Of a stretch of DNA of 59,609 nucleotides, positions 1 through 59,609 are shown piece by piece; the first letter of the stretch is position 1; every line of letters starts with the position of its first letter. Origin of the DNA: Candidatus Gastranaerophilales bacterium (GTDB lineage: Bacteria > Bacillota > Clostridia > Lachnospirales > Lachnospiraceae); assembly GCA_023663225.1 (NCBI GenBank), contig JAMPHU010000014.1, forward strand, positions 1-59,609, read 5' to 3'. Both the position numbers and the translations under genes were made by a program. The notes beneath the pieces were generated by a model. That model had not been told where the DNA came from, did no database searches, and worked only from the letters and a program-made list of their open reading frames with translations.

Positions 1-57
1 CTAAGTACCGACGGCTCGCTAGCGTCTGCTTTGGAATATATCATCCGCACAATTCGG
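1..57. repeat. Right half of a dispersed inverted-repeat element (copy A)
   Basis: The window opens with CTAAGTACC, the right side of the inner hairpin seen complete at 152-211 and 51867-51926. It continues into an outer arm at 21-56 (AGCGTCTGCTTTGGAATATA and onward) that matches the right arm at 31801-31835. The left half is missing because the window starts here. See the entries at 108-245, 31731-31835, 51818-51964 and 59560-59609. Confidence 0.8.
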
Positions 58-107
58 ATCGCAGCATCCGGCGAAAAAATTGGCAAGGTTAGCTGCGGAA
101 AGTTACG

Positions 108-245
108 CTCCAGCGGGGTAATCATTCCTATTCGGACACGTTTCCACTCGGTGAAACACGTAGCGGCACATAAGCTGACAAAGTACGTCAGCTAAGTGCC
201 GACGTGTTTCAACGGTTCCTCATGGGAATAATTACCCCGCTGGAG
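108..245. repeat. Nested inverted-repeat element (copy B)
   Basis: Outer arms are CTCCAGCGGGGTAATCATTCC (about 108-128) and its near-exact reverse complement ending at 245. Inside is a second hairpin (152-211) with outer stem TGAAACACGT/ACGTGTTTCA and inner stem GGCAC..CTGAC/GTCAG..GTGCC. The inner stem is interrupted by CATAAG on the left and CTAAG on the right, with loop AAAGTA. The inner hairpin is the same design as at 51867-51926 but with compensatory base changes; the outer arms differ from copies C and D. Confidence 0.8.
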
Positions 246-342
246 CTCAGTTACCGAAAACGCCATGTGATTTTTGCTCAATGTTGTGATTTGAATAGTG
301 AGGATGGTATATTTTTGGAATTGTTACAAATTGTGGGATACA

Positions 343-498
343 GGAGCATAGGTTGCAGAGAAGGCTTTCTGTGACGTGAGTCAGATGTGGAGATGAGACT
401 CCGGCGATGCCCGTCCAATGGCGGGCATTGCCGTGCATGAGGCTCATCGGAACGCCCATCTGGCCGTCACAGAAAGCCTTCTCTGTAACCTATGCTCC
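343..498. repeat. 156-bp nested hairpin with 34-bp arms
   Basis: Left arm 343-376 and right arm 465-498 are reverse complements at 33 of 34 positions. Further inward, CAGATG/CATCTG, GATGAG/CTCATC and CGGCGATGCCCG/CGGGCATTGCCG also pair, so almost the whole segment can fold on itself. It encodes no convincing protein: the open frame across it merely reads through the hairpin. It could be a MITE-like remnant or a structured transcript, and I cannot tell which. Confidence 0.75.
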
Positions 499-654
499 GT
501 CCCTAAGTCGAAATCCCCCGACCGAAACTCGGCTGTTCTAAGGCTGTTTGCCTCGCGGGCACGTACCTTGCTTGCTATCCTGTGAAAAGTAACGAATAGT
601 CACGTGCGTCCGTCTCTTTTTAGAAACACTCTTTTTTTATAGACAAAAGTATGA
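499..654. other. Gene-free stretch before the pel-like operon
   Basis: No convincing coding region or RNA gene was found here. It contains short unrelated direct sequence only. I looked for a c-di-GMP riboswitch core upstream of the pel-like operon and did not see one. Confidence 0.5.
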
Positions 655-660
655 TATAAT
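655..660 (+). promoter_or_regulatory. -10-like TATAAT before the pel-like operon
   Basis: A perfect TATAAT lies 60 bases before the first gene. The position 17 bases upstream is only a T-run (632-637), so there is no good -35 hexamer. If this is the operon promoter it probably needs an activator, or the T-run acts as a weak -35. This is inference from position and sequence. Confidence 0.4.
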
Positions 661-719
661 CTTTTTATATGAAATTGGAGCGGAAACAGGCAATAGTCTT
701 ACAAAAAGGAGCGTGACGG

Positions 720-977
720 ATGGGATATCAACTGCGCTATGCGGCGGGGCGATATTGGCTTTTGGATATCGATCAGGAGGGAGTCCCCTACAAAAAGCCG
801 CTGTCTCTGAATGAGGTGGGCGCCGATATCTGGAATATGATCCAACAGGGATTTGCGAAGGAAGAAATCGTGGAGGCGCTTTGTCGGGAATATCATGTGG
901 AGAAGGACATGGTGGAGGACGACGTGGAACAGTTTTTGGAGATGCTTGCCAAAAGACAACGGGGTGAACAAGGATGA
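720..977 (+). CDS. PqqD family protein
   Basis: This 85-residue protein has the compact PqqD winged-helix pattern: an N-terminal beta strand pair (residues 3-30), LSLNEVGADIWNMI, and a helical half ending FLEMLAKR. PqqD domains bind leader regions of ribosomally made peptides and hand them to modifying enzymes. The start is ATG at 720 behind AAAGGAG (704-710). It overlaps the next gene by 4 bases, so it is translationally coupled to the pel-like operon. That is an unexpected place for a peptide chaperone, since Pel synthesis is not known to use one. A second PqqD domain sits in the kinase fusion at 30468-31628, so the partner could be the leader-bearing proteins at 26256-27371. The family call is firm; the partner is inferred. 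Confidence 0.85.
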   Translation: MGYQLRYAAGRYWLLDIDQEGVPYKKPLSLNEVGADIWNMIQQGFAKEEIVEALCREYHVEKDMVEDDVEQFLEMLAKRQRGEQG

Positions 978-3160
978 ATGTATTGCTGATAGGCGGGTCA
1001 GGAAGCCTGATTAACAATCTGATCATTAAGCTGAACAAAGAGGGTCACAGAGTATATCTGCTCACGGGCAACAGGCATGATTCGGACCCGTACCAGAAAG
1101 TGTTCGAGCGGTACAATTTTACATATGATGCCAACTGTCTGAATGAAATCTTTGAGAGTGTCAACCCAGAACTGACGATATTTATGGGAGCGTACGACAC
1201 GAATTTCCGATGGAAAAATGAGGAGGCGGAGTCTGTCAAATACTCCGGCTGTCTGATGAATATTTTGATGGGGTATGCCATGAAGAATCAGGGCAGGTTT
1301 ATCTATCTGTCGGGGGATTCTGTGTATGGCGCACACCATGCGAAGGATATCAGCGAGGAGGAGCCTACCGACCCTGTGAGTTTTCGGGGGATGGCGTTAG
1401 CTCAGGCGGAGGAGATGTGTGAAAGCTACCACAGGAACAGAGATTTGGATATTATCACGCTGCGGCTGGATCATCTCTACAGTATCCCCAAGGAGCGGAA
1501 AGATGTGCTGGACATCTGTTCCCAGATGTGTCTGGAGTCCATGGAGAAAAAGTCGATCACGATTGAGGAGGATGCCACACTTTCCTTGATTTATGAGACG
1601 GACGCAATCGAATTTATCTATCGGGTGGCGGCAGCCAAGGAGCACAAACATTCTCTGTACAATATATCTTCCTCCAAGGAGATCACTCAGAAGCAGTTGG
1701 CGGAGCTGGTGCGGGAGATCATGGGCAATTCGGCCGAGATCATCACCAAGAGCGGGACCACCGGCGAGCGGCGCATCGTGCTGTCCAATCTCCTCTATGA
1801 CAGTGAATTTGGCAATCCTTTCTTCTGTGAAGTGCGGGATATTGTGAAGCGGATCGCCACACAGATGAAGCGCAACAGCTATCTTTTCCTGACGGGGTCG
1901 GACGTCAAGATGCCCCTGATCAGGCGGATCATGCAGAAGTCAGAGTGGTTTTTGCGCGCGATTGTTCCTTTTGTGGAGAATGTGATCGCCTTTATCCCCT
2001 TTTTTATGTTGAATAACCGTGCAGTGGGCAGCGATTATTTCGCAAAATTGGACTTTTATCTGTTGTATGTACTGTTGTTTGCCATTGTCTACGGGCAGCA
2101 GCAGGCGACGGTCTCCGCTGCGCTCGCCGTGGCGGGATATTGTTTTAGACAGATGTATGACCGGTCGGGTTTTGACGTTATGCTGGATACCAACACGTAT
2201 GTGTGGATCGCTCAACTGTTTATCTTGGGTATGACCGTGGGTTACATGAGGGACCAGATCACAAAGCTGAAAGAGGAAAAAGAGGAGGAACAGGAGTTCT
2301 TGGCGCAGCAGTTGGAGGATATCCAGACGATCAACAACAGTAATGTGCGCGTGAAAGACGCCCTGGAGACACAGATCGTCAACCAAAACGACAGTGTGGG
2401 TAAGATCTACCGGATCACCTCCGCCCTGGATCAGTACAGCCCGGAAGAAGTGCTCTTCTATGCGGCGGAAATGCTGGGGACGCTGATCAAGAGCAAAGAT
2501 GTGGCGATCTATACCGTGTCCAACAGAGCTTATGCCAGACTGTTTTCCTCCACCTCCAAAAAGGCGAGGATGCTGGGAAGCTCCATCCGCTATACAGAGA
2601 TGGGGGAGATGTACGAGACGCTGTCCCAGCGCAAAGTCTTTATCAACCGTAAGATGGACGAAAGGTATCCTCTGATGGCCAATGCCATATTTGACGATAA
2701 AGAAGAGATGCAGATGATCCTGATGATATGGGGTATCCCCTGGGAGCGCATGACTTTGGGACAGGCCAATCAGTTGGTAATCATCAGTTATCTGATCCAG
2801 AACGCCACCCTCAGAGCCAACCGTTATCTGTCCGCGTTAGAAAACGAGCGTTATGTAAAAGACACCCAACTCTTGGAGAAGGATGCGTTCCACTCTCTGA
2901 TGACCGCTTATCTAAGAGCGCAGAACAAGGGGCTGACAGAGTGTACCGTGTTGAGAGTGGAGACGGGGGATCAGGACAATATGGAGGTCGGCAAGGAGCT
3001 TGTGGGCAAGCTGCGCCAGTCGGATTATATCGGTACGCTGGAGGATGGCAGTCTCTACGCCCTTTTGTCCAACACCAGCGTGACTGACGCCCAGTACGTT
3101 ATCAGGCGTTTCGAGGAGGCGGGCTATAAGAGTGACATTGTGGAGGAAAACGTGGCATGA
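974..3160 (+). CDS. pelD: PelD-like c-di-GMP receptor with N-terminal SDR domain
   Basis: Layout of the 728 residues: an extended SDR/epimerase-like domain (about 1-290), four membrane helices (about 330-425), a charged coiled coil (430-470), a GAF domain (490-620) and a degenerate GGDEF domain (630-728). R681-Q-S-D684 fits the RxxD site by which PelD proteins bind c-di-GMP, and the following GGDEF signature is replaced by LEDGS, so no cyclase activity is expected. PelD switches on Pel polymerisation in the membrane complex. The SDR part keeps a nucleotide-binding glycine turn (GGSGSLI) and the SVYG strand, but where YxxxK should follow it reads RGMALAQ, so it is probably inactive. PelE follows with a 4-base overlap. 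Confidence 0.85.
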   Translation: MNVLLIGGSGSLINNLIIKLNKEGHRVYLLTGNRHDSDPYQKVFERYNFTYDANCLNEIFESVNPELTIFMGAYDTNFRWKNEEAESVKYSGCLMNILMGYAMKNQGRFIYLSGDSVYGAHHAKDISEEEPTDPVSFRGMALAQAEEMCESYHRNRDLDIITLRLDHLYSIPKERKDVLDICSQMCLESMEKKSITIEEDATLSLIYETDAIEFIYRVAAAKEHKHSLYNISSSKEITQKQLAELVREIMGNSAEIITKSGTTGERRIVLSNLLYDSEFGNPFFCEVRDIVKRIATQMKRNSYLFLTGSDVKMPLIRRIMQKSEWFLRAIVPFVENVIAFIPFFMLNNRAVGSDYFAKLDFYLLYVLLFAIVYGQQQATVSAALAVAGYCFRQMYDRSGFDVMLDTNTYVWIAQLFILGMTVGYMRDQITKLKEEKEEEQEFLAQQLEDIQTINNSNVRVKDALETQIVNQNDSVGKIYRITSALDQYSPEEVLFYAAEMLGTLIKSKDVAIYTVSNRAYARLFSSTSKKARMLGSSIRYTEMGEMYETLSQRKVFINRKMDERYPLMANAIFDDKEEMQMILMIWGIPWERMTLGQANQLVIISYLIQNATLRANRYLSALENERYVKDTQLLEKDAFHSLMTAYLRAQNKGLTECTVLRVETGDQDNMEVGKELVGKLRQSDYIGTLEDGSLYALLSNTSVTDAQYVIRRFEEAGYKSDIVEENVA

Positions 3161-4134
3161 CGAAAGAGGAACTTTCGCTGTTTCTGATAGTTGTCATAAA
3201 TACCATCGGCGTAGTGATCTATCTTCTGTGGAATGCGATGCGCAAGGAGCAGTACGACCGAATGAAGGAGGACAGCACGGTTCAATACCTGATCGAATGG
3301 GATGTGCTGAATAAGGAGCACGGCAATGGCAGCTATGAGTTGCGTGCGGTGGTCATGTTTTTGTGTCCGGGGATCGGAGCCTGTTTTTTTCTGTTTTCCT
3401 ATCTGCTCTATAAGGTGTTTTTTTCCAAGCCGGTGGATCTGGCGGATGTGGTGTTCAGCAAAGAGCGTGTCCGCACCTTTATCCATGCGGAGGAGGACAG
3501 AGAGCGCAACGTTGCGCCTTTGGAGGAGGCGTTGGAAGTCACGGACGCGGGCGAACTGCGGTCTCTGATGATGAATGTGGTGAGGGGCGACATCCAGAAG
3601 TCTTTAGCATCCATCTCCTTAGCGTTAAACTGTGAGGACACGGAGACTGCTCACTATGCGGCGTCAGTGCTTCAGGACGCGCTGAATGATTTTCGAATGA
3701 ATGTACAGAAACAGCGCAAGTTGATCTTAAAGGGGGATAAAAAGCAGGCTCTCTATGCGTCGCTGTTGATCGATTATATGAATCAGGTGTTGGAACAGAA
3801 GGTGTTTACGGATATGGAGCAGAGGACTTATGTGCATACCATGGATGAAGTGTGCGATATCCTCTACAGCGTGGACAGAGAGCATATGACCAGCAGCCAG
3901 TATGAGGCGATCAGTCTCAGACTGTTGGAGATCGAAGAGTATGATACCTGTAGAAAGTGGTGCGACAGGGCCGAATATCAGTATCCCAACTCCCTGGCGA
4001 CCTACACCTGCCAGTTGAAGCTTTACTTTAACAGCGGACAGAGAAGCCGATTTTTTGAGGTCATCGACGCTCTGAAGAAGTCGGCCGTGGTAATCGACAG
4101 CGAGACGTTGGAGCTGATGCGTGTGTTCCGCTAG
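3157..4134 (+). CDS. pelE: PelE-like membrane-anchored helical-repeat protein
   Basis: The 325 residues begin with a membrane helix (about 5-25) and have a second at about 63-88. A cytosolic helical region follows with TPR-like spacing (for example residues 245-300 with paired aromatic/alanine helices). This is the layout of PelE, which joins PelD to PelF and PelG in the inner-membrane synthase complex. It overlaps pelD by 4 bases (ATGA) and lies directly before the polytopic gene. Sequence similarity to PelE of Gram-negatives is not evident by eye; the assignment rests on order, size and topology. Confidence 0.7.
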   Translation: MTKEELSLFLIVVINTIGVVIYLLWNAMRKEQYDRMKEDSTVQYLIEWDVLNKEHGNGSYELRAVVMFLCPGIGACFFLFSYLLYKVFFSKPVDLADVVFSKERVRTFIHAEEDRERNVAPLEEALEVTDAGELRSLMMNVVRGDIQKSLASISLALNCEDTETAHYAASVLQDALNDFRMNVQKQRKLILKGDKKQALYASLLIDYMNQVLEQKVFTDMEQRTYVHTMDEVCDILYSVDREHMTSSQYEAISLRLLEIEEYDTCRKWCDRAEYQYPNSLATYTCQLKLYFNSGQRSRFFEVIDALKKSAVVIDSETLELMRVFR

Positions 4135-4186
4135 AAAGTGTTCTCTTTTCAACAAATGACAGGAAGGGTGGTGCAGGGATATGTCG

Positions 4187-6856
4187 ATGGAGACACTGAC
4201 GATTTTCCAATTAGTGGGCATATTCTGCGCATACCTTTTCGTGTCGGTGGGACTGCCCGCATTTGTGTTGGGCGGGAAGCTTAAGGGACACAGAGCGCCA
4301 GAGAGACTGATCATTTATTTTATGATCGGGAATTTCTATATGATGAATCTGGTTTTTGCCCTGCAGTTGTTGAAAATTTCTTGTCAGGCTACATTGATAT
4401 TGGGAACGCTTTTGCCGGCTGTGGTGGTGCGGATCGTGATTTACCGGATCCCGATTTTTAAGATTATAGTAGATGAGGTCCATTATCTGCAGAAATTGAC
4501 AGGAGGGCAGTTGGGAGTCAAGACTGCCGTTTACAAAGTTGGCGGGATTGTGAGAAGACAGGTGGCCCGTTTTTTCAGGTGGGTCGGATATTACCTGTTT
4601 CGTCGCTTCTTTGACTGTGTATTGACGGCAGTGTTGTTGGCAGCGCTCTGGTGGCTGTACGGCAATAATCTGTTAGAGCAGTTTGGATACAAGGCGTCGG
4701 ATGTCCTGGTTCACAACTATTGGATCAATGCGCTGAGTCATAATCGCATTTTTGTGGCGGGCGTGTATCCGCATGGTTTTCACGCGGTGATCTATTACCT
4801 TCACGCGGTGTTTGGAATCGAGACTTTTGTGTTGCTGCGTATATTTGCGTTTGTGCAGAACGTGATGATGCATTTGATGATACTGTGTTGTCTGAGAATG
4901 TGCTGTAAGACCAAATATGCGGCGTACATAGGATCTTTTATTTATCTGGTTGGGGACTATCTGGGGGCAAATGCGTATTTTCGTTTTTATGCGACGCTGC
5001 CCCAGGAATTTAGTGTCACTTTTATCCTGCCCACGATCTACTTTGGTTTTCGGTATTTTGAGGTGCGGAGGCAGAAGCTTTTATCCGGCGCGGAAACGGA
5101 ACTTTCGAGAGGCAAGACCAAAGCGCACAGGCGTAGAAAGAAAAAAGAGCCGCAGGAGGAATTGGCAGATACACAGCCTTCCGTGGTTTCGCTGGCGGAT
5201 ATCTCGTTGGAAGAAATTGATTTAGATGAGTCCGGCGTTAAGGGAGCGGGGGAGAATGTGTCAAAACGCAGGAAGCGCTTGTCTCATGGAAAGGGCAGGG
5301 ATCAGAAGCGGGAGCTGCCCAAAGGGAAGCGACAGGAAAAACATTATCCTGCTTCCTGGCTCTATCTGGCGGGATTTGCCATCAGTTTTGCCATGACGCT
5401 GGCAATTCATTTTTACAGTACGATGATCGTTGGCATTTTCTGCATAGCCATAGCTATAGGGTATCGGTTTTTGTTGTTTCAAAGGCCCTATTTTAAAAAC
5501 GTGATGGCGGCCGGTCTATTGGGCGTGGGGTTAGCGGTGCTTCCCATGTTGTTGGCTTTTATCGGGGGTACGCCTTTGGAGGGGTCTCTGCTGTGGGGGA
5601 TGAGTATCATCAAGGGCACAGGAACGGAGGGCGACGCCAAGATCGATAATCGAAGTGAGGATGACGAGCAGGACAGTTCACAGGAGACGGAAGAGACGAA
5701 AGATGTGGAGGAACCTGTGGAAGATGAAACCTTTACCGTCATGTATGATGGGGAGGAAATTACGGTCTACCAAGGGATTGATATGAACGAGGAGGCGCCG
5801 GAGGAAGTATTGGAGGAGGAGCCCAAAGAGCAGATCAGCTTGGGAGAGAGACTGCGGAGACTTCCTGAGAATGTGGCAGGTTTTGTCTACACTGCGGTGA
5901 CAGAGACTCAACAAATGTTAAACAGTGAAGTTTTTGCTATGGAGAATGAAAATGACGTCTATTGGATTATGTTTTCCTTTGTCGGATTGATCGGGATAGG
6001 GCTGCTGTATCGCTTGTTCCGGCAGCCCTGTTATGGCGCGATGTTCACATCCGTAGGGCTCTATATGCTTTTCATGTGTATTTTGATAGCGGCTAAGACG
6101 TTTCATCTTCCCGCACTGATGAGCAGCGACCGATGCAGTATTTATTTTGCCTACTCCATGCCGGTGGTTCTGGCATTTTTGGTGGATGGAGTGCTTTATC
6201 TGCCATTTTTCTCGCTGCGGAAGCGGCCTGCTAAAATAGGCAGGGTGATTATGAATCTGTTGTCTTTTGTCTGTGTTGTGTGTGTGGTCTATTATATGGT
6301 GGAAAGGGATCGCATCAAAAAACCCTTGGATATTCATGCCCAGGAAACGAATGAGGCAGTGACCTGTCTCACCAACATTATCCGCAGCGAGGCGGATTAC
6401 ACTTGGACCATTGTCTCCGCCAACGATGAGCTTCGCATGGGGGAAGATCATGGATATCACTATGAGACGATCGCATTTTTGATAACGATGGAGGGGGCCA
6501 GCCCCAATGCTTTTATCCGTATTCCCACTAAGGTAGTCTATTTCTTTATAGAGAAAGTTCCCTTAGATTACTACTTGCCCTATGAGAACAGCGGACAATC
6601 GATCTCCAGGGAAGGGGCGCTTAGGGAGTTGCCCTACACGGTAAGTTCAAGCGCCTATGCGGGTGAGAGGCGGTGGATCGTCATGTCGCGCATGTACTAT
6701 TGGGCGGAGAACTTCCGAAGCCTGTACCCTGATGAGATGGAGATATATATGGAGACAGACAATTTCGTGTGTTATCGGATTGAGCAGAATCCATACCGTT
6801 TATATAATTTTGCAATTAACTACGGTTTCAATACTTACGTCAACGATGAAGAGTAG
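4187..6856 (+). CDS. Large GT-C-like polytopic membrane protein in the pel-like operon
   Basis: I do not recognise an exact family. The start is ATG 4187, seven bases after GCAGGGA; ATG 4181 in the same frame is too close to that site. The 889-residue product has N-terminal membrane helices, a first outer segment with D-x-L-V-H-N-Y-W and GVYPHGFHAVIY, a basic charged loop (about 300-388), more helices, and a strongly acidic loop (about 484-551). A further set of helices lies at about 590-705, then a soluble C-terminal tail of about 180 residues. Asp/His near the first long loop plus many helices is typical of GT-C glycosyltransferases. Standard Pel operons lack such a protein. In a Gram-positive without PelB/PelC it might help move or modify the polymer, which is inference. 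Confidence 0.55.
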   Translation: METLTIFQLVGIFCAYLFVSVGLPAFVLGGKLKGHRAPERLIIYFMIGNFYMMNLVFALQLLKISCQATLILGTLLPAVVVRIVIYRIPIFKIIVDEVHYLQKLTGGQLGVKTAVYKVGGIVRRQVARFFRWVGYYLFRRFFDCVLTAVLLAALWWLYGNNLLEQFGYKASDVLVHNYWINALSHNRIFVAGVYPHGFHAVIYYLHAVFGIETFVLLRIFAFVQNVMMHLMILCCLRMCCKTKYAAYIGSFIYLVGDYLGANAYFRFYATLPQEFSVTFILPTIYFGFRYFEVRRQKLLSGAETELSRGKTKAHRRRKKKEPQEELADTQPSVVSLADISLEEIDLDESGVKGAGENVSKRRKRLSHGKGRDQKRELPKGKRQEKHYPASWLYLAGFAISFAMTLAIHFYSTMIVGIFCIAIAIGYRFLLFQRPYFKNVMAAGLLGVGLAVLPMLLAFIGGTPLEGSLLWGMSIIKGTGTEGDAKIDNRSEDDEQDSSQETEETKDVEEPVEDETFTVMYDGEEITVYQGIDMNEEAPEEVLEEEPKEQISLGERLRRLPENVAGFVYTAVTETQQMLNSEVFAMENENDVYWIMFSFVGLIGIGLLYRLFRQPCYGAMFTSVGLYMLFMCILIAAKTFHLPALMSSDRCSIYFAYSMPVVLAFLVDGVLYLPFFSLRKRPAKIGRVIMNLLSFVCVVCVVYYMVERDRIKKPLDIHAQETNEAVTCLTNIIRSEADYTWTIVSANDELRMGEDHGYHYETIAFLITMEGASPNAFIRIPTKVVYFFIEKVPLDYYLPYENSGQSISREGALRELPYTVSSSAYAGERRWIVMSRMYYWAENFRSLYPDEMEIYMETDNFVCYRIEQNPYRLYNFAINYGFNTYVNDEE

Positions 6857-6890
6857 CCAAAGTGAAGGCTGCCCGGGCATGGAGGTAATT

Positions 6891-8729
6891 ATGGTATCCC
6901 GCAGAAATTTTATAAGTATTTGCATATTGATGGGTGTGCTGCTGTTCATGTTTCAGTTTTCACAGGTGATCAAGGAGAGTGAAAGCGATTATGCGGTCAA
7001 TACCTATGTCAGCGATCAGAAAGTGTCCGGCGGGAATCGGTGGACTTCCTTTGTGGGTGACATCACGCAGGAAGGCGAGTGTGAAGCGGGGGATTATGTC
7101 CTGTTTTTTGGGGATCTGGAGAACAGCATAGGGACCGCGGTATTGCAATGGTGTCAATATTCCAAAAGAAATCTGATTGTGAGCGACGATCTGGAAGGGT
7201 ATGAGGTCTCAGAGGAGCATATGCCAGAGGTGATACTGGTAGACTCCTATGTGGCGGATGTGAGGAATGGGATCAGGACACTCGACAATATCACCGGGCA
7301 GGATGTGACACTGGTTTTCTGTAGGCTGCCAAGCCCTGTAGAACTTCGGAGAGACGGGAGACTTATGCGTATGCTGGGGATCAGGGAGGTTCAGGCGAAC
7401 TCTGTGGAAGTGGAGGGGATTCATCTGTTTTCCGGTTTCCTGTTGGGCGGCGACGGTTTCTACACGGCGGGCGACAGCGAGGAGGAATTGGAGAGACAGG
7501 ATCTGGATCTGAATATGCCCTGGTATATCCTCTCCGGCGGTACGGAAGTCTATATGGTGGGGATGCTGGATGAAATGTTGGAGGAGAACGAGGCGCGAAA
7601 CGAACTGTTCCCCTGTCTGATCTGGAAAAAGGGGTATGACCAGGCGATCGTGTATGCGGTGAATGGCGATTATATGGAGGGATGGACAGGGATTGGTATT
7701 TTGGATGCCATCATGTACAAGGAAAATTCCTATGTGATTTATCCTGTGGTGAATGCGCAGAATGTCATGGTGACCAATTTCCCGAATCTCTCAGAGGAGA
7801 ATAAAGAGCAGGTGCAGGCACTTTACAGTAGGAGCACGGAAGGGCTGATGAGAGATATCTGTTGGCCTTCTATCGCCTCCATGATGGAACAGGGTCACTA
7901 CAGGGCGACCTGTTTTTTGACGACGAAACAGGATTATTCCGACAGCGCCAAGCCTTCCGGCAATATGATTCCCTTTTATCTGCAACAGTTCAAAGAGTTC
8001 GATTCGGAGGCGGGACTGTCTCTGATTCATCAGGATAACGTGAATCTGGAGAACAAGCTGGCGCAGGATGAGGCGTTTTATACTGCGCAGGAGGTACAGT
8101 ATAATTACAGCGCGGTGTATATGGAGAGAGAAGAACTGGAGCGGTTGGAGGAGCTTATGGCCGAGCAGATGTTGCTGCATGACATCAGAACCGTGGCCGC
8201 TGCGTATCAGGAGGGGGATCCGGTGGTCTCTTACTATAACAATGGCGTGACCTTGCAGAGCACCACGGCGGATGCGCAGCATCATAACTATTCCGACGAT
8301 CTGCGGGTGCGGGCGCTGGAGACGGCTCTGGGATATTCCAACGTATTGATGGATATGTCGCGTGTCGTCTGGCCCGAGGACGAGGGCGATGAGTGGCAGA
8401 ATATGTCGGAGAATCTCACCAGCAATCTTAACACCTACTGGCGATTGTTTACTGCCTTTGAGAAGACGACTCTGTCAGAGAGTGACGTCAGGATTCGCAA
8501 TTTTTTGAATTTAGATTATGAGGACTGGCGGGAGGAGGATACGATTCACCTGGAACTATCAGGGGCGCAAGGCGGTTGGTTTATCCTGCGCACACACGGT
8601 GAGAGTATTGCCGATATCAAAGGCGCCGAGTGGACAGAAATTGAGACGGACGCTTATTTGATTCATGCGCGGCAGACATACGTGGAGATCGAGCTGCAGA
8701 AAAATAGAGGACTTATGGATTTCTTCTAA
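6891..8729 (+). CDS. DUF2194 family protein, PelA-like position
   Basis: A 612-residue protein starting at ATG 6891 after GGAGG (6881-6885). Residues 1-25 form an uncleaved signal anchor (ISICILMGVLLFMF), so the bulk lies outside the membrane. The rest matches my recollection of DUF2194, a family found in Pel-like loci; a VNGDYMEGW motif opens a barrel-like half that resembles a degenerate polysaccharide deacetylase. It takes the slot of the PelA deacetylase in Gram-positive pel operons. Metal-binding His pairs typical of NodB deacetylases are not obvious, so deacetylase activity is unproven. Its stop TAA (8727-8729) is followed at once by the pelF ribosome binding site. Confidence 0.65.
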   Translation: MVSRRNFISICILMGVLLFMFQFSQVIKESESDYAVNTYVSDQKVSGGNRWTSFVGDITQEGECEAGDYVLFFGDLENSIGTAVLQWCQYSKRNLIVSDDLEGYEVSEEHMPEVILVDSYVADVRNGIRTLDNITGQDVTLVFCRLPSPVELRRDGRLMRMLGIREVQANSVEVEGIHLFSGFLLGGDGFYTAGDSEEELERQDLDLNMPWYILSGGTEVYMVGMLDEMLEENEARNELFPCLIWKKGYDQAIVYAVNGDYMEGWTGIGILDAIMYKENSYVIYPVVNAQNVMVTNFPNLSEENKEQVQALYSRSTEGLMRDICWPSIASMMEQGHYRATCFLTTKQDYSDSAKPSGNMIPFYLQQFKEFDSEAGLSLIHQDNVNLENKLAQDEAFYTAQEVQYNYSAVYMEREELERLEELMAEQMLLHDIRTVAAAYQEGDPVVSYYNNGVTLQSTTADAQHHNYSDDLRVRALETALGYSNVLMDMSRVVWPEDEGDEWQNMSENLTSNLNTYWRLFTAFEKTTLSESDVRIRNFLNLDYEDWREEDTIHLELSGAQGGWFILRTHGESIADIKGAEWTEIETDAYLIHARQTYVEIELQKNRGLMDFF

Positions 8730-8740
8730 TGGAGGTAGGT

Positions 8741-10195
8741 ATGAAGGTATGTATCGTGGCGGAGGGGTGTTACCCCTATGTGGTGGGCGGTGTGTCGGGA
8801 TGGATCCACAGTATGATCCGTTCTTTTCCCAATCTGGAATTTATCGTGTTGTCCATTGTGGCCAATCGGTCGGTGAGCGGGAAATTTGTATATGAATTGT
8901 CCGAGAATGTCACAGCCGTGTATGAGGCCTATCTGGATGATTATGATTGGGGGAATAGACCGAAGCACGGCAGGCGGACCAGACTTGGACAGAGGGAGTA
9001 TCGGGCGCTGCGCAGTGTCGTCCTGAATCAGAATGTGGACTGGGACACTACCTTCGATATGTTTCAGAGGGGCAAATTTTCCATCGACGATCTGTTGATG
9101 GGGGCAGATTTTTTGAACATCGTCAAAGAGGTCTATCACAATAATTATCCGCAGATCGTGTTTTCCGACTTTCTGTGGACCATGCGTTCCATCTATCTGC
9201 CATTGTTTCTGATTCTTCAGACGCCGGTGCCTAGGGCGGATATCTATCACTGTGTGGCCACCGGTTATGCCGGCGTGTTGGGCTGTATGGGCCAGCATTT
9301 CCACAAGGGGGCATTGTTGATCTCGGAGCACGGCATCTACACCAGAGAGCGGGAGGAGGAGCTTTTGAAAGCCACCTGGGTGGCGGGTATCTACAAAAAT
9401 ATCTGGATCGATCAGTTCCGGAAGATGTCGCTTTTGGCCTATGCCAGAGCGGACAAGGTGACTTGTCTCTTTGCCCATGCACGGGAATTGCAGATTGGCT
9501 TGGGATGTCCGGAGAATAAGATCATCATCACGCCGAACGGAATCGATATCAAACGCTTTGAAAATCTGTCCGGCAAGACGGCTGAGGATGAGGGTTTTGT
9601 GAATATCGGAGCGGTGTTGCGCGTCACGCCTATCAAGGATGTAAAGACGATGATTCGAGCGTTTGCGTTCGCCAAGGAGCAGTTGCCCTCGCTGCGATTG
9701 TGGATCATGGGTCCTACGGACGAGGATGAGGATTACGCCAGAGAATGTTTTGAATTGGTGGAGGCTTTGCAGGTGCCGGATGTGATCTTTACGGGAAGGA
9801 TTAATGTGACGGATTATCTGGGCAGAATGGACTTTACCATTTTGACCAGCATCAGCGAGGGGCAGCCCCTCACCATCCTTGAGAGTTATGCGGCCCACAA
9901 ACCGGTCATCGCGACAGATGTGGGGTGCTGCAGAGAGTTGATCTATGGAGAAGATAATTTCGGCACGGCGGGTATTTTGACCCACATTATGAATATCGCC
10001 GAGCTCTCCAACGCGATGGTGGAGATGGGCAAATCGCCGAGCTTGTGCCGTAAGATGGGAGAGTGCGGATACAATCGAGTGGTGCACAGTTATCAGATAC
10101 AGAAGATGAAACAGACCTATGAGGAGCTCTACGAGGAGGCAGGGTGGAGCTATGGCAGAGTGTGGCGAGAGGAAGAAATGGACGACTATGATTGA
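8741..10195 (+). CDS. pelF: PelF glycosyltransferase (GT4)
   Basis: PelF is the cytosolic GT-B polymerase that uses a UDP-aminosugar donor. The start is ATG 8741 after GGAGG (8731-8735), giving 484 residues. The N-terminus reads KVCIVAEGCYPYVVGGVSGW, the hallmark PelF opening with GGVSGWIH. A central SEHGIYTREREEE stretch and the C-terminal SEGQPLTILESYAAHKP (the E-x7-E motif of GT4 enzymes) are present. It sits between the DUF2194 gene and pelG, the conserved pel order. Family recognition is strong; donor identity cannot be read from sequence. Confidence 0.93.
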   Translation: MKVCIVAEGCYPYVVGGVSGWIHSMIRSFPNLEFIVLSIVANRSVSGKFVYELSENVTAVYEAYLDDYDWGNRPKHGRRTRLGQREYRALRSVVLNQNVDWDTTFDMFQRGKFSIDDLLMGADFLNIVKEVYHNNYPQIVFSDFLWTMRSIYLPLFLILQTPVPRADIYHCVATGYAGVLGCMGQHFHKGALLISEHGIYTREREEELLKATWVAGIYKNIWIDQFRKMSLLAYARADKVTCLFAHARELQIGLGCPENKIIITPNGIDIKRFENLSGKTAEDEGFVNIGAVLRVTPIKDVKTMIRAFAFAKEQLPSLRLWIMGPTDEDEDYARECFELVEALQVPDVIFTGRINVTDYLGRMDFTILTSISEGQPLTILESYAAHKPVIATDVGCCRELIYGEDNFGTAGILTHIMNIAELSNAMVEMGKSPSLCRKMGECGYNRVVHSYQIQKMKQTYEELYEEAGWSYGRVWREEEMDDYD

Positions 10196-10215
10196 TAACA
10201 GGAGGGAAATGAAAC

Positions 10216-11679
10216 GTGGCGGGAATTGGTGTCAGACTTAACAGAATATACAGTAAAAACACAATTATTACAAGCTTGTTTGGATTTGGATACAGTATGA
10301 TGATCACAGTGGCTCCTATGTTTTTTGTGATCTTGGCGGTCATAGTGATGCAGCAGACGCTTGGTTTTTCTAAAGTGGGATATGCGGACAGGGAACTGTA
10401 TACCAGTACCATACTCTATATCTTTATCTTTGCGTTGTTGACGGCCTCGCCCTTTAACGCGGTGCTGTCTAAATATATGTCGGATGTGATCTACAAGGAT
10501 CAGTACGACGATATTCTCCCCTGCTATTACGTGGGGCTGGTGATCAATATAGGGGCGAGCTGGCTGTTGGGAGTTCCCTTTTGCATATGGGAATATGTAG
10601 TGGGGAAAGTGTGGCTTCCCTATGTGTTGATGGGGTTTTGCGGTTATATCGCCCTAGTGTTGGTGTTCTACACCGAGCTATATCTGTCTATCTGTAAGGA
10701 TTACAAGAAAATATCGCTATTTTTTATGATCGGCATGAGTATCGCCATACTGTTGTCTTTGGTGTTGGTATATTTGATGGACATGGCGGTGACCAACGCT
10801 ATGCTTTTGTCGATGGATATAGGGTTTATGGTGATCGCCTGTCTGGAATTTGCCCTGATTCGAAGTTATTTTAGAGAGAACAGCCTCAAATACAAGGAGG
10901 TGCTGCAATATTTAAAAAAATATTGGCAGCTAATGGTGACCAATTTCCTTTACACGTTTGGGATGTTTGTACATAATTTTGTATTCTGGACCACGGATAT
11001 GCACACGGTGGTGGCCAAATCCTTTGTGTCCATGACCTCCTACGACATGGCCACCTGTCTGGCGATGTTCACTAATATTACGACCACAGTTATCTTTATC
11101 TCCAGAGTGGAGATGCATTTCCATGAGCGCTATAAACTCTACTCTGAGGCGGTGATCGGCGGCAGAGGCATGGATATTGAGAGCACGAAAAAGAGAATGT
11201 TTATGCAGCTTTCCGAGGAGTTGATGAACTTGGCGCGTATCCAGTTTATCATTTCTGCGTCGATGTACTTACTGTTTACCATCTTGCTTCCGCGGTTGGG
11301 GATGGGGGGCATGGTTATGAAAATATATCCGTGCCTGACGGCGGGCTATTTTATCCTGTTTATTATGTATTCGGCCCTGATCTTTCTCTATTATTTTAAT
11401 GATCTGATCGGCGCCATGATGATGTCGGGCGCTTTCTGTGCCACGACCTTGGTGGCGAGCATTGTGGCGACCCATCTGCCTTCCATCTGGTATGGTCTGG
11501 GGGTAGTGATCGGATCCCTTGTGGGGTGGGGCGTGGCGTATCACAGACTCAGACTGATGGAGAAGGGGCTGGATGTGCATATTTTTTGTAACGGAAACAT
11601 TATGGAGAAGGGAATCGGTGAGAGACCTTCCAACAAGGTGTTTGACCGCACCCAACAGAAGAAGGAGGTAGAAGCTTAA
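10216..11679 (+). CDS. pelG: PelG polysaccharide transporter (MOP superfamily)
   Basis: PelG is the polytopic partner of PelF that moves the Pel chain across the membrane. The start is GTG 10216, nine bases after GGAGGG (10201-10206); no ATG in frame is near. The 487-residue protein opens MAGIGVRLNRIYSKNT, a typical PelG start, and has about 12 membrane helices with MOP-flippase spacing. The stop codon overlaps the ATG of the next gene by one base. Together with PelD, PelE and PelF it makes the minimum Pel synthase; no outer-membrane PelB or PelC is present, as expected for a Gram-positive cell. Confidence 0.92.
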   Translation: MAGIGVRLNRIYSKNTIITSLFGFGYSMMITVAPMFFVILAVIVMQQTLGFSKVGYADRELYTSTILYIFIFALLTASPFNAVLSKYMSDVIYKDQYDDILPCYYVGLVINIGASWLLGVPFCIWEYVVGKVWLPYVLMGFCGYIALVLVFYTELYLSICKDYKKISLFFMIGMSIAILLSLVLVYLMDMAVTNAMLLSMDIGFMVIACLEFALIRSYFRENSLKYKEVLQYLKKYWQLMVTNFLYTFGMFVHNFVFWTTDMHTVVAKSFVSMTSYDMATCLAMFTNITTTVIFISRVEMHFHERYKLYSEAVIGGRGMDIESTKKRMFMQLSEELMNLARIQFIISASMYLLFTILLPRLGMGGMVMKIYPCLTAGYFILFIMYSALIFLYYFNDLIGAMMMSGAFCATTLVASIVATHLPSIWYGLGVVIGSLVGWGVAYHRLRLMEKGLDVHIFCNGNIMEKGIGERPSNKVFDRTQQKKEVEA

Positions 11680-12062
11680 TGCCGTCGGGAATCATTTTAC
11701 AGATTGTTGCTATTATCACAGGACTTTTTCTTTTGGGGGTGACGATTCATTCCCTTGCGCTCAGAAAGATGACGGAATCCTTTTCGCTTGCGTGGGGATT
11801 GATCTCTCTGATCTTGGTGCTGGCGGGGATTCTCTTGCGGCCTTTGGAGTGGGCGCGCTATATCAGTACAGCGGGGCTGGTGCTTGTGATATTGATCGGT
11901 TTTTGTGTGATTTATGTGGCGTATTTCATAAGCACAAAGGTATCCGAGCTTACGCGCAAGAACCAGGAGCTGGCGATACAAGTGTCTTTGTTAAATCAGG
12001 AAAATGAACGTATCTTGGAGAGACTGGAGCAGTTGACCGGCATTGATAAGAGAAAACTATAG
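11679..12062 (+). CDS. DUF2304 membrane protein
   Basis: A 127-residue protein with three membrane helices (about 5-23, 35-52, 62-85) and a charged coiled-coil tail containing KVSELTRKNQELA. This is the DUF2304 layout, a small family often found next to GT2 dolichol-phosphate-type glycosyltransferases and proposed to help them at the membrane. The start ATG overlaps the pelG stop, and AGGAGGT lies in the end of pelG. A GT2 of the fitting type is two genes downstream (13304-14083). Confidence 0.8.
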   Translation: MPSGIILQIVAIITGLFLLGVTIHSLALRKMTESFSLAWGLISLILVLAGILLRPLEWARYISTAGLVLVILIGFCVIYVAYFISTKVSELTRKNQELAIQVSLLNQENERILERLEQLTGIDKRKL

Positions 12063-12074
12063 GAAGTAAAACAC

Positions 12075-13292
12075 GTGAAAAAGATATTGTTCGTGATCAA
12101 CACGTTGGGACATGCGGGCGCGGAGACCGCTCTGTTGGAGCTTCTGCGCAATCTGGCTCCCGACAGGTATGAAGTGCATCTGTTTGTCCTGATGGGTCAG
12201 GGCGAGTTGGTTCATCGCCTGCCAGACCATGTAAGGCTTTTAAATGATAAATTTGACGACTCCTCCGTATTGAGTAGGGAGGGCAAGGCGCATCTGAAAA
12301 AGCAGGTGGTGAGAGCGCTTTTGTCCAGAGGATGTGTGATCTCTCAGGCGCCCTATTTATGCAGACAGTTGTGGAGGATGTTAAAGAGTAAAAGGTTGCA
12401 GCCGGACAAGCTTTTGTGGAGAGCGATGGCTGTGGGCGCAAAACGCTTTTCCGAGCATTATGATCTGGCGGTGGCCTATCTGGAGGGCGGCGCGGCCTAC
12501 TATGTGGCGGATTATGTGGAAGCGGACAAAAAGGCAGCTTTCATCCATGTGGATTATGTGGAGGCGGGTTATTGTCGCAGTCTGGACAGGGATTGTTATC
12601 TGAAATTTGACCGTATCTTTCCGGTGTCGGATGAGGTGAAGAATCGTTTTTTGCAGGTTTATCCTGAGTGTATGGAACGGACGGTGGTGTTCCACAATCT
12701 GCTGAACCAGGAGGCCATCAGACAGCGTGCGCTCCAGTCCGGCGGGTTTACAGATCGCTTCGATGGTCTCCGCATATTGACGGTAGGACGGCTGACCAGC
12801 CAGAAGGCGTTTGAAATCTCGGTGGAGGCTATGAAGCTTTTGAAGGATGCCGGAGAGAAAGTGCGATGGTATATTTTGGGGGAAGGGGAGAGAAGGAAGG
12901 AACTGGAAAACAGGATACAGCGGCTTGGACTACAGCAGGATTTCCTACTTCTCGGCGCGGTGGAAAACCCTTATCCCTATATGGCGCAGGCAGATTTATA
13001 TGTTCACGCCACCCGCTTTGAGGGAAAGAGCATTGCCATACAGGAGGCCCAGACTTTAGGATGCGCTATTTTGGTATCGGATTGTAGTGGCAACAGGGAA
13101 CAGATCATTCCGAATGTGGATGGTATGCTGTGTGAGTTGACTCCGGAAGGGATCTGCAGAGGAGTGAGGGAGCTGATCCATGATGAGAAAAAGAGGAAAC
13201 AGTTTGGGGAAGCCGCATCTCGGAAAAAAATATCAGATGAGAGTGAAATAAAGAAGTTATGGGAACTGATTGAGGAACCACATAATTCATAG
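12075..13292 (+). CDS. Glycosyltransferase family 4
   Basis: A 405-residue GT-B enzyme. The N-terminal domain opens KKILFVINTLGHAGAETALL, a donor-side glycine turn typical of GT4, and the C-terminal domain has ILTVGRLTSQKAFE and FEGKSIAIQEAQTLGC with the E-x7-E arrangement. The start is GTG 12075, twelve bases after the previous stop. It is probably a sugar transferase of the same exopolysaccharide locus. Acceptor and donor cannot be deduced. Confidence 0.88.
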   Translation: MKKILFVINTLGHAGAETALLELLRNLAPDRYEVHLFVLMGQGELVHRLPDHVRLLNDKFDDSSVLSREGKAHLKKQVVRALLSRGCVISQAPYLCRQLWRMLKSKRLQPDKLLWRAMAVGAKRFSEHYDLAVAYLEGGAAYYVADYVEADKKAAFIHVDYVEAGYCRSLDRDCYLKFDRIFPVSDEVKNRFLQVYPECMERTVVFHNLLNQEAIRQRALQSGGFTDRFDGLRILTVGRLTSQKAFEISVEAMKLLKDAGEKVRWYILGEGERRKELENRIQRLGLQQDFLLLGAVENPYPYMAQADLYVHATRFEGKSIAIQEAQTLGCAILVSDCSGNREQIIPNVDGMLCELTPEGICRGVRELIHDEKKRKQFGEAASRKKISDESEIKKLWELIEEPHNS

Positions 13293-13303
13293 GGGGTAGC
13301 AAA

Positions 13304-14083
13304 ATGCAGGACACACAGAGAGATTTGTTGATCATCATTCCTGCCTACAATGAAGCGAAGAATATCAATTTCGTGTTGGAACAGTTGGAACAACCGGAGA
13401 TTGAGAGGATTGCGGATGTATTGATTATGAATGACGCTTCCTCGGACGGCACAAATTGGATTGGAAAGGAACATCGCCATACGGTGGTGTCCCACGTATT
13501 CAATTTGGGGTATGGCAGTGGATTGCAGTTAGGTTACAAATATGCGGTGCGCAGGGATTACAAGTATGTAATTCAAATGGATGCGGATGGCCAGCATGAT
13601 GCGTGCAATATTCCGGTGCTTTACGAGCGTCTGAAGACGCCGAACGAGGAGGGAAAGTGTCCGGATATCGTGTTGGGTTCCCGATTTTTAAAGGAAAGTT
13701 CGCCATATCACGTAGGTGTGGTGAAGAAGTTTGCGTATGTATTATTCCGCATTTTGATCAAGCTGGGGACAGGTCGGAGGATTGCCGATCCCACGACAGG
13801 TTTGCAGGGATTGAGCAGAAGGGCGTTTTTGTTCTACTCCCAGTACAATCATTTTGATGAAAAGTATCCCGATGCCAATATGATCATGCAAATGCTGCTC
13901 CTTGGATTTCGCGTGGAGGAAGTGCCGGCGGTGATGTATGCCAGAATAAGGGGCGTCAGTATGCATTCGGGATTAAAGCCCGTAATCTATATGTTTCGCA
14001 TGTTTTTTTCCATCATAGCGGTGTGGGTTAGAATACGGCTGTACAAAGTGGATATGGGGGTAACGGATGAAACCATTCAATAA
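13304..14083 (+). CDS. Glycosyltransferase family 2 (polyprenyl-phosphate type)
   Basis: A 259-residue GT-A enzyme with LLIIIPAYNEAKNI at the N-terminus, DASSDGT, and QMDADGQHD, which carries the metal-binding DxD. It lacks C-terminal membrane helices and resembles dolichol-phosphate mannosyltransferase-like GT2 proteins, which often pair with DUF2304 proteins such as the one at 11679-12062. It probably charges a lipid carrier or transfers a sugar to it. Its end overlaps the next gene by 17 bases. Confidence 0.87.
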   Translation: MQDTQRDLLIIIPAYNEAKNINFVLEQLEQPEIERIADVLIMNDASSDGTNWIGKEHRHTVVSHVFNLGYGSGLQLGYKYAVRRDYKYVIQMDADGQHDACNIPVLYERLKTPNEEGKCPDIVLGSRFLKESSPYHVGVVKKFAYVLFRILIKLGTGRRIADPTTGLQGLSRRAFLFYSQYNHFDEKYPDANMIMQMLLLGFRVEEVPAVMYARIRGVSMHSGLKPVIYMFRMFFSIIAVWVRIRLYKVDMGVTDETIQ

Positions 14084-15380
14084 CATATTTGGGAAAAAGT
14101 GGAAATTTCAAAAAGTTGGTTTTGTGGAGAGCGTAGAAGAGTTACAGAATCCTGCAAGAGGATGGTATCAGATACACACTTTTCAGGCGGAAAAGCGTTT
14201 CTCGGCCAAGGAACTGGAGTGGTGCTTGAGCAAGGAAAACACATTGGCGTTAGTGTTGATCGACATCGGAGCATACAAGGATCGGGGCTTAGACGAGGAA
14301 TGTCTCGCCAACATGGATAAAATTTTAAAATTTTTTGTAGACTGGCAGATGGACATTATATTGCGGATCGTCTACGACCATGAGGGGAGAGCGCAGGAGA
14401 GAGAGCCATTTTATTTCACACAGGTGCTTGATCATTTGGCGCAGCTTGGCGATCTGCTCTCTAAATATGCGGATCATATCTATGTCTTTCAGGGAATGTT
14501 GGTGGGAAATTGGGGGGAAATGCACACCTCGCGTTTCCTGGCGACAGATAAGTTGAAACAGTTGGCAAGCCTATTGAGAGGATATTTGGGTGAGGACCCT
14601 TTTCTGGCAGTCCGCAGACCTATGTATTGGCGGGCGCTGCATCCGTCCGTCTGTGGAAACAGAGAGTTTTCAGAGACGCGAGTAGGACTTTTTGACGACG
14701 CCATCTTTGGTTCCGCGACGCATATGGGGACATTTGGCACAAAGCCCGAGGAAGAGATGGGATGGGACGACCCTTGGGCTGTGGAGGAAGAGCTTGCCTT
14801 TGAGGAAAAGCTGTGCCAGTATGTGCCGCAGGGGGGCGAGGCTGTCTATGAGGCGGGCGCAGCGGAGAATCGCTCTCTGCAGGAGACGGTGGAGCGCCTG
14901 AGAAAGATGCAAGTGAGCTATCTAAACTGTATTTATGATGAAAGGCAACTGAATCTGTGGAAACATATGACCTGGAAGGGAGAAGATGCCTGGGCGGGGA
15001 TGAACGGATACGACTATATTGGCAGACATTTGGGCTATCGTTTCTGTGTGAGAAATGCCAGTGTGAGTTTTCTCAGAGATTCGGAGACCACTTGTCTTTG
15101 GGAGATTTCCGTGGAAAACACCGGATTTGCCAGATGTTATCAAGAGACGGAGGTCTGGCTGGAATGGACGGATGAACAGGGGAGAAACCGCACGGAGAAG
15201 GTGGATCTGCCCCTGCATTATATTCTGCCGGGGGAAATCAAGAAAGGGACCTGTTCTACCGCCCCTGCCTTGGGAAGCGTATATTTGTATGCCAAAAGCA
15301 AAAAAGACGATACAGCAATCTATTTTGCCAATGAGACAGCGGGCAAGAGAGGCGTCCTTATCGGGAGGCTGAATCAATAG
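14067..15380 (+). CDS. DUF4874/DUF4832 protein, cytosolic version
   Basis: A 437-residue protein with the DUF4874 opening LQNPARGWYQIHTF, a TIM-barrel-like middle (VLIDIGAYKDRGL, QGMLVGNWGEMHTS) and a C-terminal DUF4832 region. Such pairs are thought to be glycoside-hydrolase-like. No signal peptide is visible, which is odd for a polysaccharide-degrading enzyme. The gene overlaps the GT2 by 17 bases and overlaps tail to tail by 23 bases (15358-15380) with a signal-bearing paralogue on the other strand. Function is unknown; barrel fold and family are moderately sure. Confidence 0.75.
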   Translation: MKPFNNIFGKKWKFQKVGFVESVEELQNPARGWYQIHTFQAEKRFSAKELEWCLSKENTLALVLIDIGAYKDRGLDEECLANMDKILKFFVDWQMDIILRIVYDHEGRAQEREPFYFTQVLDHLAQLGDLLSKYADHIYVFQGMLVGNWGEMHTSRFLATDKLKQLASLLRGYLGEDPFLAVRRPMYWRALHPSVCGNREFSETRVGLFDDAIFGSATHMGTFGTKPEEEMGWDDPWAVEEELAFEEKLCQYVPQGGEAVYEAGAAENRSLQETVERLRKMQVSYLNCIYDERQLNLWKHMTWKGEDAWAGMNGYDYIGRHLGYRFCVRNASVSFLRDSETTCLWEISVENTGFARCYQETEVWLEWTDEQGRNRTEKVDLPLHYILPGEIKKGTCSTAPALGSVYLYAKSKKDDTAIYFANETAGKRGVLIGRLNQ

Positions 15381-16860
15381 TCACGGTTCCCAGGAAAATG
15401 TTTCCCGCATCAGGAATGTCAGCATTGGCAAACCCTATGGTCTGTCCGGTGTACGGGTCGGACAGGGAAAAATAGATGTCATAAGTTCCGTCTGCAAATT
15501 GGCTCAAGTCAAGCGGCAGGGAGAAGGTGCTTTTACTGCCTGCCCGAATCGTGCGGTTGTCAAGAAAAACTGTGAGAGATTGCGAGGCTCCCGTCTCTGT
15601 CTCTTCCAGCGTGAGAGCGGCTTCAAAGAGACGATAGGCGGGGGCAAAGCCGGTATTCCATATTGTCAGGGACAGACTGGCGGAGGAAAGGTCCCGTTTG
15701 TTCCAGGAGAGGCGGGAGGAGCTCAACACATAACGGTAGCCTAAGTGGGCGTTGATATAATCGTAGCCGCTTATGCCGTCAAAACAGTCATCCTCTTGGT
15801 ATATCGTATCCTTCCATTTATTCAGGACGGCGCTGTCATAGGCAATATTCAGGTAGGTTATGTGCATGCGCCGCAAGTCGGGGATGGCGTTTTCCAAGTC
15901 ATTGTAGGCATTGTTTATGACGACTTCGCCGCCGTTTGGGACATATTGGCATAAGTATTCCTGGAAGGCAAGCTCCTCTGATCGTGTGCCCGCTTTGGCG
16001 GGATTGTCGCTGTCCTCAAAGGGCGTGTCATCATAGGTGCCAAGATCAAATACGGAACCTAACATGCCGTCATTATACAGCCCCAGTCTGGCGGCAAGTT
16101 CTGAGCCAAACGCATTTTCTTCCGTGACGGGCAATTTGGTGTCCAGGATACCGCGCAGTTGAGCCGGTGTGCGGACAGAGAGAAAGATGGCGGGGGAGGT
16201 GACGGAGGCCAAGTGCGTGATAAGCTGTCGGTTATGCTCCGTGGAGCCGTAGTGGGGGGAGGTCATCTCTCCATAGTTGCCCGCGAAGGTGCCCTGCGTG
16301 ATCAATATCGCGTCGGCGTATTTGTTTACGATGGGGGCAGTCTGATCCATGTGCCGCAGGATTTGGTCGATGCTTGCAGGTTCCGTCTTATTGGCCCTGC
16401 CGTCCCAATCGTAGAGAAAGCGCAGGATCACTTGCTTTTTGGCAGTGTAGAGCTCCGATAGGATCGCGTCCAACTGCGCCAGTGCGGCGTCGCTTAAATC
16501 CGAGTTGGAATAATTCTTCAGATTAATTTCGATCAACATAAGCTGCGTGTCACAGAAATCTATGCGTTGCCTGCATTGGTCAGCGGCAGTTGCAGCGTCC
16601 TCTTCCGAGAGGGCAAAGCCGTACATGTGATAGAAGCCGCAGTAGGGATTATCCAGAGAAACGTTTCCCTCCACATAGGAGACGGACTGGTAAGTCGCTG
16701 TCGGGAAAGATCTTTTGTATTTTGGTATGCTTGCGATCTCGTCGTCTGTCGGCTGTTCCATAATGGTTTCGCCAAAGAGAGCGGTTTCAGGGCGCGCTGA
16801 CTGGAAGAAGAGACAGAGAAAAACGATAGGGCAGGCGAGCAGAAATATTTTTTTTAACAT
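15358..16860 (-). CDS. Exported DUF4874/DUF4832 protein
   Basis: A 500-residue paralogue of the protein at 14067-15380. Residues 1-24 form a signal peptide or anchor (KKIFLLACPIVFLCLFF), so this copy works outside the cell. It has SLDNPYCGFYHMYGF near residue 72, QGTFAGNYGEMTSPHYG, NGGEVVINNAY and a C-terminal beta domain, matching DUF4874 then DUF4832. It is on the opposite strand to all pel-like genes and starts beside a perfect palindrome (16881-16911) shared with the divergent flippase gene. A role as matrix glycoside hydrolase is inference. Confidence 0.75.
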   Translation of the reverse strand: MLKKIFLLACPIVFLCLFFQSARPETALFGETIMEQPTDDEIASIPKYKRSFPTATYQSVSYVEGNVSLDNPYCGFYHMYGFALSEEDAATAADQCRQRIDFCDTQLMLIEINLKNYSNSDLSDAALAQLDAILSELYTAKKQVILRFLYDWDGRANKTEPASIDQILRHMDQTAPIVNKYADAILITQGTFAGNYGEMTSPHYGSTEHNRQLITHLASVTSPAIFLSVRTPAQLRGILDTKLPVTEENAFGSELAARLGLYNDGMLGSVFDLGTYDDTPFEDSDNPAKAGTRSEELAFQEYLCQYVPNGGEVVINNAYNDLENAIPDLRRMHITYLNIAYDSAVLNKWKDTIYQEDDCFDGISGYDYINAHLGYRYVLSSSRLSWNKRDLSSASLSLTIWNTGFAPAYRLFEAALTLEETETGASQSLTVFLDNRTIRAGSKSTFSLPLDLSQFADGTYDIYFSLSDPYTGQTIGFANADIPDAGNIFLGTVTIDSASR

Positions 16861-16880
16861 GGTTTCACCTCACAATCACA

Positions 16881-16911
16881 GTATAGCATTTAAAAGAGAT
16901 AAATGCTATAC
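16881..16911. promoter_or_regulatory. Perfect 12-bp inverted repeat between divergent genes
   Basis: GTATAGCATTTA (16881-16892), a 7-base spacer, then TAAATGCTATAC (16900-16911). Each arm contains a TATAGCAT/ATGCTATA core that could serve as a -10 for one direction. It lies between the start of the DUF4832 gene on the minus strand and the flippase fusion on the plus strand. An operator or a symmetric bidirectional promoter is likely. Confidence 0.6.
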
Positions 16912-16942
16912 TTAGCTTATGTTTTATATGGGAGGAGACAAG

Positions 16943-19714
16943 GTGGTAGAAAAGAGCAGGACGGAGAACTCTGCGCGAAACGCCGCCGTTGCGATGACAG
17001 CGAGGATCATTGCCATCGTTGCGGGGTATCTCACCAGAGTGATATTCACACATACGCTTGTCGAGGATTATGTGGGCATCAATGGCCTGTTCACCGATAT
17101 TCTGAAAGTGCTGGCACTGTCGGAACTGGGAGTGGGAACAGCGATCACTTATGCATTGTACAAGCCTATTTCTGAGCGTGATATAGAAAAACAGAAGACC
17201 TTGATGAGAATGTACCGACAATTTTACCGGATTGTGGCCGGTATCGTGCTGGCGGGGGGACTTTTGGTAATTCCGTTCATGGATGTTCTGATCAAGAATC
17301 AGCCGCAGGTGGAGCATTTGATTTTTATTTATCTGCTCTATCTGGCAAATTCCGTGTTCTCCTATCTGTTGATCTATAAGAGGACTCTGATAGATGCGCA
17401 TCAACTGAACTATATTGGCGTCCTGTATGAAATGTTTTTTTTGATCCTACAGAATGTGGTTCAAGTAGCAATCCTTTTGCTGACAGGTAATTTTATTTTA
17501 TTTGTGTCGGTTCAGCTTGTGTGTACCATCGCCAGCAATTACTGTGTCTCAAAGAGGGCAGATCGGATGTTTCCTTATCTGAGAGATCGTCAGGTGCAGG
17601 AGCTTCCGCGACAAGAGCGCCAGTCCATCTATCAGAATATCCGCGCCATGCTGATGCACAGGATCGGGGCAGTGCTGGTGAATAATACCGATAATATGCT
17701 GCTGTCCTCTATCGTGGGAATTGCCAGCGCGGGTCGTTATTCCAACTATTATCTGATCATCGGCTCAGTGAGGCAGGTGTTGAATCAAATTTTCCAAGGC
17801 ATCACAGCGAGCGTAGGGAATCTGGGTGTGGAGGAAGGTCGGGAGAGAGTGCGAAAAATTTTTGAATCCTCCTTCTTTTTAGGGCAGTGGTTGTTCGGAT
17901 TAGCGGCAATATGCCTGTTTGAGGCGATCGATCCCTTTGTGGAAATCAGTTTTGGCGCACAGTATGTTTTTTCCAGAGAAATCACCCTGATTTTATGCTT
18001 GAATTTCTATCTGACAGGGATGCGCCAGGCAGTGTTGGTCTTTCGGGATTCTCTGGGGCTATTCTGGTATGACAGATATAAGTCCATCGCGGAAGCGGTG
18101 GTCAATCTGGTGGTTTCGATCCTGTTGGGCATGTATATGGGCACGGCGGGAATCTTTTTGGGCACTATGGTCAGCACGGTAGCTACTTCGTTGTGGGTGG
18201 AACCTTATATCTTGTACAAGCACCGCCTTAAGGTGTCTTCGTTGCCCTATTTCCTGCGCTATGGCCTATATGCGGCAGTGACGTTTTTGCTGTGGGCAGG
18301 GGAGGATATCTTGTGTCAGCGTATCACGGGCAGTCTGTGGACGAGATGTATCCTTCGGGTGATCTTGTGTCTGGTTGTCACCAATCTGGCGTATTTGTTG
18401 CTGTATCACCGCACCAGAGAATTTGTGTTGTTAGCTGAAAAAGCGTGGGGTATTTTAAAGACCAAATGGTCGAATTGGTCAACGGCGGGGAAACAAGACA
18501 GCGGTGAGGAACCCTTTGGGCAGGAGGCGGAGCGCCTGCTCGCCATGCTGAGAGCAGAATTGAATGAGGAGAGGCAGGAGAAACAGGAGACAGCCCAAAG
18601 CGGCGAGATGTCAGACATGGACTGGGAACAGACCATTGCTATGGCAAAGCGTCACAGTGTACTGCCTTTGCTCTACGAACCCTTTGTAAGAGACTCACGC
18701 CTTTCGCAAAAGCAAAAGGAACTCATCACAACTCTTTCACAGAAAACGGTGCTGCAGAGTTATCATATCCTGTTTTACAGCAAATATTTGATCGGAAGGT
18801 TGGAGGCGAGAGGGATTCCCGTGGCGCTATTAAAGGGCGTTGGAGTCGCTTCCTTCTATCCGGTGCCGGAGCTTAGAAAAGCAGGAGATGTAGACCTGTT
18901 ATTGTTAGATCTCGAAAAGCTGCAAGAGGCGATTCGGGTTTTGGAGGAAAGCGGATGCCAAGTCAACAAAAAGCAGATTGCGCTGCACCATGTGGCGTTT
19001 CTCTCCGGTGAAGGGATGGAGGTTGAGCTTCATACGATGCTGGCGGAGCCGTTTGACAATAATCGGATCAACGATTACATCAAGGCGAAACTGCCGGAAT
19101 GTGGGAGGCAAATGCAGCGTATCGATGTGATGGGGGTAGAGCTTCCTGTTTTGACGCCCGACTTTTATGCCTATGAGCTGTTGCTTCACATGCTTCAGCA
19201 TTTTCTGAGAGAGGGATTTGGACTAAGGCTTCTGTGTGATTGGGTCGTATTTTGGAACCATGGGATGGAGGAAAAATATAGAGCACAGTATCTCATCCTG
19301 GTGAAGGAGAGCGGTGTGAAGGTTTTCTCCGATACGGTCACTTTGGCTTGTTGTAACTATCTCGGTTTGAAAGAAGAGTGTGTGGAATGGATGATGTTCC
19401 CCGAAGAGCTGGATGTGAGAGCATTTATGGCAGAGGTATTGGAGGCGGAGGAGTTTGGTAAATCTGCCTCCGACCGTATGGTGGCTCTACGGGGTGGTGG
19501 GATGATAGACTATATTCGAGAGTTCCATCATCAGATGCATTTGAATTTTCCGAGGGCGGGCAGGGTATTTCTGTTTTGGCCGGGCCTCTGGATCTTTACG
19601 CTGGCGAGATTCTTAAACAATAACCGTAAGATACGCAATGTCACAGTGGTTCCGATCTTGAAGAAGGCGAGAGAGAGAAGCAATCTGATCGCAAAGCTGA
19701 AATTGTGGGAGTAG
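16943..19714 (+). CDS. Wzx-type flippase fused to a NTP_transf_5-like nucleotidyltransferase
   Basis: The start is GTG 16943 behind GGGAGGA (16931-16937); an upstream in-frame ATG (16919) has no such site. Of 923 residues, about 1-500 are a polytopic MOP-family flippase (helices from AAVAMTARIIAIVAGYLTRV onward). About 540-920 resemble the NTP_transf_5 family, with LLPLLYEPF, VALLKGVG and RKAGDVDLLL, where D649 and D651 form the expected metal-binding pair. NTP_transf_5 proteins occur beside PqqD and HPr kinase-like genes in some lasso peptide loci. The fusion ties lipid-linked glycan export to nucleotidyl transfer in one chain, and I know of no described example. The substrate of the nucleotidyltransferase part is unknown. 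Confidence 0.82.
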   Translation: MVEKSRTENSARNAAVAMTARIIAIVAGYLTRVIFTHTLVEDYVGINGLFTDILKVLALSELGVGTAITYALYKPISERDIEKQKTLMRMYRQFYRIVAGIVLAGGLLVIPFMDVLIKNQPQVEHLIFIYLLYLANSVFSYLLIYKRTLIDAHQLNYIGVLYEMFFLILQNVVQVAILLLTGNFILFVSVQLVCTIASNYCVSKRADRMFPYLRDRQVQELPRQERQSIYQNIRAMLMHRIGAVLVNNTDNMLLSSIVGIASAGRYSNYYLIIGSVRQVLNQIFQGITASVGNLGVEEGRERVRKIFESSFFLGQWLFGLAAICLFEAIDPFVEISFGAQYVFSREITLILCLNFYLTGMRQAVLVFRDSLGLFWYDRYKSIAEAVVNLVVSILLGMYMGTAGIFLGTMVSTVATSLWVEPYILYKHRLKVSSLPYFLRYGLYAAVTFLLWAGEDILCQRITGSLWTRCILRVILCLVVTNLAYLLLYHRTREFVLLAEKAWGILKTKWSNWSTAGKQDSGEEPFGQEAERLLAMLRAELNEERQEKQETAQSGEMSDMDWEQTIAMAKRHSVLPLLYEPFVRDSRLSQKQKELITTLSQKTVLQSYHILFYSKYLIGRLEARGIPVALLKGVGVASFYPVPELRKAGDVDLLLLDLEKLQEAIRVLEESGCQVNKKQIALHHVAFLSGEGMEVELHTMLAEPFDNNRINDYIKAKLPECGRQMQRIDVMGVELPVLTPDFYAYELLLHMLQHFLREGFGLRLLCDWVVFWNHGMEEKYRAQYLILVKESGVKVFSDTVTLACCNYLGLKEECVEWMMFPEELDVRAFMAEVLEAEEFGKSASDRMVALRGGGMIDYIREFHHQMHLNFPRAGRVFLFWPGLWIFTLARFLNNNRKIRNVTVVPILKKARERSNLIAKLKLWE

Positions 19715-19751
19715 ATTACTGCTCTGACATGGAGGAGTAGGGGATATACAG

Positions 19752-20825
19752 ATGAAAATATGTTTTTTTTCCGGAGATATCACAAGAAACGGCGGCACCG
19801 AGAGGGTGTCCGCCATGATCGCCAATGGATTGGCGCAGAGTGAGGCGTATGAGATTGTATTTTTGAGTCTCACGGAGCAGTCAGGTCAGCCTTTTTTTGC
19901 CTTGGATGGGCGGATTGCACATTATGCGTTGGGAGAAAAATGGCTGAATCCGGGCCCTAAGTATATCGGCGTGATCCCGAAGCTGCGCCGCTTTTTCAAA
20001 CAATATCAGATTACTATTGTGATCGATATTGACATTGTGTTGGACATCCTCTCGATTCCGGCGGCAAAAGGGCTTCCTATCAAAATCGTTTCCTGGGATC
20101 ATTTCAATTTTGCATATGAAATGGGATCTCTGTATCGGAGATATATTTTGAAATATTCCGTGAAAAGGACGGATCATATTGTGACGCTGACTGAAATCAG
20201 CAGAGAGAACTATAGGAAAGAGCTGAAGCGGAAGCAGAATATTTCTGTCATATACAATCCCATGCAGGATATCGCTTGCGATGACACGGTGGAGCGGGAA
20301 AATGATTTGATTACGGTGGGATGGCTGAGTAAAATAAAGGGGATGGATTATTTGGGACGGGTGGCGGCCGTCGTTTTGAAAAGACATCCGAACTGGAGAT
20401 GGCTGGTGGTAGGAGAGGGCGAAGAGAGGGCATACTTGCAACATGTCATTGAAGAGAATGAACTGCAGGGGCGATTGATTCTGACCGGCAGAACAGAGGA
20501 GGTCGGCCGATATCTGAATAAAGCGCGGATTTATGTCATGACCTCTCGGACGGAAGGACTTCCCATGTGTCTGATCGAGGCAAAGACCTTTCGGCTGCCC
20601 ATTGTCAGCTTTGATATTCCGGGATTGGATGAAATCGTTCAGGAAGGGATAAACGGCTATCTGGTGAAGGATTTTGACTGTATGGATATGGCGGAGAAGT
20701 TGGAGCGGTTGATGGAGGACGATAAGCTGCGGGAACAGTTTGCTCAAAATGCAGTCAACAATCTGTCGAAATTTCAGATGGAACCTATACTGAGGAAGTG
20801 GAAGGAGCTTTTGGATACGCTTTAA
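19752..20825 (+). CDS. Glycosyltransferase family 4
   Basis: A 357-residue GT-B enzyme. It opens with MKICFFSGDITRNGGTERVS, a GT4 donor/acceptor glycine turn, and has SKIKGMDYLGRVA, VVGEGEERAYL and SRTEGLPMCLIEAKTF (the E-x7-E region). It is probably a sugar transferase for the exopolysaccharide. It overlaps tail to tail by 4 bases with the gene on the opposite strand (20822-21748). Confidence 0.88.
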   Translation: MKICFFSGDITRNGGTERVSAMIANGLAQSEAYEIVFLSLTEQSGQPFFALDGRIAHYALGEKWLNPGPKYIGVIPKLRRFFKQYQITIVIDIDIVLDILSIPAAKGLPIKIVSWDHFNFAYEMGSLYRRYILKYSVKRTDHIVTLTEISRENYRKELKRKQNISVIYNPMQDIACDDTVERENDLITVGWLSKIKGMDYLGRVAAVVLKRHPNWRWLVVGEGEERAYLQHVIEENELQGRLILTGRTEEVGRYLNKARIYVMTSRTEGLPMCLIEAKTFRLPIVSFDIPGLDEIVQEGINGYLVKDFDCMDMAEKLERLMEDDKLREQFAQNAVNNLSKFQMEPILRKWKELLDTL

Positions 20826-21748
20826 AATCTGTTTTTCCACTGTTCAAAATCATAGTAATCCAAAATTTCTTCGCTGTATGGGAGAAAGGGTTTTTCCAGA
20901 AACGACCGGATTTCTGTTGTGGAAATTTGAGAGAGCTCCTTTGGCAGGACAAAGATATTGTTCTCGTGATAAAAATTATAGTGGACAATGTCCTCATTGT
21001 TGGTGATCAGTTTCTTGGAAAAATAGATCGATTCCAAGACGCGCATAGTAAGCGCGGTCTGTCCTTCCTGATTGACATCTAAAAGGACGCCGCAACGGCG
21101 GATATTCTCACAATAGTCCGGATAGGACAGAGAATGATCGGTTAAGATGCCGTTTAGGGCGTTTTTGTAGGCGCGATCCTTTACCTTGGTGATCACGCGG
21201 ATGTCGCAGACAAGACCGCTTTTTTCCAAAATATCCTTCAAGCTGCGCAAAAAGAGCGCTCGTCCCTTATCGACGCCCATAAAAAAGAGATGGTTTTGAA
21301 ATTCGGGCGAATAGGGTTGATAGTAGTCTTTTGTATAAAAAATATGGTTGTACTTAAAGTGGTATGTTTGGCAGCAGCCTTTGTCAGTGGAATAGATGGC
21401 GTTTTTGTCTGTAAACAGTTTATGATTTTTCTGCCGTTTAGTGATGATATTCCAGAAAAAGAGGGACACCTGGCAGGAAGGATATCTCTTCTTGATGTAA
21501 GTTTCCATGCCGGCCTGATAGCCATAATCAAAAATAATGACCTGTTTGGCATCCTTTAGATGTTTCTTCCAGTCCCCCCAGAAGATCGAACAACAGGGGA
21601 GATGCAGTACATAGAGCAGTTTATAGATCAGGTAGCGAAAACTCTTCTCCGGTATACCAAAGGGAGAAAAGACGATATCCTGATAGTGAGGGAAAAAATA
21701 CAGTTCCGGTTTCTGGAAGATGAGGATGGTATCTTGATTGGCAGGCAT
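20822..21748 (-). CDS. Putative GT-B-like glycosyltransferase, unassigned family
   Basis: I do not recognise the family. The best start is the ATG complementary to 21746-21748, behind AAGGAG (complement of 21757-21762); 308 residues. The protein is soluble, with VIIFDYGYQAGMETYIKKRY in the first half and FFMGVDKGRALFLRSL then GQTALTMRVLESIYFSKKL in the second, like the nucleotide-sugar half of a GT-B fold. It is distantly similar to 25099-26079, which has GQTGSTLRYYEAICYNKKLL at the matching place followed by a TTN/TNN..V..NFY stretch. Location among transferases supports a glycan role. It is the only gene in this run on the minus strand. Confidence 0.6.
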   Translation of the reverse strand: MPANQDTILIFQKPELYFFPHYQDIVFSPFGIPEKSFRYLIYKLLYVLHLPCCSIFWGDWKKHLKDAKQVIIFDYGYQAGMETYIKKRYPSCQVSLFFWNIITKRQKNHKLFTDKNAIYSTDKGCCQTYHFKYNHIFYTKDYYQPYSPEFQNHLFFMGVDKGRALFLRSLKDILEKSGLVCDIRVITKVKDRAYKNALNGILTDHSLSYPDYCENIRRCGVLLDVNQEGQTALTMRVLESIYFSKKLITNNEDIVHYNFYHENNIFVLPKELSQISTTEIRSFLEKPFLPYSEEILDYYDFEQWKNRF

Positions 21749-21877
21749 AATGTGACTCCTTGGCAGTTTGGAACCTTGCAGTCCCATGATTGTGAACAGG
21801 AATGGTAATTAAGTAGTTACAATATATCATTTTTTTTAGAAAAAAACAACCGGCTTTAAGCAAATGGAGAGTATGTT

Positions 21878-22954
21878 ATGAGAGAAGCGACAGTCAGTGT
21901 GATCATTCCGGTATACAAGACAGAACAATACCTGGCGGAATGTGTGCAGAGTGTGTTGGAGCAGGATTATCCCCACATGGAGATCGTGCTGGTGGATGAT
22001 GGTTCGCCGGATCATTGTCCTGCTTTGTGCGATCAATATGCAGAGCAGTATGAGCATATTTCGGTCATTCACCAAGCCAACAGCGGTTTGGGGAGCGCAA
22101 GGAATGCGGGGGTGGATGCTTCTTCCGGAGAGTATATCCTGTTTGTCGATTCGGATGATTGTCTTGACGGCAGGCAGGCTGTCCGCATGATGGTGGAATG
22201 TGCCAAGGAGAAAAAGGCGGATATTGTGGTGGGCGGTTTCCGGCGCTTTACGGAGCACAGCGTCAGTGAGGTCAATCGGCACCATCTGCGGGAGGGTGCG
22301 TATACAGGGACGGTGGATTTTCGCTTCAAGGGTTTTTGTATGTATGGACATCTGTCTTACGATTGGGGAAAATTGTACAGAAGGAGTTTTTTGGAAAAAA
22401 ATGATTTAAAGTGTTGCCGCTATCCGTTCACACAGGATAAGGCTCACAATATGGCATGTTGTGTATGCGAGCCGGTGTATGCTTTTCTTGAGGAGAGTGT
22501 GTGCCGATATCGTGTAAACGAGGGGTCGGTGACCTTTCGTTACAAAGAAAATCTGATGCAGGTGTGGATTCAAATTGCGGCGGATTTCCATGCTTTTTTG
22601 AAAGAGCGGGGAATAAAAAAAGACTATGGCGATCTGATTGCGTTTCATATTTTCTTTGGCAGCTTTTTTTTGGCCAAACAGGAGCTTCAGTTCAAGAAAC
22701 ATGGAATATGGGAAGCCGCCAGGGCCCTTAGCAGGTATGGCAAAAATCCGCTTGTGAAAAAAGCAATCAGATCATTGGCGGGAGGACGGTATCTGCGTGA
22801 AATTGAAGTGTTTTCCTGGAAGATTGTGATCCGTGGGGCGTCCATTTTGTTTTCTGCGCATTTATATTTTCTGCTTGCGTTTGGTATCGCAATGATCAGA
22901 GGCTTTAAAGTGGATGAGAGAATCACGAGATCCAGGTATAAGAGACAGAAGTAA
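21878..22954 (+). CDS. Glycosyltransferase family 2
   Basis: A 358-residue GT-A enzyme with VSVIIPVYKTEQYLAECVQS, the nucleotide-binding LVDDGSPDH, SARNAGVDASSGEYI and the metal-binding FVDSDD. The C-terminal third carries one weak hydrophobic stretch (ASILFSAHLYFLLAFGIAMI), perhaps a membrane contact. It pairs with a second GT2 20 bases downstream, which is similar and possibly a duplicate. Donor and acceptor are unknown. Confidence 0.9.
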   Translation: MREATVSVIIPVYKTEQYLAECVQSVLEQDYPHMEIVLVDDGSPDHCPALCDQYAEQYEHISVIHQANSGLGSARNAGVDASSGEYILFVDSDDCLDGRQAVRMMVECAKEKKADIVVGGFRRFTEHSVSEVNRHHLREGAYTGTVDFRFKGFCMYGHLSYDWGKLYRRSFLEKNDLKCCRYPFTQDKAHNMACCVCEPVYAFLEESVCRYRVNEGSVTFRYKENLMQVWIQIAADFHAFLKERGIKKDYGDLIAFHIFFGSFFLAKQELQFKKHGIWEAARALSRYGKNPLVKKAIRSLAGGRYLREIEVFSWKIVIRGASILFSAHLYFLLAFGIAMIRGFKVDERITRSRYKRQK

Positions 22955-22973
22955 GGATTAGAGAGGAATTGTT

Positions 22974-23924
22974 ATGAGCGAAAAGATCAGTATCATCATC
23001 CCAGTGTATCGAGTGGAAACTTATCTGCCCAAATGTATTGACAGTGTGATCAGCCAGACCTATCAGAATTTGGAGATTATTTTGGTGGACGACGGTTCCC
23101 CTGACCGATGCGGTCAAATTTGTGACGAATATGCCGAGAGAGACGACCGTATTCATGTCATTCACAAAAAGAATGAAGGCGTGGCCCGTGCGCGCAACGA
23201 TGGTATTGAATATGCCAGCGGCGATTACATTAGTTTTATTGACAGTGATGATTGGATTGCGGGAAATGCCTATGAGATTTTGTATCGGGGACTGCAGCGC
23301 TATGGCGCGGATTGCGCGGTGGGCAGGTGTGTCCGCGCGGTTGACAGAGACGGGAAGTTGACTTTTGAAAAGCAAAGCAGCGTTTCCGTGAAATGCGAGA
23401 CTGCAGAGGAGGCAATGAAACATGTGCTATTGACCGGTTCCGCGGTGTGGAACAGACTGTTTAAGAGAAAGGTGTTTGCGCAGGTTCGCTTTCCGGTAGG
23501 GCGCGTCAATGATGACGAGGTGGTCGCTCTTCACGCTTATGCGGAATGTGATAAGATCGTGTTTTTGGACAGTGATACCTACTATTACCGGATACGCAAG
23601 AATAGTATCACCACCGCCAAATTCTCCGTCCGCAACGTGGACTGCTATTACAACAGTAAGGATAATCTTGACTTTGTCAAGCAGAAAATGCCGGATCTGG
23701 CGGTCTGCGCGGAATATAAGTATATCAAGACGATGCTGTACAGTTATATCAATCTGTTGAGATTAAAAAAGGATTCGCAGGTGAGAGAACTTTTAAAACA
23801 GTTGCAAGAGGATATCAGAAAGAATAAAAAGCTGGCGCGCGATAACCCTTATGTGACGATTCCAATGAAGGTTCTTATGTATGTCTGCGGGGAAATTGGA
23901 AAATCTAATTGTCAGTCAATATAA
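22974..23924 (+). CDS. Glycosyltransferase family 2
   Basis: A 316-residue GT-A enzyme with ISIIIPVYRVETYLPKCIDS, LVDDGSPDRCGQICDEYAER, ARARNDGIEYASGDYI and SFIDSDDW. It resembles its upstream neighbour over the N-terminal 110 residues, so the two may be an old tandem duplication. It is the last plus-strand gene of the exopolysaccharide block before the A+T-rich patch. Confidence 0.9.
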   Translation: MSEKISIIIPVYRVETYLPKCIDSVISQTYQNLEIILVDDGSPDRCGQICDEYAERDDRIHVIHKKNEGVARARNDGIEYASGDYISFIDSDDWIAGNAYEILYRGLQRYGADCAVGRCVRAVDRDGKLTFEKQSSVSVKCETAEEAMKHVLLTGSAVWNRLFKRKVFAQVRFPVGRVNDDEVVALHAYAECDKIVFLDSDTYYYRIRKNSITTAKFSVRNVDCYYNSKDNLDFVKQKMPDLAVCAEYKYIKTMLYSYINLLRLKKDSQVRELLKQLQEDIRKNKKLARDNPYVTIPMKVLMYVCGEIGKSNCQSI

Positions 23925-24086
23925 CTTTAAAATAGCAAAAAACACTTTTCAGCGGTATCATTTCCAGCTATAATACCTATATAGCTTGGTATACTATTTA
24001 CTTATTCTCATTTTTTGAATACAGATGCTACCCAGGTTGTAGTATTGTAAACTTTAAAAGATACAAAATGAAAGGAATCTACAATA

Positions 24087-24887
24087 TTGCAGACAAGTAC
24101 AGAACAACAGGCACTCATCAAACAATTGAACGTCATAGATGATGTGTTTTTCCACAAAATTGCAGAGGATAAAGATGTCTGTGAAGAGATCCTGCGGATT
24201 ATCCTCCAGAAACCAAGACTTAAGGTAATAGATGCACAAACACAACGCTTTTTACGTAATATTGGGGCTCACTCCGTGATCCTTGACTTGCTTTGTGAAG
24301 ATGAAGATGGCAGTCGAATTAATGTGGAGGTGCAGAAAGCTGCTGATGATGACCATGTAAAACGTGTCCGCTTCAATAGTTCCAACATTGACACCACTTT
24401 TACGGAAAAAGGATTAGACTATAAAGACTTCCCAGATATTTATTTAATTTTTATCTCTAAATTTGATATGTTCCAGAAAGATAAAACAATTTATCATTTG
24501 GAAACTATCATTAGAGAAACCGGAACATTTGTAGACGATGGCATCCACCGGATATTTGTAAACTGCGAAGTAAATGATGGATCCGATATTGCGGAACTGA
24601 TGCAGTACTTTAAAAACAGCACTGGCAAAAACAACAAATTCCCCAAATTATCAAATAGAGTATATTATTTTAAGGAATCAAAGGAAGGAGCTGACGCTAT
24701 GACACAAGTTGTTGAAGATTACTTCAAGAAAAGGCTTTCTGAGCAAATGTCTGAACACGATAAAGAAACGGTAAAGGTACTTTTGAAGAATGGTGCATCA
24801 ATCGATTTGATAAAGAAATCATTTCCAACTCTTTCGATGGAATATATCGAAAATTTAGATCAGCAGCTTTCAGTAGTTGGACAATAA
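24087..24887 (+). CDS. Rpn family PD-(D/E)XK nuclease / putative transposase
   Basis: A 266-residue protein from a TTG start (24087) after AAAGGA. The N-terminal two thirds carry the PD-(D/E)XK core: VILDLLCEDEDGSRINVEVQ, with Asp and E-x-Q as metal ligands, followed by KRVRFNSSNIDTTFTEKG. The C-terminus has a helical region (MTQVVEDYFKKRLSEQMSEH). Rpn proteins are recombination-promoting nucleases that spread in clostridial genomes as solitary genes. The gene and its neighbour are visibly richer in A+T than the pel-like genes, pointing to transfer. No terminal inverted repeats were seen, so it is not a complete insertion sequence. Confidence 0.85.
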   Translation: MQTSTEQQALIKQLNVIDDVFFHKIAEDKDVCEEILRIILQKPRLKVIDAQTQRFLRNIGAHSVILDLLCEDEDGSRINVEVQKAADDDHVKRVRFNSSNIDTTFTEKGLDYKDFPDIYLIFISKFDMFQKDKTIYHLETIIRETGTFVDDGIHRIFVNCEVNDGSDIAELMQYFKNSTGKNNKFPKLSNRVYYFKESKEGADAMTQVVEDYFKKRLSEQMSEHDKETVKVLLKNGASIDLIKKSFPTLSMEYIENLDQQLSVVGQ

Positions 24888-24925
24888 TGGGAACCTGTCC
24901 TCTCTGAAAAATAATTCAGTATTCT

Positions 24926-24954
24926 AAGGGAACCCGTATATATGGTTCCCTTTT
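24926..24954 (+). terminator. Rho-independent terminator after the nuclease gene
   Basis: AAGGGAACC (24926-24934) and GGTTCCCTT (24944-24952) form a 9-bp stem with a 9-base loop, running into a short T tract. It ends the single-gene nuclease transcript. Confidence 0.75.
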
Positions 24955-25098
24955 GCCTCTCATAGTGATTACTCGTTGGACAAAAAATGTCAAATGGCAT
25001 CAAATAAAGCAAAATGTATACTTGCAGAGGGAAACATGGACAATATACAAGACATCTTAGATAAGGATTATGAACTTGCTGATAAAAGGAGGATTGAC

Positions 25099-26079
25099 TT
25101 GAATAAACAAGGAATAACATTTATTTTTGCCGGATATTCAGACATGTTGATGCAGAGCATGTTTAAGGATTTTCAAAACTGTACGGATGTTAAAATAGTG
25201 AAGAAACTTTTCCCATTTAACGAATATGTAAATGGATTATTCCGTGGTTTGGCCATGCGTTTTTTTAGATACAGGATATGTCAGTATGTTCTATACATTT
25301 TACAAAAAACATTTTGCCCTTTGGAGAAAGCAACCGTAGGAGACGGGGAGCAATATTTAATTTTTACAAATGCGGCTTCTATTGGTGTAAGTGTTTTATA
25401 TTTGAAGGATTATCTGGACAACCATAAAAAATGTACGCCAGTAATGTTGTTTGTTGATCCGTTGGATCGCTACTGGGCACAGTACGCAAAGTTTCTGGTG
25501 GAATCAATTCCTTCCTTTCGCTGTTATACATTTGACCCAAGTGACGCATGCAATACCGGTTTTCAATATACAATGAATGTATATTCATATCTTGAGCCTG
25601 CGCCAGGCGGGACAAAGACAGATATTTATTTTAGTTTTTTTGGTTTGGACAGACTGGATATAGTTAGAGAACTAGCTGATTATTTGAAAGAGCGACAGGT
25701 TGATTGCAATTTTATTTATGTGGGAAGTATTGATGAGAAAAAGAATCAATTAGGAAATGTAAAGCATGTTGAAAAACATCTGGAATATGCCGAAATATTA
25801 AAAGATGCTGCGGGGGCAAATTGTCTGCTGGAGGTACTGCGTCCGGGGCAGACAGGTTCAACACTGAGATATTATGAAGCGATTTGTTATAACAAAAAGT
25901 TATTAACTACAAATAGAAATGTTGTAAATTTGCCGTTTTATGATCCACGGTATATCAGGATATTTGAAACGTTGTCTGATATTGACCATGAATGGATTCG
26001 CAGGAGGGAACCTGTCGATTATCATTACGATGGGAGATTTTCACCAGTGCACTTTTTAGAGGAATTGAGTAAAGCGTAA
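25099..26079 (+). CDS. Putative GT-B-like glycosyltransferase, paralogue of 20822-21748
   Basis: The best start is TTG 25099, seven bases after AAAGGAGG (25085-25092), giving 326 residues beginning NKQGITFIFAGYSDMLMQ; the longer frame back to 24976 lacks a ribosome site. It shares with the minus-strand protein at 20822-21748 a C-terminal GQTGSTLRYYEAICYNKKLL segment followed by TTNRNVVNLPFY. The N-terminal half has LKDYLDNHKKCTPVMLFVD. I know no named family. Being A+T rich like the nuclease gene, it may have arrived with it. It lies immediately before the leader-protein genes. Confidence 0.6.
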   Translation: MNKQGITFIFAGYSDMLMQSMFKDFQNCTDVKIVKKLFPFNEYVNGLFRGLAMRFFRYRICQYVLYILQKTFCPLEKATVGDGEQYLIFTNAASIGVSVLYLKDYLDNHKKCTPVMLFVDPLDRYWAQYAKFLVESIPSFRCYTFDPSDACNTGFQYTMNVYSYLEPAPGGTKTDIYFSFFGLDRLDIVRELADYLKERQVDCNFIYVGSIDEKKNQLGNVKHVEKHLEYAEILKDAAGANCLLEVLRPGQTGSTLRYYEAICYNKKLLTTNRNVVNLPFYDPRYIRIFETLSDIDHEWIRRREPVDYHYDGRFSPVHFLEELSKA

Positions 26080-26154
26080 GGTGATTATTATGGTAATAGT
26101 TCAGAAGTCAAATGACTAATTATTACAAAAAATGTAATATTTGTTAAAAAGGAT

Positions 26155-26183
26155 TTGACGAATGTACCTTGTAGGTGTAAACT
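26155..26183 (+). promoter_or_regulatory. Sigma-A promoter of the first leader-bearing protein
   Basis: TTGACG (26155-26160), 17 bases, TAAACT (26178-26183). The same promoter and the whole following 5' leader (about 26129-26265) recur nearly unchanged at 26804-26940. Confidence 0.75.
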
Positions 26184-26255
26184 GAAAGTACTAGAGAAGG
26201 AACGGCAAAAGCAGCGTACATAAAATAAGAATTATAATGTGGGAGGTTGATTGCG

Positions 26256-26669
26256 ATGAAAGAGTATGTGAAGCCGGTTGTAGTGGTAAATGATGAAGTC
26301 GCTGAGGGCGTGTATACAGCGAGTGGAGCTGGCGAAGATTGCTATACAGTTACCACAAGGATTCATCAAACGCCGGAAACAGGAAGAGGAGATTATCGTA
26401 TTCAGGTGGATGCTAAGCATGCTGCGGGGGATAACCACCATAGTGGGAAGCAGACACTGGTTTTGTACTTCAACCAGCCTGTTACGTACTCTTGGTCCAA
26501 TGGTACACTGTCTGAGGGTGACGGTACGAGTACGATTAAGATTGATTATACGTATCATAATAATGCGTATGATAATATCGGGTTGGGCGATGTGATTGTT
26601 GAGGCTGATGCAGGCTTGAGTGTTACCGGAGCACAGTTGATTTGTAATCACGATTGCGGACAGCATTGA
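26256..26669 (+). CDS. Small leader-bearing beta-rich protein 1
   Basis: A 137-residue protein from ATG 26256, nine bases after GGGAGG (26241-26246). Residues 1-24 (MKEYVKPVVVVNDEVAEGVY, then TASG) have no hydrophobic core and so are not a Sec signal, yet they match residues 1-24 of the second protein at 26931-27371. The rest is beta-rich with C29 near its start and C130 and C134 near its end, plus NQPVTYSWSNGTLSEGDGT and YTYHNNAYDN, a spacing like a CBM2-type carbohydrate-binding beta sandwich. I infer a leader peptide recognised by PqqD-type partners, removed at about ASG-A, and export by the ABC transporter downstream. Product and activity are unknown. Confidence 0.75.
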   Translation: MKEYVKPVVVVNDEVAEGVYTASGAGEDCYTVTTRIHQTPETGRGDYRIQVDAKHAAGDNHHSGKQTLVLYFNQPVTYSWSNGTLSEGDGTSTIKIDYTYHNNAYDNIGLGDVIVEADAGLSVTGAQLICNHDCGQH

Positions 26670-26684
26670 GTGGTGGTTGTAATA

Positions 26685-26730
26685 TTGAAAAACCCTGCAG
26701 GAACCATATGGATTCTGCAGGGTTTTTCAA
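26685..26730 (+). terminator. Terminator between the two leader-bearing genes
   Basis: TTGAAAAACCCTGCAG and CTGCAGGGTTTTTCAA pair with a short loop (26685-26730), a 16-bp perfect stem. It isolates the first small gene as its own transcript. Confidence 0.85.
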
Positions 26731-26828
26731 TTCGTCCGGTATTCGCACAATGACACTTGCTATGTTCTTTGTTAAAAGCAATTATTTAAAAAATGTTACA
26801 AAAATTGTAATATTTGTTAAAAAAGGAT

Positions 26829-26857
26829 TTGACGAATATCTCTCGTAGGTGTAAACT
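26829..26857 (+). promoter_or_regulatory. Sigma-A promoter of the second leader-bearing protein
   Basis: TTGACG (26829-26834), 17 bases, TAAACT (26852-26857), in a region almost identical to that upstream of 26256. Each small gene therefore has its own copy of one promoter and 5' leader. Confidence 0.75.
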
Positions 26858-26930
26858 AAAAGTACTAGAGAAGGAACGGCAAAAGTAACGTACATAAAAT
26901 TAATAATTATAATGTGGGAGGTTGATTGCG

Positions 26931-27371
26931 ATGAAAGAGTATGCTAAGCCAGTTGTATTGGCGAACGATGAACTTGCTGAAGGCGTATACGCGGCAAGCG
27001 GTGCGGAGACATCTACAGACTGCTGGACGGTAGAGGCTGTGTCTGTACAGGATTGGAATGGTTCACATCATGTGTTTGAGGTTCGGTGTAGGCACAGTAC
27101 GGAAGTTGTGCATATCTCAACCAATACAGATGTGACGCTTACATTCAGTAGTGCTATTTCAGATGCTTATTCAGAATTTGCTGCATCATTCAGCGGCAGT
27201 ACGGTGACAGTTAGCCGTGAGCTTCATGCCAACGCTTACAATTCCGGCGATAACATGACCTATAAGGTGTGGGTTCAGGCTGCGGACGAGGCGACCACAA
27301 AGGCGATTACCTGTACCCAGGCTGTCATTACCTGCACCCATGCTGTCAATGTACAGGGTGGTTTTGACTAA
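26931..27371 (+). CDS. Small leader-bearing beta-rich protein 2
   Basis: A 146-residue protein from ATG 26931, behind the same GGGAGG spacing as the first. Residues 1-25 read MKEYAKPVVLANDELAEGVY then AASGA, matching the first protein's leader, while the core is diverged. Conserved features are D-C-W-T-V at about 30 (DCYTV in the first), NAYN near 102 and a C-terminal AVITCTH against AQLICNH. Cysteines are at 31, 53, 128 and 135. Strong leader and promoter conservation with a variable core is what one expects of different cargos for one processing and export machine. A CBM2-like beta sandwich is my best fold guess. Confidence 0.75.
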   Translation: MKEYAKPVVLANDELAEGVYAASGAETSTDCWTVEAVSVQDWNGSHHVFEVRCRHSTEVVHISTNTDVTLTFSSAISDAYSEFAASFSGSTVTVSRELHANAYNSGDNMTYKVWVQAADEATTKAITCTQAVITCTHAVNVQGGFD

Positions 27372-27398
27372 GTTGTTTTGGCAGAATGAGAAGACTTT

Positions 27399-27434
27399 AA
27401 AAACAGCACCGCCTGTGAAAGGCGGTGCTGTTTT
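27399..27434 (+). terminator. Terminator after the second leader-bearing gene
   Basis: AAAACAGCACCGCC and GGCGGTGCTGTTTT form a perfect 14-bp stem with a 7-base loop. The upstream A run and downstream T run would let it work in both directions. Confidence 0.85.
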
Positions 27435-27541
27435 GAGTTTAACATAAGGGCGGTACGCGGAGCGTGCTGACCGTTGTTGGCGCCAACGTCTAACCGGAAG
27501 ATGGATTACGGTCGAGGAAAGTTGCACAGGAGTGAAAAAGA

Positions 27542-28603
27542 ATGGTTAGCTGTAATGTGGAATTGAATGGCAAAGTAATTTTGGTCACGGGAGCTGCCGG
27601 ATTTATCGGCTCGAATCTGGTCAAAAGGCTATATCGGGATTACGAGGGCATCACTGTGATCGGCATCGATAACATGAATCCTTATTATGATGTGAGGATC
27701 AAGGAGAGCAGACTGGCGGAATTGAAGCAAAATGATACCTTTCTTTTTGTGCGGGGCTCCATTGCGGATAAGTCCACTGTCATGGAGCTCTTTGAGAAGT
27801 ACCATCCGTCAGCGGTAGTCAATATGGCCGCTCAGGCCGGCGTGAGATACAGCATTATCAATCCGGATGCCTATATTGAGAGTAATCTGATTGGGTTTTA
27901 TCATTTACTGGAAGCTTGCCGCCGCTATCCGGTGGAGCATTTTGTCTATGCGTCGAGCAGCAGTGTGTATGGCGTCAATCAAAAGGTCCCTTATTCTGTG
28001 GAGGATAAGGTTGATCATCCGGTTTCTCTCTATGCCGCTACCAAGAAAAGCGACGAGCTGATGGCTCATGCCTATGCGAAACTTTACAATATCCCGTCAA
28101 CGGGATTGCGATTTTTTACGGTTTACGGTCCTGCCGGACGACCGGATATGGCTTATTTTGGTTTTACGGACAAGTTGAGAGCCGGAAAAACCATTCAGAT
28201 ATTTAATTACGGTAACTGTAAGCGTGATTTTACTTATATAGACGATATTGTGGAAGGGGTGTCCCGCGTTCTGCGGCACGCACCCGAAAAAGCGGACGGA
28301 GAAGACGGACTGCCCATTCCGCCGTACAAATTATACAATATCGGGAACAATAGGCCGGAGAATCTGCTTGACTTCGTGCAGATCTTGTCGGAGGAGCTTG
28401 TGAGGGCGGGCGTGTTGTCTGCGGATTATGACTTTGAATCGCACAAAGAGCTTGTGCCAATGCAGCCAGGCGACGTGCCTATTACTTACGCGGATACGTC
28501 TGCATTGGAGGCGGATTTTGGTTTTAAGCCCAATACGAGTTTGCGGAAGGGATTGCGGAAGTTTGCCGAATGGTACGCGGCATTTTATATGCCGATGTCC
28601 TAA
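27542..28603 (+). CDS. NAD-dependent nucleotide-sugar epimerase (UDP-glucuronate 4-epimerase-like)
   Basis: A 353-residue extended SDR. It has the NAD turn VTGAAGFIGSNLVKR, MAAQAGVRYSI, YASSSSVYG and the catalytic YAATKKS (Y-x3-K). The sequence NPYYDVRIKE after the second strand is typical of UDP-glucuronate 4-epimerases (CapI/GAE type) rather than GalE. Unlike the SDR domain of the PelD fusion, all catalytic residues are present. It would supply a C4-epimerised UDP-sugar for the exopolysaccharide. It sits between the leader-protein genes and the ABC exporter, 65 bases before the latter. Confidence 0.88.
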   Translation: MVSCNVELNGKVILVTGAAGFIGSNLVKRLYRDYEGITVIGIDNMNPYYDVRIKESRLAELKQNDTFLFVRGSIADKSTVMELFEKYHPSAVVNMAAQAGVRYSIINPDAYIESNLIGFYHLLEACRRYPVEHFVYASSSSVYGVNQKVPYSVEDKVDHPVSLYAATKKSDELMAHAYAKLYNIPSTGLRFFTVYGPAGRPDMAYFGFTDKLRAGKTIQIFNYGNCKRDFTYIDDIVEGVSRVLRHAPEKADGEDGLPIPPYKLYNIGNNRPENLLDFVQILSEELVRAGVLSADYDFESHKELVPMQPGDVPITYADTSALEADFGFKPNTSLRKGLRKFAEWYAAFYMPMS

Positions 28604-28650
28604 ATATTCCATTTCTCCCTGACTGAGCCGGTAGACGGAGGAGCTCTCAC

Positions 28651-30471
28651 CTGTTTGATCAAAAGAAAATGCGGAAGGAACCAAAGGACATGAAGGAGAA
28701 GCTGGCATTTTATATCGGGCGCATCAAAGCCGGCGCCGTGCAGGAGCGGCTGAAGCAGACGATCTGGATCTACCAGTACGCCAGGCATTATTGGCTGCAC
28801 ATGATCTTTTATACGGCGTTAGGGATGGTGACGACGGTGGTGGCGCTGCTCACCAGCCTGGTGAGCAGGGATCTAGTGGATATCATCACCGGACATCAGA
28901 CCGGAGAGGTGATCAAGACCTTTGGTATGATGATCGGTCTGAATGTATTTAGCACGCTGCTCAATATGGGATCCAGTTACGCTTCCAGCTATATCAGCAT
29001 GAAGGTGGACGCGGAGATCAAGGCGGACATTTTTGACAAGATCCTGGTCACGGATTGGGAGTCTCTGACCAACTATCACACGGGCGATCTGCTGACCCGC
29101 TGGAGTTCCGACGCCTCCACCATCTCCGGCGGCGTGCTGAATTTTATTCCCAATATGGTGATCTATCTCTTTCGATTCTTAAGCGCTTTTGCCATGGTGG
29201 TATATCAGGACTGGACCTTTGCGGTGTTTGCCTTTTTGGGGATGCCCGTGAGTCTGATTCTGTCCAAGACGCTGATGAATCGTATGGTCAACAATAATAA
29301 GCGCAGCGCTGCCTTGGGCGCGAAGATGTCCGGCTTCAACCAGGAGACTTTCTCCAATATCCAGACTATCAAGGCATTTGATCTGGTGAAACTCTACATT
29401 GCCAGGCTAAAACAGCTCCAGCAGGAGTACATCACCATGAAGCTTGACTTCCAGAAGATGTCTATGGGAACCTCGATCCTACTCTCGACGGTGGGATTGA
29501 TCGTGTCCTACGCCTCCTACGGATGGGGCATCTACCGCGTGTGGAGCGGCGCCATCAGCTATGGCACCATGACCATGTTTTTGGGATTGTCGGGCACCTT
29601 GACAGGGACGCTGCACAATCTGACTTCCCTGGTGCCTTCAGCCATCAGTCTGACTACCTCCGCGGGGCGTCTCATGGATATTGTGGAGATGCCCAGGGAG
29701 GATTACAGCCACGACGACGAGGTGGCGGTATTCGGCAAGCGTTATCAAAAAGACGGCATCAGCCTGTGTCTGGAAAATGTGCGGTACGCATACCGGACAG
29801 GCACACGGGTGTTTGCGGCCGCCTCCTTGGAGGCGCATCCCCATGAGATTGTGGCGTTGGTGGGCCCCTCCGGAGAGGGCAAGACGACCATGCTGCGTCT
29901 GATCCTGTCTCTCATGCCCATACAGGGCGGCAGAGCCGTTTTGAGCGGCGGGGAGACGAGCGGGAAAGGAGAGGGGGAATGGGTGGAGCTGTCTCCCTCC
30001 ACCAGAAAGCTCTTCTCCTATGTGCCCCAGGGCAATACCATGTTTTCCGGCACCATCGCGGAAAATATGCGCAATGTAAAGCCGGACGCCACGGAGGCGG
30101 AGATCGTGGAGGTGTTGCAGCTTGCTTGTGCGTGGGAGTTTGTGGAGAAGCTGCCGGACGGGATTGACAGCGAGATCAAGGAGCGCGGGGGAGGCTTTTC
30201 CGAAGGGCAAGCTCAGCGTTTGTCGATCGCCAGGGCGTTGCTGCGCAAGTCTCCTATCCTGTTGTTGGACGAGGCCACATCCGCGCTGGATGTGGCGACC
30301 GAGAGAAAGGTGCTCAAGAATATCATGCAGGATAAGTACCCCCGCACCTGCATTGTGACCACCCATCGCCCCACTGTTTTGAGCGCTTGCAGTCGGGTCT
30401 ATGCCATCCGCGATAAGGGCTGCGTGGTGTTAGATCAGGAGCAGATCGATGAGATGGTCAGGGGATTTTAG
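28651..30471 (+). CDS. ABC exporter (membrane domain plus ATPase), no peptidase domain
   Basis: The exporter is a single chain. A CTG at 28651 lies nine bases after GGAGGAG (28637-28643); the next in-frame ATG (28669) has no ribosome site, so the start is uncertain, and I use CTG (606 residues). Six membrane helices lie in the first half (MIFYTALGMVTTVVALLTSL, and so on), followed by the ATPase with Walker A GPSGEGKT, the signature FSEGQAQR in place of LSGGQ, and Walker B PILLLDEATSALD. There is no N-terminal C39 peptidase, so leader removal would need another enzyme; the S24/S26-type peptidase at 32030-32485 is the obvious candidate. It fits export of the small leader-bearing proteins, which is inference. 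Confidence 0.85.
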   Translation: MFDQKKMRKEPKDMKEKLAFYIGRIKAGAVQERLKQTIWIYQYARHYWLHMIFYTALGMVTTVVALLTSLVSRDLVDIITGHQTGEVIKTFGMMIGLNVFSTLLNMGSSYASSYISMKVDAEIKADIFDKILVTDWESLTNYHTGDLLTRWSSDASTISGGVLNFIPNMVIYLFRFLSAFAMVVYQDWTFAVFAFLGMPVSLILSKTLMNRMVNNNKRSAALGAKMSGFNQETFSNIQTIKAFDLVKLYIARLKQLQQEYITMKLDFQKMSMGTSILLSTVGLIVSYASYGWGIYRVWSGAISYGTMTMFLGLSGTLTGTLHNLTSLVPSAISLTTSAGRLMDIVEMPREDYSHDDEVAVFGKRYQKDGISLCLENVRYAYRTGTRVFAAASLEAHPHEIVALVGPSGEGKTTMLRLILSLMPIQGGRAVLSGGETSGKGEGEWVELSPSTRKLFSYVPQGNTMFSGTIAENMRNVKPDATEAEIVEVLQLACAWEFVEKLPDGIDSEIKERGGGFSEGQAQRLSIARALLRKSPILLLDEATSALDVATERKVLKNIMQDKYPRTCIVTTHRPTVLSACSRVYAIRDKGCVVLDQEQIDEMVRGF

Positions 30472-31628
30472 TTCAAAAATTGGTCGATCCGATCTTTTAT
30501 GACAGTCACAGCGGTATCCTTTATCGTACAGTGCAGCTTACAGATCAGGATATGGGAAGTCAGCCGCTCCACCAATGTGAGGTTGTGCCGCAGCATTTCG
30601 CTTGTCCAGGCGGGACTGATCAGGCGTTGCTGTACTGATAAGATCTGTCGGTCGCGGGAAAGCTCTTCCACATGATCGTCGGGCGATTGTTTGAGCAGTA
30701 TGATGCCGCCCAAGGGATGGGAGGCGTTGTCAAAAATGCCGGAAGTGCCGCACCAGGGGATGCCAAGGACTGTGCTTGCCTGCTCCCTTGGAGCGATCAG
30801 ATTCAGATCGCCGTTGATAAGCGGGCTCTTAAGCAGGCGGTGCCAGAGGTTGGTGTGGGTGGATTTGCCGGTGCCGGACGGTCCGGAAAATAGCCATATC
30901 TTCTCCCGATAGAGCAGGGACGCAGAGTGAAGGGCGATCCTGTCATGGCGTTGGGCCAGATAGAGGAAAACCAAGCGGATCGCGTGGAAAAGATCTTCGT
31001 GGAAGGACGCTGAAAAGGGGGGCGCGCAGTAAAAGACGACTTGCGCTGCATCCTTGGACAGGTGCGCTTCAAAAATCTGGGGCGCGGCTGGAAAGAGCAG
31101 AATGTAAAGGCTGCCGCTGTCGATCACCACGAGATCCCTGTGGCGCAAAATGACCTGCCCGTTGAGATGATGAGAGGGCGCGCTGGGACATAAAAAAATG
31201 GTTTGATGTACGGTGGCTTGCGTCTGGGTCCGGAAGGGATCGAACTGTTCCGGGAAAGCGTCCGCTGGGCCGCGCAGACGCAGATGCAGTCCTGCTATGG
31301 AGACGTATCCGGCCTCCGGCAGAGAGGAGAGGGCGCAAGGAAGGGGAGCCTCACTGTCGTTCAACATGCCGCGGTCTGTCAATTCCTTTAAGAATTGTCT
31401 GATATCTTCTCTGAGATGGTCCTTGTCCGCCTCGGGCATTTCGTAGTGCGCCGCGCAGTCACAGATCAGCTCTTCCTCGTTACATTCCTGCGATAGTCTG
31501 TTCCAGAGATATTCTCCGGTCTCGTTGAGTCTCATGCCGCGCAGAATGTCCGCCTGTGTCTGTCCGTAGGGGAGCAGATAGGGGACGTCGGCTAATTTTT
31601 CCAGGTGATAACGGTTATTGCGTTTCAA
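30468..31628 (-). CDS. PqqD domain fused to an HPr kinase-like domain
   Basis: The best start is TTG (complement of 31626-31628) behind GGGAGG (complement of 31635-31640); the longer frame upstream runs into the repeat at 31731-31835. Of 386 residues, 1-92 are a PqqD-like domain (YLLPYGQTQADILRGMRLNE..EDIRQFLKELTDRG). Residues 220-386 resemble HPr kinase/phosphorylase, with H234, the P-loop SGPSGTGKST (248-257) and LINGDLNLI. Such PqqD and HprK-like pairs tailor lasso precursors, where the kinase phosphorylates the peptide. Here there is no lasso protease or cyclase. It converges on the ABC exporter with a 4-base overlap at the stops. Its likely target is a leader-bearing protein, by inference. 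Confidence 0.82.
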   Translation of the reverse strand: MKRNNRYHLEKLADVPYLLPYGQTQADILRGMRLNETGEYLWNRLSQECNEEELICDCAAHYEMPEADKDHLREDIRQFLKELTDRGMLNDSEAPLPCALSSLPEAGYVSIAGLHLRLRGPADAFPEQFDPFRTQTQATVHQTIFLCPSAPSHHLNGQVILRHRDLVVIDSGSLYILLFPAAPQIFEAHLSKDAAQVVFYCAPPFSASFHEDLFHAIRLVFLYLAQRHDRIALHSASLLYREKIWLFSGPSGTGKSTHTNLWHRLLKSPLINGDLNLIAPREQASTVLGIPWCGTSGIFDNASHPLGGIILLKQSPDDHVEELSRDRQILSVQQRLISPAWTSEMLRHNLTLVERLTSHILICKLHCTIKDTAVTVIKDRIDQFLN

Positions 31629-31730
31629 GGTTTTCCTCCCTGTCTTATGGTTTGTACGTTGATAAGATGGCATCCTCTTGTTGGGAAAGGCGGCAAGTCT
31701 ATTCAGCCTTGAAATAGTTGCCGAGAGTGT

Positions 31731-31835
31731 CATTGTGCGGACGATATATTCCAATGCAGACACGCTTTCGCTGCACCTCGCTCGTAATAATGGCATCGCT
31801 AGCGTCTGCTTTGGAATATATCATCCGCACAATTC
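31731..31835. repeat. Dispersed inverted-repeat element (copy C), short inner part
   Basis: Left arm 31731-31766 and right arm 31801-31835 are inverted repeats with few mismatches (for example AGCGTCTGCTTTGGAATATA on the right). Between them lies only about 34 bases; the CATAAG/CTAAG inner hairpin found in copies B and D is missing. The right arm matches the start of the window and the left arm matches the end of the window. Confidence 0.85.
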
Positions 31836-31971
31836 GGATTGCAACATCAGGCAAAACCCTGATATTGTCGGTTGCCACCCCGTTGGAGCGAGACAATCTG
31901 ACAACCTGAAAAGGCTGAATCAGTTACGGCAAATAAAATATAACACAGAAAAGCAAAATACACAATGAAAA

Positions 31972-32000
31972 TTGACGTGACGAAGGGAAAATTGTATACT
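31972..32000 (+). promoter_or_regulatory. Consensus sigma-A promoter of the S24/S26 peptidase gene
   Basis: TTGACG (31972-31977), 17 bases, TATACT (31995-32000), 30 bases before the ATG. It is one of the best promoters in the window. Confidence 0.75.
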
Positions 32001-32029
32001 GATAGCTAGAGAGAAAGAAGGGATTTTTC

Positions 32030-32485
32030 ATGCAAGATATTGAACAGTTGTTGACGGAGGGGCGTTCGGTCCGCTTTTTTCCCCAGGGATACAGTATGTA
32101 TCCGCTTTTTGTGCCCGGGCGGGACGAAGCGATAGTGGCGCCGGTGCGGGCGGATGAGCTGCGGCGCGGGGATGTGGCGCTCTACCGCAGGGACGGAAGT
32201 ATTTTGGTGCTGCACCGTATCTGGAAGAGGGAGGGGGAACGCTTTTACCTGGTGGGCGACAATCAAAAGGAGATTGAAGGGCCGCTGCGTCCGGATCAGA
32301 TGAAAGGCGTCCTGGTGGAGATCATCCGCAAGGGGAGGCATTTTTCCGTGGATCATTTTTGGTATCGGGCGGCGTCCGGCATTTGGCTTTTTCTGCGGCC
32401 GCTGCGGCCTGTGATCTCTCGCTTTGCGGCGGGGTGTAAGCGGGTCGTTCGCAGGATGACAAAAATTTTTAACGGAATCTTATAA
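32030..32485 (+). CDS. S24/S26-type peptidase with a Ser/His dyad
   Basis: A 151-residue protein with the signal-peptidase fold pattern. GYSMYP places the nucleophile Ser22, and VLHRIW places His62 where bacterial SPase I usually has Lys, as in SipW and ER-type signal peptidases. DVALYRR and FYLVGDN fit boxes C to E of S26. A hydrophobic aromatic stretch lies near residue 115-130 (ASGIWLFLRPL), so membrane attachment would be C-terminal. It has its own promoter and is divergent from the PqqD-kinase gene. It is the best candidate to remove the AEGVYxASG leader, because the ABC exporter has no peptidase. Its true substrate is unproven. Confidence 0.78.
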   Translation: MQDIEQLLTEGRSVRFFPQGYSMYPLFVPGRDEAIVAPVRADELRRGDVALYRRDGSILVLHRIWKREGERFYLVGDNQKEIEGPLRPDQMKGVLVEIIRKGRHFSVDHFWYRAASGIWLFLRPLRPVISRFAAGCKRVVRRMTKIFNGIL

Positions 32486-32588
32486 TTTCATTTTACTTTC
32501 GGGTCGAACAATGTTATAATCAAATAGTAACCGCGACAAAATAACAGGTTCGGCCATAACAGGACAAAAGTAAAGGAGAAAAGGCAGG

Positions 32589-33368
32589 ATGAAGATTCAG
32601 GACTTTACCGATATGGTGAGATTTGAAGAGATTATGTCTAACTGGGCTAAAGCGACCGGATTGGCGACAGTTGCAGTGGGCGCTGACGGGAAATATATTT
32701 CCGAGTGCTATAATTTTACCGATTTTTGTATCAACTTGACGAGAGGCAGCGATGAGGGAAGACGCCGCTGCGAACAGTGTGATAGAGAGGGCAAGGGTGT
32801 CTACCATTGCCATGCCGGATTGATCGATTTTGGGATCGATTTGGTGGTAAACGGCGAGAAGCTGGGTTCCGTGATCGGCGGTCAGGTGCTTCCCGAGAAG
32901 CCTGACGAGCAGAAATTTGCCCAGGTGGCGAGAGAGCTTGGCATCGACGAGGACACCTATCTGAGAGCGTTGGATGGTGTGACTGTGAAGTCGGAGGAGG
33001 GCATTGTCGCTTCCGCGAATCTGTTGGGGGAAGTGCTCAACAATTTCATCAATGCAGAGTACAATTTAAAATACAATGGCAAGTTGATCGAGAGACTGAC
33101 GACCGGTGTGACCGAGTGTGAGAATCTGGTTCGCGATATCCAGCAGAATACCGCTGATCTGAACCGTATTCAGCAGAGACAGAATATCCTCGCTCTCAAC
33201 GCCAGCATCGAAGCGGCCAGAGCGGGCGACGCTGGCAAAGGATTCGCCGTGGTGGCTAAGGAAGTGGGCAATTTGTCTGTGGAGAGCAGACAGCTCAACG
33301 AGCAGATCTCCAAGACGATTGACGCTATCTCTCATGTGGTACATAACATGACGGCCAACGAGCAGTAA
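32589..33368 (+). CDS. PocR ligand-binding domain fused to a short MCP signalling domain
   Basis: A 259-residue soluble protein. The N-terminal 150 residues are a PocR sensor with [17 protein letters not shown], a cysteine cluster seen in PocR domains, and IDFGIDLVV. The C-terminal part carries the strongly conserved chemoreceptor tip [20 protein letters not shown] and [11 protein letters not shown], but the MCP coiled coil is short and there is no membrane helix. A -10 TATAAT is at 32515-32520. It is probably a cytosolic chemoreceptor-like sensor, though no chemotaxis genes are in the window. A terminator follows at 33384-33434. Confidence 0.8.
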
Positions 33369-33383
33369 GATAAAGATGAGAGT

Positions 33384-33434
33384 GGGGGCTGTCGCATTAT
33401 AGCCAAATCAGCTATTATGCGGCGGCCCCTTTTG
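33384..33434 (+). terminator. Terminator after the PocR-MCP gene
   Basis: GGGGCTGTCGCATTATAGC pairs with GCTATTATGCGGCGGCCCC (mismatches tolerated) around a CAAATCA loop and ends in TTTT at 33434. The ribosome binding site of the next gene follows soon after. Confidence 0.65.
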
Positions 33435-33455
33435 GTATGGAAAGAGGGCGAGTGT

Positions 33456-34631
33456 TTGAAGAGAGGAATATGGATCGGGATCTTGTTTTTTTGGGGAGTC
33501 TGTCTGTCCGGTTGCGGGGCGGAACAGTCCGTGTCTGCCGTGGTGGAGCGGGAGGTCAATTCGTCAAGGGAGCTTCCCGATGAGGAGACTGAGGATGCAC
33601 AGCATGAGGAAGAACCCTGGGAGCGGGAGCGGCCGGAGGTGAGAGGGATTTATGTCACCGGACCGCGGGCCGGCAGCGCATCGATGGAGGAGTTGATCGC
33701 GCTGTTGGACGAGACGGAGTTGAACTCGATGGTCATCGACGTCAAAAATGACGAGGGCAATCTCACGTATCGGATGGATCTGGAGGCGGCCGAGGAGCTG
33801 GGCGCCTGCATCAATTATATACCGGACATGGCGGAGCTGATGGCAAAGCTGAAAGAGCATGATATTTACACGATCGCCCGAATTGTTTGTTTTAAGGATC
33901 CTTACTTGGCACAGGGGCGTCCTGAGCTGGCGCTTTTAAAGGCGGACGGCACGCCGCTCACGGACGCTTACGGACTCGCCTGGGTCAATCCTTATGAGCA
34001 GGGAGTGTGGGAGTATCTGACGCAGGTGGCGGAGGCGGCGGTGGATATCGGATTCGATGAGATCCAGTTTGATTATGTCAGATTTCCCATTGGAGACGAC
34101 GGGGATCATGCGGACTATGGCGTGGACGCGGCAGCTTATCCGAGAGAGCAGGCCATCACAGACTTTTTGGACTATGCCGCCGAACGGATACACGCCAAGG
34201 GCGCGTTGATCACGGCGGATGTGTTTGGGACTATTATCGGAAGCGAGACGGATAAGAATACGGTGGGACAGGACTATGTATCTCTGGGAGATACGGTGGA
34301 TGTCTTGAGTCCGATGGTCTACCCTTCTCATTATGGCAATGGCGTGTTCGGCCTGGATGTGCCGGACGCCCATCCCTATGATACGGTGTATGCGGCGCTT
34401 TGCCAGTCGGCGGAGGAGCTGAGTGTGCTGCCTGTGGAGGACCGTGCTATCGTGCGTCCCTGGCTGCAGGCGTTCACCGCCAGTTGGGTGCCCGGGTACA
34501 TTTCCTATGAAGGAGCGCAGATCAGAGAGCAGATTCAGGCGGTATATGACGCGGGGTACAGAGAGTGGATCCTGTGGAATTCCACGAACCGCTATTCGGC
34601 GGACGGACTGGAGACTGCGGATCATTCATAG
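33456..34631 (+). CDS. DUF4015 putative glycoside hydrolase lipoprotein
   Basis: The start is TTG 33456, seven bases after AGAGGG (33443-33448); 391 residues. A short signal peptide ends in the lipobox LSGC at about residue 16-19, so it is a membrane-anchored surface lipoprotein. After an acidic linker comes the DUF4015 TIM-barrel-like domain: VRGIYVTGPRAGS, IDVKNDEG, FDEIQFDYVRFP and SPMVYPSHYGNG. DUF4015 is classed as a putative glycoside hydrolase; substrates are unknown. Nearby is the exported transglutaminase-like protein (34751-36331), under a separate promoter. Confidence 0.82.
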   Translation: MKRGIWIGILFFWGVCLSGCGAEQSVSAVVEREVNSSRELPDEETEDAQHEEEPWERERPEVRGIYVTGPRAGSASMEELIALLDETELNSMVIDVKNDEGNLTYRMDLEAAEELGACINYIPDMAELMAKLKEHDIYTIARIVCFKDPYLAQGRPELALLKADGTPLTDAYGLAWVNPYEQGVWEYLTQVAEAAVDIGFDEIQFDYVRFPIGDDGDHADYGVDAAAYPREQAITDFLDYAAERIHAKGALITADVFGTIIGSETDKNTVGQDYVSLGDTVDVLSPMVYPSHYGNGVFGLDVPDAHPYDTVYAALCQSAEELSVLPVEDRAIVRPWLQAFTASWVPGYISYEGAQIREQIQAVYDAGYREWILWNSTNRYSADGLETADHS

Positions 34632-34662
34632 GAAAACGCTGATCAAAGCGTAGAGAATGTTC

Positions 34663-34691
34663 TTTACAAGGAGGCTTTGGCGAGGTATTAT
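34663..34691 (+). promoter_or_regulatory. Promoter of the transglutaminase-like gene
   Basis: TTTACA (34663-34668), 17 bases, TATTAT (34686-34691), 59 bases before the TTG start at 34751. Confidence 0.6.
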
Positions 34692-34750
34692 AATAGTAAG
34701 GAATAATTTGGAGCGGGTAGGACGAGCACTCCGAAAGGTATGGTACTGTT

Positions 34751-36331
34751 TTGAAAGTAATCAAAAATTTTTTTTATGTAATTTGTATATTGATGATGTT
34801 GAGTTGTCTGGGCGTGCTGGTATGCGCGCTGAATCCTTCTCTGACGCGGTCGATCGCGGCGGCGCTGTACGGTCCGCAGGGGGCGGGGGCAGATGCCGCG
34901 TCCGGCGGGAACGCCGTATCTGTCCTGGGCAATGTGCTGAAGGAGGAGTCGGAAGATATCGCGAATCTGCCGCAGAAGAATAACTTTGGACCAGGCAGCG
35001 GGACGGGGATCCGCCCTGGCAACGTCAGCTATGTGGTGCCCGTGGATGATCAGGTGACGGCTCCCGAGAGCGTGACGGACAAGAACGGTTACGAGCCGAT
35101 CCAGGAGGCAGGGCAGGAAGTCGCCGACACGGAGGCAAACAGTCTGCAAAATTCCCTGACCACAGGAGACGTCGGCGAGGGGCTTACCTTTGACGCGGAG
35201 TTTTATCCCTATTATGCCATGTTGGAGTCCGACATGCAGACTCTATACCGCCAGATATACGCCAATGCCATGGATCTGACAAAGGACTTCGCGCCGGTGG
35301 TACAGGTGTCCGCCTCTCAGCTCAAGAATGTCTTTGAGGCGGTCTACAATGATCACCCCGAGTTGTTCTGGTTAGACAGCGGGTACTCCTGCAAATATAC
35401 TAGGAGCGGACAATGTGTGGAGATTTCTCTGCAATATAATCATACAGTCAACAATCTCTCGATCGCGCAGGACGATTTTAACGCCAAGGCGCAGAGCATC
35501 TTAAGTGCGGCGAGAGTGCTTGGCAGCGATTATGAAAAGGAAAAATATGTCCATGACGCTTTGATGAGTCTGACGGATTATGATACATCCAGCGCGATCA
35601 ATCAGAGCGCATACAGCGCCTTGGTCAGCGGAAAAAGCGTTTGCGCGGGTTATGCGCGGGCGTACCAGTATCTTTTGCAGCAACTGCAGATTCCCTGCTA
35701 TTATTGCACCGGTTACTCGGGACAGAATCATGCATGGAATATCGTGCGGCTGGATCGGAATTATTACAATGTGGATGTCACATGGGACGACACGGATCCG
35801 GCAAGTTATGATTATTTTAACAAGACGGATGCAGAGTTTGCGGATACGCATGTGAGAAAAGGCTTGTCGGTGTACCTGCCCGCCTGCGAGGGCGGTGCGC
35901 ACGGAGGCGTGGAGACGGAGCCTCCCGCGCAGGTTAATGTCAACTCCACAGGCAATCTTGACGCGCCCATCACGATGGACAGCGTGCGGCCCGGAAGTAC
36001 CGGAGGCGGCAATCCGTCCGAGGAGGATGCGGAAGCGCTGAAAAAGGCGGGAGTCTCCGCCTCGGAAGTGATGTGGGATCTCAATACCTACTATGCAGAT
36101 TGTTTGGCGCAGACCCAGAGAGTGGGGGCGGGAGAGCAGAATTTCACCAATGTGGTGCCCGCGGCGCTGTGGACTACCATAGAGCAGCAGTACGCCAACG
36201 GCGGTTATCAGACGGGATATGCCACGGAGGCATTGAAAAAGATGGGGAGGAGTACGCTTTCGATCCTTGTCCAGGCGGAAAACCTGGGAGGAGGGTTCTA
36301 CAGGCTGTACCATTATACTTCTATCTACTAG
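34751..36331 (+). CDS. Exported transglutaminase-like protein
   Basis: A 526-residue protein from TTG 34751. An N-terminal signal anchor (FFYVICILMMLSCLGVLVCA) is followed by a low-complexity linker and a transglutaminase-like core. The triad is visible: Cys in GKSVCAGYARAYQYL, His in GQNHAWNIV and Asp in NVDVTWDDTDP. The last 150 residues are Gly/Pro/Ser rich and then helical. Transglutaminase-like proteins of this shape are usually cell-wall-associated peptidases. An activity on matrix proteins is possible but not shown. Confidence 0.82.
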   Translation: MKVIKNFFYVICILMMLSCLGVLVCALNPSLTRSIAAALYGPQGAGADAASGGNAVSVLGNVLKEESEDIANLPQKNNFGPGSGTGIRPGNVSYVVPVDDQVTAPESVTDKNGYEPIQEAGQEVADTEANSLQNSLTTGDVGEGLTFDAEFYPYYAMLESDMQTLYRQIYANAMDLTKDFAPVVQVSASQLKNVFEAVYNDHPELFWLDSGYSCKYTRSGQCVEISLQYNHTVNNLSIAQDDFNAKAQSILSAARVLGSDYEKEKYVHDALMSLTDYDTSSAINQSAYSALVSGKSVCAGYARAYQYLLQQLQIPCYYCTGYSGQNHAWNIVRLDRNYYNVDVTWDDTDPASYDYFNKTDAEFADTHVRKGLSVYLPACEGGAHGGVETEPPAQVNVNSTGNLDAPITMDSVRPGSTGGGNPSEEDAEALKKAGVSASEVMWDLNTYYADCLAQTQRVGAGEQNFTNVVPAALWTTIEQQYANGGYQTGYATEALKKMGRSTLSILVQAENLGGGFYRLYHYTSIY

Positions 36332-36392
36332 AGAATAAAAGCAAGATATTATTGATAGAATATTGAAAATAGAAACGGAAAGGATTGGTTTT

Positions 36393-36566
36393 ATGGCGGA
36401 GGCATTAAAAGCAGATTACCAAAGAGCTTTAGACGAACAGAAACAAGAAGTTCGCGAGCTTGTAATGGCTGGATTGGAACAGATAAAAGAGGGGAAGACG
36501 AAAGACTTTAATACTGTATGCGATAGATTGGAGAAAAAATACAGAAATGAGGCAATATCAAATTAG
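36393..36566 (+). CDS. Antitoxin-like protein
   Basis: A 57-residue protein from ATG 36393 after AAAGGA. It is almost entirely helical with a KADYQRALDEQKQEVRELVM heptad-like stretch and KDFNTVCDRLEKKYRN, similar to small antitoxins of RelE/ParE pairs. It overlaps the toxin start (36547) by 20 bases, a coupling typical of toxin-antitoxin operons. The partner toxin is broken, so it may now be free of selection. Confidence 0.6.
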   Translation: MAEALKADYQRALDEQKQEVRELVMAGLEQIKEGKTKDFNTVCDRLEKKYRNEAISN

Positions 36567-36806
36567 GATTACGGAGTTGGCAGAGGAAGATTTAGAAAAT
36601 GTTGGAGATTACATTGCCTATGAATTGAAAAACCGTCTGCCGCTGAAAATACAGTAAGCGGGATTCGGGCAAAGATAAATTCTCTGGTAAATTTTCCGGA
36701 GAGAAATGAGTTGGACGAAGATGAGTTACTTGCTGAATTGGGTGTCCGCAAAGATTATTATCGAAATTACAAGATTTATTATGTGATTGAGGAGGACACC
36801 ATATAA
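36547..36806 (+). pseudogene. RelE/ParE family toxin, frameshifted
   Basis: ATG 36547 opens RQYQIRITELAEEDLENVGD then YIAYELKN, a RelE/ParE N-terminus, but the frame stops at 36655-36657. The rest of the family pattern continues in a different frame from 36633: PSAAENTVSGIRAKINSLVN, FPERNELDEDELLAELGVRK and DYYRNYKIYYVIEEDTI, ending at 36806. A single missing base after AAAAAC near 36629-36633 explains it. The C-terminus also looks decayed, since the usual YILRM end is missing. Confidence 0.8.
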
Positions 36807-36966
36807 ATTGAATGATGCCATGTGATACGAATATGAAACTGAATGGAAAGACACAGAAATAGCCGCCCTCCCGTGACAAGGTAAGCAGCTGTTTCTGTAA
36901 ACTTATGAACGGGCCAACCGTCTATCGGTGGTTCCTGTTATCTGCATTGGGTTTCAAGTGTAACGT

Positions 36967-37335
36967 TCAGGCGTTGGGAGCGATGACTTTTTTGATGGCT
37001 TCAAAGCTTTCCTTGCTGATCACATGTTCAATACGGCAGGCGTCCTCTGTGGCGACCTGCTTATCTACGCCCAGGCTTTCCAGCCAGGAGGAGAGAAGTT
37101 CGTGGCGTTCGTAGATCATGTCTGCAATCTCCTTGCCGGCTTCAGTCAGATAGATGAAGCCTTCCTTTGTGACGGTGATATGTTGATTCTCCCGCAGGTT
37201 TTTCATGGCGACGCTGACGCTTGACTTTTTGTACCCCAGCTCCGCTGCAATATCGACGGCGCGGACTACGGGATGCTTTTTGCTCAGGATCAATATGGTT
37301 TCCAGATAGTTTTCAGCAGATTCGTTGGTTTTCAT
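36967..37335 (-). CDS. DtxR/MntR family metal-dependent regulator
   Basis: A 122-residue protein with a winged helix (SAENYLETILILS, VRAVDIAAELGYKKSSVSVA, TEAGKEIADMIYERHELLSS) and the dimer and metal-binding helix SLGVDKQVATEDACRIEHVI, which holds the usual Glu/His ligands. It is at the short end of the family and lacks an SH3-like C-terminal domain, as in MntR. A promoter (TTGTGA-17-TATACT, minus strand) lies at 37387-37415. No manganese or iron transporter is adjacent. Confidence 0.88.
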   Translation of the reverse strand: MKTNESAENYLETILILSKKHPVVRAVDIAAELGYKKSSVSVAMKNLRENQHITVTKEGFIYLTEAGKEIADMIYERHELLSSWLESLGVDKQVATEDACRIEHVISKESFEAIKKVIAPNA

Positions 37336-37386
37336 TCTATGATTCCTTTCTATGCAATCACTTGCGATATCCTCTTATATTGTTAC

Positions 37387-37415
37387 AGTATAACATAAAT
37401 TGGTTGACATCACAA
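37387..37415 (-). promoter_or_regulatory. Promoter of the DtxR/MntR-like gene
   Basis: On the minus strand, TTGTGA (complement of 37410-37415), 17 bases, TATACT (complement of 37387-37392), about 50 bases before the ATG at 37335. Confidence 0.55.
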
Positions 37416-37441
37416 GGAAAAGAAAAGTGAGAAAAAAGCAG

Positions 37442-38017
37442 TTATAGCAGTTCATTGCCTGCCACGTGGATCAACAGGTTTGCGCATCCGCACAGGATCA
37501 TGACAAGGATCGGACTCAGTTTGCTTTTGCGCAGCGCAAGGAAGGCGGCGGCAAAGAGCAGGATCCCCACCAGGTTGAAATCGCCGATTGAAAGGGCGCT
37601 CTCGGCGGCGACCGACCGGAGTATGGAGAGGCACGCGGAGGCGATCAACGCCACGATGACCGGTCGCAGACATTCCAGTATATGTTGCAGCGTTTTCATC
37701 TCTCGGTATTTAAAATACAGGTGGGCGAGCAGGGAGACCAGGATGAGAGAGGGGCAGATGCAGCCGAAGGTCGCCACCAGCGCGCCGGGGAAGCCCGCGA
37801 TCCGTATGCCCACAAAGGTGGCGGAGTTGACGGCGATGGGGCCAGGAGTCATCTCCGCTATGGTGATCAGATCGCTAAATTCGCTGATGGAGAGCCAGTC
37901 GTGCCGGTTCACGACCTGATCCTGTATCAGGGGCAGCGCCGCATAGCCGCCTCCAATGCTGAACATTCCGACCTGAAGGAAACTGAAAAATAATTGCAAA
38001 TAGAGAGACAGGTTCAT
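37442..38017 (-). CDS. Chromate transporter half-protein (CHR family), second of a pair
   Basis: 191 residues from ATG (complement of 38015-38017) behind AAAGGAGG; a longer upstream frame is shadow of the neighbour. It has the CHR motifs FSIGGGYAALPLIQDQVV and AEMTPGPIAVNSATFVG, and about six membrane helices. Short-chain CHR proteins work as paired halves, and the partner at 38014-38613 overlaps it by 4 bases. Substrate in such clostridial pairs may be chromate or another anion and is not tested. Confidence 0.87.
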   Translation of the reverse strand: MNLSLYLQLFFSFLQVGMFSIGGGYAALPLIQDQVVNRHDWLSISEFSDLITIAEMTPGPIAVNSATFVGIRIAGFPGALVATFGCICPSLILVSLLAHLYFKYREMKTLQHILECLRPVIVALIASACLSILRSVAAESALSIGDFNLVGILLFAAAFLALRKSKLSPILVMILCGCANLLIHVAGNELL

Positions 38018-38613
38018 GGCGCCTCCTCCTTTTTGGGATCCGGTTCGGGCGGTTTTTTGTGCGCGCGGGAACGGGTGAGCAAGCCGATGCCGATAGCGGC
38101 CAGGATAATGTAGATCACGTTGATCTTGCAGACGGCGGCAGCTATAAAAGCGGCGGCCATGAGCAGAAGGTTCCTGAGAAGTTGGCTTTTCAGCAGCTTG
38201 CCGCCCAGATTGCATACCACGTCCAAGAGCACGGCGGCCACGCCAGCCTGCATCCCTTTTAACATCAGTGCAACGTAAATGTTGGCGGAAAAGGCCTCGT
38301 AAATAAAGGATAGGAAGGAGAGGATCACAAGGGGCGGGATGACGGTGCCGAGCACCGCCACCGCCATGCCAGCGGCTCCCGCCACCTTGATGCCCACCAA
38401 AATCGCCGCGTTGACGGCGATCGCGCCGGGGGAGGACTGCGCCAGAGCAGCGATATCCAACATTTCCTGTTCCTCCAGCCAGTGCAGCTCGTCGCAGAAC
38501 TTTCGCTTCATAAAGGTAATGATCACAAAGCCGCCGCCGAAGGTGAAGGCGCTGATGTACAATGTGCTGAAAAAGAGGCGTAACAACACGTTTTTGTTGG
38601 TTTGCTGACTCAC
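38014..38613 (-). CDS. Chromate transporter half-protein (CHR family), first of a pair
   Basis: 199 residues with FTFGGGFVIITFMKRKF and ALAQSSPGAIAVNAAILVG, the same motifs as its partner, and about six membrane helices. A cytosolic tail ends KKPPEPDPKKEEAP. It is transcribed before the partner and overlaps it by ATGA, so the halves are made in equal amounts. Confidence 0.88.
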   Translation of the reverse strand: MSQQTNKNVLLRLFFSTLYISAFTFGGGFVIITFMKRKFCDELHWLEEQEMLDIAALAQSSPGAIAVNAAILVGIKVAGAAGMAVAVLGTVIPPLVILSFLSFIYEAFSANIYVALMLKGMQAGVAAVLLDVVCNLGGKLLKSQLLRNLLLMAAAFIAAAVCKINVIYIILAAIGIGLLTRSRAHKKPPEPDPKKEEAP

Positions 38614-38641
38614 ATCCTACCCTCCTGTAACAAATAGATTT

Positions 38642-40174
38642 TTATTTCCCCAGAGCTGTCTTTTGGGCAACCTCCGTCTTGATCTCATAGCAGGAAAATG
38701 CGTTATCCACAAGATTCTTGTCCGGTTTGGGCGTAAACAGGCTGACGACAGGGACGATCACCAATCCCGCCAACATGGCGATGGCGCCGCAGTTGATGGG
38801 CGACTGCATGATAGCAGGGAAGTAAGGACGGAAGAAGATATTGGCGATCATCAGCACGGAGCTGAACAAAAAGCACACCCAGCAGGACGCCTTCGTCACT
38901 TTTTTGGAATAGAGCGAGTACATAAAAGGCGCGAGGAAGGAACCCGCCAGAGCGCCCCAAGACACGCCCATCAACTGCGCGATGAACGTCACGGAACTCT
39001 TGTATTGGATCAAGGCCAAAATGGAGGAGATGGCGATAAACACTACGATCAGGATGCGCATGGTGAGCACCTGTTTTTTCTCTTCCATCTTTTTGAAAAT
39101 CAGCTCTTTCAAAAAGTCGATGGTCAAAGTGGAACTGGAGGCGATGACCAGAGAGGAAAGGGTGGACATGGAAGCGGAGAGCACCAGGATCACCACCAGC
39201 GCGATCAATAAGGGCGAGAGACCCGAGAGCATGGTGGGAATCACGGAATCGTATCCGTTGGCGTTCACGTCGATCTGATCGGAGAACAGTCTGCCGAAAC
39301 CGCCCAGAAAATAGCTGCCTCCGGCCACCACCAGCGCGAACAGGGTGGAGATGATGGTTCCTTTTTTGATCGCTTCCTCATTTTTGATGGCATAAAATTT
39401 CTGAACCATCTGGGGCAGACCCCAGGTGCCCAAAGAAGTCAGGATCACCACAAACAGAAGGTTTAAAGGATCCGGCCCAAAGAAGGAGGCGAACACGCCG
39501 GGGGTGGCGGCCACTGACTCGTCCGTAACTCTCGCCAGGCCGTCCAGCGCCGCCATAAAGCCGCCCTTGCTCTTTAACACGACTATGATGATCGTGGAGA
39601 TTCCAAGGAGCATAATAATCCCCTGAATAAAGTCGTTGATGGCAGTTGCCATATAGCCGCCGGCGATCACATAGATGGCGGTTAAAATCGCCATCAGGAT
39701 GATACAGACGGAATAGTCGATATTGAACGCCATGCCGAACAGACGGGAGAGTCCGTTGTACAGGGAGGCCGTGTAGGGGATCAAAAAGATAAAGATAATG
39801 ATGGAAGCGCCTATTTTTAAAGGTTTGCTGCCAAAGCGTTCCCCGAAGAACTGCGGCATGGTGGCGGAATTGAGATGCTGCGTCATAATGCGGGTCCTGC
39901 GGCCCAGGACGACCCATGCCAACAGGGAGCCGATGATGGCGTTGCCGATGCCCGCCCAGGTGGCTGCTATGCCGTACTTCCAGCCGAACTGTCCGGCATA
40001 ACCCACAAAAACCACGGCGGAAAAATAAGAGGTGCCGTAGGCGAAGGCTGTGAGCCAGGGGCCTACGGAACGCCCGCCAAGCACGAAGCCGTTGACGTCG
40101 GTAGCATGTTTGCGGCAGTAGAGACCGATGCCGATCAGTACTGCAAAGTAAAGGATCAGTAATAGTAGTTTCAT
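38642..40174 (-). CDS. Sodium:solute symporter (SSS family)
   Basis: A 510-residue protein from ATG (complement of 40172-40174) behind GGAGGA. About 13 membrane helices start with MKLLLLILYFAVLIGIGLYC. GRSVGPWLTAFAYGTSYFSA lies near residue 30 and SASMSTLSSLVIASSSTLTI near 330, the sodium-site region of PutP-like carriers. The closest guess is a proline-type or related organic solute carrier, but the substrate cannot be read. Confidence 0.87.
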   Translation of the reverse strand: MKLLLLILYFAVLIGIGLYCRKHATDVNGFVLGGRSVGPWLTAFAYGTSYFSAVVFVGYAGQFGWKYGIAATWAGIGNAIIGSLLAWVVLGRRTRIMTQHLNSATMPQFFGERFGSKPLKIGASIIIFIFLIPYTASLYNGLSRLFGMAFNIDYSVCIILMAILTAIYVIAGGYMATAINDFIQGIIMLLGISTIIIVVLKSKGGFMAALDGLARVTDESVAATPGVFASFFGPDPLNLLFVVILTSLGTWGLPQMVQKFYAIKNEEAIKKGTIISTLFALVVAGGSYFLGGFGRLFSDQIDVNANGYDSVIPTMLSGLSPLLIALVVILVLSASMSTLSSLVIASSSTLTIDFLKELIFKKMEEKKQVLTMRILIVVFIAISSILALIQYKSSVTFIAQLMGVSWGALAGSFLAPFMYSLYSKKVTKASCWVCFLFSSVLMIANIFFRPYFPAIMQSPINCGAIAMLAGLVIVPVVSLFTPKPDKNLVDNAFSCYEIKTEVAQKTALGK

Positions 40175-40280
40175 AGTTCCTCCTATGCATTGAGAATTTA
40201 ACACGTTGAAAGGTTAAAATGCTAAAGTGATTTTATCATAGTTGGCGTAAATATGCAAACAATATATAGCCGTTACAAAA

Positions 40281-40309
40281 TTGACACTTTGGGATAAATG
40301 TGCAATACT
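40281..40309 (+). promoter_or_regulatory. Promoter of the kinase-ParB-like gene
   Basis: TTGACA (40281-40286), 17 bases, AATACT (40304-40309), 70 bases before the ATG. Confidence 0.65.
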
Positions 40310-40378
40310 AAGATCAGAAGCATCAATATCATACATAGATCAGTCATAGATCAGTGTTTTCGAAGCGGAGGTGCGTTT

Positions 40379-41278
40379 ATGAACATTACGGTTACGGGAA
40401 ATTTGGGATCCGGCAAGTCCACGGTCTGCAAGGAACTTTCCAAGCTTGGGTACGAGGTCGTCTCCACAGGAGGGATATTCCGGCAGATCGCGGCGGAGGA
40501 AGGACTGAGCGTGATCCAGCTCAACGAGCGCGTGCAGAGGGAGGCGGCGAAAGGGATTCACGATATAGACGATCGGATTGACAATCTGACCACAAAGTTG
40601 GGCAGAGAGAAGGACAATATGGTGTTTGATTCCAGGCTGGCATGGCATTTTGTGGAGAACAGCTTCAAGGTGTTCCTCACGGTGGATATCAACACCGCCG
40701 CGGACCGCGTGCAGAAGGCGGGCAGAGAGACCGAGAGCTTCGACAGTTTAGAGGAGTGCAGAGAGAGCCTTTTGAAGCGGCAGTTTGTGGAGCAGGAGAG
40801 GTTTTCGGATCTGTACGGGATCAATTATTACAATATGAAAAACTATAATCTGATCCTGGAGACCACTCACGCGATGCCGGAGCAGATCGTGGAAGAGCTT
40901 TTGCGCCAGTTGAAGGACTACGAGGCGGGAACGTTTACCAACAGAGTGCTCTTGAATCCGGCCTCTTTATATCCCACCCGAAAGATGGGAGAGCTGTCTT
41001 TGGAAATCTTAGACGGCTATCTGGCGGACCGGACAGGGGCCTCCTACGGCAAGTTGAGCTGTGGCATCAACAACAACAGTTTCTATGTGCTGGACGGACA
41101 TTATAGACTGCTTGCGGCGCATCTCAACAAGAGCCTGTTTGTGCAGGCGCAAGTGGACCCGAACGCGCAGATACCGGAGGCGGAAGAAAGCGTTATTTCG
41201 GAGTTTGAGGGTTATGGAAAGTTCCGCTATCGGTTTTATCCGGGCAGAGAGAAAAAAGACAGTCTGCTGCGCTTTTAG
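40379..41278 (+). CDS. Cytidylate kinase-like domain fused to a ParB-like domain
   Basis: The start is ATG 40379 after GGAGGTG (40366-40372), giving 299 residues. Residues 1-180 are a P-loop nucleoside-monophosphate-kinase-like domain (NITVTGNLGSGKSTVCKELS, STGGIFR, DSRLAWHF). Residues 190-290 look like a ParB/Srx-type domain, with VLLNPASLYPTRKMG and FYVLDGHYRLLAAHLNK. ParB-like folds bind CTP or act on nucleotides, so a kinase plus nucleotide-binding fusion is chemically plausible. The function is unknown, and the two-domain reading is from motifs only. Confidence 0.7.
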   Translation: MNITVTGNLGSGKSTVCKELSKLGYEVVSTGGIFRQIAAEEGLSVIQLNERVQREAAKGIHDIDDRIDNLTTKLGREKDNMVFDSRLAWHFVENSFKVFLTVDINTAADRVQKAGRETESFDSLEECRESLLKRQFVEQERFSDLYGINYYNMKNYNLILETTHAMPEQIVEELLRQLKDYEAGTFTNRVLLNPASLYPTRKMGELSLEILDGYLADRTGASYGKLSCGINNNSFYVLDGHYRLLAAHLNKSLFVQAQVDPNAQIPEAEESVISEFEGYGKFRYRFYPGREKKDSLLRF

Positions 41279-41284
41279 GCGCAG

Positions 41285-41719
41285 CTATTTTTGCTCCCCT
41301 CGGATGCGGGCTTTTTTGCCCTCTGATATCAGGTTCTTTATAAGCGGATGATCATGTTTATTGGGAATATAACATTCTTCCCAGATATAGTTTTTCGTGT
41401 ATGGATCCTTTGTCAGCACTTCTAAAATATCACCTTCCTGTAATTCCAGGCCGTCAATTTCATATTTTTCCCTTTGATTCAGGGTCAGTATTCCTTCATG
41501 TGTGACCGGTTTTTCCAAATAATCGAGAACGCCGTGCACATAATCAAGATGCTGTAACAATTCTGAAAATTCTTGATACAGCATGGTGTCGTCAGGGTCT
41601 TTTTCGTCCCATTTTGTATCCGGCAGATCTGAGCTTTTGTTGTATCCGCTCTCCTCCAAAATGGATGCGATTTCTTTATTCAAAGCAAAAAGTCGTTCCT
41701 TCAATCTTTCAATTTCCAT
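41285..41719 (-). CDS. DUF5348-like protein
   Basis: 144 residues from ATG (complement of 41717-41719) behind GGAGGA. The N-terminal half is helical and charged (ERLKERLFALNKEIASILEE). The C-terminal half has GILTLNQREKYEIDGLELQE and GDILEVLTKD, resembling DUF5348, a small family common on clostridial mobile elements. It is divergent from the HTH gene, with a palindrome between them. Function unknown. Confidence 0.6.
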   Translation of the reverse strand: MEIERLKERLFALNKEIASILEESGYNKSSDLPDTKWDEKDPDDTMLYQEFSELLQHLDYVHGVLDYLEKPVTHEGILTLNQREKYEIDGLELQEGDILEVLTKDPYTKNYIWEECYIPNKHDHPLIKNLISEGKKARIRGEQK

Positions 41720-41745
41720 GATATTTCCTCCTTCAAAATATACTT

Positions 41746-41771
41746 GATATGACAAGTATACTTGCTATATC
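41746..41771. promoter_or_regulatory. 26-bp imperfect palindrome between divergent genes
   Basis: GATATGACAAGTATACTTGC then TATATC is close to its own reverse complement, with AAGTATACTT at the centre. It lies between the DUF5348-like and HTH genes and is a likely operator for the HTH protein. Confidence 0.6.
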
Positions 41772-41833
41772 TAGTATATTCAACCTCAATTTTTTGAAAG
41801 ATAATGGATAGAGAAAAAAAGAGGGACAAATCG

Positions 41834-42049
41834 ATGATAAGCTACGAACCATTATGGGAGACAATGCGCGAGCAGGGCGTATCGACTTATGCGCTGATCA
41901 ACAGGCACAATATTCCCGTCAGTACCATACACAGTCTGAAACACAATAAAAATATCACAATGTACACCTTGGAAAAGCTGTGCAAGGCCCTCAATTGCAC
42001 GGCGGACAGCGTTGTGAAATTTGTGGAGGAAGAAACGGATCAGTCTTAG
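41834..42049 (+). CDS. Small Cro/C1-type HTH regulator
   Basis: 71 residues from ATG 41834 after GAGGGA (41821-41826); an upstream in-frame ATG has no good ribosome site. It is a bare helix-turn-helix: LWETMREQGVSTYALINRHN, VSTIHSLKHNKNITMYTLEK, LCKALNC. It would bind the palindrome at 41746-41771 and control the divergent DUF5348-like gene and itself. Single-domain Xre proteins of this size are common on clostridial elements. Confidence 0.85.
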   Translation: MISYEPLWETMREQGVSTYALINRHNIPVSTIHSLKHNKNITMYTLEKLCKALNCTADSVVKFVEEETDQS

Positions 42050-42055
42050 GGCAGG

Positions 42056-44005
42056 TTATTTGGAAAGTACATTCCGTTTCAGACTGATATGGGCCAATAT
42101 GATATAGACAGCGTAAATAAGGAAAAACAGTCCCAGGGAGATGCCCGTGATTACATAGGGACTGTTGTGTCCTGTCATAATACCCGCCTCCGGAATTGTG
42201 GAGAGATGGAAGATAAAGGGCGCGCCAATTAGCAACGCCGGCAAAGCGGGCATAGCATAGTAGATGGCGAACTGATTGCGGAGTGCTTTTTCCATCTCTC
42301 GGCGCTGCATCCCCAATTTCCGCAGCAACTCGAACTGACGGCGAAAACGCTCTGTTTCGCTGAGCTGTTGGATCGTGAGTATGGTAGCGGCAGTCATGGT
42401 CAAGGCCAGGGCCAGGAAGAAAAGAGGAAAGACCAAAGTAGCAGTTTCAGCAGCGGCCTCGGCCTGCTCGTCAGCGGCCCCATGGAGGGTATCATACTCC
42501 GGGCGGGCATCATCATTTCGGATGTTGCGTAGTGCTTCAAACTGTTCCGAGGTCACCGGCCGGGCAGTTAAGGCGCAATAGATGCGGTGAGCCACAGGCT
42601 GGTTTTCCACCAATTCATCCGGCGCCACAAGTATGAAATTTCCGCCGTTGGCATCCCAACCATACTGATTGAACGGTTCTGTGTAGACACCGCCTGGAGC
42701 GAGTGTTGCCCCTCCTATGGTGATGGGGATATTGTATTCCGTCAAGGCTTTTTCCAAATACTCCATACAGTGGATCAGGTAGGTTCCTGATTCCAAAGAT
42801 ATTTCCGGATAACCCAACATTGTCCGCAGAGCAGCGTAGTCACTGTACCGAAGAATTAAATCCGTGTCATAATAGCGGATAAACCTCGTTTGCGCTGCGT
42901 CCTCCTCCAGAAAACGGTTCACCTGATTGCCGGTTCCCTGATACACCGAATATAACAGGTCGGATTCCACCGGAATATTGTCCTCAATATAGTCCAGATA
43001 AGGCGTGTGGTCCTGCTCATTGTTGGAAACGCTGATACAGAGATCAAAGCAAGAGTAGTGATTCGCCCGCCCTTCAAAAATACCTCGAAATACCAGCCCT
43101 GAACCCTCTGAGATAATAGTGGCAATAAAAATCATAGAGATTGTCGCCATAACGATGCCCATAGTGGTCAGCTTGGCCGTGAGTGTGCGAAAAACCAATA
43201 GTGTCTGGCCTTTGTACTTCCTGGCAGGCCGCTTGTCGAAGAAGGCCGGTATCCCGGAGGCGAAGCTGAGAAAGAAGCCGAACAAGAAGATAATAATGAT
43301 TCCTGCCCCAATAATACCCAACATCAAATCTCCCGCCATAAGCAGACCGGTTCCCACGATTCCCAGCACAATAGACACAATAAATACCTGTTGGCGTTTT
43401 TTTTCGGTCCGGATAGCTGCGCCTTCATTCTGACGCTCAAAGTAAATCAGGTCGTAAATCTTCATCTGCCGGATACGCTTATGGCTCTTGTGTAGAGCGT
43501 GGAGGTAAATCAACACGAAATATGCAATCGTCAATCCCATTGCAGGCAGAGAAAGAGACAGCGAAAAATGATAAGACTGTCCAAATAAGGTTAGGATAAT
43601 GGCGCGTAGAACTTGGTAGAGCAGTCCGCCCAGGGCGATTCCCAGTACCAGGGCACAGCTCCCTACCGCTAAATTTTCTAGGAAGAACAGTCGGGCCACC
43701 TGCTTGTTTTCCAGGCCGATCAGAATGTAGGTTCCCAATTCCCGGCTCCGGCGGGAAAGCATAAATTGAGTGGAGTAGGATACCAGCCAACCGAAGATAC
43801 ACACCACCACAGCGCTGACCATCACGATCACAACGGGTAGCTGCTTCATCAGTTGGGATAAGGTTTGAAGTTCCTGAGAGAATACAAGTCCATTAAAAGC
43901 GTAAAGCAAGGCTGCTGCCATGACTACCGTGGCAAAATAGACCAGGTAATCTTTCGCCTGTCGCTTGGCGTTGCGCAGGGCCAGTTTAGAGTACGTCACT
44001 GACAT
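42056..44005 (-). CDS. bceB: BceB-type ABC permease
   Basis: A 649-residue FtsX-family permease from ATG (complement of 44003-44005) behind GGGAGG. Helices include YLVYFATVVMAAALLYAFNG near the start, and a large extracytoplasmic domain lies about residues 305-500 between the halves, as in BceB, which binds bacitracin-like or lantibiotic-type peptides. FPLFFLALALTMTAATILTI marks the later helices. It forms the resistance and sensing module with the ATPase, kinase and regulator just upstream. Overlap with bceA is 20 bases. Confidence 0.88.
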   Translation of the reverse strand: MSVTYSKLALRNAKRQAKDYLVYFATVVMAAALLYAFNGLVFSQELQTLSQLMKQLPVVIVMVSAVVVCIFGWLVSYSTQFMLSRRSRELGTYILIGLENKQVARLFFLENLAVGSCALVLGIALGGLLYQVLRAIILTLFGQSYHFSLSLSLPAMGLTIAYFVLIYLHALHKSHKRIRQMKIYDLIYFERQNEGAAIRTEKKRQQVFIVSIVLGIVGTGLLMAGDLMLGIIGAGIIIIFLFGFFLSFASGIPAFFDKRPARKYKGQTLLVFRTLTAKLTTMGIVMATISMIFIATIISEGSGLVFRGIFEGRANHYSCFDLCISVSNNEQDHTPYLDYIEDNIPVESDLLYSVYQGTGNQVNRFLEEDAAQTRFIRYYDTDLILRYSDYAALRTMLGYPEISLESGTYLIHCMEYLEKALTEYNIPITIGGATLAPGGVYTEPFNQYGWDANGGNFILVAPDELVENQPVAHRIYCALTARPVTSEQFEALRNIRNDDARPEYDTLHGAADEQAEAAAETATLVFPLFFLALALTMTAATILTIQQLSETERFRRQFELLRKLGMQRREMEKALRNQFAIYYAMPALPALLIGAPFIFHLSTIPEAGIMTGHNSPYVITGISLGLFFLIYAVYIILAHISLKRNVLSK

Positions 44006-44744
44006 CACCTCCCAACAGGGCCAGAACATCCAAGAGCTCATGGTAGAATACAGAGCGTGTCCGCTCTCCGCGCATCAGTTCATTGAAAATGCGCCCGTCC
44101 TTCAGAAACAGCACCCGCCCTGCATAGCTTGCGCTGTAGGCATCGTGCGTGACCATCAGGATCGTGGCCCCCATATCCCGGTTCATGGTAGTCATAATCT
44201 CCAACAGATTTTTGGAGGACTTGGAATCCAACGCCCCGGTCGGTTCATCGGCCAGCAGCAGCGATTGGCCCGCAACGATGGCTCTGGCACAAGCGGCACG
44301 TTGTTTCTGGCCTCCGGATACCTGATACGGAAATTTGCCAAGAATGTCTGTGATGTCCAGCTTCTGCGCCACGCCGTTCACCTGTCGCCGGACGGCGCCG
44401 GGGTCTGAGTGGTTGAGGGTCAGGGCCAGCCCGATGTTTTCCTCAACCGTCAAGGTGTCCAGCAGATTGAAGTCCTGGAATACAAACCCCAGCTTTTCCC
44501 TGCGAAACCGGGCCAGCTCACTGTCAGGCAGCTCCGCGATGCTTTCCCCGTTCAGCAGAATGTCTCCGGCGCTGACGGTATCGATCGTGGAAAGGCAGTT
44601 TAGCAGGGTCGTTTTCCCGCTGCCGGACGCGCCCATGATGGCGATAAATTCTCCGTCCGCCACAGTAAAGCTGACGCGATCCAGGGCCTTTGTCACATTG
44701 TTCTTGTCACCGTAGTATTTTTCAATGTTTTTGACTTGCAGCAT
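43986..44744 (-). CDS. bceA: BceA-type ABC ATPase
   Basis: A 252-residue ATPase with Walker A GASGSGKT, signature VSGGQKQR and Walker B LLLADEPTGALD. It powers the BceB permease, giving resistance to cell-wall peptides and signalling to the kinase. The typical order bceR, bceS, bceA, bceB is kept, and it overlaps bceB by 20 bases. Confidence 0.9.
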   Translation of the reverse strand: MLQVKNIEKYYGDKNNVTKALDRVSFTVADGEFIAIMGASGSGKTTLLNCLSTIDTVSAGDILLNGESIAELPDSELARFRREKLGFVFQDFNLLDTLTVEENIGLALTLNHSDPGAVRRQVNGVAQKLDITDILGKFPYQVSGGQKQRAACARAIVAGQSLLLADEPTGALDSKSSKNLLEIMTTMNRDMGATILMVTHDAYSASYAGRVLFLKDGRIFNELMRGERTRSVFYHELLDVLALLGGDVSDVL

Positions 44745-44819
44745 ATCACCGCCTCCTTTGCTTTGTCCTATGATACGGCAAAAGCAAGGTTTCTTGTATC
44801 GAAGTTATATTGATTTTCC

Positions 44820-45848
44820 TTACATTTTTGTAAGATTTCCCTGGAATACACTTTTTCCCGGCGCCGGGAAGGTAATGCGGACTGTTGTGCCTGTTCCGGC
44901 CTCCGAAGTGATCTGCAATTCAATTTGCAGACAATCCGCCAGCTTGCGGCTAAGATACAGTCCTATCCCTGTGGAACCGCCCCTGTTTCGCCCGTTGCTG
45001 CCGGTAAAACCCCGGTCAAAGATGCGGGGCAGTTCATGGGCCGGAATACCGATTCCATTATCCTGTACGATCAACTGCACTTGCTGTCCAATCCGTTTTG
45101 CCCGTAACTCCAAAACCGGCTGTTCACTCCGATAGCGGACGGCATTTTGTAATAGCTGCCCTACGATAAAAGCCGCCCATTTTCCATCTGTGTAGACAGT
45201 TTGGTTTAAACAATCCGCGTCCACTTTTACACCGCTTTGCATCAACAATGTTCGATGCTGGTTGAGGGCCTGCGCCGTGATTTCCGCAAGGTCAGTCTGA
45301 CGAATGATAAAGTCCTTCTCCGGGTTTTGGGCCCGCGCATAAAATAAGGCCCGCTCCACATGGGCCTCGATCTGCGCCAACTCCGGGGAGAGTTTGCACC
45401 GCACGTTAGGGTCAGCGCTGCGGCAAATCAACCCTGCCGCCGTGATAGGGGTTTTGATTTCATGTACCCAGCTCTCTATATACTCCCGATACTCCCGCTG
45501 TGCGGCCTCGGCATCGGAAACAGCCCGAACCATGTGCCGCCCGGCTCTGCGAAACAATTCCAGCAGCCTGCGCTCATAAGCGTTCCGGGTATTGGGAATA
45601 CACTCGGCAAACAGATATTTTTTATCCAGCTTTTGCATAATGGTTTCCAGTTCGTCCAGTCGGGCGCGGCATTTCACAAAGTCTATTACCTGTTCCAACG
45701 CAAAAATCAGCAGCAGAATAATCAACAAAAGAACCGCCACGCCGGACTGTGTTCCCGTTGCAAGCAGGAACGCCAGTGCCGCCGCCATCACTGCGCCATG
45801 AAAAATCAGCCGTACCAGCCGATCAGACAGAAATTCTCTAAACGTCAT
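44820..45848 (-). CDS. bceS: BceS-type intramembrane-sensing histidine kinase
   Basis: A 342-residue kinase with two membrane helices close together (about 12-30 and 36-55) and almost no outer domain, which marks intramembrane-sensing kinases that read the state of the BceAB transporter. The phosphoacceptor is H129 in SWVHEIKTPITAA. The ATPase part has LLQNAVRYRS (N box) and QDNGIGIPAHELPRIFDRGF (G boxes). It overlaps the regulator by 4 bases. Confidence 0.9.
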   Translation of the reverse strand: MTFREFLSDRLVRLIFHGAVMAAALAFLLATGTQSGVAVLLLIILLLIFALEQVIDFVKCRARLDELETIMQKLDKKYLFAECIPNTRNAYERRLLELFRRAGRHMVRAVSDAEAAQREYREYIESWVHEIKTPITAAGLICRSADPNVRCKLSPELAQIEAHVERALFYARAQNPEKDFIIRQTDLAEITAQALNQHRTLLMQSGVKVDADCLNQTVYTDGKWAAFIVGQLLQNAVRYRSEQPVLELRAKRIGQQVQLIVQDNGIGIPAHELPRIFDRGFTGSNGRNRGGSTGIGLYLSRKLADCLQIELQITSEAGTGTTVRITFPAPGKSVFQGNLTKM

Positions 45849-46510
45849 AATTGATACCCCATTCCCCGCCGGGTCTTAATCAAATCAGGCAGGCCAAGCT
45901 CCGCCAATTTTCCCCGCAGTCGTGTGACATTGACACTGAGCGTATTATCGTCAATATAGATTTGACTTTCCCACAATACTTCAATCAAATCGGCGCGGGA
46001 AACTATTTTCCCTGCATGTGTCATAAGATAAGAAAGTATTTTCAGTTCATTTCGGGTCAACTCCACCGTCTTTCCTCCCGCTGACGCTGTTCCCTGGGTT
46101 AAGTGGAGCGTGAGACCGTCTGTCGATAATGTGTCTGGTTCTGCTGCCCCGCCGGAACGGCGAAGGACAGCTTTGATTCGAGCCAACAGAACAGGAATGT
46201 TGTAGGGTTTTGTGATGTAATCATCTCCCCCCAGGCTTAAAGCACGCAGTTCGTCCACCGCGGAGTCGCGGCTGGTGACAAAGATGATGGGGGTTGAACT
46301 GACCCTGCGAATGTCCGCACATAGGGAGAGACCATCACGCCCCGGCAGATTCAGGTCGAGTAAAATCAGATTTGGGTTATACTCCGAAACCTGCATGGCA
46401 GCATTGGAAAACTTGGTGACTGCCAGAGTTTGATAACCCTCGTTGGACAGCAGCAGAGCCAACTCATCCCGGATAACGGGATCATCTTCAATTATCAAAA
46501 TTCTATGCAT
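45845..46510 (-). CDS. bceR: BceR-type OmpR-family response regulator
   Basis: A 221-residue regulator with acidic residues D9/D10, phosphoacceptor D52 in LILLDLNLPGRDG and the switch lysine in DYITKPYN. The C-terminal winged helix has ELTRNELKILSYLM and TRLRGKLAE. It should activate the bce genes on exposure to cell-wall-active peptides. First gene of the set; promoter not clear. Confidence 0.9.
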   Translation of the reverse strand: MHRILIIEDDPVIRDELALLLSNEGYQTLAVTKFSNAAMQVSEYNPNLILLDLNLPGRDGLSLCADIRRVSSTPIIFVTSRDSAVDELRALSLGGDDYITKPYNIPVLLARIKAVLRRSGGAAEPDTLSTDGLTLHLTQGTASAGGKTVELTRNELKILSYLMTHAGKIVSRADLIEVLWESQIYIDDNTLSVNVTRLRGKLAELGLPDLIKTRRGMGYQL

Positions 46511-46600
46511 TTTCCGCTAACCTCCCATTATTTCCCCCATTTTAGCACACACGGGAGAATACTGTCCAGATGCGGAGGAAGAAAAATACTTCCAAAAGTA

Positions 46601-46629
46601 TTGACAACGAACGTGAGTTAGCATATACT
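46601..46629 (+). promoter_or_regulatory. Consensus promoter of the Cys-rich small protein
   Basis: TTGACA (46601-46606), 17 bases, TATACT (46624-46629), then a leader of about 70 bases. It is the closest match to consensus in the window. Confidence 0.8.
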
Positions 46630-46700
46630 AACCATATAGAGATCGGATATCTCGTTTGGTCACAGAATTGTGAATTTTTTATTTTGTCAAGGAGGCGGAT

Positions 46701-46844
46701 ATGGGTACGATCATTGTAGCGTTGATTTTGGCGGCGGTAGTCGCGCTTGCCGTCAGGAGTATGATACGGGATAAAAAGAAGGGCAAGTCCTTACAGTGCG
46801 GCGGAAATTGCAGCAGTTGCGGACATTGCCCTCATTCTTCCTGA
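46701..46844 (+). CDS. FeoB-associated Cys-rich membrane protein-like
   Basis: A 47-residue protein from ATG 46701 behind AAGGAGG (46689-46695). One membrane helix (TIIVALILAAVVALAVRSM) is followed by KKKGKS and a cysteine cluster C33, C37, C40, C43 (QCGGNCSSCGHC). This is the pattern of the small FeoB-associated Cys-rich proteins, which usually sit after feoA and feoB. Here no feo gene is near. The strong separate promoter suggests real expression. A metal-binding or iron-uptake role is inference. Confidence 0.8.
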   Translation: MGTIIVALILAAVVALAVRSMIRDKKKGKSLQCGGNCSSCGHCPHSS

Positions 46845-46860
46845 TCTGATCAATATTTGA

Positions 46861-48306
46861 TCAATATTTTTTCCAGCAGGATGGATTTAAGAGTATGAGC
46901 ATCGGGAGCAGCTCCAGACGTCCTGCCAGCATGTCAAAGATCAAGACGCATTTGGAGAACGGACTGAAGATGGAGAAGTTCTGCGTGGGACCGACCATTT
47001 CCAGTCCGGGGCCGATGTTGTTCAGTGTCGCCAGCACCGCCGTAAAATTGGTGGTGAAGTCAAAATTATCAATTCCCACAACCAACACCGAAGAGAAAAA
47101 CAAAATAAAGTAGACCGCAATGAACACATTGAGGGAACGCATGGTGTCGTGGGGCACCACATGTCCGTCCATGGAGATCTTTTTGACCATTCTGGGGTGG
47201 ATCATGGTGGATAGCTCTCTGCGGATAGATTTGATCAGCAGAAGGATGCGGGAAATCTTGATGCCGCCTCCGGTGCTGCCCGCGCAGGCGCCTACAAACA
47301 TGAGCAACACCAGGATCGTCTTGGACAACTGCGGCCAGGTGTTGAAGTCCGTGGAAGAAAAGCCGGTGGTGGTGATGATGGAGCCGACCTGGAAAAATGC
47401 ATGGCGGACGCTCTCGGAGAGGGTGGGATACATGCCGTGGATATTCCAGACAATGACTGCCACGCTGCCCAAGATGATGAGCAGATAGACGCGGACCTCC
47501 TCTATGGAGAAGGCGTCCTTGAACTGTCTGCGCAGCAGGCAGAAATAGGCGGAGTAATTGATCCCGCTGAGGATCATAAAGAGAGTAATCATGTTTTGCT
47601 GTAACGGGCTGAAACGGACCACGCTGTCATTGTAAGTGCCGAATCCGCCGGTGCCCACCGTGCCAAAGATCGTGGTCAGGGAATCAAAGAGATTCAGACC
47701 GCAGACGCAGAATACCACAGCGCCGATCAGCGTGAGCGCGATGTAGATTTCATAGAGGATCTTGGCGGTGTCCTTTACCCTGGGCACCAGTTTGCCCACG
47801 GAAGGCCCGGGACTTTCCGCGCGCATCAGGTTCATGGAAGTGCCGCCTCCCATCAGGGGCAGGATCGCCATGATAAAGACGAACACGCCCATTCCGCCGA
47901 TCCAGTGGGTGAAGCTGCGCCAAAAGAGGCTGGCATGGCTCAACGCCTCCACATCCGATAAAATGCTGGCGCCGGTCGTGGTAAAGCCGGATACCGTCTC
48001 AAAGAGCGCGTCAATAAAATGGGGGATTTCTCCGGTAAAAAGGAAGGGCAGAGCACCAAAGACGCTCATTGCCGTCCAACTGAGCGCCACAGAAGCGAAG
48101 CCTTCTCTGGTGTACAGGTCGGTCTGTTTCGGGCGCTTCCGCTTCAGGAAAAAGCCACATATCAGACACAGCGCCGCCGTGGCGAAAAAGGAGAGGGAAG
48201 ATCGCCATTCCTTGTAGAAAACGCCCACAAACGCGGGCAACAGCAGAAAAATGCCCTCAAATTCCAAAACCCATCCTAAAATAAAACGTACAATTGAAAA
48301 ATTCAT
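46861..48306 (-). CDS. trkH: TrkH/KtrB-type potassium channel subunit
   Basis: A 481-residue membrane protein with the four-fold pore repeats of the Trk family. Pore loops include ETVSGFTTTGASIL, GTVGTGGFGTYND, SIITTTGFSSTDF and TLNNIGPG, each with a selectivity Gly. It imports potassium and is gated by TrkA, whose gene is immediately upstream (2-base gap). Confidence 0.93.
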   Translation of the reverse strand: MNFSIVRFILGWVLEFEGIFLLLPAFVGVFYKEWRSSLSFFATAALCLICGFFLKRKRPKQTDLYTREGFASVALSWTAMSVFGALPFLFTGEIPHFIDALFETVSGFTTTGASILSDVEALSHASLFWRSFTHWIGGMGVFVFIMAILPLMGGGTSMNLMRAESPGPSVGKLVPRVKDTAKILYEIYIALTLIGAVVFCVCGLNLFDSLTTIFGTVGTGGFGTYNDSVVRFSPLQQNMITLFMILSGINYSAYFCLLRRQFKDAFSIEEVRVYLLIILGSVAVIVWNIHGMYPTLSESVRHAFFQVGSIITTTGFSSTDFNTWPQLSKTILVLLMFVGACAGSTGGGIKISRILLLIKSIRRELSTMIHPRMVKKISMDGHVVPHDTMRSLNVFIAVYFILFFSSVLVVGIDNFDFTTNFTAVLATLNNIGPGLEMVGPTQNFSIFSPFSKCVLIFDMLAGRLELLPMLILLNPSCWKKY

Positions 48307-48308
48307 GG

Positions 48309-49667
48309 TCAGCCCTCCAGAATATCCTTGATGTCATTCAGTTTGGCGTGGGCGAGCACGATCACCACAGAGTCGCCGACGCGCAGCTCGTCCTGGCCGT
48401 TTGGAATGATGATCTGGCTGCCTCTGGTGATGGAGCAGACCAGCAGATTTTTCTTCAGGCGCAGCCTGTTTAAGGGGATGCCTGTGACGGCGGAAGGTTC
48501 TTTGATGTAAAACTCCAGGGCCTCCGCGCGTCCCTCCTCCAGTTTGTACAGGTTTTCCACGTTGCTGTTTAAAGATTCGTTCATGGAACGGGCATATTTG
48601 ATGATCACGTCCGCGGTGAGCAGCCTGGGGAAGGTGGTGCTGTCAAGTTTGATATCTCCCAGCACATTGTTGAAATTGACGCGGTTGATCTTGGTGACGA
48701 TCTTGGCGTGGGAGTTTTTCCGCGCCACCAGAGAGAGCAGGATATTCTCCTCGTCCAGCTTGGTGAGGGCGGCAAAACCGTCCACAGAGGCCAAGCCCTC
48801 CTGCAAAAGCAGCTTTTCGTCGCTGCCGTCCCCGCAGATCACGGTGGCTTTGGGCAAAAGCTCGCTCAAGTGTTCACAGCGGGCCATGTCGGGTTCTATG
48901 ATCTTGGTGTCGATCCCTACCGCCAGCAGACGTCTGGCCAGATAGTAGGTCATGGTATCGCCGCCCACCAGCATGGCGGTGTGGACCTTGCCGGTGCCGA
49001 TGCCGATTTTGTGGAAGAAATCGTTGGCCTTGGTGGGAGTGGATACAAAGGCTACCACGTCATCCTCCCGGAATACGAAATCGCCTCTGGGTATCAGAAC
49101 TTCCTCCCCTCTTGTGACCATGCAGACCAGCACGTCGCACTTTAAGGTGGTGCGGATATGGATCAACTCGTAGTTGTTGAGGAGACAGTCGCCTGTGACC
49201 CGAAAATGCATCAGCTCGATGCGCCCCTTGGAAAAGGTGTCTACCTTGACCGCGGACGGGAACTGGAAAATGCGGGCGATCTCCGAGGCCGCCGTAAGCT
49301 CAGGATTGATGATCATGGCCAGTCCCAGCTCCTCTCTGAGGAAGGCCGTCTCGGTGTTGTAGATCGGGTTGCGCACGCGGGCGATGGTCTTACAATTACC
49401 GGCCTTTTTGGCGATGACACAGCAGAGAAGATTCTGCTCGTCGGAACCGGTGACGGCGATCAGTAGGTCGGCGTGTTTGATACCGGCCTCCACAAGGGTC
49501 TGATAGCTCACGCCGTTGCCCACCACACCCATGGCGTCCAGCTCGTCCGTGATGGACTGAACCTTATCCTTATTTTCGTCGATCACGACAATATTGTGAT
49601 TTTCTCCGTTTAGCTGCTCGACCAGGGTAAAACCCACCTTGCCGCAGCCTACAATAATAATATCCAT
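48309..49667 (-). CDS. trkA: TrkA-type potassium uptake regulator with two RCK units
   Basis: A 452-residue cytosolic protein. Two Rossmann NAD(H)-binding units begin MDIIIVGCGKVGFTLVEQLN (residue 1) and HTAMLVGGDTMTYYLA (about 230), each followed by a TrkA-C domain, which is the full-length double-RCK form. It gates the TrkH channel encoded next. Confidence 0.93.
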   Translation of the reverse strand: MDIIIVGCGKVGFTLVEQLNGENHNIVVIDENKDKVQSITDELDAMGVVGNGVSYQTLVEAGIKHADLLIAVTGSDEQNLLCCVIAKKAGNCKTIARVRNPIYNTETAFLREELGLAMIINPELTAASEIARIFQFPSAVKVDTFSKGRIELMHFRVTGDCLLNNYELIHIRTTLKCDVLVCMVTRGEEVLIPRGDFVFREDDVVAFVSTPTKANDFFHKIGIGTGKVHTAMLVGGDTMTYYLARRLLAVGIDTKIIEPDMARCEHLSELLPKATVICGDGSDEKLLLQEGLASVDGFAALTKLDEENILLSLVARKNSHAKIVTKINRVNFNNVLGDIKLDSTTFPRLLTADVIIKYARSMNESLNSNVENLYKLEEGRAEALEFYIKEPSAVTGIPLNRLRLKKNLLVCSITRGSQIIIPNGQDELRVGDSVVIVLAHAKLNDIKDILEG

Positions 49668-49834
49668 AATGCTTTACTTACCTCCCAAGATAGTATATAG
49701 TATACCACAGTCTGGTATTTTTTGGAGATTTTTTTACAAGTATCGTATTTTTTGTTTTGAGACTCTCCGATATATCATACGAAAACCGAAAAAAGGTACT
49801 TATGCCTTCAAAACAAAAGCAGGAGGAGAATGCT

Positions 49835-51781
49835 ATGATCTTTGGCGCATGTTATTATCCCGAGCATTGGGACCGGAGCGAATGGGCGCATCACGCGAGG
49901 CTGATGCGGGAGGCCGGTTTTAACACGGTGCGCATGGGCGATTTTGCGTGGGGCGTGATGGAACCGGAGGAGGAGCAATTTGATTTCTCTCTGATGGACG
50001 ACGCCATACAGGTGTTGGCGGCGGAGGGGATCGATGTCATCTTGTGCACCCCTACCGCGGGGCCGCCCAAGTGGCTGGCGGAAAAGTACGATATTTTGCA
50101 GAGAGACCGCTACGGACGAAAGAAAAACTGGGGAGCCAGGCGAGAAGGCTGCGCCAACAGTGCGGATTACAGGAAGCGAAGCGTGCGCATAGCGCGGGAG
50201 ATGGCACAGCATTTCGGGGACAATCCCCATGTGATCGCGTGGCAGATCGACAATGAATTTGGCTGTCACAGCTCTACCCGATGTTATTGTGAGAACTGCC
50301 GCAGAGCGTTTGCGGGGTGGCTTGAGAAAAAATATGGCGACATCGACAATCTCAACAAAGCCTGGGGAACGGTATTCTGGAGTTTGCAGTACGCTTCTTT
50401 TGCGGATGTGATCCTGCCTGTGTACAATTCCTGCGAGCCGGAGAACGCGCAGAGCTGGTCCCACAATCCCTCTCTGGACCTGGAATATCGAAGATTTGCC
50501 TCGGATTCCTGGGCGGCCTATCAAAAATTACAGATCGACGCCGTGAGACAGTACAGCGACAAGCCTGTGACACACAATTTCATGGGACATTTTTCCGATA
50601 TCGATTATTATGATCTGGCGGGGGACCTGGATCTGGTGGCTTGGGACAACTACCCTGACAATCAGTGGGGCAGTTCCGAGTACGAGTACGTTTCCATGGC
50701 GCATGAGAATATGCGGGGATTGAAGGACGCCAATTTCATTGTGGCGGAGCAGCAGTCGGGGCCTTGCGGCTGGGATATCATGGGGGCGGCCCCCGAGCCG
50801 GGTCAACTGCGATTGTGGACCTATCAGGCGCTTGCCCACGGGGGAGAGGGGATCGTGTATTTTCGCTTTCGGGCGCTTCCCTACGGGATGGAGCAGTATT
50901 GGTACGGGGTGTTAGATCAGGACGGCATCCCCCGCAGACGCTACCGCGAACTGAAAGAGACGGGCGAGGAGTTGAGAAAACTGGAGTCCTACATCGTGGG
51001 GGCCAAAAACAAGTATCAGGCATTGATTGTAAAATCTTATGACAACGCCTGGGCGCACAGCATCAAGCGTCACGCGGCAGGGTTTGACTATGAGAGTCTA
51101 CTCTACGCCTATTATCGCGCGAACGCAGATCTCAATATTGCTGCCGCCGTGTCCATGGGGAGCTATGAAGGGTACAAGGTGGTGTATATGCCAGCCTACA
51201 ACCTGGTGGATCCGGAGGAATTGCGGAAAGTGACGGAGTATGTCAGGGGCGGTGGAACACTTGTCACTACATTTCGGAGTGGCGGCAGAGACTTGTATAA
51301 CAATCTGTTTCAAACCACATTGCCCTGCGCTTTTGCAGAGCTGGCGGGAATCGAGGTGGAGGAGTTTACTCCCTTACGAAAGCCTGCCCACATAAAAGGG
51401 ATCGTGGAGTCGGAGGCGTCCGTCTGGTGCGATGTGATCGAGCCTTTGACAGCGAAAGTGTTATGTAGTTATGCGGACCATTATTTTGCGGGCAGGGCGG
51501 CTGTGACCGTGAATCGCTTCGGGGAGGGCAGCGTGTACTATGTGGGATGCGATCTGGAGCCGGAGGCGCTAAAGAAACTGGTGCGCTATATCAGCGAGGC
51601 CGCCGGAGTGGAAATGTGGGATGCGCCAAAGGGCGTGGAGATCGTGCGGCGGGAAGGCTGTGTCATCTTGCTGAATCACAATGACTATGCGGTTGAAACA
51701 AATGTGACGGGACGCTCGCTGCTTTCCGGAGAAACCTTTGACGGCAAGCTTGCTGGATATGGAGTGGAATTTGTGGTATGA
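49835..51781 (+). CDS. GH42 beta-galactosidase
   Basis: The start is ATG 49835, behind AGGAGG (49821-49826), giving 648 residues; upstream in-frame codons lack a site. The TIM barrel opens FGACYYPEHWDRSEW. The acid/base is E141 in AWQIDNEFGCH and the nucleophile E305 in IVAEQQSGPCGWD. A C-terminal beta-galactosidase trimerisation region follows. No signal peptide, so it is intracellular and acts on imported galactosides, such as galactan fragments of pectin. No transporter is next to it. Confidence 0.93.
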   Translation: MIFGACYYPEHWDRSEWAHHARLMREAGFNTVRMGDFAWGVMEPEEEQFDFSLMDDAIQVLAAEGIDVILCTPTAGPPKWLAEKYDILQRDRYGRKKNWGARREGCANSADYRKRSVRIAREMAQHFGDNPHVIAWQIDNEFGCHSSTRCYCENCRRAFAGWLEKKYGDIDNLNKAWGTVFWSLQYASFADVILPVYNSCEPENAQSWSHNPSLDLEYRRFASDSWAAYQKLQIDAVRQYSDKPVTHNFMGHFSDIDYYDLAGDLDLVAWDNYPDNQWGSSEYEYVSMAHENMRGLKDANFIVAEQQSGPCGWDIMGAAPEPGQLRLWTYQALAHGGEGIVYFRFRALPYGMEQYWYGVLDQDGIPRRRYRELKETGEELRKLESYIVGAKNKYQALIVKSYDNAWAHSIKRHAAGFDYESLLYAYYRANADLNIAAAVSMGSYEGYKVVYMPAYNLVDPEELRKVTEYVRGGGTLVTTFRSGGRDLYNNLFQTTLPCAFAELAGIEVEEFTPLRKPAHIKGIVESEASVWCDVIEPLTAKVLCSYADHYFAGRAAVTVNRFGEGSVYYVGCDLEPEALKKLVRYISEAAGVEMWDAPKGVEIVRREGCVILLNHNDYAVETNVTGRSLLSGETFDGKLAGYGVEFVV

Positions 51782-51817
51782 TGAAAAGTAGGGAATTGTG
51801 GAACTCTTGTTTGAAGC

Positions 51818-51964
51818 GTGTCATTGTGCAGATTGTATATTTCACCGCAGACACACTCTCGCTTCGTGAAAAACACAGTGGTACATAAGATGCCAAAGTA
51901 CGGCATCTAAGTACCAGTGTTTTTCAAGAGTCTGCTTGTGAAATATGCAATCTGCACAATTCGG
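51818..51964. repeat. Dispersed inverted-repeat element (copy D), complete
   Basis: Outer arms are 51818-51855 and 51930-51964 (TCTGCTTGTGAAATATGCAA on the right). Inside (51867-51926), TGAAAAACAC/GTGTTTTTCA then GGTACATAAGATGCC/GGCATCTAAGTACC around AAAGTA form the inner hairpin. Stems differ in sequence from copy B but pair in both, while CATAAG, AAAGTA and CTAAG stay the same. It lies between the GH42 and GH105 genes, outside both coding regions. Confidence 0.85.
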
Positions 51965-52010
51965 TTTACGCAAAATGGAGTTTCACATAAAGAGAAGAAA
52001 GGAGAAAGAG

Positions 52011-53123
52011 ATGGAGAAAAAGCAACTGCGCCCGATGGATTACGGGGTCAAGAGTATCGAGACGATGATGAGGAAGTTCAAGGCGGAGGATCTGCCGCCC
52101 AAGGGACGGTTTCACTATCATCAGGGGGTCTTTTTGTCGGGGGTTTATCAGGTGTATAAGTTGTATAGAGAGGAGAGTCCCGAGGCGGAGAAATATTTTG
52201 ATTATGTGAAAGCATGGGTGGATTCCTGTGTGGACGAACAGGGCGGAATCCGCAAGTATGACACAGGACAGTTGGACGATATTCAGCCGGGTATCCTGCT
52301 TTTTCCGCTGTATGAGCGGACAGGGGATGAGAGATATCATAAAGCGTTGGAGGAGCTGATGGGGGTGCTCAGGGAGTTTCCCAAGATAGAGGAGGGCGGC
52401 TACTATCACAAGAAGCATTATCCAAGGCAGATGTGGCTTGACGGACTTTATATGGCAGGGCCGATCAGCGCGGAGTATGCCGCGCGTTTCGGGCATCCTG
52501 AGTTTTTCAGGGAGGCTTATGAGCAGGTGACGCTGATGCGGAAGAAAACTTACGACGAGCGCACAGGACTTTGGTATCATGCCTATGACGATGCGAGGCA
52601 GGAGCCTTGGGCGGATGAGAAAACAGGGCGTTCGCCTGAATTTTGGGGCAGGAGTATCGGCTGGGTGCCGGTGGCGATCTTGGACGAGTTGGATCATATG
52701 CCCAAGGATTGCGACTATTATGAGGAACTTGCCGATATTGCCGCGGATCTGCTCAGAGCTGTGTGTAAGTATCAGGCGGAAAACGGCCTCTGGTATCAGG
52801 TGGTGGACAAGGCGGGCGAGGACGGCAACTGGCCTGAGATCTCCTGTAGCTGTCTGTATGTGGCGGCGATCTGTAAAGCGGTTCGGATGGGGATTTTGGA
52901 GGAAGATTGTCTGCATATCGCAAAGACCGGTTATGATGCCGTGATCGACTCTCTGGAATGGGAGGGAGAAGACCTTCTCGTGGGCGGCGTGTGCGTGGGC
53001 ACCGGCGTGGGAGACTATAAACATTATTGCGAGCGGCCCACCTCCACCAACGATCTGCACGGGGTGGGAGCGTTCCTCATCATGTGCGCGCAGGCACAGA
53101 GGGTTTGGGGGCAAAATGATTAA
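52011..53123 (+). CDS. GH105 unsaturated rhamnogalacturonyl/glucuronyl hydrolase
   Basis: 370 residues from ATG 52011 after AAAGGAG. It matches the YteR/RhiN family: an alpha6/alpha6 barrel with QMWLDGLYMAGP, where D144 is in the place of the catalytic Asp143 of YteR, and RSPEFWGRSIGWVP. It removes the unsaturated uronic residue left by polysaccharide lyases. No signal peptide, so its substrate is imported oligosaccharide. The product feeds the kdu-type operon downstream. Confidence 0.92.
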   Translation: MEKKQLRPMDYGVKSIETMMRKFKAEDLPPKGRFHYHQGVFLSGVYQVYKLYREESPEAEKYFDYVKAWVDSCVDEQGGIRKYDTGQLDDIQPGILLFPLYERTGDERYHKALEELMGVLREFPKIEEGGYYHKKHYPRQMWLDGLYMAGPISAEYAARFGHPEFFREAYEQVTLMRKKTYDERTGLWYHAYDDARQEPWADEKTGRSPEFWGRSIGWVPVAILDELDHMPKDCDYYEELADIAADLLRAVCKYQAENGLWYQVVDKAGEDGNWPEISCSCLYVAAICKAVRMGILEEDCLHIAKTGYDAVIDSLEWEGEDLLVGGVCVGTGVGDYKHYCERPTSTNDLHGVGAFLIMCAQAQRVWGQND

Positions 53124-53159
53124 ACGGCATCGCAAAATATGGACGGATGAGGTGAATAA

Positions 53160-54770
53160 ATGAAAGACGGCAGACCGATGAAAGGAATCTTACAAAATAA
53201 GGTGTATCTCTATCTGACTGAGTTTTTTGCGGGAATGTCCGTGATGGCGGTAGAGTTGGGTGCGAGCAGGCTGCTGGCGCCGTATTTCAGCTCTTCTCAG
53301 ATCGTTTGGACGATCATCATCGGCACAATTATGATTGCGATGGCGTTGGGAAATGTCTACGGCGGCAGGGCGGCGGACAAAAACCCCAATCCGGACAGGC
53401 TCTATGTGCGGATCCTGATCGCCGCGGTCTGGATCGCCGCCATCCCGGTGGCGGGCAAGTATATCATAGTGGGGATCTCGGCTCTGGTGATCTTTGCCGT
53501 CAACAGCAATTTCCTGGTGTGCGCGGCCTTTGCGGCGTGTATGGTGATCTTTGTATTTCCGCTGTTTTTGCTGGGCACCGTGACGCCCTCTCTTGCAAAA
53601 TATGCCACGGGCAGTCTGGAGGACAACGGCAGGACGGTGGGCACCCTGGGCGCTTTCAACACGGTGGGGAGTATTTTGGGCACGTTTCTTCCCACGTTTG
53701 TGACCATTCCTGCGGTGGGGACTTCCGTCACCTTTCTGCTTTTTGCCGGAATTTTGCTCTTGCTGGCGGCAATCTATTTTGTTAGCAGCCGCACCGGCCT
53801 AAAGAAGACGGCAGCCAGCGGCGTTTTGTTTGTGGCGTGTTGTATCTTAGGACATGACGGCAGCTTTGCATTTTGGGAGAGCGGGTTTGTCTATGAGGGA
53901 GAATCGATCTACAATTATCTGCAGGTGAGGGAAGATGAGCGAAATGTGATCCTCTCCACAAACGTGCTGTTTGGCGTACAGTCCATCTTGAAAAAGGACG
54001 CCGCGCTGACGGGCATGTATTACGACTATGCCATGGCGGCTCCCTTTATGGCGGGAGTGCATGAGAAAGAAAATTTGGATGTGCTGATACTGGGCATGGG
54101 AACCGGCACATTTGCCACCCAGTGCGAGAGGTATTTTGACAATCTGACCATGGAAGGCGTGGAGATCGACCAGAAGATCACAGATCTGGCGACCAGGTAT
54201 TTTGAGCTGCCCGAGGATGTGAAAGTGACGACTTACGACGGGCGGGCATATCTGAATGTGATCGAGCAGACCTATGATGTGATCATGGTGGATGCGTACC
54301 AGGATATCACGATCCCTTTTCAGATGTCTTCCATCGAGTTTTTTACCATGGTGCGGGAGCATCTGAACGAGGGCGGCGTCATGGTGGTCAACATGAATAT
54401 GCGGGGAGGCGGCGAGGACAGCATCAATCAATACCTTGCCGACACGATTTCGGAGGTGTTTGACTATGTGTACATCGCGGATGTGCGAGGTTCCACCAAC
54501 CGCGAGCTGTTTGCCGGCAGCAGCGATATGCTGGAGATGCTGGAACAAAATGTGCAGATGGAAGCAGACGATGAGCTGGCGGAGTTAATGTATAGAGTGT
54601 CGGGAGAGTTGACGGCATACGAGCCGGGGGAGCATCTGATGACCGATGACAAGGCGCCCGTGGAGCTTTTGGGTATGCGGGCCATCGATGAGATTATCTG
54701 GACGGAAGTGCAGTATTATAAGGGGATTTATGAGGAGAGCGGTGTGAGGGGACTGCTGGAGGCGCTGTGA
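53160..54770 (+). CDS. Membrane-bound spermidine synthase-like protein
   Basis: A 536-residue protein. The first 230 residues are membrane helices (MSVMAVELGASRLLAPYFSS and on), the rest is a SAM-dependent spermidine-synthase-like domain with LDVLILGMGTGTFATQCER, MEGVEIDQKITDLA, VTTYDGRAYL and VMVDAYQD. This is the fused MFS/spermidine synthase form common in Bacillota, whose products are not well known. It sits between GH105 and the kduI promoter by chance or for an unknown reason. Confidence 0.85.
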   Translation: MKDGRPMKGILQNKVYLYLTEFFAGMSVMAVELGASRLLAPYFSSSQIVWTIIIGTIMIAMALGNVYGGRAADKNPNPDRLYVRILIAAVWIAAIPVAGKYIIVGISALVIFAVNSNFLVCAAFAACMVIFVFPLFLLGTVTPSLAKYATGSLEDNGRTVGTLGAFNTVGSILGTFLPTFVTIPAVGTSVTFLLFAGILLLLAAIYFVSSRTGLKKTAASGVLFVACCILGHDGSFAFWESGFVYEGESIYNYLQVREDERNVILSTNVLFGVQSILKKDAALTGMYYDYAMAAPFMAGVHEKENLDVLILGMGTGTFATQCERYFDNLTMEGVEIDQKITDLATRYFELPEDVKVTTYDGRAYLNVIEQTYDVIMVDAYQDITIPFQMSSIEFFTMVREHLNEGGVMVVNMNMRGGGEDSINQYLADTISEVFDYVYIADVRGSTNRELFAGSSDMLEMLEQNVQMEADDELAELMYRVSGELTAYEPGEHLMTDDKAPVELLGMRAIDEIIWTEVQYYKGIYEESGVRGLLEAL

Positions 54771-54818
54771 GGAAAAATAGAAAGATGGAATAAAAAAAGG
54801 AAAATTTGAGAAATTTTA

Positions 54819-54847
54819 TTGGAATGATTGCCTCAATATGGTATAAT
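54819..54847 (+). promoter_or_regulatory. Promoter of the uronate operon
   Basis: TTGGAA (54819-54824), 17 bases, TATAAT (54842-54847). It precedes kduI, kduD-like, rpiB-like, eda and kdgK, which run on with short gaps to one terminator. Confidence 0.7.
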
Positions 54848-54954
54848 ATGAAAGAATTGTGTATCGAAAGGCACATTCGGTAAAATGTATCCGTCGGCGG
54901 CTGGTACAGGCCTTGTGGAGCGTATGCAGTCCGCCGGAGAAAGAGAGGTGCAAG

Positions 54955-55815
54955 GTGGAACTAAGAACAGCAGTATCACCAAAAGATGTAAAGTTTTATA
55001 CCACAGAACGTCTGAGAGAAGAATTCCTTATACAGGATCTTTTCGTACCGGGCGAGATCAAGCTGGTGTACAGCCACATCGACAGAATTATCACAGGTGC
55101 GGCAGTACCCACAGAGCCGATCACCCTGACGGCGGGAGATGAGCTCCGCGCGGAGTATTTCTGCCAGAGAAGAGAGCTGGGTGTGATCAATATCGGCGGA
55201 GCAGGCACCATCACCGTTGACGGGAAGGTCAATCGGATCGGTTTTAAGGAAGCTATGTATATCGGCATGGGTTCCAGGGAAATAATCTTTGCAAGTGAGG
55301 ATGCGTCCCATCCCGCGAAATTTTATCTCAATTCCGCCCCCGCACACAAGAGTTATCCCACTGTGGTCATCAAGCCGGAGGGGACTCCCGAGCCGGGAGT
55401 GGTCATCGTCAAAGACGAGAACAAGGTGGAGCTTGGCTGTCTCGAGGATGCCAACCACAGAGTCATCTGCAAGTATATCCTTCCCGGCCAGGTGGAGAGC
55501 TGCCAGTTGGAGATGGGAATGACCAAGCTTGAGCCGGGCAGTGTGTGGAATACAATGCCCTGCCATACCCACGACAGGCGCATGGAAGTGTATCTCTACT
55601 TTGAGATGCAGGAGGACGCTTTTGTGATGCATTATATGGGCGAGCCTGACGAGACGCGCCACATTGTCATGCGCAACGAGGAGGCGGTGATCTCCCCCAG
55701 TTGGTCCATCCATTCGGGATGCGGTTCCAGAGCATATACCTTTATCTGGGGCATGGTCGGCGAGAATCAGGATTTTGACGATATGGACGGCGTGGACAAC
55801 AAGGATCTGAAGTGA
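54955..55815 (+). CDS. kduI: 5-dehydro-4-deoxy-D-glucuronate isomerase
   Basis: KduI changes 5-keto-4-deoxyuronate to 2,5-diketo-3-deoxygluconate. The start is GTG 54955 behind AGAGAGG, giving 286 residues, close to the usual 278; the longer frame starting at 54859 is not supported. It opens VELRTAVSPKDVKFYTTERL and has GMTKLEPGSVWNTMPCHTHD, the zinc-site region of the cupin, then RRMEVYLYFE. First gene of the uronate operon. Confidence 0.95.
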   Translation: MELRTAVSPKDVKFYTTERLREEFLIQDLFVPGEIKLVYSHIDRIITGAAVPTEPITLTAGDELRAEYFCQRRELGVINIGGAGTITVDGKVNRIGFKEAMYIGMGSREIIFASEDASHPAKFYLNSAPAHKSYPTVVIKPEGTPEPGVVIVKDENKVELGCLEDANHRVICKYILPGQVESCQLEMGMTKLEPGSVWNTMPCHTHDRRMEVYLYFEMQEDAFVMHYMGEPDETRHIVMRNEEAVISPSWSIHSGCGSRAYTFIWGMVGENQDFDDMDGVDNKDLK

Positions 55816-55858
55816 TCGTTTGATCACTCATCAAATAAAAGAAAAGGAGATTTAAAAC

Positions 55859-56662
55859 ATGTCAGAATTTACAAATTTCTCTCTTGAGGGTAAGGTGGCG
55901 CTGGTCACAGGCGCTTCTTACGGTATCGGTTTTGCCATTGCTTCCGCGTTTGCGGAGTGCGGCGCTACCATCTGCTTTAACGATATCAAGCAGGAGTTGG
56001 TGGACAAGGGTCTGGCGGCATACGAGGAGAAAGGCATCAAGGCGCATGGCTATGTGTGCGACGTGACGAATGAGGAAGCTGTAAATGCTCTGGTAGCACA
56101 GATCGAGAAGGAAGTCGGCACGATCGACATTCTGGTAAACAACGCAGGTATCATCAAGCGCATCCCTATGACCGAGATGACCGCGGAGCAGTTCAGACAG
56201 GTTGTAGATGTGGATCTGAACGCACCGTTCATCGTATCCAAGGCAGTGATTCCCGCTATGATCAAGAAAGGCCACGGCAAGATTATAAACATCTGTTCCA
56301 TGATGTCTGAGCTGGGACGTGAGACCGTATCCGCATATGCGGCTGCAAAGGGCGGCTTAAAGATGCTCACCAGAAATATCTGTTCCGAGTATGGCCAGTA
56401 CAACATCCAGTGTAACGGCCTTGGACCGGGTTATATCGAGACCCCTCAGACGGCTCCGCTTCGCGAAGTGCAGCCCGACGGCAGCAGACATCCTTTCGAT
56501 CAGTTTATCTGCGCTAAGACGCCCGCTAACAGATGGCTGAAGCCCGAAGAGCTGACCGGCCCCGCAGTATTCCTCGCATCCGAGGCTTCCAATGCGGTCA
56601 ATGGCCACATTCTCTACGTGGACGGCGGTATCCTTGCATATATCGGCAAGCAGCCTGAATAA
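55859..56662 (+). CDS. kduD: KduD-like SDR dehydrogenase
   Basis: A 267-residue classical SDR with TGASYGIGFAIA (NAD turn), NNAGIIKRI, ICSMMSELGRETVSAYAAAK (Ser and Y-x3-K of the active site) and the C-terminal DGGIL. In a kdu operon it fits 2-keto-3-deoxygluconate oxidoreductase (KduD), the step after KduI; gluconate 5-dehydrogenase is an alternative for the same family. 43 bases after kduI. Confidence 0.85.
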   Translation: MSEFTNFSLEGKVALVTGASYGIGFAIASAFAECGATICFNDIKQELVDKGLAAYEEKGIKAHGYVCDVTNEEAVNALVAQIEKEVGTIDILVNNAGIIKRIPMTEMTAEQFRQVVDVDLNAPFIVSKAVIPAMIKKGHGKIINICSMMSELGRETVSAYAAAKGGLKMLTRNICSEYGQYNIQCNGLGPGYIETPQTAPLREVQPDGSRHPFDQFICAKTPANRWLKPEELTGPAVFLASEASNAVNGHILYVDGGILAYIGKQPE

Positions 56663-56716
56663 CGAACTTTGATATCCCGATAGATATTCTGATAGAAACA
56701 GAAAGGTTGGATTGAG

Positions 56717-57355
56717 ATGAAGATCGCTTTAATCAATGAAAACAGTCAGGCGGCAAAAAACAGTATGATCTATGATGTCCTCAAGGCCGTGGCGGAAGGT
56801 TACGGACATGAGGTGTACAATTACGGCATGTACAGCGCCGAGGATGAAAATTCCTTGACCTATGTACAGAATGGGATCCTGGCGGCAGTTTTGCTCAATT
56901 CCCAGGCAGCGGATTTTGTAGTGACCGGCTGCGGTACGGGAGAGGGAGCCATGCTGGCTTGCAATGCTTTCCCCAAGGTACTGTGCGGGCACATTGAGTC
57001 GCCCCTCGATGCTTATCTGTTTACTCAGGTGAACGATGGGAACTGTGTGGCGCTTCCTTTTGCCGAGAATTTTGGCTGGGGCGGCGAGCTGAATCTGCAG
57101 TATATTTTTGAGAAACTGTTCTGTGCGCCCGGAGGCGGCGGTTATCCCCCCGAGAGAGTGGTGCCTGAGCAGCGCAACAAAAAGATCCTGGATCAGGTGA
57201 AGGAGATCACACATGTAGATCTTGTCACCATCTTAAAAAATCTGGATCAGGAATTGGTAAAGGGCGCGTTATCCGGCGCTAAATTCCAGGAGTATTTCTT
57301 CGCCAACTGCAAGGATGAGAAGATTGCAGCCTGTGTCAAAGAGATCCTGGCTTGA
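56717..57355 (+). CDS. RpiB/LacA/LacB-family sugar isomerase
   Basis: 212 residues, opening KIALINENSQAAKNSMIYDV with VVTGCGTGEGAMLACNAFPK, the RpiB-type phosphate and substrate loop with Cys. It has an added C-terminal stretch of about 60 residues over plain RpiB. RpiB-family DhuI enzymes of streptococci do the same uronate isomerisation as KduI, so this could be a second, unrelated isomerase for the same intermediate or act on another ketouronate. Which is unknown. Expression with kduI and eda is clear from the short gaps. Confidence 0.78.
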   Translation: MKIALINENSQAAKNSMIYDVLKAVAEGYGHEVYNYGMYSAEDENSLTYVQNGILAAVLLNSQAADFVVTGCGTGEGAMLACNAFPKVLCGHIESPLDAYLFTQVNDGNCVALPFAENFGWGGELNLQYIFEKLFCAPGGGGYPPERVVPEQRNKKILDQVKEITHVDLVTILKNLDQELVKGALSGAKFQEYFFANCKDEKIAACVKEILA

Positions 57356-57400
57356 CAACAAACTTTATATAGCCATATAAATGGCAGAAACGAGGGAAAA

Positions 57401-58366
57401 ATGAACGCAGTATTAGAGCAGATCAAAAAAATTGGCATTGTTCCGGTTGTAAAGATTGATAATGCGGCGGATGCGCTTCCCCTTGCAAAGGCGCTCTGCG
57501 CAGGGGGACTTCCCTGCGCGGAGGTCACCTTCCGCACCAGCGCAGCCGCAGAGGCGATCAAGATTATGACGGACAATTTCCCCGATATGTGTGTGGGTGC
57601 AGGCACCGTTCTGAACGCAGAGCAGGTGGATGCCGCGGTGGCCGCAGGGGCAAAGTTTATCGTGAGTCCCGGTTTGAACCCCAAAACCGTCAAATATTGT
57701 ATCGATAAGAACATCCCCATCACGCCCGGCACCTCCAGTCCCAGCGATATCGAGCAGGCGATCGAGCTCGGCCTGGATGTGGTGAAGTTCTTCCCCGCGG
57801 AACAGTCCGGCGGTCTTGCCAAGATCAAGGCTATGGCGGCTCCTTATGTGAATATGAAGTTTATGCCTACCGGCGGCGTCAATGCCAAGAATTTGACTTC
57901 TTATCTGGATTTCAACAAGATCATCGCATGCGGCGGCTCCTGGATGGTGCCCGGCGATCTGATCAATGCGGGTGAGTGGGACAAGATCGAGCAGTTGACC
58001 AGAGAGGCAGTACAGACCATGCTTGGCTTTGAGCTGGCTCATGTGGGTGTGAACACAGAAAATGCGGAGGAGGCTGAAAAGGCGGCTAACCGTTTTGCGT
58101 TTATCTTTGGTATGCCCGCAAAGGTTGGCGGAAGTTCCGTGTTTGCAGGTACGGCAGTAGAGTATATGAAGTCCCCGTATCTGGGCAAGAACGGCCATAT
58201 TGCCATCCGCACCAACTACATCGAAAGGGCTGTAAATTATCTGAGCACCGTGTTGGGCGTTGAGTTTGACGAGTCCAGCGCAAAGAAAGATGCGAAGGAT
58301 AACTTAAAGGCCATCTATCTGAAGGAGGAGATCGGCGGTTTTGCCGTTCACCTTGTTCAGAAATAA
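57401..58366 (+). CDS. eda: KDPG/KHG aldolase with C-terminal VOC-like domain
   Basis: 321 residues. Residues 1-205 are an Eda aldolase: GIVPVVKID, the Glu in AEVTFRTSAA and the Schiff-base K129 in DVVKFFPAEQSGG. It splits 2-keto-3-deoxy-6-phosphogluconate to pyruvate and glyceraldehyde 3-phosphate. The remaining 115 residues look like a VOC (glyoxalase-fold) unit: LAHVGVNTENAEEAEKAANR and NGHIAIRTNYIERAVNYLST. Plain Eda is about 210 residues. The function of the extra domain is unknown. Confidence 0.9.
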   Translation: MNAVLEQIKKIGIVPVVKIDNAADALPLAKALCAGGLPCAEVTFRTSAAAEAIKIMTDNFPDMCVGAGTVLNAEQVDAAVAAGAKFIVSPGLNPKTVKYCIDKNIPITPGTSSPSDIEQAIELGLDVVKFFPAEQSGGLAKIKAMAAPYVNMKFMPTGGVNAKNLTSYLDFNKIIACGGSWMVPGDLINAGEWDKIEQLTREAVQTMLGFELAHVGVNTENAEEAEKAANRFAFIFGMPAKVGGSSVFAGTAVEYMKSPYLGKNGHIAIRTNYIERAVNYLSTVLGVEFDESSAKKDAKDNLKAIYLKEEIGGFAVHLVQK

Positions 58367-58423
58367 AAAGGCGTTATCAGGAAAATGATAAGTAGACAAT
58401 GAAACGAAAGGAATGTGAAAACA

Positions 58424-59455
58424 ATGGCAAAAGTAATTACGATGGGTGAGATCATGCTGAGACTGTCTACCCCCAACAATGAGAAGTTCATACAGGCTGA
58501 CGAGTTCGACATCAACTACGGCGGCGGCGAGGCTAACGTTGCGGTTTCCCTTGCAAACTACGGCCATGATGCTGAGTTTGTGACCGCTGTGCCGGACAAT
58601 GAGATCGGAGAGTGCGCTGTGGCAGCGTTGAGAAAGTACAATGTGGAGACCAAGCATATCGCCAGAACCGGTGAGAGATTGGGCATCTATTACTTAGAGA
58701 GCGGCTCTTCCATGAGACCTTCCAAGGTGGTGTACGACAGGGCACATTCCTCCATTGCTACGGCAACCGAGGCTGACTTCAACTTTGATGAGATCTTCGA
58801 GGGCGCTGACTGGTTCCATTTCACCGGCATCACCCCCGCTGTGTCCGATGCGGCAGCAGAGCTGACCGAGAAGGCACTGATCGCAGCCAAGAAGCATAAC
58901 GTAAAGGTTTCCGTGGACTTGAACTTCCGCAAGAAGCTGTGGTCTTCCGAGAAGGCACAGAAGGTTATGAAGAACCTGATGAAGTATGTGGATGTCTGCA
59001 TCGGCAACGAGGAGGACGCGGAGCTGGTATTGGGTTACAAACCCGGCGCTACCGATGTCACCAGCGGAGAGCTGGAGTTGGCAGGTTACAAGTCCATTTT
59101 CGAGCAGATGGTTGCAGATTACAACTTTGAGTACTGCATTTCCTCCCTGCGCGTGAGCCATTCCGCATCCGACAACGGATGGTCCGCATGTATTTATTCC
59201 AGAGACACCAAGGAGTTCTATCACTCCAAGGAATACAGTATCCATCCCATTGTTGACCGTGTGGGCGGCGGCGACTCCTTTGCCGGCGGCGTGATCTGCG
59301 GTCTGGTGGACGGCAAGGATTTCAAGGCTGCTTTGGAGTACGGCGTAGCTGCATCCGCGTTGAAGCACACCATCCCCGGCGACTTCAACCTGGTATCCAG
59401 AAAAGAAGTGGAGACGCTGGCAGGCGGAGATGCTTCCGGACGTGTACAGAGATAA
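58424..59455 (+). CDS. kdgK: 2-keto-3-deoxygluconate kinase
   Basis: 343 residues from ATG 58424, eleven bases after AAAGGA; an upstream GTG (58415) is too close to that site. A PfkB-family sugar kinase with ITMGEIMLRLSTPNN, INYGGGEANVAVSLANYG, and the catalytic DRVGGGDSFAGGVICGL. It makes KDPG for the aldolase just upstream. Last gene of the operon. Confidence 0.93.
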   Translation: MAKVITMGEIMLRLSTPNNEKFIQADEFDINYGGGEANVAVSLANYGHDAEFVTAVPDNEIGECAVAALRKYNVETKHIARTGERLGIYYLESGSSMRPSKVVYDRAHSSIATATEADFNFDEIFEGADWFHFTGITPAVSDAAAELTEKALIAAKKHNVKVSVDLNFRKKLWSSEKAQKVMKNLMKYVDVCIGNEEDAELVLGYKPGATDVTSGELELAGYKSIFEQMVADYNFEYCISSLRVSHSASDNGWSACIYSRDTKEFYHSKEYSIHPIVDRVGGGDSFAGGVICGLVDGKDFKAALEYGVAASALKHTIPGDFNLVSRKEVETLAGGDASGRVQR

Positions 59456-59480
59456 TCGCACAAGAATCTTATAAAGCCAG

Positions 59481-59510
59481 AAGAGGGACTGTCGCGCGAC
59501 AGTCCCTCTT
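59481..59510 (+). terminator. Terminator of the uronate operon
   Basis: AAGAGGGACTGTCGC (59481-59495) and GCGACAGTCCCTCTT (59496-59510) are exact reverse complements, followed by T-rich sequence. It is a strong rho-independent terminator. Confidence 0.9.
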
Positions 59511-59559
59511 TATATCGATTCAGGTAACAGTAGTTGCCTTTTAGCTAAGATCGCAGCAA

Positions 59560-59609
59560 GTGTCATTGTGCGGATGGTATATTCCAACGCAGACACGCTT
59601 TCGCTGCAC
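59560..59609. repeat. Left half of the dispersed inverted-repeat element (copy E), cut by the window end
   Basis: GTGTCATTGTGCGGATGGTA and onward match the left arm of copy C (31731-31766), followed by CGCTTTCGCTGCAC as in copy C. The right half is beyond the window. Confidence 0.8.

Follow-up and report, generated by a model that had tools for sequence, protein, structure and literature searches.

Linear polyphosphorylated peptides (LPP) are made by a recently described protein set, LppA, K, B, S, D and N, encoded in capsule loci (Popov et al., Nat Commun, May 2026, PMC13381572). According to the published account, the Ser that LppK phosphorylates belongs to the core and lies close to the cut, LppS requires Ser, His, Asp and the RRE, and the RREs of both lasso and LPP systems bind YxxP (PMC13381572, PMC12710340). 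In the published model Phe at -3 touches the peptidase, and the phosphoserine remains on the core; no effect of the NTP transferase was seen, and its authors describe the biological role as unknown and the final product as not identified (PMC13381572). Two other described systems resemble parts of the locus presented here. Paeninodin/pseudomycoidin-type lasso loci, as outlined in PMC8498205, share with it an RRE, a kinase (HprK-like in those loci), a nucleotidyltransferase and an ABC exporter, and differ in that an S26 peptidase is present here and the cargo in the window is large and lacks a C-terminal Ser. Gram-positive Pel clusters (PMC7112168) share PelF, PelG and DUF4832 genes with the window, and the same paper notes that in Roseburia the pel genes are part of a larger, capsule-like cluster; the difference lies in PqqD, a word with no occurrence in its main text.

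We analysed a stretch of 59,609 nucleotides, referred to as the window, for which the sequence-only reading had proposed an undescribed system of leader-dependent modification and export. The LPP enzyme set was already published in May 2026 (PMC13381572), so the word undescribed no longer holds, and the cassette is, on sequence grounds, assigned to a new branch of the LPP-type system, with a fused RRE, another second half of the leader and a folded-looking domain as cargo. What the published LPP system has in common with the cassette is a SipW/archaeal-type signal-peptidase-like leader peptidase, an RRE, a kinase (there called HprK-like), an NTP transferase and an MsbA-like exporter, as well as a YxxP leader, the lack of a cyclase and the location in polysaccharide loci. 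However, the RRE described for LPP is discrete, whereas here it is fused to the kinase, and the NTP transferase here is fused to a flippase-like region. Compared with the published LPP leader (YxxPxVLxHQxIxFETxxS), the YxxP and the next V/L fit, while the IxFET half is absent and the leader ends in EGVYxASG. The one LppA core that was expressed has 45 residues and precursors of 35–200 are allowed in the published scheme, as opposed to a domain of about 100–120 here. The cassette is found in Lachnospiraceae, a name with no occurrence in the main text of PMC13381572. The profiles built in this study detected an unfused Bacillota set (S26 3e-47, kinase 1e-51, RRE 4e-15) and a neighbouring set beside precursors that carry the published FETxxS motif (S26 2e-06, kinase 4e-12, RRE 4e-07).

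Components of the cassette

Table 1. Features of the window discussed in the text, with the evidence for each.
Feature	Position	Strand	Evidence
Second, discrete PqqD/RRE protein	720–977	+	PF05402 1.4e-15; TbiB1 8.1e-10; 9x8z 0.0023
PelF glycosyltransferase, Pel-type cluster	8729–10195	+	NF038011 1.3e-107, over cut-off
PelG exopolysaccharide exporter	10216–11679	+	PF16933 1.9e-142
DUF4874/DUF4832 protein, polysaccharide locus	14067–15380	+	domain match
Second DUF4874/DUF4832 protein	15358–16860	-	domain match
Wzx-like flippase region fused to NTP_transf_5 (LppN-like)	16919–19714	+	PF14907 2.5e-35 at residues 566–803
Near-duplicate region 5' of gene 1	26106–26255	+	paired with 26781–26930
Small leader protein 1 (P0001), 137 aa, cargo type A	26256–26669	+	31 relatives in its alignment
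Leader of P0001, residues 1–24: Y4xxP7, E17, Y20, S23-G24	26256–26327	+	alignment
Near-duplicate region 5' of gene 2	26781–26930	+	paired with 26106–26255
Small leader protein 2 (P0002), 146 aa, cargo type B	26931–27371	+	27 relatives in its alignment
MsbA-like ABC exporter	28669–30471	+	ABC_membrane PF00664 2.6e-35; ABC_tran PF00005 4.8e-24
PqqD/RRE-kinase fusion, true start probably near TTG 31628	30468–31796	-	PF05402 1.8e-11; conserved motifs
S26B/SipW-like leader peptidase (predicted), Ser22-His62-Asp77	32030–32485	+	TIGR02228 3.3e-07, below cut-off

P0001 and P0002 have a leader of 24 residues in common. Their best 12-residue Kyte-Doolittle means within the first 30 residues are only 1.05 and 0.78, respectively, so neither carries a Sec-type core, just as the sequence-only reading had noted. 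The leader profile matched the window's own genome at 2.3e-14 to 7.0e-16, and a third leader gene lies within a second cassette of that genome (contig C100); the sharing of the leader is therefore not a matter of chance. The regions upstream of genes 1 and 2 are identical in 132 of 152 aligned columns. Of 89 aligned leader proteins 98% have Ser at position 23 (the next-best Ser column reaches 55%), Tyr4 is kept in 94% and Tyr20 in 93%; in the leader alignments Ala or Gly predominates at residue 22, residue 24 is Gly and residue 25 is variable. The separate 65-row leader alignment took 65 of the 82 listed leaders, 16 of the 17 omitted ones differing by one or two residues in length and one (L130) being of the usual length.

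The cargo that follows the leader is a predicted beta-rich, folded-looking domain of about 100–120 residues, classed from sequence profiles and sorted by eye into types A–E. Types A and B comprise 31 and 27 of 87 leader proteins, profile comparison (96.6%) shows type B to be homologous to type A, and for these two no fold is claimed; one cargo type is short with several Cys. CBM_2 (PF00553) was matched at E<=0.05 by 5 of 89 leader proteins (best 1.1e-06), and type D, with six members, scored 97.5% against a profile of 29 CBM2 domains; it is predicted to be a CBM2 carbohydrate-binding module. The same comparison gave weak values of 4.7% and 11.4% for types A and B, for which this assignment was set aside; a PDB profile search on that question returned a best match of 0.063, all three matches being CBM2 domains.

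The product of 30468–31796 had been called a fusion of PqqD with an HPr kinase-like domain. The PqqD domain and a Walker A motif (SGxGKSTH) are present, together with the conserved motifs HSxS, NGDxN and PWxGxS, but the HPr kinase name is given by neither Pfam nor NCBIfam, and no Pfam HPr kinase match for the kinase half occurs among the matches listed (25 families). Against 19 HPr kinase C-terminal domains the kinase half scored 17.7% over 27 P-loop columns, whereas an ABC ATPase control reached 58.3%, and the best Pfam matches of ten separate kinases to non-generic families were weak (Hpr_kinase_C 0.045, PEPCK_ATP 0.013), so direct identification as an HPr kinase was abandoned. The fusion kinase is homologous to the kinases of unfused sets (1e-51), two of which match the ScmC model and one of these HprK_rel_B as well, with every score under its cut-off. 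In a kinase tree built from 51 of the 52 rows of alignment A6 (L123 lacked the searched motif) plus three fused and 24 separate kinases, the fused forms cluster together (support 94/83) and are distant from the kinases beside FET-type precursors. Among PDB entries, the family profile of the RRE half has TbiB1 as its nearest relative (7.4e-06). The true start of the fusion probably lies inside the open reading frame, since many relatives align only from residue 53–57.

The exporter has no C39 peptidase domain among its Pfam matches at E<=0.1; the claim of an ABC exporter without peptidase domain thus stands, and a C39 double-glycine bacteriocin exporter was rejected. To the Ser22 and His62 recognised earlier in the S24/S26-type peptidase Asp77 can be added: all three are identical in 63 of 63 aligned S26 sequences, the window's own included, these rows having been preselected by phmmer E<1e-20. 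The protein shares Ser, His and Asp in matching motifs with SipW/archaeal-type signal peptidase I (TIGR02228), but differs in its lack of a transmembrane stretch by hydropathy (maximal 19-residue mean 0.92) and in its score of 30.3 bits, under the family cut-off of 51.85; an unfused-set peptidase (L234) is likewise below that cut-off. Six peptidases from unfused sets could also be aligned with it. Equating Asp77 with D93 of LppS is tentative because the spacing from His differs (His62+15 here, H68+25 in the published LppS; PMC13381572). A weak TIGR02754 match (0.013), suggestive of a Nickel-SOD maturation protease, was dropped in favour of LPP.

Linkage, distribution and genomic context

Searching with the fusion alone retrieved 80 loci, 64 with a leader gene, 74 with the ABC gene, 62 with the S26 gene and 54 with all three; among the 52 loci whose flanks extend 6 kb or more in each direction these numbers were 43, 50, 40 and 38. 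Five further loci of the 52 encode divergent leader-like proteins adjoining the ABC gene, and in 12, three Butyrivibrio loci among them, the retrieved flanks showed no S26 gene. In a sample of 250 Lachnospiraceae genomes, drawn almost one per genus, the fusion was detected at E<1e-100 in 14, the leader in 16 and both in 13 (Fisher p 4e-18), with thresholds (E<=1e-4 for the leader) fixed after the tables were seen. The leader is absent from one strong-fusion genome (G156) and from two genomes with weaker full-length fusion matches (G083, 7e-62; G109, 6e-60), whose fusions have no cassette nearby (loci L196 and L195); counting these two, the leader occurs in 13 of 16 (p 2e-16). A search of 397 Bacillota genomes from outside the family did not detect the leader. 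Of 18 loci in another set, 13 carry the leader, ABC, fusion and S26 genes; in three (L036, L047, L048) the leader gene lies near a contig end, and in two (L049, L050) no cassette was found. The two locus sets were not summed, as several of their contigs are the same to judge by length (L035/L122, L038/L088, L039/L065, L045/L057). Named carriers include Blautia luti, Anaerobutyricum hallii, Coprococcus catus, Fusicatenibacter saccharivorans and Eubacterium plexicaudatum. The leader, PqqD-kinase fusion, ABC exporter and S26 peptidase thus form a conserved Lachnospiraceae cassette reaching far beyond the window, and the co-occurrence that the sequence-only reading had offered as its own check was observed.

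The second PqqD protein and the NTP_transf_5 domain earlier placed in the linked locus were both confirmed (Table 1). The discrete RRE lies about 29 kb from the cassette, and such a protein is present in 10 of the 80 loci. The flippase–NTP_transf_5 protein, whose N-terminal part matches NF041503 weakly (0.002), has a relative of one or the other half in 44 of 80 loci; fusions of NTP_transf_5 with GT2 occur in L090, L119 and L122, and one with Stealth in L091. The cassette lies in polysaccharide loci: 32 of the 52 full loci, versus 1 of 20 control windows, contain Stealth, DUF4832/4874 or GT2/GT4 families, a comparison biased by the definition of the families on the test loci. The parallel with lasso loci is also sustained. 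Neither a macrolactam cyclase nor a B2 peptidase was found among 40 Pfam-scanned window proteins, in line with the earlier remark that the lasso protease and cyclase are absent; on this ground a lasso peptide was rejected.

A proposed pathway and its alternatives

The cassette is probably a Lachnospiraceae variant of an LPP-type RiPP pathway acting on small folded proteins, not short peptides. From the parts, their linkage, the enzymes' homology to LPP-type sets, the leader conservation and the CBM2 assignment of one cargo type, all read from sequence, we infer the following chemistry, its order and sites, export and function. The Y4xxP7 part of the leader would be bound by the PqqD/RRE half of the fusion, in agreement with the earlier view of PqqD as the leader reader, which the relation to TbiB1 and the YxxP leader support. 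The HprK-like half would then phosphorylate a Ser near the leader–core border, most likely Ser23 of A-S-G; other acceptors are possible given the similar conservation of Tyr4 and Tyr20. The NTP_transf_5 protein with its Wzx-like flippase region may attach a sugar or nucleotide to the phosphate. The earlier suggestion of both enzymes as tailoring parts is supported. The soluble Ser-His-Asp S26 peptidase, whose role as leader peptidase its catalytic residues and its homology to the unfused-set S26 (3e-47) support, would cut off the leader at the A-S-G border, with the RRE probably presenting it. The MsbA-like protein would export the product towards the Pel-type polysaccharide. The overall proposal of leader-dependent, non-Sec modification and export gains support from the shared leader and the co-occurring cassette. 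The pathway would thus probably yield a matrix protein, phosphorylated and possibly glycosylated, that binds or decorates a Pel-like exopolysaccharide, because the cargo is beta-rich, with one CBM2 type, and made beside polysaccharide genes.

The cut had been placed near ASG-A. We keep the A-S-G border as the proposed region, but its Ser is more likely a phosphorylation site than merely part of the cut site, and the cut may precede Ser23. It is possible, if somewhat doubtful, that cleavage follows Gly24 by the signal-peptidase -3/-1 rule (A/G-S-G|x), Ser23 leaving with the leader as a recognition residue; this concerns the cut only and is compatible with the rest of the main reading. The residues preferred at 22 and 24 and the variability of 25 fit such a cut, whereas signal peptidase does not require a conserved Ser at -2, and the LPP model, with its Phe contact at -3 and phosphoserine kept on the core (PMC13381572), speaks against it. 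Conservation of Ser23 beyond the need of a plain cut site also weakens the improbable reading of two separate systems, in which leader, ABC and S26 proteins would serve export without modification and the kinase would have a regulatory or unrelated substrate. The weak HprK/PEPCK signals of the kinase half, the genomes having the fusion without a leader gene (G083, G109, G156) and the fact that no modified product was seen in this sequence analysis are consistent with two systems; the fusion of the kinase to an RRE, the clustering of fused forms in the tree and the presence of the leader in 13 of 14 strong-fusion genomes, sampled almost one per genus, argue for a single one.

We regard as very improbable that the small proteins are antagonistic, bacteriocin-like products of a lasso-like machine with a coincidental polysaccharide neighbourhood. 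The cargo types do vary, one being short and Cys-containing, and the LPP loci in the published work have a patchy distribution of the kind often seen for conflict genes (PMC13381572), yet no immunity-like family stood out among scanned representatives of families common to at least 8 loci, 31 and 27 of 87 leader proteins belong to types A and B, which are conserved, another type is a predicted CBM2, and polysaccharide genes are commoner than in control windows.

As an extension of the LPP-type reading, speculative and on balance unlikely, the cassette might make Sec-free protein–polysaccharide conjugates: a CBM-like protein phosphorylated at the border Ser would be joined to a glycan through a phosphodiester by NTP_transf_5, acting together with GT2 and Stealth-type enzymes that are fused to it or encoded nearby, and the exported conjugate would help to build or cross-link a Pel-type matrix. 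Were this true, it would give LPP-type pathways their first function.

The branch occurs in many gut Lachnospiraceae, named isolates included, its cargo is interpretable, and it would provide a case of RiPP-type tailoring on a folded domain. With domains of about 100–120 residues, one type a predicted CBM, the purpose of the pathway therefore becomes directly testable, namely whether the exported protein binds or joins the neighbouring polysaccharide.

Linkage of the leader to the fusion, exporter and peptidase genes

The cassette combines a leader gene with genes for a PqqD/RRE–kinase fusion, an MsbA-like ABC exporter and an S26-like peptidase. P0002, one of the window's two small leader proteins, had matches at E<=1 in 19 of 61 genomes, all of the genus; 15 of the 19 reached E<1e-4 and the remaining four are doubtful. 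Leader, ABC, fusion and S26 genes stood together in 13 of the 18 stretches (up to 20 kb) taken around 18 places. When genome contigs were scanned using only the fusion, blind to the leader, at least 565 relatives emerged; among the best 80, which were kept, the closest ones outside the window come from contigs labelled Acetatifactor or Lachnospiraceae, which suggests the family of the window. When these best 80 loci were searched with a profile made from 20 first-set leaders, 64 had a leader gene at E<=1e-4; the median separation of leader and fusion was 1.9 kb. Full loci, whose flanks reach 6 kb or more on each side, numbered 52 of the 80; the leader was present in 43 of them, the ABC gene in 50, the S26 gene in 40 and all three in 38. 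A pattern search of 13 loci lacking a clear leader revealed leader-like proteins, divergent in sequence and adjacent to the ABC gene, in L095, L115, L117, L120 and L129, all full loci; after profile and pattern search, the full loci L079, L086, L112 and L128 still showed no leader-like protein.

The reverse test drew on 250 family genomes, representing 249 genera; the leader profile matched 16 of these genomes. Matches to the fusion profile at E<=1e-10 occurred in 62 genomes, mostly just as separate kinase or PqqD pieces, and in 14 they reached E<1e-100 over nearly the whole profile; leader and strong fusion occurred together in 13 of the 250 (Fisher p 4e-18). No leader was found in G156, a strong fusion genome, nor in G083 (7e-62) and G109 (6e-60), which gave full-length fusion matches. 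The stretches around the latter two (L196 and L195, respectively) held no cassette, and their fusion-like proteins had no Pfam match at 0.001; with both genomes counted, the leader was present in 13 of 16 fusion genomes (p 2e-16). A leader with no strong fusion match was found in G273, where the cassette is present and its kinase was matched in two pieces (L198), in G206, a genome 68% complete, and in G107, where the leader match covers only positions 1–15 and an unfused set lies elsewhere (L197). Among 398 Bacillota genomes, neither the leader (E<=0.001) nor a full-length fusion match was found in any but the window's own. In these family and Bacillota genomes the leader was thus not found to be common away from the cassette genes, the outcome that would have counted against the sequence-only reading.

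Gene content and enzymes

A polysaccharide locus, including glycosyltransferases, occupies the left part of the window. To its right lie two small leader proteins, a sugar epimerase, the ABC exporter (no C39 match), the PqqD–kinase fusion, encoded on the opposite strand, and the S26-like peptidase. Upstream of the two small genes the sequence is almost the same (132 of 152 aligned columns); their leaders resemble each other (57 of 75 bases), and similarity drops markedly in the remaining sequence (190 of 397 aligned columns).

Coordinates of features in the window and in related loci
Feature	Location	Position	Remark
Window	entire contig G000:C17		59,609 bases
PelF	left polysaccharide locus		NF038011, 1.3e-107
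PelG	left polysaccharide locus		PF16933, 1.9e-142
DUF4874/DUF4832 proteins	left polysaccharide locus		n=2
Discrete PqqD	left polysaccharide locus	720-977	
Wzx-like region joined to NTP_transf_5	left polysaccharide locus	16919-19714	single protein; Wzx-like match weak (0.002)
Related protein 1	window	20825-21787	related to protein 2 (1.5e-13), opposite strand
PD-(D/E)XK transposase-like nuclease	window	24087-24887	separates polysaccharide genes from cassette
Related protein 2	window	24976-26079	
P0001	window	26256-26669	cargo type A
P0002	window	26931-27371	cargo type B
PocR-type sensor, DUF4015 glycosidase-like and transglutaminase-like proteins	window, after S26 gene	32589-36331	
Second complete cassette	window's genome, G000:C100, locus L033	6889-13984	separate flippase and NTP_transf_5 genes, with leader protein, ABC exporter, fusion and S26 peptidase
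NTP_transf_5–GT2 glycosyltransferase fusion	L090	14049-16388	
NTP_transf_5–GT2 glycosyltransferase fusion	L119	15587-17905	
NTP_transf_5–GT2 glycosyltransferase fusion	L122	8774-11116	
NTP_transf_5–Stealth fusion	L091	13571-15814	

Neither related protein 1 nor 2 matched a Pfam family at the thresholds applied; their relatives recur in other loci with the cassette. Members of the transglutaminase family are present in 8 of the 80 loci (best 80 of at least 565 fusion relatives).

Stealth, DUF4832/4874, GT2 or GT4 families were present in 43 of these best 80 loci, in 32 of the 52 full-flank loci and in one of 20 evenly spaced control windows from one genome of the genus (Fisher p 1e-5), an enrichment whose size is inflated because the test loci themselves served to define the families. 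A PelG relative occurs in 5 of the same 80, and the window itself has both PelF and PelG.

The RRE half of the fusion is nearest to the lasso RRE TbiB1 (7.4e-06, family profile). The kinase half has Walker A and other invariant motifs and gave no safe Pfam name; below the cut-off, the ScmC model matched two separate kinase relatives and HprK_rel_B one of them. Fifty-four fused kinases group together in a tree of 78 kinase domains (support 94/83), which allows a single origin of the fusion; those of L195 and L196 have long branches, and their placement may be wrong. All 63 aligned sequences share Ser22, His62 and Asp77 of the S26 protein, in which hydropathy indicated no transmembrane stretch.

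Leader conservation and cargo types

M1, Y4, P7, E17, S23 and G24 are invariant in the 65 of 82 leaders that were aligned (16 of the 17 omitted differ in length). Among 89 full leader proteins, Ser occupies the Ser23 column in 98%, the next best Ser column reaches 55% and the best Thr column 56%, while Tyr4 and Tyr20 are kept in 94% and 93%; as 87 of the 89, from other loci, were chosen by the leader profile, part of the leader conservation follows from this selection. The absence of another shared Ser does not.

Cargo types A and B, represented by P0001 and P0002, are homologous to each other (96.6%). The six type D proteins match CBM2 (97.5% against 29 CBM2 domains from the same bacterial family), and Pfam CBM_2 matched 5 of the 89 leader proteins at E<=0.05. 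Type E may be related to B (62% in one direction, 13% in the reverse), and no kinship of type C to the other types was found. That a single leader precedes domains with no demonstrable kinship argues that it is read on its own, independently of the cargo. Short leader proteins with several Cys residues, mostly of the CDSxYM...CLGCPA type, form the cargo cluster that ranks second in size (10 of 89; L064, L067, L068, L070, L076, L085, L091, L101, L110 and L126) and show no kinship to the other cargo sets.

Relation to LPP and a possible mechanism

Among the matches listed, PMC13381572 (Popov et al. 2026), on linear polyphosphorylated peptides (LPP), was the only publication found to describe the enzyme set. 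A published description of the fused Lachnospiraceae form was not found among these matches; one may exist in subscription or preprint literature. According to PMC13381572, the peptidase LppS (S29, H68, D93) cuts the leader in an RRE-dependent manner, the kinase LppK phosphorylates core Ser3 and removal of the NTP transferase LppN changed nothing visible; its authors leave the final product and the role open.

Tandem unfused sets, two per genome, were found in two Bacillota genomes of one genus. The set beside FETxxS precursors was matched weakly by the cassette profiles (L234: S26 2e-06, kinase 4e-12, RRE 4e-07) and the other strongly (S26 3e-47, kinase 1e-51, RRE 4e-15). The window's S26 protein aligns through the catalytic motifs with six unfused-set peptidases, the weakly matched set not being part of the alignment, and the kinase tree places that FETxxS-linked set far from all others. 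At the sequence level, these results indicate that the cassette is homologous to LPP-type machines yet forms its own clade. It is not filed as a strict LPP, since it departs from LPP in two defining features: the RRE of the cassette is fused to the kinase instead of being a discrete protein, and the IxFET half of the leader was looked for and not found. Separate RRE and kinase genes occur in L185, L187, L188, L190, L191, L194, L197 and L232–L238, most of which also carry an S26 and/or ABC gene; their precursors differ, e.g., leaders with WxxP and AASG in L190. These loci constitute a wider unfused family in Bacillota.

By analogy, the cassette would work like LPP. The RRE would bind Y4xxP7 of the leader, as homology suggests, YxxP being the known motif bound by TbiB1-type RREs (PMC12710340). 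Ser23 is the putative phosphorylation site, given its conservation and the Ser near the cut in LPP. The cut may fall after Tyr20, which, as in LPP, would place a Ser (Ser23) at core position 3; after residue 22, with an aromatic residue at -3 and a small one at -1 (cf. F-3 and T-1 in LPP); or after Gly24, following the classical -3/-1 rule. NTP_transf_5 may glycosylate, by analogy with pseudomycoidin, where the enzyme adds hexoses to phosphorylated Ser (PMC8498205). The ABC protein, judged by its gene position, would export the product.

In L090, L118, L119 and L122 (4 of the loci of the best 80 of at least 565 fusion relatives), the reading frame of a gene with NTP_transf_5 adjoins or is overlapped by a discrete RRE gene; in three others (L054, L093 and L096) the discrete RRE gene is close to the S26 gene. 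NTP_transf_5 is also fused to GT2 or Stealth proteins (see table); Stealth proteins transfer sugar phosphates. The adjacency of the RRE gene and these fusions hint that the NTP_transf_5 enzyme meets the leader protein and acts on glycans.
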